Assembly: GCA_021292105.1 (NCBI GenBank)
Contig: CM037861.1
Coordinates: 52,478,920-52,542,919, forward strand
DNA length: 64,000 nt
From: Anadara kagoshimensis
Taxonomy: Eukaryota; Mollusca; Bivalvia; Arcoida; Arcidae
Direction: 5' to 3'
Shown: positions 1 through 64,000 of the stretch, piece by piece
Layout: every line of letters begins with the position of its first letter
How positions within the stretch are numbered: position 1 is the stretch's first letter
Notes under the pieces: generated by a model
Databases searched by the model: none
What the model was told of the DNA's origin: nothing
What the model saw: the letters and a program-made list of their open reading frames with translations, nothing else
Position numbers and translations under genes: made by a program

Positions 1-70
1 TAATATCAAAATAGTTACTGGTCACTGTGAATTATTTTAAAAAATATACTACTGTGTACTATATCATCTG

Positions 71-236
71 ATCAGATGATCAGATATAATCTATTGATGA
101 CAAGATACCTCCTGTTAATTTCGATGATCGGTTGCCAGTTCTTATAATCGATAATCAGATGATCAGATATAATCTATTGATGACAAGATACCTCCTGTTA
201 ATTTCGATGATCGGTTGCCAGTTCTTATAATCGATA
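71..236. repeat. Exact 83-bp tandem duplication
   Basis: Two copies (71-153 and 154-236) starting atcagatgatcagatataat appear identical, followed by the first bases of a third. It sits in the intron before the first SEC31 exon shown. Exact identity suggests a recent event or array slippage. Confidence 0.9.
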
Positions 237-441
237 ATCAGCAGAAGTACACTGGTACAAAGCCAAATATTACTAAAAAGGGTCATCTGATTCCAACAGA
301 GGATCAGTTATGAAACTTAACTGATTCTCAGTCACTAGTACCAAGACAAAGAAGTAGCATACATACATGTACCACCTGGCCCCAGTTTCAGAGTCGTTCC
401 TTAACTTTGATTTTCCTTAACTTAAAACTCAATTATCTAAT

Positions 442-523
442 CAGTTTGTGCAACATTTAATTTGCCATTTTAAAGATCATTACAGTTTGTGCAATATTTA
501 ATTTGCCATTTTAATGATCATTA
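442..523. repeat. 41-bp tandem duplication
   Basis: Copies at 442-482 and 483-523, both starting cagtttgtgcaa, differ at only a few positions. Intronic, no function apparent. Confidence 0.8.
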
Positions 524-742
524 TTCTGTCTATATTACTGTTGTTTTTTTTTTTTAAATATCTGTAATACCATAAAAGAATATTAAATTTACACTGAATT
601 ACCAAAAGTGTCCAAAATCTTACATTGTACTTATTTACATGTATACTCCAGTATAATGAAATTTTAAATGAATTTCAAAATTATGTTGTATTTACCATTC
701 ATATTTGTAATCATGAGATTCTTTTATTTCTTTTATTTTTAG

Positions 743-880
743 CCAGCTGAAGATGTTGCTTGTATAGGATGGAACAGACAAGTTCAACATATATTATCCT
801 CTACATTTGGTTCAAGATGTGTTGTGTGGGATCTTAGAAAAAATGAACCAATTATTAAAATCAGTGATAGCATGTCCAGG
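743..880 (+). CDS. SEC31A: SEC31 exon a (WD40 propeller)
   Basis: First exon in the window: acceptor ttttattttt-ag, donor AGG|gtaaat, 46 codons, phase 0 at both ends. It encodes [18 protein letters not shown] followed by [13 protein letters not shown], a WD blade ending in the WDLRKNEP signature typical of SEC31. Confidence 0.95.
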
Positions 881-3800
881 GTAAATTTCAAATCATTGTA
901 TTTATTATTTGGGTGAAGTTAGTGTAATACTTCTTGAATAAGTTGAAAGTGTCAGTGTATCAATCAAATATTCTTTTCTGGTTGAAAAAGAAACATAGAC
1001 AAGCTATACTACATGTAGGATATGTTCTTGGGTTTCTCTTGCTCTTTAGTTAAAGTTGATGTTAGTTATAGGTCCTTAGATTTATCAATTTGGTGCTTCG
1101 GCACAAAGTTATTTATCCAAAATTGATAGACTGGGATCCAGTTTATATACATCTTGCTCAAGAACATACATTTCTAGTTGATGTTCAAACTCGCATCAAA
1201 CTGATTTTGTGGTCTAAATTTAGTACTTGGGCTCATATGTCCCCACTTAGATCTCTGTAATTTAAATGATACACAATTATAAATTTACATGTATTTACAC
1301 TTCACTGGTTTCTGTGTACAATAAAACCTCAATTCATTGTCACCATTTGTTCAGGCAGACTTTGGTGTTATGTAGGATTTCACAATAATTTGAGAGAGAC
1401 TTAATTGGAAAAACATAGATAAATTGATTCATTTTGGGACTTCTGAAAAAAACATGGCAATGACTGGTAGTGAGATGGCAAGGCAAAGTTATTGAGGGCA
1501 ATAAAATGAGGTTTACAGTAATGCTTGATTATTCTAATGTGCTCAAAATGTATTTGGTTTCTAAAGGGAAAATGTTGATATATACATGTACAGTGTATAT
1601 ATACTGGTATATTTATTACAGATTAAGTGCAAGATGGTATGCTGGCATCCTGATATTGCTACACAGTTATGTCTCTCATCAGAGGATGATCACACGCCTG
1701 TTATACAACTCTGGGATTTACGCTACGCCACTTCACCTCTTAAAGTACTAGAAAATCACCAAAAGTAAGTTTCCTAAATACTGATGGTTGGATATACACA
1801 TGTACATGTATTTAAATTTAAATAACTTTACATTTAGTGTTCAAAGATAATTAATGTAAAAGATTAAATGAATATTAAATTCTTGTTTAAAACACTTCTA
1901 ACATTTCTTGTAAATAAAGATGTTTTTGTTCTTAAAATTTGGCAAATAAATTTGTATACTCTCTTAACATGTGATCCATTTTCAGTTTTGACCCCAAGAT
2001 ATTTCATGTCTGGCAAGTAAAATCTACATTTATGTATAAGTAGGCCAATGAAATATTACTTTCATCATCTATAAAAATATTTTTGTTACATATGGCATAG
2101 TGTCCAAAAGGCTGATAAAACATTGTTTTAATCGATGAACTATTTTTGCTGTTATAGGGGTGTGTTAGATATGGCATGGTGTCCACAAGATCCAGATCTG
2201 TTACTAAGCTGTGGTAAAGATAATAGAATTCTGTGTTGGAACCCTAACAGTAATGTACAAGGTGGAGAGGTATGTATCCTGTACATCGGTTTTTAAGATG
2301 ATTTCCAAATACAAATGTTGAGGGTTTTGCGAAAATCTTGGTCAAATCTTGCCAAGGTTCAAACTCCACATATGGAGTGAGGACTCTGCCAACTGACCCA
2401 TGGATATGGTCACAATGATTTTGTTTGCTTAAAAATACTACCCAATAAAAGCAGTTTCTTCTAGGGAAAAATGACTAAAATTTCCCAATTTGTCCATTAA
2501 ATTCCCAAAACTACACTGAAAATTAAAACTAGTTTTCCTTACCCACAGAATATCATATAGTACCACAATATTGTGCCCTTGCAATGAAGATACTAGCTTT
2601 TGTCAGCATATCATAAATTATAAATGCAGTTTGCTAGATCTCAGAACTTCAATTTTTCCCAATTTTAAAGACAGATGGTAGTTTTCAAAAAATGTAGCAA
2701 AATCTCTGGGTCAGTAGAAATAGAAAAAGTATGTATAATTATCTTTGTATCCATTTCACATTCGGTTCAATCTGCAAATATTATTCCAGAGTGACCTTAA
2801 ATTTTGTTTTATTCATAAATTTTGATATGTGAAAAAATACCTAATGCCAATCTATTTTACAGGTACCACTGTAGGTAATGATTTTACAATTATATAATAT
2901 ATTTACAGGTTGTTTATGAACTACCAACAAGTAATCAGTGGAATTTTGATGTTCAGTGGTGTCCACGTAATCCTGTGATGATATCTGGTTGTTCTTTTGA
3001 TGGTCATGTTACCATATATTCTTTGATGGGTGGAGGACATCCTGTTCACAGTTCCGACAAGGTCAGTATAATTAAAATGCCCCTCATTTAGGGAAATATA
3101 GGTTACAGTTTTAGTTTCCCATTCATTGGGAGTGATTCAGCACAGTGTTTAATCTGTTCCTTTCCCTGCCTCTCTCTACACCCCCTGAAAAAACACCTAT
3201 TTATAGGAATATATATTTTAATGTAGGGTTTTTCTGTCCCCAGCATTAAGTATTTAGAGGTTTCATATTTGACATGTCATGTATCCCTTATGGCCAGAGT
3301 TTTATTAAAATCTCAAATTATTTCACAGATTACTTTGACCTTTGATGAGGACCACAAACACTTCTTTTTTATTATTGAATATGATAAGAATTTACTTACA
3401 GAATTAAAATGTTATAACAAAAGTAATCAACACTATAACATATGTTTTTACTTTGATTTGTTTACAGATAGGAGATTCGTTTGGTATAAATGATCCATTC
3501 AGTCAGGCAGGTGCACAACAGCAGCAACAACAACAACAAGCTAATGTTATGCCACTACAGAAGCCACCTAAGTGGTTAAGGAAGCCTGCAGGTGCATCAT
3601 TTGGTGTAAGTGTATAAAAACAACATATAGATTCATAGACTAATGATACAGCACAAGATCTCTTGTCAGGTTTGAAAAAAGTGTATGCATCAAAATGTAT
3701 ATACACATTGTATGTCCCATAGATTTTATCTGGACCAATATTGTTGGTATAATCAATTCTAAATCAGTATAATATAACAAAAATTGTAAATTTAGATAAA

Positions 3801-6800
3801 ATTGTATCATGCATGGGTATAATTGTATAATTAAAAATTTTGCTATAAGCTATGAAATAGAGAATGTGGTGTATATGAGAATGTTATTTCTTGTTTTAGT
3901 TTGGTGGAAAATTAGTCAGTTTTGAGAATACAAAAACACAGAATGTACAGCAGCCAACACAGAAACATGTTTACATGAGCCAGGTTGTCACAGAAACAGA
4001 TTTACTATCAAGGTCCAATCTTTTAGAACAAGCTCTAGAAAATCAACAGTTTGTGGAATATTGTGCAATGAAAGCAGCAAATAGTGTGGATAACATGCAA
4101 GAAAATATCTGGAATTTCCTGAGGGTAAGATTTGCAGAAATAATAAACACTTGTATGTTTTGTTTTGTAATTTTATAGGCAATTTTGGTAAAAGTAAGTG
4201 TTGATAACTTTGTCTCCAATTTGTGAGGTTTTAGTTTACACTAATTGAAAAAGTCGGGCATAAAGTATTTTTTGTCATTTATTAAGGTAAAATGAAGAAT
4301 GCATGTACATCAGTTAAAATGCCACTGTTGTGCCTACCTTAGTTGCCAGATTTATTTTTGAAAAATGTTAAGTATTTTATAATAAATGCAGCATTAACAG
4401 TATACTTTGCTATTAATTTTAAATCGAGTAAAAAATCTTTACTTTTGACTGTTTTAACAGATTCACAGTTAATTTTTCCACTTTTTTTTCACAGGTAAAC
4501 TTTGAACAAGAGCCAAGAGAATATTACATACAACTATTAGGCTATGATAGAACAGAACTGGCCAGAAAGGTATATGGAATATTTTGATGTTCACATAAAA
4601 TCTACAAATACAACGTAAATATCGGGTATAATCTCATTGTGTAATTTAGCTAACTTACAGAAACTCCTGAAAATGCCAGAATATTTTTGACGAAACTAAT
4701 CTACTATTAAATTAAAAATAGCTTTGTTAACCAGTGTTGAGATCTAATTTGTTTTATTTATGAATCCTATTTATTTTATGAACTAATATTTACACAGATT
4801 TCAAGCCAGCCACGGGGAAATAGGATAATGTAAACTAACTTGAAATGTTGCTACTAGCAAAATTTAAACGGCATCAAAATTTCCCAGTTTACAGTACATT
4901 TTTGATAGTCAATTGGAGCCTTATACATGTATTTCTTCTTCAGGTGGCAGATCATACCGGTCAGAGTGACTTAAATAAATCACAGGGAATAGATGCACAA
5001 GAGTTAGCACAGAAAATGTCACAACTTGATGCTACAGTAAGTCTTTGTTTGCAGTATAACAACAACTGTATTTCCTGTATATGCATAGCAACTGCTGTCA
5101 TACCTTGATGCGACAGTAAATTGTATTTCTAAGCCTATAGACTTATCAAGCTGATAATTATTGTGTTGTAGCATGAAATAGGACACGTGTCTCTCTCTTT
5201 CAATGTTAGCTTACACATAGTATTTCTGTAGATAGCTGTTCAGCCAAGGGTACTGGAGTTATGGTAAAATTGAAATTTGAGATCAAATTCATGATCTCTG
5301 AATCGGCTAGGAAAGTTGTAAATTTTATAATTGGGTAGAACCATTCATGATATACATGTACATAAAGTTTTGCTATTGGTCCTTAATTGTGATTGACAAA
5401 AATGTGTATTATTCCAAATACTTCTGTGTCTATAGAATTACTAAAATATAACTGTTCACTGTTTTCATTTGTTTATGTCTTGTGATAGTCATCTTCGTAA
5501 TGCAAGAGAGATAACCTTTACCTGTTTTCACTATAGTAAAGAGACCAATGTTCCTGTATTCTGGATGCAACAAATCAGGTACAATTAATATTGCAGAAAA
5601 TATTTACTTTCAGATTAGTTTTTAACCTCATGCCTGTCTTTACACACCATATTTAATATTTTCAGGAGATGTTACAAGCTGGACTTATAGGATCTGGTCA
5701 AGCTTCACCAAGTGTTGGATCTAAGGTATATACAATTATGTACATGTACATGTATCTACAATGTAATTACAGTCGACTCTCGTTAATTCGAAATTGAAGG
5801 GATCGGGTAAAAATTCGATTTATCCGAATTTCGAATTAACTGTTTTGATCGCTGACGGACACTTCAAAACGATGATAACGGGAGATAACTCTAATAGTGA
5901 AGCGCTCCTCCATAGATGTCACGTGTATGCTGTTGTGTATTATAGTGTACCGCTAACAATTAACATTGAAAATGTAAAATAATTTTAATTTTTCTATGTT
6001 AATGTAAAGCTTAACAAACTAAAGTTTGACTACATTATTTAAGCAATAAAAAGTAAATCGGAAAATTCACCGTAACTTACAAGGTTCCATTGAAATTTCC
6101 TGTTAAACACCGATTATGGCGAGGCCAAAAATAGTGTTGAAAAAACTTCACCGTAACTTACAAGGTTCCATTGAAGTTTTTTATTATATACTGAATGACG
6201 AGGCCCAATTAAAGTTTGCGTTCAAACGTTTACAGGGAGTCTTGAAGAAACATCACCGTACCTTAAAAAGTCCCATTGATGTTTCCCCTTGCACATCGCT
6301 TGAAGAAAACAAGAATTGTTTCTACGGCCTTTCTATCTGTACTAGTAACTCGTGTCAAAATTCATTAAATTTTATTCATAATCATAATTTCTTCATCCCT
6401 GAACTTGGTGATTTTTAAAATCACAACTTGTCATGTCACACACCTGTAATTAACACCTTACACAATAAGCTGAATGGTGTATACGATTTGCCTTGATAGA
6501 TCAAAGAAGTTTCAGCGTGTCAATTACCTTGGGGTATTCTGTTGATGTAGAAGACTGCCCATTTTTTAAGTTTACACCAATGAAATTTATCCTTTTACTG
6601 ACTGACACTTTTCTGATGACCGGTATGTCGAGTACAAAGTGAAAATCGTGAAAATAGCACGAGATGCCGATTTTATCTTTTATGGGTATTTAAGTCGGAA
6701 ATGAATCTTCTGAGTAAGGCGTCAATGTTACTATTAACACTTTTCAAATATGAGATGGATTAATCATTTCAGGTATTATTGTTCAAGTTTAAGATAAAAT

Positions 6801-9800
6801 ATTTTTGTGTATTTTTTATTCGATTTAAACATTGGAATTTTCGTAATATTTCGTAATTTGTACTGAAAATTCACTTCGATTTAACATTGGAATTGTTGTA
6901 ATATTTCGTAATTTGGACTGAAAATTAACTTCGATTTAAACACTGGAATATTTGAAATATTTCGTAATTTGGTCTGAAAATTCACTTCGAATTAAGCAAA
7001 ATTTCGAATTCGGTATTTCGATTTAAACAACAAATTTACATAGAAATACATAGCGATCTGACGGGACCATTTGTATCATTTCGATTTAAGCGAAATTTCG
7101 ATTTAACCGATTTCGAATTAACGAGAGTCGACTGTATGTACATGTATCTACAATGTACAGACATAAAATGTCTAATAAATGTTAGAAAGATGAAATATAT
7201 TTAAAACTTAACAATGCAGACAAGATTCTTTCACTAATATTGAGGTAGTCAGTTCTGGGGTGGTGGAGGAAACCAGAGTACCCTGAAAAAATACCTACCT
7301 TCAGCAAACAATCTGACCAATTTCTCACACTAGATTCTTTCAGGATGGAAATTGGAGGTTATTCATTATAACCAGACATATAATTACTGTCTTATATGTA
7401 TATAAGTGCCAGAGAGGAAATCTTTATATTTTTACAAATTTAGACAATTTTGTTTGATATTATGTGTATTATTTGTTCAATTTCATATGAATTTATTTTA
7501 ATTTATTTACTATTTTGTCATTTTCTAATGTATTCATTTATTTTCAGACTCCAGGTAGTCAAGATGAAGCGTCAGCAATGTTTGATGATATATCTTCAAC
7601 ACAAACAGCATTACAGCATCAGAAAGAAGAGCGACCACAATCTCCACTCGCAATACCTACATCAGATGGTAGGAATATGTTAATAAACTACATATATCAA
7701 CTCACAATCTTTGCTCTCTACTTTCTTTTAATTCACCTGTTTCTAGAAACTCAGATGTATTTTGATCAGGTTTGATTGGTTTGTCCATAAAAGTTTGTTC
7801 AGCCAACTCCTTGCTTTTGACCTTACTTCAAGGTTTAGGTCTTTGCAGATAGAGCAGTACAGAAAATGTAGAATACACATGTAGATAACTAAAAACTTGT
7901 AAATCTGTATTGTCTATGAATCTCAATGTATAATATTATTAATATAGACCTGTGCCGGGCATGAATATATGCAACGTCCCTTGTCAGTGTTGAGTGAGCC
8001 AATTTTGCAGAATAATCAAATATCTTTATGTATATTTTACAGATGCTGAAGGTTTGATCAGTGAATCTTTACTGACTGGTAATTTTGAGGCTGCTGTTGA
8101 TGTGTGTCTAGCAGAAAACAAAATGGCCGAAGCTATATTATTAGCTATAGCTGGAGGACCAGAGTTATTAAGTAGAACACAAAAGAAATATTTCCAGAAA
8201 AATAAGAGTAGTCTCGGAAGGGTAAGTAAAAGATCTACATTATTGTAATATAATTTTGGAGTATAATTGCATGCATGTCCCCCAAAGGAAGTGGGGGTAG
8301 GGGACATACGGTATTTACTTCAGTTTTTCCTGCCAATAGTTTGCCCCCACTTTTCTTAAAAACTAATTAATCTTCAATCTGAGCATGTCACAGTCATGAT
8401 TATTTAACCTATAACAGGTCATAAATTGTTTAATGTAAAGTATTCTGAAAGTTATACTTACATGTATATATAACTTATGACAATAAAAAGTGAGCAATCT
8501 TGCCAGACTTACAATGACATTGGACATCAGGCTAAGGTCTTGCTACAAGATCTTGTATAACATGTTGAAAATTGTCTTCTAGTTCAACATTTCTGCTTCC
8601 TTTGCTTGTGAAGAGATAGATTTAACTTTCAAACATTTGAGTTTTCATCTGTTATTTCAATGTATATTTCAGTTGATATCCTGTGTTGTTACACATAACT
8701 GGACACATCTGATAGAATCATGTGACTTAGAAAACTGGAAGGAATCTTTAGCAATAGTTTTAACATACTCGTCCAAAGATGAATTTATTCCTTTATGTGG
8801 TAAGTTCAGAAAGCAATAGAATTAATTTACTTAATCAGAGAGAAAAATTTGTTCTATCACAAATAGGAATGACACTGGCCCATATATATGCTTCTGACCA
8901 TGTTTCAATCTGTCTCAATTGTTTCAGAGAAGATTAAAACATATAAAATGTTTATACATTTTGCACAAATTTCATATTAAGTTGAGTAAGCTTATAGCTG
9001 TAGTACTATTATGATATAAAATTGTAATTAACATGAAATTTATATATACTTTAACATATGAAATTTTCCTGTTGATACTGGGCAATTGACCTAATTGGTA
9101 CCAGTTCTGGCACTTGTCTTCCCATAGCAATGGTTTGGGACAATAAGAAAGCATTAATAACAATGAAAATATGTTTATTGATACCTACAATATTCTTATA
9201 TACATGCCTTAACAAAAAGTTTATAGTTTTCCAGGCAATTTGCTATTTCATTATTCATATGCATCTGTGACTTTGACCTTTGAACCCATGTCTTTGATCT
9301 ATATATAATAATGATCGTTTATAAATTAAAAAACTACATTTCTTATTTAAAAAAAAAAAATAAAAAACTTTCACAATAAGACATATGTTTTACAGTGTAC
9401 TGTTGATTTACGTAAGGCTTTATGATTATATTACAGATACCCTAGCCAGAAGGTTAGAAACAGAGAAAGATGGCAGACTTTCTCCCTATGCTGGTCTGTG
9501 TTACATTTGTTCTGGTAATCTTGATAAATTTGTACAAAACTGGAATGAAAACACAGACATTAATAACACACCATTATCGTTACAGGTAAATTATACATAA
9601 GTGGAGTATAAGGTTGTTTATGATACCATTAATGTATCTAAAGTTTGTCATTGGCTGTTGTTTCAAACAACAAACTGGACTTTAAATATTAAATATTATT
9701 TTTTTTACTGTAAAACAACATACATTCATAGTCAAGTGCTCTCTTTGAATTGTCAAAACATTCAAAAGGATTTTTAGGTTAATCAACAAAGAATGTTTCA

Positions 9801-10270
9801 TAGGAAATTATATAAGCAAGTCTTGAGAATTGGTATGAATGTTTTACTCATTATTATTGACACTGTCTAAACCACTAAATAACCTTATGTCATTACTTTA
9901 TTCACTTCTTTGTCCTCAACATAAGTTTTATTTATTTATTTGTAGGACCTAATTGAGAAAGTAATGATTCTCAAAAGGGCTGTAGAACTATCACGAGGAC
10001 AACCATCAGAAATATCTGCAGGTTTTCTTGCAGAAAAACTTAATAGATATGCCAGTTTGTTAGCAGCACAAGGCAGTATTGATACAGCTATGAAATATGT
10101 AGGAAATGCTAATGAGGTAAGTATTGAGACATATGATAATATATTCATATTATAGCTGCATTTTAAGATCTTTTTAATGGTGCACATGTAAACTCAGTTT
10201 GGGATACACAGTCAGATTGGGTTATTTCCCCTATATCAAAAATCTCGTTATTGTTAGCTCACCTGAGCCA

Positions 10271-10302
<32 letters not shown>

Positions 10303-10412
10303 GTCCGTTGTCTGTCGTCGTCGTCGTCGTTGTCGTAAACTTTTCACATTTTCTTCTTCTTCTCACGAACCACTGGGCAGATTTCAACCAAATTTGGCAC
10401 AAAGCACCACTA

Positions 10413-10451
<39 letters not shown>

Positions 10452-13400
10452 CCCTCTTTAAAGGGGAGATAATTGAGAATTATTGAAACTTTGTTGGTAT
10501 TTTTCAAAAATCTTCTTCTCAAAAACTATTCGGCCTGTAAAGCTTAAACTTTTGTGGAGGCATCCTTAGGAAGTGTAGATTCAAGTTTGTTCAAATCATG
10601 GTCCCCGGGGGTAGGGAGAGGCCACAAGAGGGGGATCAAGTTTTACATAGGAGTATATAGAGAAAATCTTTAAAAATCTTCTTCTCAAAAACTATTAGGC
10701 CTGAAAAGCTCAAATTAAAAATGAAGCATCCTGAGGTAGTGTAGATTCAAGTTTGTTCAAATCATGGTCCCCGGGGGTAGGGAGGGGTCACAAGAGGGGG
10801 ATCAAGTTTTACATAGGAATATATGAAGAAAATTTTTAAAAATCTTTTTCTCAAAAACTATTAGGCCAGAAAAGCTCAAATTAAAATGGAAGCATCCTCA
10901 GGTAGTGTAGATTCAAGTTTGTTCAAATCATAGTCCCTGGGGGTAGGGTGGGGCCACAAGAGGGGGTCAAGTTTTACACAGGAATATATAGAGAGAATCT
11001 TTAAAAATCTTCTCCTCAAAAACTATTAGGCCAGGAAAGCTCAAATTAAAATGGAAGCATCCTCAGGTAGTGTAGATTCAAGTTTGTTCAAATCATGGTT
11101 AAATAATAGTGTATTTTCCATGCTGTATTCTTTTATATAAGTATTTTGATATAAAGTTAAATATATTGTTCATGAGAAATATATTAATTGTACTTGTATT
11201 TAAAAGCTAATTTTTAATGTAAATCCTGCTGTATTCTATAATTTCTATTTGCCATTTCCCGATTACAGTATTCGGCCTATGCATTTTCTCTCTTTGAGAT
11301 TGGTAGATTGCATGATGAAAATTTTTTTTTAAATATTTCATTGGTTGAAATGCTGTAAGAAAAAGGTAACGGAATAAGCCGAGGCTTGTCGAAACATCAA
11401 CCTTTTACGGTACATAGAAATACTTACAAATTGTTTAGTGAAAAGCATCGGTAGGAAGTATAGATTTCAGTTTGTACAAAACCTCCCTCCCCTGCACTCA
11501 CTTCAATACTGAACTCATTTGGGCTTCTACCTAGCAAGTTGCTCAGGTGAGCGATGTGGCCCCTGGGCCTCTTGTTTTTAATGTCAATCTGGCATTGAGG
11601 TTATCAATGGATTTCAGAAACAAAGTAAGCTAAATGCAGTTCGTTAATGACCTAAAATATGAAAACCCATATGGCCATGGAAGATTACCTATTTCAATAT
11701 TAAAATATGCATGTATGATCAACACTTAAAATTGTGGGGCCTCAGTGGCTGAGTGGACTAATGCACACACTCATGGATCACAGTGCCTCTCACTGCCTGG
11801 ATTCAAATTCCACTCAGGATAGATTCTATTGTGAAAAAGTTTCTCAGTTCACTTGCTGAAAGACAGTGGTTTTGTCCAGCACTTCAATTTCTTCCATTAT
11901 CATAAAACTGCTTGCCTTAATATAACGGAAGAAATCTTGACTGGGACTTACAGTAACATTACTCCACTCCACTCAAACATTGCATGATTGCAATTTCTCA
12001 ATAAACTTTCCAATTTTGTTTCATTGTTATCTCTTTCTTCATTTTCAGATAAATCTTGCCATATTAAAAGACAGAATATACCAGTCATTGACTCAAATGC
12101 CAGCTGGAGTACAGAGACCACAGTTTCCATTTGAGAAGATAAATGTATTACCCCAGGGACAGGTAGCTAAACCACAGCAGCCCCAGCAGCCAGAACGACC
12201 GAGTGCTAAATCTTACCAGACACAGGCTAAAAGTAATTTCCAGACTGATACGACTTCTAGTGTACCTTATATGAACCAGTACCAGAATTATCAAGCTGTC
12301 AATGGTCCCACACAGACCCAAGGACAGGGATATTATAATCCAAATACTGCACCTGTGCCTTCTGGTCCACAGGTTTCACCCACAGCTACAACAGCAAACC
12401 CAATATCCAAAGGTAAAGTATGTTTACTTATAATGTTCAGTTTTGATCTAGAAATGGGCTTTCAAATTTTTTGCCCTTGAATAGTTTAGTACCATATTGT
12501 GGCCATTGATTTACCTTAGCTCATCTTTTTAATCCTAGTCGAGTGTTGAATATCTTTCCACATCTTTCTCTTTGATTTGTTTTTCGGATTGTAATTTGAA
12601 CTGGGACTGGTATGTTTGCCTTTGATTGCTTGAAATTGATTAAAGAATTTTATAATATTGACCCCAATGGAAAAAATACAGGGGTATTAAGGAAACCTAG
12701 ACAATTTTATTGATTGATTTATTTATTTATTTATGTTAATTTGAACTTCAGGAGCGTTGTCACATAAATATCCATCATATCCGTCGACTACCTCATCTTA
12801 CGGAATGGACTCGTATAATCAGCCTAATTACTATCAACCCAATAGTACAATGCAGCCAGGTTATTCTCAGACAAATTCATTCAGGTAATGATACTTACTG
12901 TTACGTAGTTGAAACATAGTATTATAATTTATAAACCAAATAAACATTTATAAACAAACAACATTGACCTGTCAGCTTGACCTTTCATCAGGAATATTTA
13001 TACATGTATATAATGATCAACCCAATACATGGGTAGTTTTAGAATTTGTATCATGCATAAATAATGCATGTTGTAGACTAATAGAATCTGTCACCTGTTT
13101 ATGACCGATACTGTCAAGCCTCGATTGGGAAAAATTACATCTCATCAACCGAAACTGAGATCAACTAGTATCAGTCACAAACTTATGACAAATTCTATTT
13201 CTCGTACCATTAAAATGTTCATAACTGTGATATGTACAAAACAAAACATGTACCCTTATGGGGCCTTTTGCATTCCTTTGGTATGCATTGTACAAATCTG
13301 CCCTTTAAAAATAATCCCATCAACCTCTTCAAAATTTAAAGACATCAACAATTTGTATTCAATGCAAATATAAACAACTCTAACAATAAAAAAATTTGAC

Positions 13401-16400
13401 AAGAAACAATAAAAACACATACTTGATGTCAAGCTCAATTATCAGATATGTTAATTGTCGCGGGAGGCAGTACTAGACAAACTGAACAAGACAGAAATCT
13501 AGCACCAGTGTGTGCTTGGGAGTTTTCTGTTCGAGATATGAGAAAAAAAAACATGTTTTCCTTATGCATAAATGTTTTGGTCCAGAATATATATTCAGTT
13601 AAACTTTAAGCGAAAAAGTCAATGTTTGCACATAAACCTATACATATGAATGATTAGTTTGCTGATCATAATGTTGCATTAATTTCAAAGAAATCCTTAT
13701 TATGAAGTGTAAACACAACTTACTTACCAGGTAATTTTTCAGCATATACACATGTGTATGCATGTTGGTGTAAAACAAATTTCAGACAAAAGAGAGTGAT
13801 ATCGGACATATTTACTCCATAGTTCAAATCTGTCTATAAAGCTTGTTACTTGTACATATATGATATATCATATCAATGGGAACATCAATAGTTAGACATT
13901 AATTGAATGAGAAGCAGTGGCAATTGTGTTTGTTTAGGTTTTGTGTTGTTAGCAAGGTTAGCAAGTGTGGGACTGAGAGCTACATTTGTATAGTCTTTTT
14001 AAAGATCTTGTTTGGATAGTTCTGCTATAGTTTAAAGTTCTAATCATTTATATACCTCTCTGTTTTTAGTGGTGGTGCTGGATCTTACTCTTCACCTGTA
14101 TCAACAACACAACCAACGAATATGTACAACGTAATGACACCAGGTAAGTTTTAAAATATCTGAGAATTGTGTGATGTATAGTACAGAAGAACTTATGTCA
14201 TAGCCACAAAAGTATTTTCTAATGCCATTGCTGGACATTCAAGGCAAATGGTTTTGGCTAAATAAATACCAGGTGATATAAAAAGCAAACTACAATGTGC
14301 ATACACTTTTTCTAATGACAGCTCTTTTATGAATTAAAAATTCCTTAATTTCGAAAATATTTTTTTAGTTTTCCTTATTTTTGAGATGAATTATTTTAAA
14401 TGATTTATATAGAGTTACCATGATATATTTATTTGGATTATATTAGAAATTTTTTTCCCACATTTTTGTTAAGCTATGTTGTACAAACTATTGATTTTAT
14501 TCTATATAGGAGCACCAAGTCAACCTGCTGTCAGTAGTAACCAACCATCAATGCATTCGTTTATGGATCATAAACCAGCCACAGCATGGAATGATCCTCC
14601 ACAAGTTAAACAAAAGGTAAGTTAACAAGAAAAAGTTCAAAATAACATGAAATTCTTAGTGATTTTGAACCAAGTATGTAAACAAAGTAGAAATGACTAG
14701 TTCCTGTATTCCATTTGTAACTACATGTAAATGATGAGTGAAAACTATCCCTTAGAACAATTTCACTGGTGCAGCAAACTTTCTGTTATACTGTCATGTC
14801 ATAAAGAGGACAAGCTACCAAAATGAAAAATTGAAAAATAATGTTTGTTGACAGATATTTATTATAAGTTTTGTCTAAGACTGGTAAAGACTACTATTAG
14901 TGGTTTAATTCTGCGGGGATAAAATTTCGTGATTTAGACACTGGAACTTATTCAAGGGTATAAAATTTTGTGGTGCAGTGGTCAGTGTTTAGAATTTTCT
15001 GTACAGATTATTTAAGTCTAAGTTTAATTGATGCTACATGAAGATATTCACTTGGTATTTAATTTTGCGTTATTAGATCAAACAACGATTATAGCAAAAT
15101 TAAATCCCCAGTGAATAAAAGCAACTACTGTGAAATCATTAATTTTCGTTGGGTCCAATTTTCGTGGAATCGGTAAAAAATAACATTTCGTTGGGACGTA
15201 AATTCGTGGTTTTACTGTTATGTCAAAAATGTAGTTTGTCCTTTGAGCCTTGATAACGGGTAGGAAGTCATGCTTTGTTTGTTTATCGGCACCTATAGAA
15301 AAAGTTATTTGTTGAAATAAGAAAGCAATAAACCGTGACAGAGACGCGGATTAATGACTAAGTCTCGGATAGGCGCTAATTACCTGTAATCATTATATCA
15401 GTAACAATTAACTACACAAGCGATGTGACACCTGGCCTGAGTAGATCTACCTGTTACGTTGTACAAATAAGCGGTAATTAATTTAGATTTAAAAGTTTAT
15501 GCATAGAACATCAATCACAACGTGTTTTATAATCACTTTACACGAAACTGAATGTTTTTCTGTGACATCGGCAACTTTATAAAAATTCTAATTATTGACC
15601 TCTGATGACCTAATCAGCTGTTTACGAGAGTAACAATGGCGGCTCTTACCGATTCGAATGAAGTTTCGTTTTTTAGAAATCAAACAGCTGACTTAATAAT
15701 AATAATAATGGTAATAATATAATATAAAACAGGTTTATAGAGATTGTTAAAATGTTTATTTAATTAATATGTAATCGGATTGGAATTTAAATGAGACGGG
15801 TCATAATTGATGATGAAAGTTACGGTTAGAAACCTGTCTGTCCCTATCGTCCCGACCAGTTCCTAATTGAAAACAAACATTTAAAAAATTAATGAAGAAT
15901 TTATTAAACATAATATATGTACTTAAATAATTTTCATAATTAAATCAAACATCCATGCATCTTTACCTTGTGAAAAGTTTGTGTTTATGTGCGAGTTACG
16001 CTAGAGCAAAAAATATGGTACATATATGCATGTCCATTAGTTATCATATATCTTGTCTTTTTACTTGAGGTTAGTATTTCGTGGTGGTCGTAAATTCGTG
16101 GTTCAGACTGTCCACTAAAACCACGAAAATTGATCCCCAACGAAAATTAATGATTTCACAGTATACAGTATATATTTATTACACTTCCGCAAACTGAATG
16201 TTAGGTGGTTCTGTCTATCTCTTCTATCTCTGTGTTAATTTGTCCAGGCCATAACTAATTGCTGTTATAGAGAAATGTCATGAAACATCACACAAATGAT
16301 CTCCATAGGCAAAGAATGTGTCATGACCTTAAACCAAGGTCATATTTAAAAGGTCAAGGAGGATGTTTAAAAAATTGTCCAGGCCAAATAATTCATTGTT

Positions 16401-18510
16401 TAATGACCTTGAACCAAGGTAATATTTTAAACATCAAGGTAGTATTATAGGTCTCTCTTGGCCGATGATTGTTTATGATAAATTTTAGAAATTAGATCAA
16501 TTTTTGAATTGTTTTGTAGTTTGCCTCACAAGTCCCATCTCAGCAGCCAGAGGGATCCGCAGCACCTATAACGAATCCACTGTATGGTACAACACCACAG
16601 CAGTTACCATCGCAAGAACAGACACCACCAGGTGCCCCAGCTAATTATCAGAATATGTATAACCCACAAGAACATCAACGTGATGTGCAGGTAAATATAC
16701 TCCACCAATGTTGTCAGGTGAGGAGGGAAGGGTACCATACCACAACAACCTTCACAAGCTATACAAAAACAAAAAATATGATCGATTCAAAATATTAGGT
16801 GTTTGTATTTTAATGAATTTGATGAAAACTATAATTGTATATACAGTTGAAACTCTTTCAGGCTGCCTCTATATAAGGGCTACCTGTTTTTAAAGGGCCA
16901 GAATTTTTTTGCACCATTTGCTCTTTATTCATGTTTGAACCTGTATATAAGAGACACCTGTGGATAAAAGCCACTTTCACGGGTTCCCTTGTGTGGCCTT
17001 TATCGAAACATTTGACTGAAGGTTTGATATGTAGAATTAAATTGTAGATTTGTACTAATGTTAACACATTTTTTCTTGATTTTAGCCTGCTCCAGCTCCA
17101 GTCCCAGAACCTAAAAAACCAGTGGTAAAAGATCCAATACCAGCAGAAAATTTAGTATTACAGGAAATATTTGATAATCTTACCAATAAATGTTTATCAG
17201 CAGCTTCAAATGCTGTAAGTATAACCTTTTCATGATTTTTTACCAGTTGAAGGGAGTTAGCTAAAGTTATGTCCCTAACAATTATACTGGAATTCATCAT
17301 GTACAAAATGATACCAGGAAATATTTGTGCAGAAAGAACTTTTATATCATTTTTGGCATAATTTAAGATTTGCCCAAAAAATTGAGTAGATTTTTAATCA
17401 CCATTAGAATAGCAGTTTTCCTCAAACATCAATGGGCATCATTTAATACAAGAATATAGTCCATTTGATCTCCCTGGTCAATTAAGAAGTGGGATTTTAT
17501 TTTTGCAGTTAGGGTGTTTATTACTCACAGAATATTGCAAGGTGTGAAAAAATTAGTTTTAAACCCTGGTTCTAAAACATTTTATTGAATTTGCATTTAA
17601 TGTAGATAAACTTGTTACATGAGCAGTTAAGTTACTAGTTTCTAATTACTGAATCCCCAAAAATTATGTATTTATAAACCGTAGATTGATTATTCTTTTA
17701 AACATGTTATTCTTTGTTGCTACCTTTAAGTTTGAAATTAGTATGAAGAATTACAAGTTTACACACTTTGTACAATTATAGTAGTTATATATTTTGAAAA
17801 ATTGAACATTTGAACACAAGAAGTTCTGAATTCTGATGTCAAATTTATTACAATGTAACATGGAACTTTATTCTTAAGAAAAATATATTAATTTCAGCAA
17901 ATGAAGAGAAAGTTAGATGATGTATTTAAAAAATTAGAACTTTTATATGACAGACTCCGAGAGCAAAATGTAAGTATTGCACTCTCCCTCTCCTAGTCAC
18001 ACAAACACACACACAGTGCATTTTCTTTAAAACATAACTTAGAATTAATATTCTGAATATTTAATAAGAAAATAGAGGTAATTTCATTGTTTACCTTATA
18101 TCGATTCCACACTACATCAGAAGAATACTACATGTTTATCTACCCTGGCTGTCTGATACTGAAGTATTTTCTTATACGGTTTAGTTTACAGGTTTAATTT
18201 AGATAAAATATAGAATGAGCTGTAAGAGTATTTGCCCTTTAAATGAATTCAGATATATAATTTCAATGAAAAACCTATGTGTATACATTATATTTAAAAT
18301 ATTATTATTTATTTATTTCAGCTATCACCAAATGTTGTTACGGGTCTACATCAAATTGTACAAGCAATCAGACAATATGACTATAATAGTGGTTTACATA
18401 TTTATACACAGATGGTTAGTCAAGGGAACTTCTCGGAAATAAGTGGCTTTATGCCAGGACTTAAAGTTTTACTGCAATCTGCACTGCATTTACAAGTGTA
18501 TATACAATAA
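743..18510 (+). CDS. SEC31A: SEC31 (SEC31A-type), COPII outer coat protein, 5' partial
   Basis: SEC31 pairs with SEC13 to form the outer cage of COPII vesicles at ER exit sites, and its linker stimulates SAR1 GTP hydrolysis by SEC23. Twenty-two exons with GT-AG junctions and matching phases join into 1040 codons plus TAA. In order they encode: the rest of the N-terminal WD40 propeller (about residues 1-190 of the partial protein); a poly-Q segment and linker; the ancestral coatomer alpha-solenoid (about 420-640); a long Pro/Gln/Ser/Tyr-rich linker (about 650-920) holding the WNDPP motif at about 845-849; and a C-terminal helical domain (about 930-1035). The similarity to vertebrate SEC31A, recalled from memory, runs through every domain. 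About 150 N-terminal residues are missing to the left. I saw no clear ALG-2-binding PPPPGF motif in these exons. The gene converges on the TARP gene. Confidence 0.97.
1622..1764 (+). CDS. SEC31A: SEC31 exon b (WD40 propeller)
   Basis: Starts after attacag and ends CAAAA|gtaagt in phase 2. It encodes [17 protein letters not shown] and [14 protein letters not shown], the next WD blade. The codon for Lys is completed by the first base of the next exon. Confidence 0.95.
2158..2269 (+). CDS. SEC31A: SEC31 exon c (WD40 propeller)
   Basis: Acceptor gttatag, donor GGAGAG|gtatgt. It encodes [20 protein letters not shown] and a following ILCWNPNS stretch, a WD blade very close to vertebrate SEC31. Confidence 0.95.
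2909..3061 (+). CDS. SEC31A: SEC31 exon d (WD40 propeller)
   Basis: 51 codons in phase 0, acceptor atttacag, donor GACAAG|gtcagt. It encodes [20 protein letters not shown] and [11 protein letters not shown], the last full blade of the propeller. Confidence 0.95.
3468..3605 (+). CDS. SEC31A: SEC31 exon e (poly-Q and blade-insertion lead-in)
   Basis: 46 codons in phase 0. It begins [16 protein letters not shown], continues with a run of seven Gln codons (CAG/CAA mix, about 3529-3539), then [18 protein letters not shown]. The KPPKW..P.GASF block is a strong SEC31 marker just before the propeller insertion blade that binds SEC13. Confidence 0.94.
3900..4124 (+). CDS. SEC31A: SEC31 exon f (SEC13-binding insertion region)
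   Basis: 75 codons in phase 0, acceptor tgttttag, donor CTGAGG|gtaaga. It encodes [10 protein letters not shown], then [20 protein letters not shown], then NIWNFLR, matching the segment that adds the seventh blade to SEC13 in the SEC31 family. Confidence 0.95.
4495..4569 (+). CDS. SEC31A: SEC31 exon g
   Basis: 25 codons in phase 0, acceptor ttcacag, donor AGAAAG|gtatat. It encodes [19 protein letters not shown], matching the vertebrate VNFEDD...YLELLGY segment. Confidence 0.94.
4944..5036 (+). CDS. SEC31A: SEC31 exon h (variable linker)
   Basis: 31 codons in phase 0 between cttcag and GCTACA|gtaagt, beginning [15 protein letters not shown]. The sequence is poorly conserved, but phase and position fit the acidic/Ser linker before the alpha-solenoid. 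Confidence 0.88.
5666..5725 (+). CDS. SEC31A: SEC31 exon i (variable linker)
   Basis: 20 codons in phase 0 ([20 protein letters not shown]) between ttttcag and TCTAAG|gtatat. It is short and weakly conserved, so it could be skipped in some transcripts without changing frame. Confidence 0.82.
5768..7136. mobile_element. Pogo/Tigger-like non-autonomous DNA transposon
   Basis: The ends are perfect inverted repeats of about 27 bp starting TACAGTCGACTCTCG, with TA at both edges as expected for Tc1/mariner-pogo target sites. The interior (about 1.3 kb) holds no transposase: the best frame (6116-6418, 100 codons) runs through degenerate tandem units starting ttcaccgtaacttacaag (about 6065, 6145, 6250). 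Near the right end a roughly 57-bp unit (aatatttcgtaattt) repeats three to four times (6830-6990). It lies in the SEC31 intron between exons i and j. Confidence 0.85.
7548..7668 (+). CDS. SEC31A: SEC31 exon j (variable linker)
   Basis: Acceptor ttttcag, donor GATG|gtagga, ends in phase 1. It encodes [15 protein letters not shown] and a Gln/Glu-rich tail. It lies directly after the intron that carries the pogo-like element. Confidence 0.9.
8043..8221 (+). CDS. SEC31A: SEC31 exon k (alpha-solenoid start)
   Basis: Acceptor ttttacag, donor GGAAGG|gtaagt. It encodes [20 protein letters not shown], then [16 protein letters not shown], then RTQKKYF, the first helices of the ACE1 domain and among the most conserved parts of the family. 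Confidence 0.96.
8673..8799 (+). CDS. SEC31A: SEC31 exon l (alpha-solenoid)
   Basis: Acceptor tatttcag, donor TGTG|gtaagt, ends in phase 1. It encodes [20 protein letters not shown] and [12 protein letters not shown], matching the vertebrate W..IVESCDL..W.EALA.VLTYA helices. Confidence 0.96.
9437..9585 (+). CDS. SEC31A: SEC31 exon m (alpha-solenoid)
   Basis: Acceptor attacag, donor TTACAG|gtaaat. It encodes [20 protein letters not shown], then [16 protein letters not shown] and PLSLQ, corresponding to the LCYICAGN..KLV..W helices of vertebrate SEC31A. Confidence 0.96.
9946..10116 (+). CDS. SEC31A: SEC31 exon n (alpha-solenoid end)
   Basis: 57 codons in phase 0, acceptor tttgtag, donor AATGAG|gtaagt. 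It encodes [18 protein letters not shown] and [18 protein letters not shown], the end of the structured core. Confidence 0.96.
10254..11575. repeat. GAGCTCACC-type mollusc dispersed repeat with internal tandem units
   Basis: The left edge reads TTAGCTCACCTGAGCC and the right edge GCTCAGGTGAGCGATGTGGC then CCCTGGGCCTCTTG, so the ends are inverted copies. Inside, a unit containing tagattcaagtttgttcaaa recurs at 10576, 10742, 10908 and 11073 (period about 166 bp), with a diverged copy near 10420. I recall similar sequences as abundant repeats in bivalve genomes; the class of element is not clear. Confidence 0.75.
11735..11945 (+). mobile_element. tRNA-derived SINE
   Basis: A tRNA-Ser-like head carries a Pol III A box (tggctgagtgg, 11746-11756) and a B box (ggattcaaattcc, 11799-11811), about 42 bp apart. 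The tail contains cataaaactgcttgcc, similar to the conserved core of known molluscan SINEs as I recall them. It lies in a SEC31 intron in the same orientation as the gene. Confidence 0.75.
12049..12412 (+). CDS. SEC31A: SEC31 exon o (start of Pro-rich linker)
   Basis: The largest exon, 364 nt, ending AAAG|gtaaag in phase 1. It starts [14 protein letters not shown], then [12 protein letters not shown] (vertebrate PYEKQQLPKG), then becomes Gln/Pro/Ser/Tyr-rich and unstructured. This linker normally reaches to SEC23. Confidence 0.94.
12752..12884 (+). CDS. SEC31A: SEC31 exon p (Pro/Tyr-rich linker)
   Basis: Acceptor aacttcag, donor TTCAG|gtaatg, phase 1 in and phase 2 out. It encodes a low-complexity Ser/Tyr/Gln/Asn stretch including [10 protein letters not shown]. 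The assignment rests mainly on phase and composition. Confidence 0.88.
12955..13040. repeat. Half copy of the AGGTCA-rich MITE family
   Basis: The sequence acaaacaacattgacctgt and cttgacctttcatcagg matches the left terminal repeat of the elements at 20494, 21378 and 60934. The right half is not evident here. Confidence 0.5.
14070..14143 (+). CDS. SEC31A: SEC31 exon q (linker)
   Basis: A short exon of 74 nt, acceptor tgtttttag, donor CCAG|gtaagt, phase 2 in and phase 1 out. It encodes [20 protein letters not shown]. Its phases fit only this place in the transcript. Confidence 0.86.
14510..14616 (+). CDS. SEC31A: SEC31 exon r with SAR1-GAP-stimulating WN motif
   Basis: Acceptor tctatatag, donor CAAAAG|gtaagt. 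It encodes [15 protein letters not shown] at its end. The Trp (codon 14587-14589) and Asn (14590-14592) of WNDPP match the WN pair that SEC31 inserts into the SAR1-SEC23 active site in structural work on the family. Confidence 0.95.
15126..16163. mobile_element. 1-kb TIR element starting TACTGTGAAATCATTAATTT
   Basis: Terminal inverted repeats of about 42 bp (15126-15168 and 16121-16163) match except for a few bases, with TA at the edges. The ends are of a Tc1/mariner-like MITE type I recall from molluscs. The interior has no transposase but contains a coding-like stretch beginning ATGGCGGCTCTTACC at 15636 (28 codons, then TAA). It lies in the SEC31 intron before exon s. Confidence 0.8.
16520..16690 (+). 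CDS. SEC31A: SEC31 exon s (linker)
   Basis: 57 codons in phase 0, acceptor ttttgtag, donor GTGCAG|gtaaat. It encodes [11 protein letters not shown] and [13 protein letters not shown], matching the general ITSPIMNPLG...GAPGAP pattern of the vertebrate linker. Confidence 0.92.
16842..17018. mobile_element. Tc1-like MITE (TACAGT family), copy 1
   Basis: Left end TACAGTTGAAACTC, right end TTGACTG, about 177 bp, with internal ctatataagggc and gtggcctttat blocks shared with the copies at 29324 and 36858. It sits in the last large SEC31 linker intron. Confidence 0.65.
17086..17214 (+). CDS. SEC31A: SEC31 exon t (start of C-terminal helical domain)
   Basis: 43 codons in phase 0, acceptor gattttag, donor AATGCT|gtaagt. 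[14 protein letters not shown] lead-in is followed by [20 protein letters not shown], matching IPDEHLILKTTFEDLIQRCL of vertebrate SEC31A. Confidence 0.96.
17898..17969 (+). CDS. SEC31A: SEC31 exon u (C-terminal helical domain)
   Basis: 24 codons in phase 0 between atttcag and CAAAAT|gtaagt. It encodes [20 protein letters not shown], the helix equivalent to TKRKLDDASKRLEFLYDKLRE. Confidence 0.96.
18322..18510 (+). CDS. SEC31A: SEC31 last exon with stop
   Basis: Acceptor tttatttcag. It encodes [17 protein letters not shown], then [20 protein letters not shown], and stops at TAA 18508-18510. The closing residues (LHLQVYIQ) differ from the vertebrate end, but the reading frame is unambiguous. 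Confidence 0.96.
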   Translation, partial: LSPNVVTGLHQIVQAIRQYDYNSGLHIYTQMVSQGNFSEISGFMPGLKVLLQSALHLQVYIQ

Positions 18511-19525
18511 AAGTTTATGAAGATACAGGACTATAACTACTACAGCCAAAGATTTGGGAAGTTTGGGAGAATTTAAAACACTATCAGTTTACATGGCTTT
18601 AATATTAAAACAAAGGAGAGAGGAACAGTGAATGTGTAATTAAATGGAGAAATTAATAGTAAATTCTTAAATCGCTAATATTCAAAAAGGAGAGGACATT
18701 GAGTGTGTAATCGAATAAAGAACACAACTGCTAATTCTCTCCGAGTATTATACTTGGTAACAGTCACATGGCACATGTCACATTATATGCCATAACAGTA
18801 TTAAGCTGTTAGCCAGTTATGAAATATTGGGAAAGTGGATCTTGGTTCAAGTAATTTTATGAGAGTCTTGTGATAAAATTCAGAAAATCTGACACTGAAA
18901 ATGTGTTTATAATATTTATGATAAAAATTTTTATCCTACTGTTATTAATTATAAATTTTGTCTCTACACAATAATTTAATGCTATTATTCACTGATTTTA
19001 GTCAACATTTCATGAGATCTGTTTTCTAAAACAGGCTACAGGGGGTGTGGAGGTGTTCAGATTAGTAATCTTAACTTATTTATACAATTAAACTAAATGG
19101 CTTATATCTATCTTCAAAACCAATACAAATGGCACAGTTTAGAGAAATTAAATAAATCTAAAAATGATATCCAGTAATTATTTGTTTCACCTCACCTGAA
19201 TGTAGCCAAAGACACTTTCCTGAACTCAAAAAAGTCCAAAAGATGCATGCAATATTGGATTTGCAATCCTCGGACATCTTGACTTGGACTTGTTCAGGAG
19301 ATAAGCACAAGTTTGCTTACCTGTAGAACAGGTGTTCTTAATAATTCACACAATACTAGTCAATATACACATTTAGATTCTGTTAATGATCAATTTTGAT
19401 GGTTAATATTCATCGATATTATAAAAGAATTTTAAATTTTTAAATACAATATTTATTGTATGATGTATTATTAAGAAAAATTGTTTTTCTTTTAAAACAT
19501 GAAATAAAGATATTAAATTATGCTG
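18511..19525 (+). other. SEC31A: Probable SEC31 3' untranslated region
   Basis: About 1 kb of AT-rich sequence with no open frame lies between the stop codon and the AATAAA at 19503. A nearer AATAAA at 18714-18719 could give a shorter transcript. The end point is inferred from the signal, not from transcript data. Confidence 0.6.
19503..19508 (+). terminator. Candidate SEC31 polyadenylation signal
   Basis: A canonical AATAAA is followed within 20-45 bp by a GT-rich stretch (ttgttatgttgtttg), the expected layout of a cleavage and polyadenylation site. Confidence 0.55.
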
Positions 19526-19727
19526 ATGTATTGTTATGTTGTTTGTTTTGGGGAACATGTGGTCACTTATATCAAGATATCTACAACTTTAGCTATAGTT
19601 GCAGCATTGTATAATTATGCAAGGATCATGGCAATTAGCAAAAACAGCTGTGCATGTTCTATCAAAAGAATCCCATGATTTTCATGATGAATAATTGGCA
19701 ATAGGACATTCACTACCATTCATATGT

Positions 19728-19970
19728 AACAGGAAAGAGAAAAAATGCAGGGTCAGACCGGGGATTGAACCCGACCCTGGGAAGTGGCCGACCAAAAGGT
19801 TGGTCCCAGGGTGGAACCTTGTTTCGATTCAAGGGAGCTGAATCGAAAAAAAGGAAGGGAGGAATGTAGCGGTCTGGGTAGCTCAGTGCTAGAGCACCTG
19901 CCTATAGTGCGGGAGGTCCCGGGTTCGATCCCCAGTCCAACCCTGCATTTTTCTCTTTCCCGTTACACAT
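19728..19970. mobile_element. Fold-back element with tRNA-like arms
   Basis: The left arm tgtaacaggaaagagaaaa is the inverse of the right arm ttttctctttcccgttaca. The match continues inward through tgcagggt and the B-box-like ttcgatccccagtcc, giving arms of about 46 bp. The tRNA-like module (19871-19942) has an A box (tagctcagtgc) and B box (gggttcgatcccc). The left arm repeats the B-box part in reverse. Confidence 0.7.
19871..19942 (+). other. tRNA-like sequence inside fold-back element
   Basis: A cloverleaf can be drawn: D stem GCTC/GAGC, anticodon stem CCTGC/GCGGG with loop CTATAGT, and a T arm around GGTTCGATCCC. The acceptor stem pairs imperfectly (about 5 of 7). It is more likely a relic in a mobile element than a working tRNA gene. 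Confidence 0.45.
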
Positions 19971-19980
19971 AAGTCTTGGC

Positions 19981-20060
19981 TTTGCTTTCATATGGTTTGG
20001 AATTGCACCTTGACCTCCCATTTACAGAACGAACACATAACCAACTGAATAACTAAAAAT
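19981..20060. other. Intergenic sequence, nothing seen
   Basis: Short stretch between two repeats without open frames or motifs I recognise. Confidence 0.5.
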
Positions 20061-20064
20061 ACAA

Positions 20065-20165
20065 CAGGCCCCGTGCTCACGAACAATACTTGACTTAAGC
20101 AAAAACTTATTTTAAAAAATATATATAAAAACTAGTTTAAGTATTGTTAGTGATCCCGGGGTCTG
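20065..20165. mobile_element. Short fold-back MITE (about 100 bp)
   Basis: Left caggccccgtgctcac and gaacaatacttgacttaag pairs with right ctagtttaagtattgtt and gatcccggggtctg. The arms are about 35 bp with several mismatches around an AT-rich loop. Confidence 0.6.
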
Positions 20166-20493
20166 AGCTTATGTAAAATGTTATGATGGTTCACTAGGGC
20201 CTTTACAAAATGTACACATAGATGCATGTACTAAATAGTATACCACCTTTAATGTAATACTGTATCTTTAGAAATAGTTATACCCCGCAAAGGTTCATTG
20301 GAAAACATTAAATGTTGGGGGCGGGTTTTTCTTTGCTCAAGAGAGTTCTAGTTAAATTGATAGTTTAAGGAAAGTGTATATTCTGCGTGGGACTTTTTAA
20401 CCGCAAATAAATGATAAAATACCTTCCAAATTTAATTGATAACTTTTTCTGCTACATACACAAAGATAAGTTTTGAATTTAACCATTGGTGCC

Positions 20494-20734
20494 TATTTGT
20501 AAAGGGAAACAACATTGACCTTGCCGTGTGACCTTTGATTTAAATATTTAAGATGGACGAGTTCATTTAGTTATAGGCATCACGCATGCTTATTCTGTCT
20601 ACATAATGTGAACACTAATCATGCCTTGTAAATATATTAATATTAACTGCCAATCCTAACACTACCCAGGTATTGGGTGGAGTCCTTCTTTATGAATATT
20701 TCTTATGAAACGCCAATGTTGTTTGCCTATTTGT
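20494..20734. mobile_element. AGGTCA-rich MITE, copy with TATTTGT direct repeats
   Basis: Left terminus gggaaacaacattgacctt, right terminus caatgttgtttgcc inverted. TATTTGT flanks both sides (20494-20500 and 20728-20734) as a possible 7-bp target duplication. It lies between SEC31 and the TARP gene. Confidence 0.6.
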
Positions 20735-21019
20735 CATTGATTTCGCTCCATTAAGTTTGCAAAATTAATCAAAACATCTGTAAAACAGCACTTATCTATG
20801 TTAGTGATTCTATATAATAAATTTATACCTGTGGTATCATTGGGGATATTTTCCTGAAGATGTGTAATCAAGGAGTTTTTGTTTCCTTTCACAGCCAAAG
20901 TGCATTCTTAGCTTATGTCGGGGACTACTCAAGAGCTGTTCAAACGGTATTTTGTCTTGTCTTCTATTGTACTTATTTGTCTTTTAAACATTTCACTTAA
21001 ACGACTTCTGAATCGGTTG

Positions 21020-21320
21020 TAATGGATTTTGGCAGATCCAAACCCTTTCAAGTTTGCAAAGCTGGTTGATTTTGACCGACCCACATTCAAAGTCACAGTG
21101 ATCGTCAATATTAAAACCGTGTGTATAGCATGTGATCAGTGGTATAGAAATATGTTCTTACACGGGTCAGTGGTCTCAATGTATGTGTATTCTGTGATTA
21201 GTTGCAGATTCAACTTGACATGGATGTTGTCAGGTCCAAGACCATTGTAGTTTGCAAAGCTGGTTAATTTTGACTTAGGTTCAAGGTCACATAGTGACCT
21301 TCAAAATTTAAACCTATAAA
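21020..21320. repeat. Degenerate repeat with two tttgcaaagctggtt copies
   Basis: The block tttgcaaagctggttgattt at about 21050 recurs at about 21250 with one or two changes, alongside gttcaaggtcacatagtgacc. No coding potential seen; probably an old mobile element fragment. Confidence 0.4.
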
Positions 21321-21377
21321 ATCTTCCAACTTGTGTGGTTTATAGGTGTTCGTCCAGTGATCAGTAGTTTCGGGTTT

Positions 21378-21543
21378 ATAGGCAAACAGCATTGAACTTT
21401 CCGTTTGACCTTCCATTGGGAATATTCATATAGGAGGATCCAACCAATATATGGGCTGCGTTAGGATTCGCAGTTAATATATAAATACATTGTCCATGAT
21501 CAAATCAAAAGGTCAAGGTGACAGGTCAATGCTGTTTGCCTAT
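21378..21543. mobile_element. AGGTCA-rich MITE, compact copy
   Basis: Left ATAGGCAAACAGCATTGAAC and right GGTCAATGCTGTTTGCCTAT are inverted repeats about 166 bp end to end. TTGACCTT and AAGGTCA half-sites lie in both arms. Confidence 0.7.
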
Positions 21544-22768
21544 GTACGGTAGGTTACGTTAGTTGCAAGGAGTAGGATCAGATTATGTGGGGACATTTGT
21601 CATTGTTTCAACGAAAACCATTGTCCCCACATTTCAGGTACACGGACTACTGCATATCTAATTTATCTCACATTGTCGCCACTCTGCACTGTTAACACAC
21701 CACCCGGAGAGAGAAGAGACACAGAAAGAGAACGACGTTGTTTTTCATTTGGAGTTTCCATTCAGTTAATACACTCGTATAAAAAATATTGATATATTTC
21801 TCGGTGAAAAACGGAAGAGAAAAAAGTCTGTTCCAAATCTTGTCAGACATATGTACCTATACTAAATAAATAATTATTTTCATGTTGTCAACAATGGCCA
21901 GACATCGTCAGACGAGAACAGTTACATAACAACAGACATTGGCGCAAAAGAAATAAATCTTTTGGCGCAAATAAATGAAACAAATAAAATATGTCCGTTA
22001 CTTGCCAGCAAAACCCGAGATCAATTTTGTCATTTTAAGTATTTAGTGTGGTAATTACCCGAGTTTCTGTGATGTCTTGCCATTCGGTACGTTTCAGGAT
22101 AGCTCATATTCAGCATGGTGGACAAATTTTGTTTGAATTTGCAATTTGACTAATAACTGCAGCATACATCGCCATCGCGAGAACTATTCTCATTGCATAA
22201 AGAGGCGAATGTTATTTGGAATCTGACATTGGACAGGTGTCAAGTAATGATGTACAATAGTTTTGATTGGGACTATATCAACGTAGTACCCATCACACGG
22301 AAAGTTACAATTGCAAAAATTGATTTTGTTATCAGATAAAACCTTCATCGAAAATCTTCTCGATTACACAGTTTCTTAAATAGTTAATGTAAGACTAGTT
22401 GAATAGTGCGTTTTGTTTTTGGAATCTACGATTTATACAAAATATTTACAACCGCAATACTTTTCCTTATATGAAACAGGTCTTCCTGACTATCTCCATA
22501 ACTTCATGGAGAGAGTCGCGCACGCTACCAAATTCTGACTGGCGTACGAGTACATAACTCCCAATACACATTACAATACACATAGCTTACAAATTATAAA
22601 TCCGCAGTTGGGGTTTTCGTTGTCTTCCATTTAGCCATCAATGCTTACAAATTCAACATTTAATAGTTGTTCGTTTAATTTTAATATGAAAATGTGACCC
22701 TTATCATTGATTATCTTTTAAGTGAAATAAAATATTTACGATAAGCTGAAGGATTATGTTTATTTTTC
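21544..22768. other. Intergenic AT-rich sequence, nothing recognised
   Basis: No frame longer than about 60 codons with coding character, and no clear repeat apart from two MITE-like ggacatttgtc/accattgtcccc segments at 21591-21640. It could hold regulatory DNA for either convergent gene, but nothing in the sequence shows it. Confidence 0.4.
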
Positions 22769-22830
22769 CGTCACCTGGAGACGGGTACGGGCGGAGCTTC
22801 ACGTCAAGTTACGTCAGAGTGGGCGGAGTT
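22769..22830. promoter_or_regulatory. CRE and GC-box cluster
   Basis: A locally GC-rich block holds two GGGCGGAG boxes (22789-22796 and 22821-22828) around TTCACGTCAAG and a CRE-like TTACGTCA (22809-22816). This resembles a CREB/ATF plus Sp1 module. No gene start is visible nearby, so it may be an enhancer, an unannotated promoter or chance. Confidence 0.35.
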
Positions 22831-22963
22831 ACGGTTCTGTCAGATCCAGTTGCTGTTCTATCAAATGATGTGCATCCAGCCACGGAGAGTTGGTAAACAA
22901 GTAAATTTAAGTGCCATCCAGAAAACACTCGTGTTTTTCGTATATTTTAAAAGATTGTAAAAA

Positions 22964-23093
22964 TAAGAAATGGAATTTTACTTTTTTTCTACCATGAGGT
23001 CATGGAGAGAACGAGAATGGCGCAAATTAAATAGCGCCATTTTCGTTCTCTCCATGACCTCATGTAGAAAAAAAAGTAAAATTCCATTTCTTA
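22964..23093. repeat. Near-perfect 130-bp hairpin
   Basis: The arms start taagaaatggaattttac and meet at an inner block ending aatggcgc, with a loop of about 10 bp (aaattaaata). The roughly 59-bp arms differ by one substitution (gag/gaa), one T-run length change and one C. It could be a young fold-back MITE, or a locus able to make hairpin RNA if transcribed. Confidence 0.85.
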
Positions 23094-23507
23094 ATTATAT
23101 CACACATTGAATTAAGCAATGTATAGCATTTGGTTGGGTTTGGCAGAGAGTCATACAATACAGCGAAGTAAACCAAGCGCACCATATGTTCAGATGCTGA
23201 GCAATCGGACTCAAAAGAAAAACAAATTTCTGCTTTTGACCGTTTCCTTCAATTTCTGTCATTCTATATCCTGTATTTTAGTATACACTTTTGAATTCAT
23301 TTAAATTCAAGCAAAGTAAAGAAATATAATACTGTAGGAGAATATGTTTTATCTCTTTAAATATTGAAATAAAAGGTTGTGAAATGTGTTCGATAGCACA
23401 GTCTTAACATTTCAAAAAGCTTACCTATTACGGGATTAGGTATGTCATTCAAATGCCCTATTGTACCTTAGTCTCCAATGTTTGTCTAGTCAATTACCGA
23501 AAGGTGA

Positions 23508-23655
23508 TTACCCTTCTGGGGCACCTGTCAACAGTTAACTGGTGGAACTTTACGTGCTTAACTTATTCCAGTATTCAAAGTGTTTTACCTAGCTTTTCGG
23601 ATTGTAATCAGCTTTTCGAATTGTAATTTGAACATGATTTGTTTGTTTGATTCAT
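23508..23655 (+). repeat. Rep-A copy (diverged)
   Basis: Rep-A is the dispersed family in this window whose core reads CTTACCCTTCCGGAGCACC, followed by a CACTTCC..GGTGGAAG block and ending TGGTATGTTTGTTTTTGATT. Here the core is gattacccttctggggcacc and the end attgtaatttgaacatg. Confidence 0.6.
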
Positions 23656-23978
23656 CTTCTTTCCGTGACGCATCTTTTAGCATTATTGAAACTTATTCAA
23701 TTTGAGCGCGCATCACAAAGATAATTAAGTATTAGACATTTTGCAGAATGTTGTTTAATCACATCACGCGATTCATCACCAAGCGACGTTAAGACTGAAA
23801 AGCAACACTGCAAAGATAGAAAAAGCTTACACTAAAGGATGAACCACTATTGAAATGAATTTTGAAACCTTGGTTTCAAATAGTAAAATCAAGTTAGTAA
23901 AATGTATAACGTTTCTAGTTCAAGCGATCTTAATCATGGGTCTTTGTCAAAAATACCGATACTTTCAAAACGTGAAAC

Positions 23979-24280
23979 ACAAACATACCCGTTCATGTCA
24001 AAATTACAATCCCAAAAGCAAAGTATAAACTTTGAAAACGCAATTTCAGTCAAACACGCAAAGTCTCACTAGGGAATTGAGGTCAGGTGCAATGGAAAGG
24101 AAGCTAGCTACACCCACAAGCCCGGATTGAAATCAAATAAATTGACAATGAAAGGAACATGGAATTATTGGATATCAAATGTATCCAGAACAAATATGGA
24201 TACAGAAACTTAATGCTTATCATGGCTGTCATAAAACGTTTCAAGTGTCTTTATAAGCATATAGGCCTGCAATATACCAG
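23979..24280 (-). repeat. Rep-A copy, long
   Basis: Reverse orientation. It carries attacaatcccaaaagcaaa, then caatgaaaggaacatggaat and ggcctgcaatata, so it extends into the far half of the family. It lies just below the TARP 3' end. Confidence 0.7.
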
Positions 24281-24654
24281 GGTCAATAATTGTTCTTGTG
24301 GATGTTCTGTTGGATTTGGTAATAGAAAATGGAGTGTATCAGGATTTAAATGAAGACTATAAGACATGGTGTAAAATAAAATAAGGTGTATTTTACCATA
24401 CAAAAGCAATTTGTACAAAATTGAGACGTTACTGTGATATTGTATATGAACTAACGTACGTACGGTATGAAAAGTGATAGGACTTTTTGACTGACGGACT
24501 GACCGACTGACAGTAGTTTAGACAACAGTTATGAGGAACACATTTAAAACAAATATTTGGGCATATATGTGGTTACATAAGGATGAATATGTTATAAAAT
24601 TGTCCTGCTAAATATACATCAATCAAATTACACTCATATTTCATACACCCAAAC

Positions 24655-24735
24655 AACGCGTATAAAATAATGAATCCATTGACAAGAAGAGTTATCTCCC
24701 ACTTGTCCTTGACAAGAAGAGTTATCTCCTCCTTG
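24655..24735. repeat. Tandem pair with agagttatctcc
   Basis: The block ttgacaagaagagttatctc occurs twice about 31 bp apart. The gttatctccc motif is common in molluscan dispersed repeats as I recall. Confidence 0.45.
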
Positions 24736-24973
24736 TTCAGAGATCATCCATTTTTACATAATCGATTCTCATATTCTAAAATATAAATCCTCAAACTGAA
24801 TGACTTTGTAATTCTACTATTCGAGGTATTCGTTTTTGGGACTTTATGACGTAATAATACCAGGTATTCCAATACTGCCTTCCTTCCTCTGATCATACAA
24901 ATATACACACAAACTACTAATCCTTCTGCTCTACTATTTAAAGTCAATTAAATATATATAGTTTTTATACTTT

Positions 24974-25509
24974 CTACACTGGGGTGGTTCGTCTAAATGT
25001 ATTTTCCGATGGAACAGGCATATGATCACGTTGCATGTCACGTGGTTGATGTGTGTCTACTGTCGTTGATATTGTATTTCTTGATACTTCTCTAGGAAAA
25101 GTATAATTTGATAATTCATGTGATGTTGTTTCTGAAATAGGGGTATATGTAAAATAACTCTCAGACCTGCTTAATGATGGATCTCTAGAGCGTTCTCGCG
25201 ACTGTGATCGATCACGTGATTGTGACGGAGATTTTCTATAACGCCACCTATTGCTTCTATCATTTGCTTCAGTTTTTAACATTTTTTGCACTTTCTTTCG
25301 TTGTGAATGCTTATATCGTGTAATGTATAGATACACAGAGAATACTCCCGACAATTCAGTCAAGGCAAATGAACACACTGCCATCATGAAAGAAGAACCG
25401 TACCAATATTCAAATTTAGGATCTTCACCTTGGTTTCCTTTCCCTTTATTGCCCACTTCTTCTGTTATGCTGCCTATATATAGTATAATACCGACAAGTG
25501 TACAGAGAC
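24974..25509 (-). CDS. TARP last exon: TM3 end, TM4, tail with PDZ ligand
   Basis: Acceptor ctacttgcag, 536 nt, stop TAG at 24976-24974. It encodes LCTLVGIILYIG (TM3), a Gly/Lys loop, then YWYGSSFMMAVCSFALTEL and GVFSVYLYITRYK (TM4; vertebrate [20 protein letters not shown]). The tail holds a YRKSPSQSRDRSQSRERSRD block, then Ser/Thr-rich sequence and FRRTTPV. The Arg/Ser block is where vertebrate stargazin is phosphorylated to control lipid binding. I saw no clear polyadenylation signal on the minus strand below the stop. Confidence 0.95.
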
Positions 25510-28500
25510 CTGCAAGTAGAAGTAAACACACTATATATAAGCACATCGTCTAAGTAGGCTAGACAATTTAATTATTGGAAGTTATGTAAGTAATAATCAG
25601 AGATAATCCTATGGGAAAACCATGTCTGAAACCATTTTGTCATAATGTTCAGTTCATGGTCACATCAATTTTACTTAAAACAATGTCAATAAGTGTGTTA
25701 CATAGGTGGATCAGTCACAATGCTCTATATGAACATGTTTTTGCAAGAAGTGTAGTTTTAAATTTCACTCAAAATAATGTTAATAAGTGTTCAGATAAGG
25801 CGGCATTGGACATTTGAGCGAAAGCATAGGACAGAAGATAAAAACGGACAGCTTTTTAACACATTTGAACAAATTCCTAAATATTTAGTAGACCGGTGAT
25901 TTGATCGGCTGCAATGCTTTATATGAACATATAGTGAAAATGAGTGTAGTGGTCGGTGTGATTTTTTACTTTTTTAGCTACACATATCACTGCATTTGAC
26001 CAAATCAGAATTCAGCATTAAAACTGTCAATATTTTAACAAAATAATTATTGAATGCAGTTTTAAAAAAAACTACCATGCCTCTCAATACGAAGACAAGG
26101 ATTTAACGAAATATATTCCCGATATTTAAACCACCTTTGGACTAAGGTATATGTTTTATAATGCCATATATACGACTATCATATAACAGTAAAATAGTTA
26201 ACGAGATGAGCAAAATAAACTCATAACTATTTGGCTTGTGGACTAAAAGATTAGTTAGATGGTATGCTAACATTAATGCATATGTGACCCTAGGTTGAAC
26301 ATGGGTTTTATTGTAATTTAGGAATAAACTACACATGGGGGAACATTTATTGTAATTTTTTGTAATACACTTTTTGCATATAACAATGTAACTAGTATTT
26401 TTCTTTTCTTCTACACGTGAGGTTTGTTTTTAGTAATTAAGTTACCATCCATAAGTAGCCAGTTACTAGAAGCCAATGTAACCTTATCTTGGTTACTGTC
26501 TATTTTAAAAAGTAATATTTTTCTAGATACTTTTATCAACTTGTATCAATTGTAGCCTTTTTTATATGAAAAGGAGGAAAATATCGATGTCGAATATGTT
26601 ATCTGCTGATTGCGCTAAATGCAAACCGCGATGAAGACAGTGATGAATTATGACGCAAAAATAACCGATGATGGGTGGACCCATACGATAGTAGCTTGCC
26701 TAGTTATTACTAATTTAATCAACAGATCAAGACAACACCAGTCTTAGATATAATTATCATCACCTTTTGTAACTCCTTGTCAATCATATTATAAACAGTA
26801 ATTCCATTACTAAGTTTAATATAACAATCGATATAGCTTCTTTAAGAAATCTTTACTGAGAAACTGTTACCAGATAAATCAATTAATATATTATCAGTTA
26901 CATTTCACGAAGAATGCAAATATTTCTTTTTTAAATTTTGTCCTATAAGTGTAAGGATATTTTCGATTTTTTCCCTATCGTTATCATGCATGGCTGTTTA
27001 GAAAAAAACTTAAATTTAAATTACTCACGTCACGGATGTAGCTGAATAAACAAGATGTGCTTATCCTTTCGGATCACCCGGCCTTACTTCCTTAATGTAT
27101 CAGTTTCAAAGTTCACTAAATGCTTTAGTACTGTGATTTGAACGTGGACCGGTATGTTTGTTTTTGATTGATGCATCCAAACCATTTTATTGTCTTTGCT
27201 AACAGTTCTTATTATCTTACATGGCTAGTAGTGTTAAGCTGTCTACATTAAGTATTTTCCAGACTTCCTGGGAAATGAGAAGCTTGTTGTTTTACTACAA
27301 CATGAGTTTTATAGTACTTTAGGAGGGGATAGTTATACCGCTTAATCCACAACCGTTGGTGTGAACGGAGTGTGGATAAAAAATAAATATGAATGTATTC
27401 TGCATTTAAATAAAGAGTGGTTGCTCTACTCAGTTGTCCATTTTCAGCATCTTTCAACAATTTTAAACACCTAATATTGAAGAGAGAATCTTTTCACTAA
27501 TTTTCCAATACTTCAAAATCTATTGAATTATATACTATCAAATTATGTAATTAATTATATAAAACTAAAAGTATAAAATTATTTTCTAAACTATTTCAGA
27601 TTTTAATTGTTCTCAATTTTAGTTTTCGTATTAAGTTGGTTTTTTTTAATTTTTATTTATTTATTTATTGCATTTCATTAATTTATAAAATCCAAATTCA
27701 ATTATAAACATTTCTTAAAATATATTGATTATGTTTTGTTTCTGTTTGTTGACAGTGATGGTAATCTATGGTTGTATACGTCTATTTATCCATGTGATCC
27801 GATACCTTGAACTTTTCCTGATGAATGAAATCCCAAAAGCTTGACTTTTAACCCAAAAGAAACATTTTGCTAAATTAAACATAACGCGAAAATCATAAAG
27901 CTCTAATGTTCAACGACTGATCGGTAATAACAAAGAAAAAAAAATAAAACGAGTCAAAGTTAATTTAAAGTGTGCTTATTTATTATATGTCCCTGGGAAA
28001 GCTTAAGTCATGTAGGATCACCCAGTCGATAGATCATCCATTAGCTATCTGTTGTTTTAACACACGAACATATCGACAACTGGCTGACTGTATGTCATTG
28101 TGTGAACATGTGTATAGCTAAAGTCTTGACTGCTGACAAGCCGCGAAGATGTGCTCTGTAGATAAGTAAATGTACATATCGATATTTTAACATTTTAAAA
28201 AAATTATAGATAATTGATAAGATGCATCACTGTGAGTCTAATCAATGCTTACGCCATAAAATATTTTAAATAACTGATAATGTGTATTTTTGTAAGTGAA
28301 ACTCTCTCAATCAGTATCGCTTTTTTGTAAGTCTAAATGAGTTCCTGAAAATCAGCTTTCCTTTCATATTGATATGACTCTCATTCTGTACTGATTTTTT
28401 TATGTTTCGCGTGCAGGTGTAGGTGGGTAGGAAATGCTTACCCTTCCAGATCATCCGGACTCACTTCCCTAGGTTTGGTGGAAGTGTGTAACTTAATTTG

Positions 28501-30995
28501 CAAGTTTTCGAAGTTTTCACTGTGTTTTGGGGCTGTGATTTGAACATGGAGGGATATGTTTGATTTTGACTGTCTCTATTTGGGATTTACGTATTGCACC
28601 AATTGTCGTTTTTAGTCCCAAATTTTGCGTACTTACCAGCTAAAACAAATAATATCCCACACACGAATGTAAGATTTTTTCTTCTAGAATTGCAATGTCC
28701 AACAAAACATATAACTGTGGCTATTAATAAAATCAGCAGACTTGTTAACGGAAACCAAGTAGATCTTCTCATGGTTACTGTAAATAAAATACAAATAACA
28801 ATTATTTACACCATTCTTTTTTATCAGGCCTAAGTTTGGCTATTACCAAGGACAAGTACATATTTTTCAACTTAAAATTTTCTTTCTCCTTTTTTATCTA
28901 TTTCCCTGATGTCAAAATCATTCCTTAATTAAGTTTTTCTTAACCAAAATCGAGAAACAAAATAAATCTTCATTTGTTTTATTTTTCAAGATATTTGAGA
29001 ATGTAATATGCCATTTTGAAGATCGCTTCAAGCTTATAACATTTTTTTCTGAATTCTGACGAAATACGTAAAGGAAGAAGATAATTTGAAGCTGGAAAAT
29101 TGTCTTTGGCAAGAACTTTTGTACCGTAACACCTAGTATCAGCAATCAAGAGCCAAAAATATTTTTTTTATTAAGTCTGAGGAAATCCATAAATAGGAAG
29201 AAAATAATTTGAAGCTAAAAATTGTCTTTGGCAACAGCAATCAAAGGCCAAAAAAAAAAAAAAGCAAACAAGAAAATCAAAAGTGCATTTTGATCACTGT
29301 ATAAACTCCCTATGTGGTTATAGTACAGTCAAACCTGTGTATATTTGTCACATAGGAGATGTAATAAGCGTGGTTTTTATGGCCAGGTGGCCCTAATATA
29401 CAGGTTAAAATAACATGAATAAAGAGCAATTGGAATAAAATTTTACCGGCCTTTAAAAGCAAGCAACTTTTGTGTAGAGGTGGCTTTTAAGGCAGATTCG
29501 ATGGTAATGATATTCGCGAAGAATTCACCGTGGCAAGTCAGAAACATTATCTTGTTTTGACTTGAATAGTGAAAATATATGATATGGAATTGTTCACAAT
29601 AAATTTTTCTTATTTTATATAAAATGAAAGTTATCTGAAAAATATACTCGGCAACAGTAAAACATACATAACAGCATTTATGGTCTTCCAATATTTTTAA
29701 AGAAATTACTAATGGTCATTTTAAACACAAAAAATAAATTCGTAAAAAACCAAAAACGTTTTTCTTTTTCACACACACAAACATCAACCGAATGATGTCC
29801 AGTATATCTTCTACATATAGTAATGTAGCCTATATTCTTTCTTAATTTTTTCATCTTATATACCAGCAAAAAGGTCATCAACTACCCTTTTTTACAGAAA
29901 TGATCAATATTTATTTTACCAAAATGAATAAATAAATAAATAAACAAGCTACAAACATTAACCGTATACCATACTAGTTAATTCAGTCTACATCCGGGTT
30001 TGTTACTGACCTTGCCAAGTTTGATAGTGCGATCTGTACGTTCGAGTTTATAAATTATACTTCCATCATAAATATTGACAATTATATTGCTTGCCTGACA
30101 TATCAATTAAAACAAACGCTTTTACTATCAAGTTTGTGCTGATGAATCATAGAGTTACTTCTGTTTATTGTTGTATCATTAAAAACCTCAATATTTATTG
30201 TTCGGTTCGTAACATTTACACTCTCTGCACTTTAAAAGACAATGGGAGATATCGATTACCAATAAAATATAACATGCATTAAACAAGAAACAGGCTTTAA
30301 TGTCAACAATAAAGCAAGACCCTTCATGATTCATAAATATCAACATCAGCGTGACGAGTGTTGAAACAAACAGGCACATTTTTTACTGTTTGCTCTGAGA
30401 CGTTCTTTTCATATTTTGCTATATCATTCATCCTTGTCCACCCCCGCCATTTACAGTTTCGATTAATATTAGATGTCTCTTGTTTGCTTTGCTTACTCTA
30501 GGGTTTGTAGATTTGTGTGTACATTTTGAATATTTTATGACCATTTACACAATCTACCAGTCAACTTTAGTCAACGTCAACTTCTACTAGGGAAGTGAGA
30601 TCAGGTGCTCTGGAAGGGTAAGCACCTCCCGTTTAGCTAGTTACACTCGCCACGTTTGTAATAATATGAATATTTAGCCTGTTCACTAGATGTTCATTTA
30701 TAAAAACCACACACACAAATAGTGAGCTTTTGATAGCATAATCTTAAATTCATAGCCTTTTGTTTGAAGAACCAAGGAAATTGGTTAAAAAATGATTATA
30801 CACGACAACTAAAATATGCCAATCTCTGTAAGTTAAATGGTGTGGTGAAATATGACACTCTTTGTATTGTAGGCTTAAATTGTTCTATAAAGTGTTACTT
30901 ACATAAAATAGCATCTGTTTGTGGAATACCATCTCTCTCATCATCAACAGTAAAATATTGAATATATGTACAATCCATAGTAGTTGGATATTTAC
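24974..30995 (-). CDS. Stargazin-like TARP (CACNG2/3/4/8-type), 5' partial
   Basis: Transmembrane AMPA receptor regulatory proteins are four-helix claudin-fold membrane proteins that traffic and modulate glutamate receptors and anchor them to PDZ scaffolds. Three minus-strand exons (30995-30903, 28777-28637, 25509-24974) join in constant phase 1 to give about 255 residues: the end of extracellular loop 1, TM2, TM3, TM4 and a cytoplasmic tail. The tail has an Arg/Ser repeat like the phosphorylated stargazin tail and ends FRRTTPV, the stargazin class I PDZ ligand. TM1 and the GLW part of loop 1 belong to an exon not found here. The intron phases and the 141-nt middle exon agree with vertebrate CACNG genes as I recall them. 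An invertebrate TARP is the best reading; a generic CACNG gamma subunit is the alternative. Confidence 0.93.
27020..27173 (+). repeat. Rep-A copy in TARP intron 3
   Basis: Core gtgcttatcctttcggatca, end accggtatgtttgtttttga. Antisense to the TARP gene. Confidence 0.7.
28412..28570 (+). repeat. Rep-A copy in TARP intron 3 near the 141-nt exon
   Basis: Core aatgcttacccttccagatc, then ggtttggtggaagtgtgtaa and gggctgtgatttgaacatgg. It ends within 70 bp of the exon donor. Confidence 0.7.
28637..28777 (-). CDS. TARP exon: TM2 and first part of TM3
   Basis: Acceptor ttatttacag, donor TTAGCTG|gtaagt, exactly 141 nt. It encodes TMRRSTWFPLTSLLILLI (vertebrate AVRASSIFPILSVILLF), a short basic loop NSRRKN, then LTFVCGILFVLAG (vertebrate ILSAGIFFVSAG). 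The match is in helix positions and in the FP and LAG landmarks. Confidence 0.92.
29324..29506. mobile_element. Tc1-like MITE (TACAGT family), copy 2
   Basis: Left TACAGTCAAACCTG, right gattcgatggta (decayed GTTCGACTGTA). It shares the caggtggccctaatataca and ttttaccggcctttaaaa blocks with the copies at 16842 and 36858. Confidence 0.6.
30572..30668 (-). repeat. Rep-A fragment in TARP intron 2
   Basis: Core region only: tgctctggaagggtaagcac followed by tttagctagttacactcgcc. Confidence 0.65.
30903..30995 (-). CDS. TARP exon: end of extracellular loop 1
   Basis: Acceptor ttattacag, donor TTTTAT|gtaagt, 93 nt, phase 1 in and out. It encodes KYPTTMDCTYIQYFTVDD and ends GIPQTDAIL. The C..I.YF spacing and acidic middle resemble stargazin LCKQIDHFPEDADYEAD ahead of TM2. 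Identity per residue is low; the call rests on phase, position and this pattern. Confidence 0.8.
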
Positions 30996-31203
30996 CTGTA
31001 ATAAAAAACCGAAAATTAAAAATATGGGTATTTATGTTTATCATATAATACATAATACATGTATTAAATAGCAATATACGCTTCGCATAAAAATTAAACG
31101 ATAAATCCCGAGGTGTTAGCATGCAATATGGATCAATATTTGCACGCAAACTTTGTTCAAGTCCGAGGTTTCCCGAAGCAATTTTTTCATACTGCACGCT
31201 TTG

Positions 31204-31312
31204 TCACATGACGCTGTCGTTTAAGACGTCATACGATTGTTGTCGACGTCATCGCTGTGTTGTTGCCATATTTAACTAGTTCTTGTATCCATTTACAAGA
31301 ACTAGTTAATAT
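31204..31312. promoter_or_regulatory. CpG-rich block with two GACGTCAT sites and a 20-bp hairpin
   Basis: Two CRE-like GACGTCAT sites (about 31223-31250) lie 210-260 bp upstream, in gene sense, of the TARP exon at 30995. Beside them is an inverted repeat, aactagttcttgta against tacaagaactagtt with a 5-bp loop (31268-31312). It could be an alternative promoter or an enhancer; nothing proves transcription starts here. Confidence 0.3.
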
Positions 31313-32080
31313 TTACGTCTTTGTACGACAAAATGGTATCAACTCCTATAATATCAATTACTTTACTGATGTTTTTATGTACTTTTAGAAACAACATAAA
31401 TGACTATTTCGATATGAATGAAATGTTCTTAATTGAAGCATAAAACACAATTCCATTAACCCATTGACTTATATTTAAGGTATAGACGCATGAATTTCCG
31501 TAGTAATAAAGTCAGTTTGTTACAATCAACTAGTATTTTAAACACATCTAGAACAAACATGTAAAATTGCTAAAATTCGCGTTTGCTGTATGACAACACA
31601 ATTGCCACAGGCGTGGTATCTGTATTTAAGTTCGGTTAATTGAAACACCAGAAAACTTAACCAGCAAACTAATGAAATACTCAAATATGGTATAACAGTA
31701 CACAGGTACTATGTTAAGATATTAAAACTAATATAGTATAGCATGGGATGTTCTGATTTTTTTTTCAAAGTCAATATAGTTTTAATCCAACCCTGTTAGA
31801 ACCAAGTACTTTGCATATTATTTGATGTGTTGATGTCATTGTCCAACAACACATAATGGTAAAATAAGGGGAAGGGAAGAACTATATCCAAAGTGTGTAG
31901 TGCAGAAACTGACCATCACTTCTTGCTATATATTAATTACAGACTGTGTTGATTCTTAATGCCAACGATTGGTTGTTTATTTACAAATGTGTTTATTTAT
32001 GATGTTTGATTGTATTAAACTCTGTTTGAGACCAAATGTAGTTACAGGACTATAATAACATTCAATAACATTTGCTAATG
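31313..32080. other. Nothing recognised
   Basis: AT-rich sequence between regulatory-like blocks; no coding frame or repeat structure that I can support. Confidence 0.4.
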
Positions 32081-32123
32081 TTACGTCAATCATCTCTCGC
32101 TTACGCCTATAGCCGTGACGTCA
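32081..32123. promoter_or_regulatory. Pair of CRE sites
   Basis: TTACGTCA at 32081-32088 and a full palindromic CRE TGACGTCA at 32116-32123, 35 bp apart, in a short CpG-containing stretch of otherwise AT-rich DNA. Confidence 0.3.
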
Positions 32124-32216
32124 TTGTTTGGCTGTTCCAGTAATTGGAATTGTATGTTAGACACGATAGTGTTTTAAATTCATTTCAGGATTCAAAAACA
32201 AAAAACAAGATTTTCA

Positions 32217-32333
32217 AAAATATAACCATTGAACAGTCTAGAAATGGCGTCTATAGCGCCAGCGCGCGTTTTTCAGTTTGCTTTGCATGGGAATGGAAGT
32301 TATAGCAATTTCTAGACAGTTCAATGGTTAATT
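32217..32333. mobile_element. Fold-back MITE (about 117 bp)
   Basis: Left ataaccattgaacagtctag and right ctagacagttcaatggtta are inverted repeats of about 27 bp around a GC-richer middle (gcgccagcgcgcg). Confidence 0.75.
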
Positions 32334-32979
32334 GTATATACTTTTTTGTTTTTGTTTCAGTATTTATCCATAATGTCATTTGAATTAAAAGTGCAACATG
32401 TAATCGAAATACGTGTTTGTACTATTGGAAATCTGGAAAAATAACAATCAAACAGAACATTGATTTTTATGCTTAGTAAATAGATAAAATCTGCAATAAA
32501 CAATTGAACAAACATTGTTACATCTTAAGTTGATGTTTTATAAGATATGATGCACATGAAATATACACATATCTGTACCCTTATAGATGTAAAAATTCCA
32601 GACACGATCTGTACCCATATAAAATCTATGTGTACATGGAATAATTCAAGTCACGATCTGTACCCATTTATTTCAATACTGGCATGCCAATATATCGTTT
32701 ATTTCACTAGAAGGCAATTATCGGATTTTTTCGGCTCTAAAAGTGTTGTATTTTAATTTACACAACCGTCTGATATCCATGCGTACTGTCAATATTAGAG
32801 AAAAAATTTCCGTTTTGAAGTTGTCAGCAATTTCAGTTTGATTGCTAGATGGTATTTAATTCTAACTGGTACAAGGTTTAGCTTTAAAGATTATGAGATG
32901 TTGTAGATTTCATGTCATTCTGTAACGATTTTGGTTCAAAAATAAAATGTTTAATACATGTATAGTTTATTGCTGATTG

Positions 32980-33345
32980 AAGTAAAGTACGAGAGTTATA
33001 CGTGGGATAAAACTATCATTGTGTCGAATAAAGGACGAGGGCTATGCCTGGGACAAACTATCTTGGTGTCGAATGAAGGGCGAGGGCTATACGTGGGATA
33101 AAACTATCATTGTGTCGAATGAAGGACGAGGGCTATTCCTGGTATAAAACTATTATTGTGTCAAATGAAGGACGAGGCTATACTTGGGATAAACAATCAT
33201 GGTGTCAAAGAAGTACGAGGGCTATACGTGGGATAAAACTATCATGGTGTCAAAGAAGGACGGGGGCTATACGTGGTATGTACTACCATGGTGTTGAACG
33301 TAGGATGAAGACATTACGAAGTATGAAACTACTGTATGTCGAAAG
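32980..33345. repeat. Degenerate minisatellite, 45-46 bp unit
   Basis: The block gagggctatacgtgggataa recurs about every 45 bp (gctat at 33041, 33086, 33132, 33177, 33221, 33266), seven to eight units. A 107-codon frame at 33110-33433 runs through it because the unit lacks stops in that phase; it has no other coding support. Confidence 0.85.
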
Positions 33346-33659
33346 AATCTCAAACGAAGGAGTTACAAGTGAAATGATTTTTTTATATAAAATAAAAAGA
33401 ATATTCTACTTGATGCACTGGATGTTCGGATAATTAAACTCCCTCCATAAATAATGTGGTTGTTTATAACTAATCTGTTGCAGAAAACAACATGTACATG
33501 GCAATAGTCAATAGACCCAAGAAACATGAAAACAAGACACTATAAAGGCATACTAAGATCACTGATTTTAAAACTCATAAATCTTGAAGGACACTGGATC
33601 TAATTACAGAATGATATCCAGTAGTTTTTTTTTCAAACCACAGTTTGAAAAATAATACT

Positions 33660-33886
33660 TCATCTATCTGTGTTTAGATATCGCAGTCATTAGGCTGAGG
33701 TAACACATTTATCAGGTTCTCTATGTCTGTTTAGATATCTCAGTCATTAGGCTGAGGTAACACTTTTAGCAGGTTCTCTATCTGTGTTGAGATATCTCAG
33801 TCATTAGGCTGAGGTAACACATTTAGTAGGTTCTCTATCTTTGTTGAGATATCTCAGTCATTAGGCTGAAGTAAGACATTTAGCAG

Positions 33887-33959
<73 letters not shown>

Positions 33960-34301
33960 AGATATCTCAGTCATTAGGCTGAGGTAACGCATTTAGCAGG
34001 TTCTCTATCTCTGTTGAGATATTTCAGTCATTAGGCTGAGGTAACGCATTTAGCAGGTTCTCTATCTCTGTTGAGATATCTCAGTCATTAGGCTGAGGTA
34101 ACGCATTTAGCAGGTTCTCTATCTCTGTTGAGATATCTCAGTCATTAGACTGAGGTAACACATTTAGCAGGTGCTCTCTCTCTTTCTCTCTCTCTCTCTC
34201 TCTGTTTAAATATCTCAGTCATTAGGCTGAGGTAACACATTTAGCAGGTTCTCTATTTCTGTTGAGATATCTCAGTCATTAGGCTGAGGTAAGACATTTA
34301 G

Positions 34302-34359
<58 letters not shown>

Positions 34360-34530
34360 AGATATCTCAGTCATTAGGCTGAGGTAACACATTTAGCAGG
34401 TTCTCTATTTCTGTTGAGATATCTCAGTCATTAGGCTGAGGTAACACATTTAGCAGGTTCTCTATTTCTGTTGAGATATCTCAGTCATTAGGCTGAGGTA
34501 ACACATTTAGCAGGTTTTCTATATAACTTC
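33660..34530. repeat. Composite array: 57-bp units interrupted by (CT)n runs
   Basis: Thirteen copies of a 57-bp unit containing gatatctcagtcattaggct start at 33677, 33734, 33791, 33848, 33961, 34018, 34075, 34132, 34208, 34265, 34361, 34418 and 34475. Three (CT)n tracts split them into blocks of 4, 4, 2 and 3. Each unit holds an imperfect palindrome (ctcagtcattaggctgag). Confidence 0.9.
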
Positions 34531-34740
34531 CATTTACGACGTTTTGTGTTAATACTTTTTATTATACCCTGTAAACACTTTTACATTATTTTGTCACTTA
34601 AACCACCACTTGTAAGATTTTATCAAGTTTTTCCTTTCTTTTATTTTAATTTTATGTAATTACATGTTGCATTGTAGCGGTTGTTTTTCACGAGTTTATT
34701 ACTATTACTAGAAAAACTGTGAGCCACAAGCTCACAAAAA

Positions 34741-34968
34741 ATACCCCCGCACCCAAAAATCCATCGGATCAATTTTTTAAATAGGAGGTGCACATCTACA
34801 TTATATCACAAAGATTGTGTGAAAGTTTCATGAAAATCCATTGAAGGGTTTAGGAGGAGTTGCGGATAAGAGATAGGTAACCTAAGGTGTAACGGAAAGA
34901 CGGAAGGACGGACACACGGACGGTCACCCCTATCACTATATACCCCCCACTTTTTAAGCGGGGGGTAT
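34741..34968. mobile_element. MITE with ATACCCCCGC / GCGGGGGGTAT ends
   Basis: About 228 bp with inverted ends. The interior contains gtttcatgaaaatccattga and a run of acggacg repeats, features I recall from a widespread molluscan dispersed repeat. Confidence 0.7.
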
Positions 34969-35644
34969 AATTACCCAACAATATATATCACGACTAGATC
35001 TCAAATCACATAGAACTGCTTTATTGAAAATGTCGTATTGACTGATTCTTATAAAGCCAGCTCTGATAAAACTGGAATGTCGAATTTTGACTGGTCAGTA
35101 CACTTTGGACCATATTGTAGCAAATATACCAAATTAAGTACCGCCGATACATAGAAAAGACAATATGGACCCATCTGGTTCCTATTGCGATAGATCCGTC
35201 ACTGATCCTCATTTTTTCACAGTAGGAAATATCCCCAGTATTATTAAATAATGTTACAAACTTAATATTAGAAACAAGCAAGATAAAGGATCAACATGAA
35301 AATTTTACTTCCGGGCCTTTGGAAATTCAATGCCATTGGTGGATTTTAGTTTTGTCATTAAATTATTTTTTCACCATATAAGGAAGATCTATGTAAAACA
35401 TACAAAAATAGACAAACCGCTGATATATTTTGATGATTTTTGTTGTGAATTAATAATATAATAATTTAAAAAGTCAGTGTTAATAATACTTTAACATTCT
35501 ACTGTTTTATGTTTTACCAAAACGTTTTGACATATCCGTTTCCGGTATGCAACAATATACAGTAAAAGTTACATCGCTTATTAAAATAATCTTGCAGACT
35601 GCTCCATTCGACGAATTCTCTGTGTATACATTTCTGTAATTTTG

Positions 35645-36275
35645 CCTAAAGTTGGTGACGTCTCGATATAAGACGGTAAATTAATTTTTTGACTGAAGTC
35701 CCTACTTCCCTTTTTTCTTCTTTAGCACTATTTACTTGATGATATTAATTCTCTTATAACAATAAACACTATACTCATTCGATCATAGATTTAAGTCGAT
35801 CAAATTTTATTAACCCACTTATACCTGGTGAAGTCTCGATATGAAGTCTCGGGACTACTACCTCCCTCTTTCCTTCCCTCACCATATTACCCAATCTTCT
35901 ATAATTTTTACTTATTTCCTTATAAACACCACATTCTCTGATTACAGATTTCAGCCGATCCCACTTATAACTGGTGACATCTCGATACAAGACGATAAAA
36001 TTTGGACTGGGACTCTCCTTCCCTCGCCATATTTGCTAATCTTCTATAATTCTTACTTATTTCCCTATAAACACTATAATCACTCGATTACAGATTTCAG
36101 CCGATCCTACTTATAGCTGGTGACAACTCGATATAAGACGATATAATTTCGACTGGGGCTTTCCTTCCCTCACCATATTTGCTAATCTTTTATAATTCTT
36201 ACTTATTTTCTTTTAAACACTACATTCACTCGATTACAGCTTTAAGTCGATTTGATTTTATTAGCCCACTTAACG
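35645..36275. repeat. Degenerate tandem repeat, unit about 146 bp
   Basis: The block ctggtgacatctcgatacaa recurs near 35653, 35825, 35971 and 36117, accompanied by ttccttccctcaccatattt and ctcgattacagatttcagcc. There are four units, the first longer at about 172 bp. Non-coding. Confidence 0.8.
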
Positions 36276-36279
36276 TGCA

Positions 36280-36857
36280 TTTCCTCTATCAAGAAATTTT
36301 ACGTAATTTGGAATAAAACTGAAGCTGTTCTGACGCATGCTAATTTGATTTTGTTATGATTAATGGCAAAAGAGAGTGACACGTGACTTCTTTGAATGCG
36401 TTATATCACATCAAACAATTGACTCCATGTTTTCAATAATCATCAATTTCGTCTTATGAATACAGCTACTTAAAGACGAACATGCCAGTGTTTTAATGTG
36501 CTGTGTTAGAATGAATTATTTAATAATTCTGAGTTAGATTCATGACAAATCTTTAACGCATCACTATAGGAAAACAATAGCATACATCATTGTTCTGAAC
36601 CAGAGAATCAAAAACGCATTTACAACCAATTCGAGTGAAATTATTCATTTGAAAGTCTAAATGACAAAGATGTATTTGGAAGTGGCCAGAGTAATCATGA
36701 ACACAACAAAACAAAAAAAAAAAAAAAAAAAAAACCAAAGAAATAATAATAAAAAACCAAGCTACACTATAAAGTCATATTGGGACAACTTGTTATAAGA
36801 CTCAAGACGTATACCAATTATAATGGTTAAATAACGTCCAATGACCTTATTCTAGTG
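36280..36857. other. Nothing recognised
   Basis: AT-rich sequence with an A-run at 36713-36734. A short minus-strand frame here owes its length to that homopolymer. Confidence 0.5.
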
Positions 36858-37034
36858 TACAGTCAAACTTCCCTTAAAGACCACCTCTATATAAGGATCT
36901 CCTGCTCTTAGATAAAGACCAGTAAAATGTGATTCATATTCATGTTATTTTAACCTCTATATAATGACCACCTGTCAATGAAGGCCACATTCACTGGTTC
37001 CCTTGGGTATCCTTTATAGACAGGTTCGACTGTA
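36858..37034. mobile_element. Tc1-like MITE (TACAGT family), best copy
   Basis: Ends TACAGTCAAACTTCCC and ggttcgactgta are inverted, with TA edges and a length of 177 bp. Internal pairs such as gaccacctctatataagg and cctctatataatgaccacct show it is itself partly palindromic. Confidence 0.75.
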
Positions 37035-37923
37035 GTTTATTGCCTGTATATTCAATTCTTAACATCCCACGTTGACAACCAGTTGTTGTCCACATTATGT
37101 GTGATCACGCACACTTACACATTTCAAAAATAAGCTTATTATTTGTTTCATCAAAAAATTGAACAAACAAAAAATAAACATGAAATAAAAGCATTTTTAT
37201 AATGTGTTGAAGAATGTAGTTTTATCTGAAAAAACATGTATTTGGTAAAAGTCAATGCAGCCAAGATCCGATAATGGATGTTCTTGTATATTCGAGATTG
37301 CGTGTTAGGCTGGGTGAAAACTTAAGTCCAAGAGATTCAATATTATATACTATATGTATCTACATTAACTAACTACACGCATGCCACCCAACAAACTGCA
37401 TTTAAAAGTAAAGCGCGAGTATTATTGATTTTTAGTTAATATCACCATTATTTATTTTCTTTCAGAAAGCATTATATTTCCACGAAGAACACTTCCAAGA
37501 GTCTAATGAAATTTAAGACTAAGGGTTGTGTGTTTATTTGTTATCCCCTGGGACTGAGTGTTTTGAATAAAACAAGTTCTTTATTATTATTCTGTTGGCC
37601 TATCATGTGAAATAGTAGGGACGAAATCCCTAGTTAATAATTACGTATAATATCTGTTAATTTTTGTTGATTTACATGTTGAGAACTAAGCTACACAATA
37701 TTATACATCTGTACAACTTATCTATAAGTATTTCATATAGTCAAAAATATCACGTGTTTATAGAAAACAAGGGAGCTATAGTTATATTTTTATTGTCATT
37801 TTAAGCCTCCATGTGATAAAAACGGAATAACCTATGGTTAATGATGTTGCACTGGGAAAATGCATGGTCGAATAGGGAATTGAAAACTGGGTCCATTTTT
37901 ACTTTAGGCGCTAGCTATAGTTA

Positions 37924-38220
37924 GTGCTAAACCAAACACGCTTCCATGTTAGAAACATGTTTTTTATAATTTCCTTATTTTTCAATTTTCAAAACTTTCA
38001 AAAACCGAATCAAAGCTATCGGTTTCATCCTAAAGTTATCTTGGCCGCTTCTTTATGTCATAGGGAAAAGAAACTTTATCGTTTGATCCGATGTCCCTTA
38101 TACCTAAGACGAGTTAATAAGTTTTGTAGGCTGTCCGTGTTTTTGTTGCTTTTGCTGTTCATGTTTTGGGTTGTGATGACCCTCAGATTCCAACTACAGA
38201 GAAAGAAAATGGAAGCCTAA
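37924..38220 (+). other. Unassigned open frame with a membrane-like segment
   Basis: Open for 98 codons, with the first ATG at 37957. It encodes a basic stretch (YLRRVNKFCRLSV), then a hydrophobic run (FLLLLLFMFWVVMTL) and a charged end QRKKMEA. The layout resembles a signal anchor, and base composition is slightly less AT-rich than around it. There is no homologue I recognise, no clear splice donor and no neighbouring exon, so a chance frame is quite possible. Confidence 0.15.
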
Positions 38221-38471
38221 CAAAGTTCTTATATAATTAGGTTCAAAGTTATCGCAATTCATATTTGCATGCCTGCTTTATCCGTATGTAATACATTTTA
38301 TTTCAAAATGATCAATCTTATGATTGCAGTAGCAGCATTGTATTCTCTACATGATGACAATGGTTGATTGTTTCAGTAAGATAATGACAATCATATACAA
38401 ACGTCTTCAGCTAAAGGGGAAACTGTAGACAAACATGTATTGACTTCAAAAGCAACTGGAAACTCAGCCAA

Positions 38472-38632
38472 TCAAAAACATAACAGGTCATGTTCACATC
38501 ACAATCCATCAACAATGTTAAAACTTTGAAAACTAACACATTTAGTTAAATGCGTTAACTACCACTTGGTAAGTGAGGCTGGGTGCTACGGAAGGGCAAC
38601 TACCTCCAGTCTATCTGTTGACCAGCCAAGTG
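38472..38632 (-). repeat. Rep-A copy
   Basis: Contains gtcatgttcacatcacaatc and ggtgctacggaagggcaact, a diverged Rep-A core. Confidence 0.6.
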
Positions 38633-39214
38633 GTACTGCAAAGGATTGTATATAGAAGACAACAGACAAACCAATATTAAATCAAATTGCTAAGTAGGTT
38701 AATTTCATTTTTCGTTATGTAAATTGATAGGTAGACAACATGTACTAAAGTCGAAATACTTGTTTAGCATCACGATGAATTACAACCTTCAATCTAGAAC
38801 GTATATAAAATGATCTTTTCTCATGATTAAAACCAATACATCGACCAGCAACATGTAGAGAGTTTCCTTACAAGACCATTTTCTTTAGATAGAGCCGTCT
38901 GTGAGTGTAATTAATAGACTGACGGCTATACCGGCTTGTCTGTAAGGAGTAAATGTCGACTTAAACAATATAATAAATCATTATATTAATAATATAAAAA
39001 TCCGCGATTCACTGATCACATCTATAATATCCGCTAACACAAACAAAAATCTTCCATATTTTATACAAGTTTGACGTTTCTCATTTACTTCTGAAGTATA
39101 TGTGTAAACTCAGAGATATTATTTAAACAAGTGGAATTGGAATTTGGTTCTTTTAGTTTTTCCTTCACTCTAGTGTTCCAAAGTCTTAACTTCCAGTAGC
39201 AAGATGATAGTAAT

Positions 39215-39590
39215 AAAAAAACAAATATACTAATCCATGTCCGAATCACAATCTAGAAGCAAAGTAAAAACTTTGGAACTGAGAAGTCAGGTTAGACACG
39301 TGAACTTTCACCAGGGAAGTGAGGCCAGGTGCTCCGGAAGGGTAAGTACCCCCTGTTTAGCTAGCTTAACCTGGCACGTATGTAATCAAAATTGTGTGAA
39401 AGGAACATGGAACTATGAGACATCAAATATATCCAGGGCAATCCTGGACACAGAGACATAGTGCTTACCCTTCCGGAGCACCCGGCCCTATTTGCCTGGT
39501 GGAAGGTCAAGTGTTTAACTAAATTTTCCAGTTTTCAAAGATTTTTGTACTATGATTTGTACATGGGCTGGTGTGATTGTTTTTTATTCT
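39215..39590. repeat. Rep-A inverted pair (fold-back)
   Basis: A reverse copy (39215-39460, core gtgctccggaagggtaagta) abuts a forward copy (39461-39590, core gtgcttacccttccggagca) with no spacer. The two cores can pair with each other across about 100 bp. Confidence 0.8.
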
Positions 39591-39781
39591 TTCTCTCAGA
39601 AAAACCCTCATCCAATCAAACCAGAATTTGATAAATAGTGTTGTCATCACTCGACACGTATCTGTCCTTCTATATCATACTAAATGTAACTATTGTCCGA
39701 GTTTAGTTTGCTTTCTTTTGTATACTTATGATGCCTCTATAGTGTTTGACTGACTTATTGCTTAAAACATTGATTTCTATA

Positions 39782-39910
39782 AAACCTGGACCGGGTTGCA
39801 CAAAGCTTAATTAAAGGTAATCATCAATTAAACAAACCATTTAGCGATGTGCTAATTATGGTTTAATTAAAATTAACTTTAATTAAGCTTTGTGCAAGCC
39901 GGTCCAGTTT
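39782..39910. mobile_element. Fold-back MITE with GGACCGG ends
   Basis: Left acctggaccgggttgcacaa and right ttgtgcaagccggtccagtt are inverted. The arms extend through agcttaattaaag for about 35 bp. 129 bp overall. Confidence 0.8.
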
Positions 39911-40341
39911 CAGAAGTTAACTTTCTATGCTAATATTTTATCCATTGCACATCCAGATCTATTTTACCATCACTCTCGCTCCTTTCATAAAATAATTCTA
40001 TTTGTATTTGTTTCTCATTTCTGTTGTTAAAACAAAGATTTTATATGTAGATAGTGAAGCATTTTAAAAGTTAATACAAGGTCTAATTTTAAATTCGACA
40101 CAAAAAATCAAGAGTATTTTCGCTAATTATTAATTAAAGAAAAGCAGTAAGTACAAGCGATTAGATCATTCCCTTCCTGCAAGGCCCAAGCAAAGCTTAT
40201 TATAAACAGAAAACTTTGTAATACGGTAGGTGTCAATTCTGGTATAATTAACAGATAGAATTATTAAATTATGCAATCTAATTATTTAATTGATTAAATA
40301 GTTCTTAATAAGTAGCCATTAACATTAAATCAGACATAAAC

Positions 40342-40393
40342 CTAGTCCATGTCCAAACAAAAATTTTGAAAACTGACAAATTAAGAAACCGGA
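40342..40393 (-). repeat. Rep-A fragment
   Basis: Only the terminal part, ctagtccatgtccaaacaaa and ttttgaaaactgacaaatta. Confidence 0.5.
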
Positions 40394-40819
40394 TAAAACA
40401 GGAAATTGCTGTATTTTAACTCGGACATAGGATGGTCCTGTTCAGTATTTTCCACTTTATTTACCAAGCAGTAGAATTATTTTATTTATGGTAAACTCTA
40501 ACATCGCAGGTCTAATATTCACCCTAAATTGACATTAATGAAAGCTATAAAATCGGTATTGTTATAATGGCAGCTAGCTCGCTCGATAAGCTTCAATATG
40601 TCAAGTATCATTAGTGGGTTGATTCAAAAACAACATTAAAATGACCAAAACAACAGGCAAACCATTTATCTATCTTCTGTCATAATATCGATCTGTGAAA
40701 CCTATCTTCCGCCCGTTTTTACCGTCTCAATTTAAACTTTGGAACATTTTGAAAAAAAAAATTTGATCGACACTAAATTAAACCAGTAATAATATTTTTG
40801 ATTTTTTATTAGACAAAAT

Positions 40820-40915
40820 TATGGTGGGTAAACAGGAAGTTCTTACCCTGCCTGCGCACAAAACCCAACTTCCCTGGTGGAAGCTCGTGCGTTTAACTTT
40901 TTTTGGTAATGTTCA
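40820..40915 (+). repeat. Rep-A fragment
   Basis: Decayed core ttcttaccctgcctgcgcac followed by cttccctggtggaagctcgt. Confidence 0.55.
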
Positions 40916-41329
40916 TATGTTGTCTAAAGTGTTCTTTGCAAACGTTCAAACAATTCCGCACATATCGTATTGATATATTCGAAAAAATACCATTTCAAAT
41001 TGATACTGTTTCTTTATTCAAACAAACCCAGCTCAAGTAAGGAATTTACAGCTTAATTTGTCTTTATGTTTTACCATGTTGCTATTGTAACGGTTACTGC
41101 GTCATTTGATTTCCTGGAAAACCAAACTACTTGTTAATTTAATGATTTAAGACATGTAAGACTAATTAGTGTTCAGCCTGCTAAATTAAATACTACAAGT
41201 GTTCTTGTACTCAGATGCTTAATTTGAATATATATTGTAGCGCAGACCAATAATGAAATAGGTTTAAAAACGATGGTATATAGTGAGTGTGTACTAGAAT
41301 GACGTTTACGTACCAGACTGATATATGTA

Positions 41330-42450
41330 TCTGTTGTCTCAGAATGTGTTGTTTGTTTTAATTTATTAAGATGGAAAGAACTTAAACACAACATTTTGTC
41401 ATTATATTCGGTAATCATCAAACATTGTAATCAGTAATCATAGTACGTGTTTATATTGTATTAAGTCAGAATATCAAGCACCACAAAAGTTTGATGACCG
41501 TCATTACAATGTTGTTGACAAATATGATGTCTCTGTGTCCAGTATTTCCGTGAATATATTTGGAGTCCCATAGCCCCATGTTCCGTTCATTCAGGCTATT
41601 TTTTTATTATACACATGACGGATGTAGCTAGCTTAAAAGGAAATGCTTACCCTTCCGGAGCACAAGACCTCACGTGCATGGTAAAAGTTCACGTGTCCGC
41701 CAGTTTTTAAAGTTTTAACCTTTCTTTGGGATTGTGATTTGGATAGATTGTTTTTGACTGAAAGAAACCCAACTGCGTCATTTTGCATTTCTGTTCGATG
41801 TCTGTCAACATTTGCTATCTGTAGTCTCACTGTGTGTTTTTGGTTGTTATAAATGTATTTTTTTCGAACATTTGTATTATAGCGTAAGATGGAAAGAACC
41901 TACACATCATCATCGAAAATCTCGATCAGTAACCACAGCATGTGTTTATATTATATTAAGTACAATGGAAAAGCTTCAGCACTTTGCCACTGAATTCGAT
42001 GCCCGTCAGAAATTGTAGTCAAAATAAATAAATATGTAGTCAAAGTGTGCTTTTTATTGTATTTAGTAAGATTGCAAGAGCTTAACCACGTCATTTTACC
42101 GAAATATTCTGTTCTCGTCAACAATCGCGATCTGCAGTCTCAATATGTGTCATCGTTTGTTATATATGTATTGTTTCGCGTGTATGTGTTTTAACGTAAT
42201 ATGGAAAGAGCTTACACAACATTTTACCATTATCATGATTGTTTTCAGTGATCATCAAAAATCTCAACCAGTAATCAGAGCATGTGCTTATTTTGTAATA
42301 AGTGAGATTGAATGAGGCCAATCGCATCATTTAGGTTTTACTTTCGGTCCCCGTTAACAATCGCGATCTGTAGTCTCACTATGTGTTTTTGTTTGTTTTA
42401 TGCCGATTTTTCGCGAGTTTGTGTCATAGCGTATTTATGATTGCTATACA
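41330..42450. repeat. Degenerate large tandem repeat
   Basis: Blocks resembling ctgtagtctcactatgtgtt (about 41330, 41818, 42131, 42368), aagatggaaagaacttaaac (about 41370, 41888, 42200) and cagtaaccacagcatgtgtt (about 41430, 41920, 42270) recur in the same order. The first spacing is enlarged by an inserted Rep-A copy. Confidence 0.65.
41484..41760 (+). repeat. Rep-A copy inside the tandem repeat
   Basis: Contains ttgatgaccgtcattacaat, gcttacccttccggagcaca and tgggattgtgatttggatag. It interrupts the tandem blocks, so it is younger than that array. Confidence 0.75.
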
Positions 42451-42530
42451 AATTGCTCTTCAATTGATCTGCTACTTTCTGCGTGTCACAATTTGTACCT
42501 TTTTTAGTTTTCATAATTGTTCTTAGCTTC

Positions 42531-42749
42531 AGGAAATGGCAATGGACTGGTCACGTACTAAGAATGGACAACACCAAAATATATACAAAAGCACTGACGT
42601 GGCATGCAGGAGGAAAGAGGAAAGTTGGCTGACCAAAGAAAACATGGAGGAGGACTACCTATCAAGAACGATAACAATTGGGCTGGAGCAGTTGGGCGCC
42701 AGGAAAGATGGCATGCAATGATAGACCAAGATGTAGACATTATTTCTGA
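42531..42749 (+). pseudogene. Decayed C-terminal end of a non-LTR retrotransposon ORF
   Basis: The frame starting AGG at 42531 reads RKWQWTGHVLRMDNTKIY, then ALTWHAGGKRKVG, stop, PKKTWRRTTYQER, stop, QLGWSSWAPGKMACNDRPR. The W.GHVLRM...GKRK.GRPK.TWRR pattern is the familiar tail of endonuclease/reverse-transcriptase proteins of LINE-type elements. Two in-frame stops and the missing upstream domains show it is dead. Confidence 0.75.
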
Positions 42750-42856
42750 ACCTAATGTGACAGCGAGTACGAAGAGGATAGATGAGGTGAGGAATTCAGA
42801 TTTGGGTTCATCTCCTTTTTTGCCAAATTTGAATTATTCAAAATACTTTTTGAATT

Positions 42857-42912
42857 TTATTATTATTATTATCATTATTATTGTTGTTGTTGTTGTTGTT
42901 GTTTGTATTATT
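42857..42912. repeat. (ATT)n-(GTT)n microsatellite
   Basis: A run of att triplets switches to gtt triplets directly downstream of the LINE remnant, possibly a degenerate 3' tail of that element. Confidence 0.8.
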
Positions 42913-43266
42913 TATTTTATTGGTCCCTCTTCCCTGTAGTCTTTGTAGCGGTATATACGTTAAGCAATACAAAGAAAGAAGATTGCTAATATTGGATGGT
43001 AAATCCCTATGTGACGACGGTACACTTTGAAATTAAACAGTATTCGAAAGCAGGTTATTGACACCACACCGTTAGTATAATTTGAATTTACCGATAAAAG
43101 CGTCTGTTTAAATAAATTAAGAGAGTGCGTGATACAGTTTAGTTGAGTTGGACGTATGTGTGATGTCGTGGTAATTTTGTTTGGGAGTTTATATGAACGT
43201 TTTAACAATCAATAAACAGCCATTTAAAACAGGATTACAACTAGAAGGTCTAAATAACTATATTAC

Positions 43267-43268
<2 letters not shown>

Positions 43269-43319
<51 letters not shown>
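43269..43319. repeat. (CT)n microsatellite
   Basis: About 25 uninterrupted CT units. Confidence 0.95.
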
Positions 43320-43322
<3 letters not shown>

Positions 43323-43580
43323 ACGTCTATAAAGCTTGTGTTTTCATGTTAATAACTAATCTAACTATCTTTGCAACTAATCAAAGGCGCATGGTGAGAT
43401 ATTTAAAATACGCTAACAAAAAAGCAAAATCTGGTTTTGTTAGCATTTATAATATACCACTGGATAACGCATTAAGAAGAAAAGCCATTGCCTCCAATGA
43501 ATATGATATCTATTCATTTATATTTATATTACATTACTCTTTTGTTCTTGATTTCTTAAACACTCAGTTATTCAGTTTAA

Positions 43581-43740
43581 CTAGCTAAACAGATAGTGTT
43601 TACCCTTTTGGATCATCCGAAATCACTTCTCTGATAATGAAAGTTCACGTGTTTAACTAAATTTGCCAATTTTCAAAAATATTTTTTTTTTTGCTTTTGG
43701 GATTGTAATTTAAATATGAAAAGGTGTGTTTTCGTTTGAT
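43581..43740 (+). repeat. Rep-A copy
   Basis: Core agtgtttacccttttggatc, then cttctctgataatgaaagtt and gggattgtaatttaaatatg. Confidence 0.65.
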
Positions 43741-43802
43741 TTTAATCCATTTGAAAACAGCAATTCTCTTAAAGACAGAAGAAAAACTATATTTATTTAA
43801 CA

Positions 43803-43806
43803 CTGC

Positions 43807-43838
<32 letters not shown>
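43803..43838. repeat. (TTTA)n microsatellite
   Basis: About nine ttta/ttat units. Confidence 0.9.
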
Positions 43839-43839
43839 G

Positions 43840-45015
43840 TGTTATCTGTAAGTTATATATATGTCTATGTAACATCCTAATAAGATACAAGATAAAATCA
43901 TTTTCGTGTACAAACAATTTCAATAACGCACATAACACAGCGAAATGTTACCACTATTGATTCGTATGGTCTCGGCCAAGTAGAACAGAATACACATCCC
44001 ATTTCTACTTAATTCAAGATTAATCTTATTTTATGAGCGGTATATCAAGGACTGTTATATGAAGCGCATGAACGACTTACTCTTGTAAATTTATCGTAAA
44101 ACAAATTCATCAGTTTAATACCTTCATATTAAAAGCGAATATATATCATTTCCCCTTAATTTGCGTAGAGTTAGGGACTTGGAGAAGTTTAAGTGTTTAA
44201 ATCAACGCGAAGTATATCCATCTTTATCCAATATTTCATCTTTACCAGTCGATGTTGTATATCGTAATCACGCACTGATAATGTCTGATACCGGTACAAG
44301 GACAGCGTGAGTCGTAGGTTGTTAAAAGGGTTCAGGGTTAAAGGATCGAATTTTTTCATTTGTACAAAATAATATTTGTTAGCTTCATTGCTTATTTAAA
44401 AACTATTATGATAGAGGATTGGTTTTTCTCCAAGCAAGTCATCCACTGACCAATCTCTTTATCATTGAAGAAGTTCCCTGAATATTTCATTTGAAATGAA
44501 AAAGTCTATTGTCAGAGTCACTGTGATTTGTGACAGTAAATTATGCACATTTTTTCATAAAAAATCAAATAAACGTGAATAAAAATTTTGGTTGTATTGT
44601 TTTCTTATTCGAATCTTGATAGTAGATGTTACCGAGCTGTCAAGAGGTACAACGAAACACACTGTGAATAAAGCCTTAAAAAAAGATTGCAACAATTCTA
44701 AGTTGTGTCCGTCCTTTTTACCAAATTCAAATAACTATTTTGGCGTAAACTATACATGTGCGTGAAGCCTTAAAATCCTTAGAAAGAACAACAGAAAAGA
44801 TTAAGAAAAAAATTGAAAAAGCAAAAAAAAAAAAAAAAACACACAAAAATACACATTTACGTTTAAATAGAACAATAGGGTATATATCAATGAACAACCT
44901 GTTAATCATTAACGTGGGCTTCATAAATTAAATATTTTTTGCGAAAAAAGATGATGCTGATCAAATAAGAATAATTTCATGTGATTTAATAATGATCCGC
45001 GAAATAGTTTGAATT
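43840..45015. other. Nothing recognised
   Basis: AT-rich, with an A-run at 44826-44840 and a single short region of moderate GC at 44200-44340. No frame with coding character. Confidence 0.45.
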
Positions 45016-45017
45016 AT

Positions 45018-45582
45018 TGAGTTATACCTCAATTATGACGCAAATGAAAGGTTATATTTGAAGCTGTATGGCAAACCTGATGACTTCAAATTTTCTATTG
45101 CCAACTTCCCTTTTCTATGCAGCAATATTTCTGCTTCTGCTTATGATGTATTTGTTTTATAATTAATAAGCTATGGTAGAATTTGTTCCCACTACGGGAA
45201 CTTTATACAACGAAACAAACCGCTCACAGATAAATTGTTGACACTGGGATATTGCATGCCTAAGCTTATTAAGGCACTCAAAAGTTTTATGGCCGTCATC
45301 ACAATATTGTTGATAAGTATGATGTCTATGTATTCAAAATGACCCGAATGTTTGTATATTTGACATCTCATAGTTCCATGTTCCTTTCATTTCTAATTTT
45401 GATTACGCACATGGCGGTTGTAACTAGCTAAACAGAGGTGCTTATCCTTCCGGATCACTCGGCATACTTTTCCTTGTGGAAGCTCGCGTGTTTAACCTAA
45501 TTAGCCAGCTTCAAAGTTTGGTTTACTTTGCTTTGGAGTTTTGGTTTGGACATTGATTGGTATGTTTGTTTTTTATTAATCC
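45018..45582 (+). repeat. Rep-A, one of the two longest copies
   Basis: Runs from gttatacctcaattatgacg through tatttgaagctgtatggcaa, ttcccactacgggaacttta, tatggccgtcatcacaatat, tgcttatccttccggatcac to tgattggtatgtttgttttt. With the copy at 61775 it defines a family length of at least about 550 bp. Confidence 0.8.
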
Positions 45583-45832
45583 TCCATGCATAAAATAAGT
45601 AACACAATAAAAGGGTCTGGCGGTGTTTGATTGAACGAAATGAAAATTGCAATTTTAATTGTTTTTTACAAGTTTTATTTCAGCAATACAGAACAAAGCA
45701 AGCACAACTTTAACTCTAAACACAGACGTCAAGTTTAATGCGTGACCTTGCAAGTGAAAGTGTTTTTAAACTTGAACATATGATAGTCCATTCCGCAGTG
45801 TGATTAATGCTAAAACTGTTTATACTTTTGCA

Positions 45833-45875
45833 GCACAAGAGGTCGTTTTGTAATAAAATTGCTCATCTGTAGTGC
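45833..45875 (-). ncRNA. Hammerhead ribozyme-like motif, copy E (decayed)
   Basis: Minus strand. Stem I 5' GCACTA, core CAGATGAG (CTGATGAG with T4 changed), stem II loop, CAAAAC in place of CGAAAC, then GACCTC and TTGTGC as the stem I partner. Two core positions are changed, so it should not cleave. It shares flanks (ttttggtccgagcacta) with the other copies. Confidence 0.6.
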
Positions 45876-45889
45876 TCGGACCAAAATTG

Positions 45890-47237
45890 TGAAAATTTAA
45901 TTTTTTTTAAGAAATAGATGGACGAAAATGTATTTATGACCATTTTAAACAAAAAAGCATGCCATTTTCTAATGGCCTAAAATAGGGACATACGTGCATT
46001 ACGTCATGTCTGATAGATGCAGATCAAATATATAGGTTGTAGTTTTTCAGTTAACGTAAACTGTTGTCCATTTATCGTAAAATGCGGGTTACATAATCTA
46101 TGCTCTAACTGGATTCCCTGTCTTCATTTATTCTTTGAAATAAATCAAGCCCTTTCTCTAGTGACTTAAAAAATTAATCTGCGCATTAAGATTTATTAAA
46201 CCAGACAAATGAAAGCAATTAGAGATAAACTGTTTCAAGAGAAAAATATTTTCGCACCAAACAGCAAATTTTTATGTAATATTTCAGTTTAAATACTGGA
46301 ATCTATATAAGGAATCCAATTTGTGTATAAAAACCTGTGAAGACTTTCCACTGCCTCTGCTAGCATTTAAAGCGAGACTCCATTATAATGTTACTTTATT
46401 GATCGCTAGATCCGATGATTGCGTAGGTCGGTTCTTTTATGGGTTGTATTTGCGTAATAACCTTCAGGTCAGGAATACTCCTACAACGAAACTGCTACAA
46501 AAATAGAATATCTTAATGATTGCGCTGATTACACAGCTTATTTTAGACACTATATCAAACTAGCTTTCTAATTTTGGCCTCATTGCAAGCCGTGATTTAA
46601 ATGCCTTGCGGAGACATTTCCTGCGAGTAGACAGGCATTACATACTTCTACAATACATCCCTTCTTTAACGATATATTGAAAAAAATTGGTCAAATCATT
46701 GAAAGACATCTACTGAATAAATAAAAATATCTCTATTAAGTTTACACTAGATGTAATTTTATTTAGTAGAATGTTTATTGCGCTAGCAGTAAGTCACACA
46801 GTGTGTTGTGCCAGAATAACTAAATCATTGTGATTCTTATTTAATTTTCTGGAACGATACAAATAAATCTCACAACAGACAATATAATATTGTGATTGAT
46901 AATTGTTACCAATACCACAGTGGCCAATCAGATAGTCTGTTACATAAATCAGAACCTCCAAGCAGCCAATCATTAAATACTATTCATACAATTGACTAGT
47001 AAGAAGGTTAGTCGGCCAATCTGTCACATTCAACAGACCTCCAAGTCATTTAGGTCCAGCCAATAATATGTCCTTGCGCAAGTTCAGAAAACTATTAAGT
47101 TGGTTAATGGTTATGTACAAATGACATATGGAAGTCAAATAGTCTGTTTCAAACTTAACCAATGTAAAATAATCTTTTATTTATCTATGGAATGAAACAC
47201 ATTGGCACCGTACGACTGTCTATCGATTTGAGTAACA
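45890..47237. other. Nothing recognised apart from weak short repeats
   Basis: AT-rich. Several ccaatca blocks between 46920 and 47060 hint at an old degenerate repeat. A 61-codon frame at 46321 has no coding support. Confidence 0.4.
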
Positions 47238-47358
47238 ATCAAAAGCAAACATACTAATCCATATCCGAATCACAATCCAGAAGGAAAGTAAAGAGATTGG
47301 GACTGACAAGTCAGGTTAGACACGTAAACTTCCACCAGGGAAGTGAGACCAGATGCTT
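47238..47358 (-). repeat. Rep-A fragment
   Basis: Terminal half only: actaatccatatccgaatca, acttccaccagggaagtgag. The core is lost beyond agatgcttca. Confidence 0.65.
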
Positions 47359-47537
47359 CAAATGAGAAGAAATTTGTATCTGAAAAAGAGTGTTTGGCAC
47401 GGTAAACGCAACTAAGAACATGAGACACAAATAAATTAAAGAAACGGAAAAAAGACAAGAAAGAATTGTCAAGAACACAATTGCGACATAGATTATGAAA
47501 TTCCGCATTTGGACAAAATTTGTTATAACTATTACGT

Positions 47538-47795
47538 TGTGGTTATAGTATTATTAGAGGGCCGCAACCATTCCACATATTTAACAACCAATGTCAATCA
47601 TTTTAAAACAATCAGGCTTACAAAACTATCTCAACCTGTATATGGTTGAATGGTGTATCTTGTTTTTGTGGTTATAGTATTATTAGAGGGCCCGCAACCA
47701 TTCCACATATTTAACAACCAATGTCCAAAAATCATTTTGAAACAACAAGATCTAACGAAACTATCTCAACCTGTATATGGTTGAATGGCGAATCT
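47538..47795. repeat. 129-bp tandem duplication
   Basis: Two units with ttgtggttatagtattatta and ttccacatatttaacaacca begin 129 bp apart (47541 and 47670 as reference points) and differ at scattered positions and small gaps. Confidence 0.85.
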
Positions 47796-48029
47796 TTGTT
47801 TCGAAGAAGAATATGTTATATCGTATTTATAACAAGCACATCAGACAAATCAGAGGAATATAGATACCACGGTGGTGGGTTCTACGAGTATTGCCAAGGA
47901 AAGTTTACAAATGTAAACCGAATGTCTTGTAAGATCCAGATCGGGAAAACAAAACCACGCTCATCCGATTTGTTTGCTTCGACAAATAACTTTAAATGTT
48001 TTGAGGGAAAGAAATGCACTTGGATGTAG
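47721..48029 (+). other. Unassigned open frame (102 codons)
   Basis: ATG at 47721, stop TAG at 48027-48029. It is Ser/Thr/Cys-rich with YRYHGGGFYEYCQGKF and NFKCFEGKKCTW near the end. It begins inside the 129-bp duplication and is less AT-rich than its surroundings. I recognise no family and see no splice partners; it may be a gene fragment or chance. Confidence 0.15.
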
Positions 48030-48650
48030 ACAAAGCTAAAGCAATAAATCATAGGAAAGCAGATAACAGCCGTAATACAATGCTAATTGTATTCACATCC
48101 ATGGAAACATAAAATCCTTGCAAGAACCACCAAAAATAAGCAGCAACAAAGTTAAAACAGAAAAAGGTCGTAAAATGTTTGTAAAATCAAAACTAAAGTT
48201 ATGTATATGACTGTTTCTATTTGAATTGAGATGTGTCCCAGTTTTCAAAATGTTTTTAATAATGCTATGAGATAGTGATATGAACATGGATTAGTATATT
48301 TTACGGTTAATTAATTATCGAATAGTGTGTTATTCGGGTTTGTTACTTTGAATGCTTTCAATGTTCTGGCATATTTTGTATGCAAATCTTGGAGTTAAGT
48401 TCATCAGCTTATTGAATAAAATGCATGGAAAATGGTTCTAGTATATAAAAAACCAACCTACATTGGTTAATAACAAAGTCCAAGGTGTGTGATATCGTTG
48501 ACTTTGAGTCCATCTTAAAGTACACGAATTAAAAAACTTAACATATTTCTCCAAAACGATATGCATCTTGCCTCTTGTCTTGTTAAAATTTGACAACTTC
48601 ATCAAAATAACAAATATATACTTTCGCAACTTCGCCATCGCGTTTTCGAT

Positions 48651-48652
<2 letters not shown>

Positions 48653-48687
<35 letters not shown>
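48653..48687. repeat. (CT)n microsatellite
   Basis: About 17 CT units just before the 84-bp duplication. Confidence 0.95.
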
Positions 48688-48689
<2 letters not shown>

Positions 48690-48693
48690 TTAG

Positions 48694-48861
48694 GTTGCTG
48701 GAGCGACGGTGCGATAATTCAAAACTTGGACCTAATCGGGTACCGTACGCATCGGTTGAATAACATTACATCATCAGGTTGCTGGAGCGACGGTGCGATA
48801 ATTCAAAACTTGGTCCTAATAGGGCACCATATGTATCGGTTGAATAACATTACATAAAGAG
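48694..48861. repeat. 84-bp tandem duplication
   Basis: Two copies starting gttgctggagcgacggtgcg (48694 and 48778) differ at only a handful of positions. Less AT-rich than the flanks. Confidence 0.9.
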
Positions 48862-48869
48862 TTTTAAGG

Positions 48870-49690
48870 AAAATCAATATAAAAAGATTTGTTCTGATGA
48901 ATGAATTCTCTAAATCTATCGTGAGATATCGATCAGCATGAAACACAAAACACAATGCTCTCGTAAAACACATTTACCACATCAAAGACAAAATTTTATA
49001 TATGTTTTACTCAATGTGCATTAGTTAGATTACAGGATCATAATGATTCTTCAGATATGCAGCATCAAGCTGCATTATTACGTTGCATCGTAAAATGTCC
49101 TCTTTTAGATAACATATTATACAATATTTGCTTATGAAACTGGGAACACAATAAAGCAAGTCGTATTTAGGTTAATTTCTTAAATTCATTTAAATGTGGT
49201 TCATAATTATGTAACTCGTTTGTTATGGGTGTTCAGATAACGTGGAAATCTCTCCATCATCAATCACTCTGTAATTTTATTATTATTTTTTAAAATGTTA
49301 GGGAAAATGGACACTGTATTTACAAAATTTTTAACAGATATCGTAACATTACTTTTTTACTATTATCAAATTGTGTCTCAGAGCACATTATTCTACATTT
49401 AAGATTTGAGTGGTTGATTAATATGGTGTAATACTGACCACAATCATATAGACAAAGACGACAGACCAGTTCAACAATTTCCTTCTTAAGGTCAATATAT
49501 TATACGCATACATTTATAACATTCAGAACGCTCCAAACACGATGAGATCTTTTTTCTTTTCTTTTTTGTAGAGAGATTAAATAATCACAAAACATTTACT
49601 TATCAAGCTGAAGACATTTGTATATAATTTGCATTATTTTGACTTAAGCAATCAACCATTTAAGTTCTTTTATTTTGTAGAGAATGTATT
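48870..49690. other. Nothing recognised
   Basis: AT-rich with no repeat or frame I can support. Confidence 0.45.
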
Positions 49691-49697
49691 GCTGCGA

Positions 49698-49812
49698 ATC
49701 AAAAACAAACATACTAATCCATGACCGAATCACAATCCAGAAGCAAAGTAAAAACTTTGGAACTGAAAAGTCAGGTTAGACACGTGGACTTCCACCAGGG
49801 AAGTGAGGCTTA
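49698..49812 (-). repeat. Rep-A fragment abutting an opposite copy
   Basis: Reverse terminal half (actaatccatgaccgaatca to accagggaagtgaggctt), directly followed by a forward Rep-A stretch. Confidence 0.7.
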
Positions 49813-49814
49813 GA

Positions 49815-50345
49815 GGTTGTTCCCAGTACGGCGACTTTATACAACGAAGCAAGCTGCTTACAAATAAAGTGTTGACTCTGTGATATTGCAAGCCTAGACT
49901 AATTGAGACCCATAAAAAGCTTTTTAGCCGCCATCACAATATTGATAAGTATGATGTTTTCTGTACCCAAATTATATATTTGACGTCACATGCTACATTC
50001 ATTCTAAAATTTGATTAAAGTTTTTACTTTGCTTCTTAAATGTGATTCGGATATCGATTAATATGTCTGTTTTTGATTACACACATGACAGACGTAACTA
50101 ATAAACAGAAGATGTTTACCCTTCCGGAGCACACGGTCTTACGTCCCTGGTGGAAGTTCAAGTGTTTACTTAATTTGCCTCTTTTTTGTAGTTTTTACTT
50201 GGTTTTGGGATTGTGGTTTGGGCATGGATTGGTAGGTTTGTTTTTAATTTGGTTTTGAGGTTGTGATTTGGACAAGAATTAGCAGGTTTGTTTTCTTTGT
50301 TTTGGGGTTGTGATTTGGACATGGATTGGTAGATTTGTTTTCAAT
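49815..50345 (+). repeat. Rep-A composite (forward)
   Basis: Starts ttcccagtacggcgacttta, passes agccgccatcacaatattga, has an early terminal part (tttttactttgcttcttaaa), then a second core tgtttacccttccggagcac, and ends with three near-copies of ggttttgggattgtggtttg. It looks like one copy inserted into or recombined with another. Confidence 0.7.
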
Positions 50346-50549
50346 TATATACTAACTATTAAGATCTATATTGTTTTTATGAAAATGAAAATGTAAACAA
50401 AAATTAATTCGTTTATCTAATACCGTGGCATAACAGTCTTATTACTATAATGGTATGCATCCACTTTTGACTCGAATTAAGCATAACTAAATTAACCATA
50501 TATTGACATATGTAAGATATATATAAACGAGTCATAATTAGTTTGATAT

Positions 50550-50905
50550 ACTCTATACAACGAATCAAAGTGCTTACAAAAAAATTGACGACGCAGTGAT
50601 ATGGCTAGCCTAGGTTTATCAAGACCTCTGAACGTTTTATGACCGTCATTATTTTGTCTCTGTATCCAAAATTACCCTGGATATATTTGACGTGCATTCA
50701 GTTTCATGTTCCTTTCAATCTCAAGTTTGATTACACACGTGGCAGGAGTAGCTAGCTAAACAGAAGATGCTTTCCGAAGCACCCAACCTCGCTTTCCTGG
50801 TGGAAGCCTATGAAATTACTTAATTTGTCAGTTTCAAAGTTTTTACTTTGGTTTGGGATTGTAGTTTGGGCATGTATTACAATGTAGTATGTTTGGCTTG
50901 ATTTA
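50550..50905 (+). repeat. Rep-A copy, long
   Basis: From ctctatacaacgaatcaaag through ttttatgaccgtcattattt and the shortened core gatgctttccgaagcaccca to gggattgtagtttgggcatg. Confidence 0.7.
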
Positions 50906-51272
50906 GGTTTTTAAATTATTTTACCTTCAATGTGACTGACACAATTAACAAATGTGACTTTTGCATTATAAGGATGCATTTTCATAAGACGGTCAAACTC
51001 CCTTAATTTATTAAGAAAACACACTACTTTTTATAGGGTGTAATGCATAACGATTTTCAACATTTTATATTTTTCATTCGATTTTACCAATATTTGGAAA
51101 GTATTCTTTAAAAATCACATTTTCCTGATTCAGTATTTCTTTTATATTTTTCCGTTAGGGTATGTTAATGTACGACTTTTTTAATTTTTTTTTCATTTTT
51201 ACCAATATTTGGAAAACGTTCTTCAAAAAACACAATTCCCTGTTTAAATATTTTTTATACTTATCCCCCGAG

Positions 51273-51620
51273 TTAGATCACGATATAATGCATGTAGTTT
51301 TTGATGATTTTTGAACAAAGATAATTCATTTTCATTTTTAATGAATGATTGTTAAAATACATATTAAGGAACTTTAATTTCAAAAAGCGTAACATCTTTT
51401 TTTGGATACCCCTGTTTTGTTCCAAAATTTGAAAATTACAATACTCAAACACTACTTGTTGCAAGAACGTAATTTTCACACGGTTCAATGGGATCGTAGT
51501 TGTAAAATTCATATCAATTTGTAACCAGTGATTCATTTTTAAACGTTGCAGTTTATATTCATCTGATATTCCAGTCTCGTTGAAGTATCGTTCGCCAATT
51601 ATTTCCAACATATGAACCAA
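51273..51620 (-). other. Unassigned open frame (about 115 codons)
   Basis: Opens at a TTG at 51620; the first ATG is at 51611. It contains GISDEYKLQRLKMNHWLQID followed by a PLNRVKITF stretch. The spacing of NHW and PLN is faintly like the E.HWI..L.T..P.GLN blocks of some retroelement proteins, but the match is too weak to name. The last part is Lys/Asn/Phe-rich, as expected for chance in AT-rich DNA. Confidence 0.2.
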
Positions 51621-51804
51621 TGGTGGAAATCCTTAATGGTTTTAATAATTATGATGATCCCATTAAATAAAAACTATTTTAAAAATATATATTTACAACA
51701 AGTAATTATTATCAATTTTCATAAAATAAGGACCGTGGTTTTATAATAGACAAGACGGGAGAGATAATAAAAGTCATCTTTACAAAAAAAAAAACGATAT
51801 CTCC

Positions 51805-52160
51805 TGCCTATCAAAAACAAACATACCTATCCATGTCCAAACCAAAGTCACACTTTGAAAATGGCAAATTACAATAAAACTTTCCACCAAGGAAGTGAAC
51901 AGGGTGCTCCAGAAGGATAGGTAACAACTCTTTAGAGCTAGCCATGTGTGTTATCAAAATTGGGAGTGAAAGGAACATTTGACTGTAGGATGTCAAATAT
52001 AAGGTAATTATAGATACAGAGACACCATACATATCAACATGATGACAGCCATATTAACATTTGAGAGCTCTGATAAACCTATGCTTCCAATATCCTTGCG
52101 TCAATGTCATTTCTAAGCAGCTTGCGTCTTGGTATAAAGTTCCTGTAGTGAGAATAAACA
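51805..52160 (-). repeat. Rep-A copy, long
   Basis: Reverse orientation from caaacatacctatccatgtc through gtgctccagaaggataggta and catgatgacagccatattaa to cttggtataaagttcctgta. The plus-strand hammerhead copy follows about 70 bp further on. Confidence 0.75.
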
Positions 52161-52229
52161 CTACCGTGCATTTTGGTCCTTGGATTTCTTTTCAACACAT
52201 TGGAAAACGTTTTGGTTTCATTTGGTCCA

Positions 52230-52275
52230 TGCACTACTTATGAGAAATTGTATTCCGAAACGACCGTCTAGTGCA
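52230..52275 (+). ncRNA. Hammerhead ribozyme-like motif, copy A
   Basis: Plus strand, 46 nt. Stem I TGCACTA and TAGTGCA pair perfectly (7 bp). Between them lie CTTATGAG (consensus CTGATGAG, G5 changed), a stem II hairpin with ATTGTATT, CGAAAC, loop GACC and the cleavage triplet GTC just before TAGTGCA. The layout is a complete type I hammerhead; the G5 change probably disables this copy. Confidence 0.75.
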
Positions 52276-52689
52276 TTAAAATTTAGACTGGTAAACTATG
52301 TAATTGAAACAAATATTAAAATATGTACACCATAACCAGGTATATATATGACAAAAGCTTCGGATTTCACACAGTAATAATTAATTGAATTTCGACTGTT
52401 CTGTTTGTGTTTGATCAGAATCAGTCCGTTTCTGAGTAAGAGCATCAAATTCATCATGAAAGCCACAAATTGAATAGTTTGTCCAATACTATATGATTGA
52501 TATGAAAATAAAGCAGGGAAATACTGATGCTTAACCAAGCCAGTTGGTTATCTGGAAAAAAAACAAGTGAGTCGACAGACATTCCATATAAATTGTTAAG
52601 ATCAAATGCCAAATCATGAATGTAATGCAAAAGAAGCTTCTTCAGACATGTCAACGTCAATAACTAGCGTAATAGTTTTGATGTGAGTG

Positions 52690-53300
52690 TTATGTACAGT
52701 AAAAGCATGACTAGCTACAACTTTCAGCTATATTAATTATGCACAGTAATTCAAGTAACGTAATTGCATATTATACCAGTTTTGATTTTACAACACTAGA
52801 CGGCCATTTCGGAATACAATTCCTCACCAGTAGTGCTGGGTCCAAATTTGTTAAACAAATTTTTTTTCAAGATCTTGAAAAGATACTTAAATGACCAAAA
52901 TATACTTGTAAGATATTAATTCAGTTTGTGATCAAAATTATAAAGAGTAATAATTTTAGTATCTAGACGTACAAATATGAGAATCTGTCTCATAAAGAGT
53001 GATGATCTCTCCAGCAAGGTAAGGTATTAGTACAGTTTGTGATCAAAAGTATAAAGTGATTCTCTGCATACAACTTTTACATATTAATATAGTACAGTTC
53101 TTTTACAGGAACGAAAGATATTAGTATAGTTTGTCATCAAAAGAATAAAGAGGTTATCCACCTACAACTTTTAGCTATATTAATATTGTACAACTCTCTA
53201 TCAGTAACGTACAATAATTTGTGATAAAAACAATAATCAGTAATATTTAAATTTTCTAAGATGTACAAATATGAGAATATGGCTCATAAAGATTGATGTA
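52690..53300. repeat. Degenerate tandem region around hammerhead copy B
   Basis: Blocks such as ctacaacttttagctatatt, gtacagttcttttacagg and tttgtgatcaaaa recur at loose spacings of about 85-115 bp or multiples. Copy B lies near the left end. Confidence 0.5.
52793..52836 (-). ncRNA. Hammerhead ribozyme-like motif, copy B
   Basis: Minus strand. Stem I GCACTA with TAGTGT (one wobble), core CTGGTGAG (A6 changed), stem II GGAAT-TGT-ATTCC, CGAAAT, loop GGCC, cleavage triplet GTC. The downstream flank (aaaactggtataatatg) is shared with copies A and D. One invariant core base is altered. Confidence 0.75.
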
Positions 53301-54571
53301 TTAAACCCACTGAATAAAGTAATGATTATGTATGAAATAGAGATATTTGGAACGGCATCAAATGATGTATGTCTTATAGCAAATACACGGTACCACACAT
53401 CATTATTATGTGAAACACTATATCAATTTACATATACAACATTTCCCATTACCTAGAGATGTTGTAAAACCGAGGAAGTAAATATACTTTAGCAAATTAT
53501 AGGCTACAAAAGCAGTAAAAATCTAATAAAATTCTACAATTCTTTAAAACATTTCTGTTTTTATTGTCTATGGTTCAATCAATGTCGGTAACATAACATG
53601 TACATGTCTCAAAATTTTTACGATTCCAATATCATTAATATTTTTTATAAATATGTGTTAAAATTTCATTAAAAACTGGAGTGTTAAAACATACTCAATA
53701 GGTTCGTGTAAAATTGAATTTTATACCTTAAAATTTATACACTGGAAGCCGTGATGTAATTACACAGCTCAGAACTTAATTAATTTAATAAATGGACAGA
53801 AATCAATAAAAACGCAATGGAATGTTCAAATGAAAAACGAAAATCTAATGGTTATTAGCGGCAAACAGACTAATTTTCCTGATCAATTTCAGCGCTATTA
53901 GCTACAGACTAGTATATTCTCTGATTATTAGGTTGTAGTTGAGTATATCGTGTCTACTGTCTAAGAACTCAGAAATGCGTGCCGCTGCTGATGCTGTTAT
54001 CGACCACTCTCGTCTGCTTATAATTGCCTTTCGTGGTTGTTCTCAAAAACCTATAAACCAATGTTAGGCCATTTGCCTGAGATGGACATAAATATAAAGC
54101 ACTGGCCATTATAAGTAATAACCTGAAAATTTACCATTAAATTAGAGGTGGGCTCTACCAAAATGTATGTGATTTAAAATCCGCACAAAATATATGTTGA
54201 ATGACGATACATAAAAATACCTATCCTGGATAAAACGTTTTATGTAATTATGGCGTATGTAACATGACTTGTCCATCTATGAATTTAGGAAATGATAGAA
54301 ATATACACCAATATTAGAAGACCATTCTTTCATAAGTCTATATTCAACTTTCTCCAAATAAAAGTATACTTTTATCAGAGACTTTGAATTTACTCAATTT
54401 ACTCTCATAGTGTAGTATCTAATTATGCTTAAATATAACAGTGATTTAACTCTTCTATTGATACTGCCGCCAAAGTGGAATTCGAACCCCACAGCGACGA
54501 GGTATTAATATTAAATGCTGTTACTAACAGCAAGCGGTGCTTATATTACCAAAAGGTTTCTTTTTTAATTT
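53300..54571. other. Nothing recognised
   Basis: AT-rich; a short GC-richer segment at 53965-54030 has no gene-like structure. Confidence 0.45.
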
Positions 54572-54888
54572 TTAATATTGCAGGCCTAGGCTTATCAAGG
54601 CCATAAAAAAGTTTTATGACCGTCATCACAGTATTGTTAATAAGTATAATGTCTCTGTATCCAAACTTACACTTGAAATAGTTGACGTCCCGTAGTTCCA
54701 TGTTTAATTCATGCACAATTGTTTTAACACAGCTAGCTAGCAGGAGGTGCTTACTCTTCTTCAATGGCAGCCGTTGTCATTCCCTGGTGTTAGTAAACAT
54801 ATTTAACCTAATTTACCAGCTTCAAAAGGTGTTACTTTACTTTTGTATTGTGGTTTGGACATGTATTGGTATGTTTGTTTTTGATTGA
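54572..54888 (+). repeat. Rep-A copy, long
   Basis: From tttaatattgcaggcctagg through ttttatgaccgtcatcacag and gaggtgcttactcttcttca to ggacatgtattggtatgttt. Confidence 0.75.
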
Positions 54889-55460
54889 TGCATGTGCCAA
54901 ACATGAAAGCTTTTTTTTAAATAATTTGATAATGTGAGAAGTTCCTTTTTTAAATAATAAATAAACATTATGATATCCATTCTCTCTTGTGATATCACCA
55001 ATGTGTTAAGAGAATGTATGAACGATTAGAAATCACACAAAATACAAGACCAATCTACATAGTGCTGTTCACACATTATTTCATTTTAAATGCATAGTAG
55101 ATTTATTACGGCGTCAACCGTGGTCCTATTGTTTGAAGACACTGATGCTTAACCAAAAAGCTCAGTGAAAGTTTCAAAATATCAATAACACATAGTTTGA
55201 TTGTAGACAAATCAAATCTATTATAAAAATATTTTCTGATTTTACATAGTAACGTCTTTAACTTAATTTTCAATATTAAGTATTGATTAATGCACACGAT
55301 ACAATTGTTCGCTGATCAAATTCTAGAACTAACACACGATTCGAATTAGACAATCGAGACAAAGATACAAATAACTACGGACACGCTCCCTTGCACGGGA
55401 AGGGTTACCTGTGTTCAACGCCACTTACACCACCATATTTCTTGAGTTTTGTGTTGGTGA

Positions 55461-55890
55461 CACTTGATTCAATGTACGAATTTGGTAAAAAGTAGTAAAA
55501 ATAGGAAATGTGCTTACGCGAATTTGTAAAGGGAAAGTCCATGTTCTATCGTGAACTTGTACTGAAGACACTGTTGTTGTCTATGAAGACAATATTGTTG
55601 TGTATGAAGACATTAATTGTGTATAAGCATTTGCTTCTATAGGAAAAAGTACATTCATAACGTGAACTTGTATAGGAAAAGGAACACTTGATTCAGTGTA
55701 CGAATTTGGTAAAAATAGGAAATGTGCTTACGCGGATTTGTATAGGGAAAGTCCATGTTCTATCGTGAACTTGTACTGAAGACACTATTGTTGTGTATGA
55801 AGACACTATTGTTGTGTATGAAGACATTAATTGTGTATAAGCATTTGCTTGTATAGGAAAAAGTACACTCATAACGTGAACTCGTATAGG
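55461..55890. repeat. 224-bp duplicated leader of the minisatellite
   Basis: Two copies starting cacttgattcaatgtacgaa (55461 and 55685) contain gaagacactattgttgtgta sub-repeats and one early 34-bp-like unit each. A fragment (gaagacatttattgtatatt) reappears after the array at 57155. Confidence 0.8.
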
Positions 55891-57095
55891 AAAAGGAACA
55901 TGTCCTAACGTGAACTTGTATTGGAAAAGGGCATGTCCTTACGTGAACTTGTACAGGAATAGTGCATGTCCTAACGTGAACTTGTATAGGAAAAGTGTAT
56001 GCCCTAACGTGAACGTGTAATAAAGGAAAAGTGCATGTTCTAACGTGAACTTGTATAAGAAAAGTGCATGTCTTAACCTTAACGTCTATAGGAAAAAGTG
56101 CATGTCCTAACGTAAACTTGTGTAGGAAAAAGGGGATGTTCTAACGTGAACTTGTGTAGGAAAAAGTGCATGTCCTAACGTGAACTTGTGTAGGAAAAAG
56201 TGCATGTCCTAACGTGAACTTGTGTAGGAAAAAGTGCATGTCCTAACGTGAACTTATATCGGAATAGTGCATGTCCTAACGTGAACTTGTGTAGGAAAAA
56301 GTGCATGTCCTAACGTGAACTTATATCGAAATAGTGCATGTCCTAACGTGAACTTATATCGGAATAGTGCATGTCCTAACGTGAACTTGTGTAGGAAAAA
56401 GTGCATGTCCTAACGTGAACTTGTGTAGGAAAAAGTGCATGTCCTAACGTGAACTTATATCGGAATAGTGCATGTCCTAACGTGAACTTGTGTAGGAAAA
56501 AGTGCATGTTCTAACGTGAACTTGTGTAGGAAAAAGTGCATGTCCTAACGTGAACTTGTGTAGAAAAAACGTGCATGTCCTAATGTGAACTTATATCGGA
56601 ATAGTGCTTGTCCTAACGTGAACTTGTGTAGGAATAAGTGCATGTCCTAACGTGAACTTGTATAGGAAAAAGTGCATGTCCTAACGTGAACTTATATCGG
56701 AATAGTGCATGTCCTAACGTGAACTTGTGTAGGAAAAAGTGCATGTCCTAACGTGAACTTATATCGAAATAGTGCATGTCCTAACGTGAACTTGTGTAGG
56801 AATAAGTGCATGTCCTAACGTGAACTTGTGTAGAAAAAAGTTCATGTCCTAACGTGAACTTATATCGGAATAGTGCATGTCCTAACGTGAACTTGTGTAG
56901 GAAAAAGTGCATGTCCTAACGTGAACTTATATCGGAATAGTGCATGTCCTAACGTGAACTTGTGTAGGAATAAGTGCATGTCCTAACGTGAACTTGTGTA
57001 GGAAAAAGTGCATGTCCTAACGTGAACTTATATCGGAATATTGCATGTCCTAACACGAACTTGTATAGGAAAAGTGTATGCCCTAACGTAAACTA
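55880..57095. repeat. 34-bp minisatellite with two interleaved unit types
   Basis: About 35 head-to-tail units of gtgcatgtcctaacgtgaac plus a variable tail. Tail type 1 is ttgtgtaggaaaaa (34-bp unit); type 2 is ttatatcggaata (33-bp unit). From about 56230 the types follow an AB/AAB order. The first units are diverged, the central ones nearly identical, and the last ones decay again. Confidence 0.93.
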
Positions 57096-57189
57096 TATGT
57101 TCTAATTATCTGTAATGATGTACTGAAGAGTAATACAAGACACTATTGCTGTGTATGAAGACATTTATTGTATATTAACATTTGCTGAT

Positions 57190-58107
57190 TAAGACTAATG
57201 TTCCTTCAGCAATGGAAGGTAATGACTCTGTTGTTTACTCTGAACTTCAATCAATGCATGTCAATAAAAGATAGTACTAATCTACAATCACTTGTACATA
57301 CAAAGGAGTGTGTAAATGCAAATGCTTTGAGTAAATCATCTTAAATAATATTTGAGGATAATTAAGTTCGTCCATATGTATATACATAAGGGACCCAAAT
57401 TGTGTTGGAATTTTAAATTAAGCTAGCTTATACCCTTGATGTTCCAAATTAAATCATTATGGATGCATTTCCCTATTGTATGTTTTTGTTCAAAGTGAAA
57501 ATGTGTGTCCCAGTGAATATAATCCCACTTTCTCTAGATGGTTATTTTTGAATAAATTAAGACTTTTTATCTTTCGCTCCATGACGTTTTTATAAATTAA
57601 TGAAATCTATTTATTAAGAAATTTTCAATGGAATAAAATGTAAAGAAAACTCGTGTTTTCACATAGCCAATAGAAGTAAGAGATCCGTACAATTGTTTTG
57701 TAAAGGTACACATTGTACGCTGATTATGACATGTTAAAAACTGTTTTATCAATTTAGCAACAATTATGTTTGTATATATAGCGCTGAACACATGTTTCTG
57801 TTTAACTTCACAGAGTAATTTATATATTTTGTTTCTAAGATCATTGAAGGCAACCGAATTAAAATCTTTCGAATAGTCATTGATTTTGGTGTTAATCTGG
57901 CTTTAACTAAATAAAACCACAAAATAGCCTACAACCTTATTGTTTTATTCCTGAAAAAACTCTATTCGCATGACCTGTACAGCTTGAAAATACTCTAATG
58001 ACCAATTATAAAGAAGTATAATCTATGAGAAAAACGGTCAATAAATATTATACAAATCCTACCATCTTTCTTAGAATAGTTAAATACGTTCAACTGCGGA
58101 TTGCATA
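57190..58107. other. Nothing recognised
   Basis: AT-rich with no coding-like frame or repeat. Confidence 0.45.
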
Positions 58108-58215
58108 AAGTAAACAAACATACTGCTGCTTGTAAAATCACAATCCCAAAAGCGAAGTAAAAACTTTGAAAACTGACAATTAAGTTAAACACTTGAACTT
58201 CCGCCAAAAAGGTGA
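58108..58215 (-). repeat. Rep-A fragment
   Basis: Terminal half: aaaatcacaatcccaaaagc, aaaactttgaaaactgacaa, gaacttccgcc. Confidence 0.65.
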
Positions 58216-58362
58216 TACACCGAAAGAGTAATAAACTGCTTAAACATGTGATCTTAGAGTAAATATTTAGTTAAATTTACGCTTGACGTATGATAGTGTA
58301 ATAGATAAAAGATAATTATAGAAATAATCACTACAGTCAAGTTCGGTTATCTCTATAAATAA

Positions 58363-58935
58363 AAAACAAACATACTAATCCATGTATAAATCACAATCCA
58401 AAAACAAAGTAGAAACTGACAAGTAAGGTTAGAGACGTGAACTTCCACCAGGGAAGTGAGACCGGGTGCTCCTATAAAATGTGTATATACTAGTGACTTC
58501 GAGCTTGGATAATGAATATGAATTAAGCAAGTATAAAGAAATGTGAATGACGAATCAAAACGGAAAGTGAAGCCTACAATGTACCCAAACTCAAAATATA
58601 CATGTATATAAGTAAGGAATTGCAGAAGATATAAACCCCTAGTAATCAGAAAGAAACATACTATCCATGTCCGAGTCACAATCAAGAAGCAAAGTATAAA
58701 ACTTTGGAACTTACACGTCAGGTTAGACACGTGAACATTAACCAGAGAAATGAGGTCGGGTGCTCCTATAAAATGAGTATATACTAGTTTCAGATTGGAG
58801 CATGGATAGTGAATATGAATTAAGCAAGTATAAAGAAATGTGGATGACGAATCAAAAAGTAAAGTGAACAGTTCGGGTACAGTGAATCCTACAATGTACC
58901 CAAACTCAAAATATACATGCATATAAGTAAGGAAT
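58363..58935 (-). repeat. Rep-A fragment plus unrelated tail, tandemly duplicated (285 bp)
   Basis: Each unit starts with a reverse Rep-A terminal half (ccatgt at 58380 and 58665), stops at gggtgctcctataaaatg, and continues with a shared non-Rep-A segment (gaatatgaattaagcaagta, cctacaatgtacccaaactc). The unit is 285 bp, a multiple of three. Confidence 0.85.
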
Positions 58936-58939
58936 AATA

Positions 58940-60120
58940 AATCACAGAAGATATAAAACCATAGTAAATATCACCAAAAGAGTCTTCGAATACGGTGATA
59001 TTTAGGTAAGAGTTCCTTTTGTACCCCCACCTGTTAAAATTTATGTAATTTCTAAAAAAAAATTTAACAGAAATGTTCAAAATTGTTTGATTCCGTCATT
59101 TTTAGGCTTATTTAGTCGAAATTAAAATTTTAATGGAGAGTACAAATGAAACTCTCCCCGAAATTTATTCAACCATGACGATTTTAGTGAATATTATTCT
59201 TTGATTGCATAATTAACTACCAGGATTGTTCAATTTATAATAACAAACAGTCATTACCACTGGTATTTCGCGATCGTAAATTGTTTCAAAAATCTGTTGT
59301 AACTATAATAAACAACCATTGTTATACTTTTTATATTAAAGATGTCATATGTGTTTTTGTTATTGTTCCAACAATAAGTGGGATGGTTTGAATTATACAA
59401 AATTACCCTATTTTGCATATAGATATTTTATTTTCGTCTACAGCTAAATTGCACAAATAAATTCTATTAATTTACGCATAATTTTAAGCACTCCTGCAAA
59501 TAGCCGTCATTCGAACTCAACTATATTGTTTTAGTTTAACTATTGGTATCGGCACACAATGAAATCTGCATACATCTGAATGAATTTGAGGACATCTAGG
59601 AATATTAAAATCTCCACGGACGATTTATCGCATAACCTTCAAGAACTGAATCTATGTCTATCTAGTGTCATTGGCTGGTAATGGAGATATACTCCCAGAT
59701 GGCATGTGCAAAAATTGAGAACTTTGACATATTTTTTTTCTAATTTTTGCATATGCCATACAATAAAGTATTCAGGGTCTGTGGGAATTTATACTTAGTA
59801 GTAATATTGGTTATAGGTAGTGTATAAAAATAACATTTGACACAATATAAGCTTTACTGTACCCTCCTTCCTTTTATCAATACCAGCATCCGGTTTCACA
59901 TAAAATGCATTGGTATTTCTGATTATGGAATGAGGTAATAACTTCTGTCATTTCGCGTATTTTCTTCTTCTTGTATGTAAAATGTATCATTTGCTTAATC
60001 TGTACTAGACGATGATTTAACATGAACGTAACTCGCCATTGTCAAATGTAATAATGACTGCTCTTATTGGCACTTTGCTTGAGTTACCTATGCATTACGT
60101 TCTTTATCGTATGCGTAGTA
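58940..60120. other. Nothing recognised
   Basis: AT-rich; a weak inverted pair tggcatgtgcaaaaattgag / ctaatttttgcatatgccat at 59699-59760 forms a small stem. Confidence 0.45.
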
Positions 60121-60121
60121 T

Positions 60122-60300
60122 TTTCGTAGATGCAGGTGTAGCTAGGTAACCAGGTGGTGCTTTCTCTCCAGGAGCACGCGGCCTCACTTCCTTGGTGGAA
60201 GTTCACGTGTCTTACCTGACTTGTCAGTTCCAAAGTTTTTACTTTGCTTCTGGATTGTGATTCGGATATGGATTAGAATGTTTGTTTTTGATCATACTAG
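60122..60300 (+). repeat. Rep-A copy
   Basis: Core gtgctttctctccaggagca, then cttccttggtggaagttcac and ctggattgtgattcggatat to gtttgtttttgatc. Hammerhead copy C follows about 140 bp on. Confidence 0.75.
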
Positions 60301-60441
60301 AGGTTTTGCTATACAATAATTTAACATGAACTTTAGGTGGAAATCGTCATATAAAATAATTACTATTTCCTTATCGCATTTTGCTTTAGCTATCCATGCG
60401 TTATGTTCTTGTATTATTACTTCACTTGTTTAAATTTTGCA

Positions 60442-60485
60442 GTAATAAACGGGCGTTTCGGAATAAAATTCATCATCAGTAGTGC
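60442..60485 (-). ncRNA. Hammerhead ribozyme-like motif, copy C (intact core)
   Basis: Minus strand. Stem I 5' GCACTA, intact core CTGATGA, stem II GAAT-TTT-ATTC, intact GAAA, then a two-pair stem III closed over GCCC and a GTT cleavage triplet. The 3' side of stem I (TATTAC) no longer pairs well, so cleavage would be weak at best. Confidence 0.7.
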
Positions 60486-60627
60486 TCAGACCAAAATTGT
60501 AAAAAATTCAAAAATTTGAAAAAGATGTAAAAATGTGAAAAATAGAAGGGTCAAAAGGTATTTCACATTTAAGACAATACTTTGAACGATTAAGTTTATT
60601 ACATATTATACCTTTTTCACTATTGCA

Positions 60628-60670
60628 GCACTGGGCGGTCATTAAGAATACAATTCCTCTTCAATAGTAC
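60628..60670 (-). ncRNA. Hammerhead ribozyme-like motif, copy D (decayed)
   Basis: Minus strand. GTACTA, TTGAAGAG (core damaged), stem II GGAAT-TGT-ATTC, TTAAT for CGAAA, then GACCGCC and CAGTGC. It is recognisable by position and by the flanks it shares with copies A, B and E. It lies 186 bp from copy C in the same orientation. Confidence 0.55.
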
Positions 60671-60933
60671 TTAGAACAAAATTATGAAACCAAAACTTTT
60701 TTCCAAGATGCTGAAAAGATTACAAAAGGACCAAGATATAGTTTAACAAATTTAGCTAAGGGAATACTTTGCATGAAGGAGTATACCTTAGTTTTTGAGG
60801 AAATTTGAATTTTTATACAAGCAGCAAATTTCGACAATGGTATTTTTCTGACAATAATACACAATTATTGCCAACTGAGTTTGTGATATCCTATACGTAG
60901 TGTTTACGTGGCTTATACTAGACAATAACTTAT

Positions 60934-61216
60934 ATCGGCAAACAACGTTAACCTGTCCGCTTGACCTTTAATTAATATATTATTTATAAGTACATTTATG
61001 CACATTGACCACAGATGTTTTCTCGTTTACATACTGAGAACAATAACCATATGTATTAAGTATACATTACAATTTATTGTGAATCCTAACTACTGTATAA
61101 GAAGAAACATTCGCGAAAATTTCCTACCGATAATATTTATTCTTATACAGTATATCAATATACCTGAATATACCTAATGAGAGGTCAAACGGGTAGGTCA
61201 ATGTTGTTTGCCAATA
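60934..61216. mobile_element. AGGTCA-rich MITE, long copy
   Basis: Left atcggcaaacaacgttaacc and cttgacctttaatt pair with right gagaggtcaaacgggtaggt and caatgttgtttgccaat. About 283 bp with palindromic AT-rich interior. Confidence 0.65.
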
Positions 61217-61219
61217 CAA

Positions 61220-61774
61220 AACTTTAATACGTTTGTACAATCAAGCATTAATAAAATCATATTTCAATCGCAAGGTAATTACAATAAAATAAGAAGAACA
61301 TTTTAATTTCCTGTGTTTAGTGTACATCTTGAATCACGATATTCCTATCTAGGAATTAATACCGTCTAATATCAAGTAACATCAAACGTTTGTAAATACT
61401 GCGAAATAACTAATTTAGATTAAAAACAGTTATCAAAGACAAAATCATACAAAAGGAAGTATCATGGTTTCACATACATCATGGTTTTACTATAAACTTA
61501 TAAATTCTAGGTATTTTGTAATAATTTTAAAGAGTAAACAATATTTTCAAATTATTACTTATTTTTATGTGCACCTTGTGTATCTTTGTTTTATTAAATA
61601 AATACGAATACAAAAAAACACTTTTTTGATGTGTTATTTTGGTATATATTTATCTGATAAACAGTCAAAAGTAGCATATCTTTCTATTTGACACTTTTGT
61701 CAGGACAAATAACAAAAATACAAACACGCCACCGTTTGTGAATTATCCCTACATATCTACTTATATTTATATTA
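61220..61774. other. Nothing recognised
   Basis: AT-rich with no structure that I can support. Confidence 0.45.
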
Positions 61775-62312
61775 TTAAGTTATATCTCATTTTTGACACC
61801 CAACAAAAGCCTACATTTGAAGCTGTAAGACAAATATGATGACTTCAATTTTTATATTGCCAACTTTCCCTTTTTATACAGTAATATACCTGCTTCTCTT
61901 GCATATGACATATTTGTTTCACAATACAGCTTGTTCCACTACAGGGACTTTAGGAAACGAAGCAAGATGCTTAAAAAATATTGACGCATGGATATTACAA
62001 GTCTAGGCCTATCAAGGCCCTAAAAAGTATTAATGTCCTCATCACGGTATTGTTGATAAGTATGATGTCTCTGTATTCAAAATTACCATGGATATATTTG
62101 ATGTCCGAAAGTTAATGGTTACTTTCGTTCTCAATTTTGATTGCACACGTATAGGGTGTAGTTAGGTAAACAGGAAACGCTTACCTTTAAGAGCACCCGA
62201 CCTCACTTCCTCGATGGAAGTTCACGTGCTATCTTAATTTACTACTTTTTAAAATTCTAAACTTTCCTTTTAAATTTGAACATGAATAGGTATGTTTGTT
62301 TTGATTTAAAAA
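61775..62312 (+). repeat. Rep-A, one of the two longest copies
   Basis: Begins gttatatctcatttttgaca, continues through catttgaagctgtaagacaa, ccactacagggactttagga, tattgttgataagtatgatg, acgcttacctttaagagcac to gaataggtatgtttgttttg. Collinear with 45018-45582. Confidence 0.8.
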
Positions 62313-64000
62313 TTACTCCCCTTTTAAAAGTGTTAAAAAGTACATTGCATAAAAATAATTAATACATTTAAATTTGATATTACATCTGTGGTTTCCACAC
62401 TCCAGTTTATCACTTAAATGATTAATATGGATGAAAGTGCTGCATTAATGTTTTCCAGAAAAAGAGATATCTGCAGAAAATTCTCAAAAGAAATCGAAAA
62501 AAATAATTAATCGATTTGTAACATTAAATTTGATATTGTATCAACAATTTTAATACTAATAATCTGTTAAAACATTGAAATGATTGATATGAATAAATTT
62601 GTGGGCGGAGCTATGTGAATGCAATTTCAAACTGTCATAGAAACCATAAAACATGATGACACGTGGATCAATATTCATCTAACTATTGTTTAAAAGACCT
62701 AAATCATAAAATAGGTTTGTGGTTTGGGAATAGGTCTGTTTGTGTAAAGGTAATTTGCTGTGAAGGACGAAAATCTCACAAAAATGAATGATCAGACTGG
62801 ATGAAACCATTTTGTAGAAAGGTGTCTTATCTTTCCTGATCACGCGGTTGTCCATCTTCGTTTTACTAAGGATTCCCGTTACTAAAAGCTAAACTAGTTT
62901 ATTTTTATCAGGAAAAACGCAATAGTTTTTACATTGTTTCTTTCCCCAGTTTAAATAGTTGTTTGGAATAAAATTGTAGCTTAGAAACAATCCCTAGGGA
63001 ACAGCCGATGGAACAAGCTAAGTAAAACAAACTATGGAAAACTCATTGAAACCAGCTGAGTACATGCCACTAGGAAACAGTCAATAAAAACAGCCGAGAA
63101 ACATTCAATAGGAAACAGTCTAAGAAATCAGCTGAGAAACATCTATAGTAACAGTCAAGTAAATCATTTCGGGTACAGCAGCAATGAAACTAGCTGAAAA
63201 TCTGTCATTAGGGAACAGTCAATAAAACCAAGAATGAGAACAACAAAATCAAACAGATTTTTAAAAAATAAACACATATTTGATTTCAATGTTACATAGT
63301 TTTACATTAGATCAGAAGATAAATAATCTGTGATCTATAATTTATAGTTATATAATTTAATTTATAGTTTTTCGTATTTCATTATACCATCCTGCTCTGC
63401 TGTACATACAAAACATCAGAACAGACTTGAATGTGACTAGATACTTAATCTCAATAATAAAGATATAGCATTACAATCACAAGGAGGATGCAACTAGAAA
63501 TGATTAGACGAGTAATCATATGTGGGGTCATAAAATACTAAGTCTTCTAGCTGGTACGTTTGTTTGTGTATCTGCGCTGTACACATGTATCAAAAATCCT
63601 TGACAAATTTAGTAATTACGTGATCTTTCACTCATTAGAAAAGTGTGGTCCGGTGGTCCGGAATGGTTAGCACCTCCTCGAGAAAAGCAAGCAACGAGTG
63701 AAACATGAAAATCGAGATAAACGTATACAGAAACCACTGACTACTATAATCTCAACTCTGGATAGACACGAGATAGTACTAATGGTTTTATTGGCGTCGT
63801 TAAAGTTCTTAGAGTGTGGACTCATACGAAAACTAATGTCAAAATAGTATCCAGTGCCAATCAAGTTTATTCGGAGGAACTTTTCCATGATCAATACTCG
63901 TGTCTGAGTAAAAACCTTTTACTACATAGGTATGGGTTCTCTATGGCATGTACAACGTTGAAAAAATTATGTTTTACAAAATACTTGATCAGTTCTTTTT
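62313..64000. other. Nothing convincing to the right edge
   Basis: A run of short degenerate aaacagtcaa/cagctgagaaac blocks lies at 62995-63230. A Rep-A-like scrap (tccggaatggttagcacctc) lies at 63655-63677. A minus-strand frame at 63667-63894 contains IGTGYYF, faintly like the IGTDYW of TARP first exons, but lacks the GLW motif and a good splice donor, so I do not call it. Confidence 0.4.

What the first reader, a model, noticed from the sequence alone, without database searches (positions are those of the whole stretch)
45833..60670. A dispersed family of hammerhead ribozyme motifs
Five loci (45833-45875 -, 52230-52275 +, 52793-52836 -, 60442-60485 -, 60628-60670 -) share one layout: GCACTA, CTGATGAG, a short stem II hairpin, CGAAAC, a four-base loop, GTC, then TAGTGC. 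This is the type I hammerhead: stem I closed by GCACTA/TAGTGC, a two-pair stem III, and cleavage after GTC. The consensus is intact although each copy has damage (A: G5 to U; B: A6 to G; C: stem I partner lost; D and E: several). Changes differ between copies, so the ancestor probably was an active ribozyme. Flanks such as ttttggtcc on one side and ggtataatatg on the other extend the homology well beyond the motif.
Basis: partly seen in the sequence, partly recalled or inferred. Interest (0 to 1): 0.82.

Follow-up and report, generated by a model that had tools for sequence, protein, structure and literature searches.

The report
Decayed retrozyme copies with hammerhead ribozymes
The five motifs are worn-out copies of a tiny mobile element carrying a self-cutting RNA, present in thousands of copies in this mussel-like animal's genome; the kind is known, but how its copies end gives a fresh clue to how such elements jump.

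Summary
All five loci are homologous and match a covariance model built only from genomic copies (5 of 5, E 3.6e-21 to 1.6e-11). None of the five is an intact ribozyme.

They are relics of a family with 3,785 exact matches to stem I, core and GTC of a type I hammerhead in the animal's own 1.1 Gb genome (1,878 + 1,907; reversed-pattern control 0). The full repeat is a 339-nt, 34% GC, non-coding unit that also occurs head to tail (five units, about 99% identity). That is the anatomy of the metazoan "retrozymes" described from mussel, coral and axolotl (PMC7229834): a new member of a known kind.

What I did not meet in the papers read is the insertion anatomy. Of 76 sampled insertions, 66 have their 3' end in the same 11-nt stretch, about 38 nt beyond the cleavage site. 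Their 5' ends are scattered, and 20 of 76 exceed one unit. This fits reverse transcription starting at a fixed internal site on a template unbroken at the cleavage site: a circle, or uncut multimeric RNA. Penelope-like elements start internally in a similar way (PMC11167929), but no partner was identified. Self-cleavage and circular RNA are inferred, not shown.

The parts
45811..45906 (-). Retrozyme relic A: unit positions 233-329, hammerhead at 45833-45875; U4 to A, GAAA damaged, one base of GTC lost
52170..52305 (+). Retrozyme relic B: unit positions 199-339, ends at the family's fixed 3' end (...TATGTAATT); hammerhead 52231-52274, G5 to U; expected cleavage after 52268
52762..52919 (-). Retrozyme relic C: unit positions 182-339, ends at the fixed 3' end; hammerhead 52793-52836, A6 to G
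60429..60598 (-). Retrozyme relic D: unit positions 151-320; hammerhead 60442-60485 keeps the CTGATGA and GAAA core, stem I partner broken (4 of 6 pairs)
60598..60892 (-). Retrozyme relic E: unit positions 43-338, the longest piece in the window; hammerhead 60628-60670 badly damaged; abuts D head to tail

Best explanation
The five motifs are decayed, 5'-truncated insertions of a metazoan non-LTR retrozyme: a 339-nt non-coding retroelement with a type I hammerhead. Likely cycle: genomic copies are transcribed; the hammerhead cuts tandem RNA after GTC; a host ligase closes the monomer into a circle; a reverse transcriptase supplied by another element starts at a fixed site about 38 nt downstream of the cut site, reads backwards through the hammerhead, sometimes more than once round, and stops at scattered places. 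That leaves copies with one fixed 3' end, ragged 5' ends and occasional head-to-tail multimers. Shown here: homology, genomic copies with intact stem I and core, 339-nt unit, tandem arrays, clustered 3' ends, scattered 5' ends, copies that read through the cleavage site. Inferred: self-cleavage, circularisation, the identity of the reverse transcriptase.
For: Genome: 3,785 exact matches to the stem I / core / GTC layout, reversed-pattern control 0. Structure of an intact copy (read): inner stem I GCACTA/TAGTGC; an internal loop; outer stem I AATTTTG/TAAAATT; stem II GGAAT/ATTCC; a 2-pair stem III; CTGATGA, GAAA and GTC in place. RF00163 matches it over 1-45 of 45 at 28.1 bits, E 1.8e-5. A model from 21 genomic copies finds 5 of 5 window copies. 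Unit 339 nt, GC 0.34, head-to-tail array of 5. 66 of 76 sampled insertions end within one 11-nt stretch, against at most 10 of 76 five-prime ends in any 11-nt stretch; 20 of 76 are longer than a unit; 21 of 76 run back past the unit start, 0 stop within 5 nt of a single full unit, 1 starts within 5 nt of the cleavage site. With two more flank-sharing copies dropped, 64 of 74. Of 18 insertions with a repeated part, 14 have five or more comparators: in 14 of 14 the repeated parts are more alike than the mean of other insertions, and they rank first (ties counted) in 6 of 14 against 0.24 expected. Published mussel retrozymes: about 5,000 type I hammerheads, 350-390-bp repeats, circular RNAs, self-cleavage (PMC7229834).
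Against: No cleavage or RNA data. No compensatory changes: 0 double-changed cells in inner stem I, II and III, and outer stem I 7 against 5.6 by shuffle. Rfam gathering score not reached; 0 hammerhead hits among 9 matches in 20 loci. The circular fold is no more stable than shuffles (-59.0 against -60.5, z 0.27), unlike the 'highly self-paired' published circles. Ten of 76 insertions end elsewhere. Ranking is not first in 8 of 14, and in array L044 (only 2 comparators) the own copy is the less similar one. Target-site duplications are weak.
Confidence: 0.85

Rival explanations
1. Same family, but the reverse-transcription template is uncut multimeric transcript of tandem arrays rather than a circle. 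The hammerhead is then a by-stander or works later. This is the situation reported in vitro for the Penelope-like element PAc.
For: A fixed internal start on long uncut RNA gives the same 3' end, the same ragged 5' ends and multimers. [quoted passage not shown] Array L044 mixes two kinds of unit, and its repeated part is less similar to itself than to two other insertions (0.914 against 0.923).
Against: Units within one insertion resemble each other more than other insertions on average (14 of 14 with enough comparators), as expected from one monomer copied repeatedly. Published mussel retrozyme RNA is mostly circular (PMC7229834).
Confidence: 0.35
2. [quoted passage not shown]
For: Penelope-like elements carry type I hammerheads, occur in tandem, and start reverse transcription downstream of the hammerhead (PMC11167929). 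GIY-YIG matches are present in this genome (50 matches, 150 of 248 candidates scored), and L091 encodes a 762-aa frame with RT and GIY-YIG domains.
Against: The unit is 339 nt and its longest stop-free stretch on a trimer is 83 codons. In 6 fetched loci (7 of the 50 listed GIY-YIG places) this hammerhead was not found in the same orientation (one opposite-strand hit in L093). 4 of 4 short-loop loci fetched were relics of the retrozyme. The other 43 places were not read.
Confidence: 0.05
3. An ordinary satellite or SINE-like repeat whose hammerhead resemblance has no function; arrays spread by unequal crossing-over.
For: Stems show no covariation; arrays exist; the window copies are all decayed.
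Against: Unequal crossing-over does not give dispersed copies with a fixed 3' end and ragged 5' ends. Core positions (CTGATGA, GAAA) are 90-100% conserved against 72-85% at the ten outermost 5' flank positions, though much of that comes from selecting exact motifs.
Confidence: 0.07
4. A chance cluster of hammerhead-like sequences in the window.
For: The bare core pattern alone is close to chance in 64 kb. Rfam reports no hammerhead in the window at gathering, nor at E up to 10 in 45001-61500.
Against: Flank homology, model hits and 3,785 exact genomic matches against a control of 0.
Confidence: 0.01

Closest known systems
Metazoan non-LTR retrozymes, above all those of the mussel Mytilus galloprovincialis (PMC7229834)
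   Same: Type I hammerhead, thousands of copies (about 5,000 reported there, 3,785 exact pattern matches here), low-GC non-coding repeat of a few hundred nt, dimers to multimers, a mollusc host. The best named protein match of a window exon is Mytilus californianus, 77%.
   Different: 339-nt unit against 350-390 bp reported. Fixed 3' end and 5' truncation were not mentioned in the parts read. Sequences could not be compared, because the supplement and the published sequences were not seen. About half the helix III 8-mers are self-complementary (55 of 104); that paper describes palindromic tetraloops for one amphibian family.
Penelope-like elements with hammerheads, such as PAc of Anolis (PMC11167929)
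   Same: Insertions end at a fixed internal reverse-transcription start ('tail') downstream of a hammerhead; tandem organisation
   Different: No substantial reading frame here. PAc starts 111-118 bp into its ORF, with the cut site 26 bp into it; here the end lies about 38 nt past the cut site. PAc cleaves AT-rich sites; here the first 10 nt of flank are only slightly richer in AT (0.71-0.73) than sequence beyond 30 nt (0.67-0.69).
Rfam RF00163 Hammerhead_1
   Same: End-to-end match 1-45 of 45, 28.1 bits
   Different: Below the gathering score of 34; window copies 17.7 bits (B) or none at E up to 1 (C)
Plant LTR retrozymes (PMC4918200, seen in search listings only)
   Same: Hammerhead-bearing non-autonomous retroelement
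   Different: According to PMC7229834 these have type III hammerheads, about 700 bp between them, LTRs and GC over 55%; here the hammerhead is type I, the unit 339 nt and GC 0.34

Membership tests
Type I hammerhead ribozyme (structural class) | Conserved core CUGAUGA, GAAA, and a UH cleavage site, with three helices and open stem I | tested here: met
   3,785 exact genomic matches to stem I, core and GTC (stem II was left free in the pattern); structure. The five window copies are all damaged.
Type I hammerhead ribozyme (structural class) | Compensatory changes in the stems (supporting, not defining) | tested here: not met
   0 double-changed cells in inner stem I, II, III over 104 copies; outer stem I 7 against shuffle mean 5.6. 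One family, mostly chosen for intact stem I and core, so little power; it lowers the structural claim slightly.
Type I hammerhead ribozyme (structural class) | Self-cleavage | not testable with these tools
   Needs in vitro transcription.
Rfam RF00163 at its curated cut-off | Score of at least 34 bits | tested here: not met
   28.1 bits best; window slices 17.7 (B) or none (C). Not filed under RF00163.
Metazoan non-LTR retrozyme | Type I hammerhead inside tandem repeats of about 150-450 bp | tested here: met
   339-nt unit, array of 5, further array L069 with 3 exact hammerheads in 1,200 nt
Metazoan non-LTR retrozyme | Low GC, no protein coding | tested here: met
   GC 0.34; longest stop-free stretch 83 codons on a trimer, minus strand
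Metazoan non-LTR retrozyme | No LTR, primer binding site or polypurine tract | not tested
   No LTR-like ends were seen in the boundary maps, but PBS and PPT were not scanned for
Metazoan non-LTR retrozyme | Target-site duplications, when present, longer than 4 bp | tested here: inconclusive
   73 insertions (flank duplicates not yet dropped): shared stretches of 8 nt or more in 5 against permutation mean 0.9 (max 4); of 6 or more in 18 against 12.3 (max 22); of 10 or more in 0. Weak, no clear class.
Metazoan non-LTR retrozyme | Linear and circular monomer RNA in tissue | not testable with these tools
   No RNA data held
Penelope-like element | RT plus GIY-YIG reading frame in the same element | tested here: not met
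   No such frame in the unit. 6 loci read, covering 7 of 50 listed GIY-YIG places, none with this hammerhead in the same orientation.

The most novel reading that the evidence does not exclude
Animal retrozymes insert by target-primed rolling reverse transcription of their ribozyme-made RNA circle. A foreign reverse transcriptase, probably of the Penelope type, starts at one fixed internal site about 38 nt past the cleavage site, next to a GC-rich hairpin region (unit positions 1-65) that lies downstream of the start only on a circle or multimer, and runs round until it falls off. The ribozyme is then what makes a usable template out of a 339-nt unit.
Probability: 0.4. Interest if true: 0.7.

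Novelty: new member of a known kind. Interest (0 to 1): 0.45.

Why it matters
[quoted passage not shown] A fixed 3' end downstream of the cut site, with ragged 5' ends that run back through the cleavage site, argues against the linear self-cleaved monomer as template for these copies and resembles the internal start known from a Penelope-like element. With thousands of copies in one assembly, the question becomes testable by counting.

Tried and rejected
Rejected: chance motif. Rejected as a description of the unit: the D-E spacing of 186 nt is not a monomer length. E ends and D begins at the same base (60598), but D starts at unit position 151, so the pair is a deletion product or two insertions. 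Rejected on what was read: a separate minimal-hammerhead family. The pattern with a 0-2 nt loop gives 442 + 484 matches (control 1 + 0), but many of the listed places look like the main family read in a shifted register (not counted), and 4 of 4 loci fetched are retrozyme relics.

Led nowhere: RF00163 over the whole genome, 73 of 112,716 candidates scored, nothing rang in the 14 controls either; Rfam on 20 loci, 0 hammerheads among 9 matches; a scan of viral contigs for a near-exact piece, 0 hits; GIY-YIG loci as partner, 6 loci covering 7 of 50 places. Planned but did not complete: genome counts of the tail alone (ACTGGTATAATATGTAATT) with and without the hammerhead, meant to expose an autonomous partner sharing the tail; the machine was busy on every attempt.

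Limits and corrections: the insertions come from the first 27.3 Mb of one contig and were picked by an exact hammerhead, so 3' ends upstream of it could not be seen. Among 30 neighbouring pieces without an exact hammerhead, 13 also end in the same 11-nt stretch and 10 more at unit positions 321-331. Of 120 pieces, 90 have an exact hammerhead; dropped before the count of 76 were 2 second views of the same insertion, 2 pieces within 60 nt of a locus end (also second views) and 10 with duplicated flanks. My first count (66 of 74; 64 of 72) had wrongly left out two insertions, L009 and the minus-strand one of L039, both ending elsewhere (unit position 309); one search puts them back. Searches were made with those two left out and were not rerun.
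Full report
What is in the window. The five motifs exist at the stated coordinates. They are homologous to each other beyond the motif, and each aligns to one 339-nt genomic unit: A 45906-45811 (unit 233-329, 77%), B 52170-52305 (199-339, 80%), C 52919-52762 (182-339, 82%), D 60598-60429 (151-320, 70%), E 60892-60598 (43-338, 82%). Rfam finds no hammerhead in the window at gathering and none among 7 matches at E up to 10 in 45001-61500. On short slices B scores 17.7 bits against RF00163 and C has no match at E up to 1; A, D and E were not sliced. A covariance model built from 21 genomic copies, none from the window, finds exactly these five at E up to 1, with E 3.6e-21 to 1.6e-11. No window copy is intact.

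The family in the genome. The window lies in a 1.115 Gb assembly of 36 contigs. The best named match to a window exon is a calcium-channel gamma subunit of Mytilus californianus at 77% (one exon only), so the animal is probably a bivalve close to mussels; the species is not known to me. An exact pattern for stem I, core and GTC, with stem II left free, matches 1,878 + 1,907 times, and its reversed control 0 + 0. An intact copy matches RF00163 end to end at 28.1 bits, E 1.8e-5, below the gathering score of 34. In array L002, one of the four copies listed scores 28.1 bits and three 17.9.

Ribozyme anatomy, read from the sequence. Inner stem I is GCACTA/TAGTGC. An internal loop (GTCCAA and TG) separates it from an outer stem I, AATTTTG/TAAAATT. 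Stem II is GGAAT/ATTCC with a TGT loop. Stem III has two pairs (A-U, C-G) around GGCC; the 8-mer ACGGCCGT is self-complementary, and 55 of 104 copies have a self-complementary 8-mer there. That would allow a longer helix III between two copies, as PMC7229834 and PMC6155905 describe for salamanders and newts. Stem covariation is absent in this sample.

The unit and its insertions. In L002 five units of 338-339 nt lie head to tail; GC is 0.34 and there is no substantial reading frame. I mapped pieces of the unit in loci L001-L090, minus five redundant loci: 120 pieces, of which 90 have an exact hammerhead. After dropping second views of the same insertion (4) and copies with duplicated flanks (10), 76 remain. 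Of these, 66 end within an 11-nt stretch around ...GGTATAATATGTAATT, about 38 nt past the expected cleavage site; 10 end elsewhere (unit positions 287-329). The 5' ends never exceed 10 of 76 in any 11-nt stretch. 20 of 76 are longer than one unit, up to 1,697 nt; 21 of 76 run back past unit position 1; none stops within 5 nt of a single full unit; one starts within 5 nt of the unit start (array L002) and one within 5 nt of the cleavage site. With two more flank-sharing copies dropped, the count is 64 of 74 (which corrects). A query spanning the unit's end and start gave 42 matches, not de-duplicated, of which 27 cover the junction and the hairpin.

What this means. A linear self-cleaved monomer ends at GTC, so it cannot be the template of copies that end 38 nt later and read back through the hammerhead. 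The template must be continuous across the cut site: a ligated circle or uncut multimeric RNA. Fixed 3' and ragged 5' ends are what target-primed reverse transcription leaves (established knowledge). Of 18 insertions with a repeated part, 14 have at least five comparators; in 14 of 14 the repeated parts agree better with each other than with the mean of other insertions, and rank first, ties counted, in 6 of 14 against 0.24 expected. Of the other four, L002 and L069 (one comparator each) agree, L044 (two comparators) does not, and L013 has no comparator. This leans towards one monomer being copied repeatedly but is not decisive, because homogenised source arrays would do the same and L044 mixes two unit types. 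Target-site duplications are weak, and the predicted circle is not unusually stable (z 0.27).

Known relatives. PMC7229834 (four of six parts read, including results, discussion and legends; the supplement not seen) describes mussel retrozymes with about 5,000 type I hammerheads, 350-390-bp repeats and abundant circular RNA, and proposes Penelope-like elements as partners. PMC7761336 (passages) says no motif in metazoan retrozymes reveals the partner. PMC11167929 (passages and the main-text section) shows that a Penelope-like element starts reverse transcription internally, downstream of its hammerhead, at the site where its genomic copies end, and that unprocessed RNA served as template in vitro. 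Five literature searches answered (open-licence papers only); I did not meet the fixed-end and truncation description for animal retrozymes in what I read. PMC10886601 and PMC8490949 and PMC6155905 were seen in passages only; other papers from listings only.

Partner. The genome has GIY-YIG matches (50, with 150 of 248 candidates scored). L091 encodes 762 aa with RVT_1 and GIY-YIG matches, but the model does not find this hammerhead in it. Of five further GIY-YIG loci, read over about 1.2 kb each, none has the hammerhead in the same orientation; L093 has an opposite-strand relic. So the Penelope link is by resemblance, not by a shared tail; that test did not complete.

Verdict. The kind is known (metazoan retrozyme); this is a new member. 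The insertion anatomy is the part worth following.

Noticed in passing
window 19871-19944 +: tRNA-like sequence (ARAGORN Tyr, anticodon ata; Rfam tRNA 36.8 bits) overlapping one arm of a short inverted repeat (19722-19773 against about 19920-19970): perhaps a tRNA-derived repeat rather than a gene.
   Followed up: partly
window 55848-57094: Minisatellite of about 37 copies of a 34-bp unit, beside a 214-bp repeat of about two copies at 55495-55900.
   Followed up: no
window 33663-34522: Array of a 57-bp unit, about 15 copies, broken up by long TC runs.
   Followed up: no
window 24974-25549 -: Exon of a voltage-dependent calcium channel gamma subunit (claudin superfamily; 77% to Mytilus californianus).
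   Followed up: partly
L091 1229-1876 and 4723-5360: The Penelope-like locus carries an inverted copy (648-column alignment) of its 3' part at 97% identity.
   Followed up: no
L076 and L074 (helix III): The helix III 8-mer changes from ACGGCCGT to ACAGCTGT, two changes that keep it self-complementary (2 of 104; the two loci share their 3' flank, so perhaps one event). Possibly a hint that hammerheads pair as dimers.
   Followed up: no
L057 5' end: One insertion begins exactly at TAGTGC, the first base after the expected ribozyme cut, as if the template there was cleaved RNA; one case in 76 proves nothing.
   Followed up: no
unit positions 1-65 (for example L002 1577-1641): A GC-rich hairpin-forming stretch directly downstream of the fixed end in arrays; a candidate binding site for the reverse transcriptase (fold).
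   Followed up: partly
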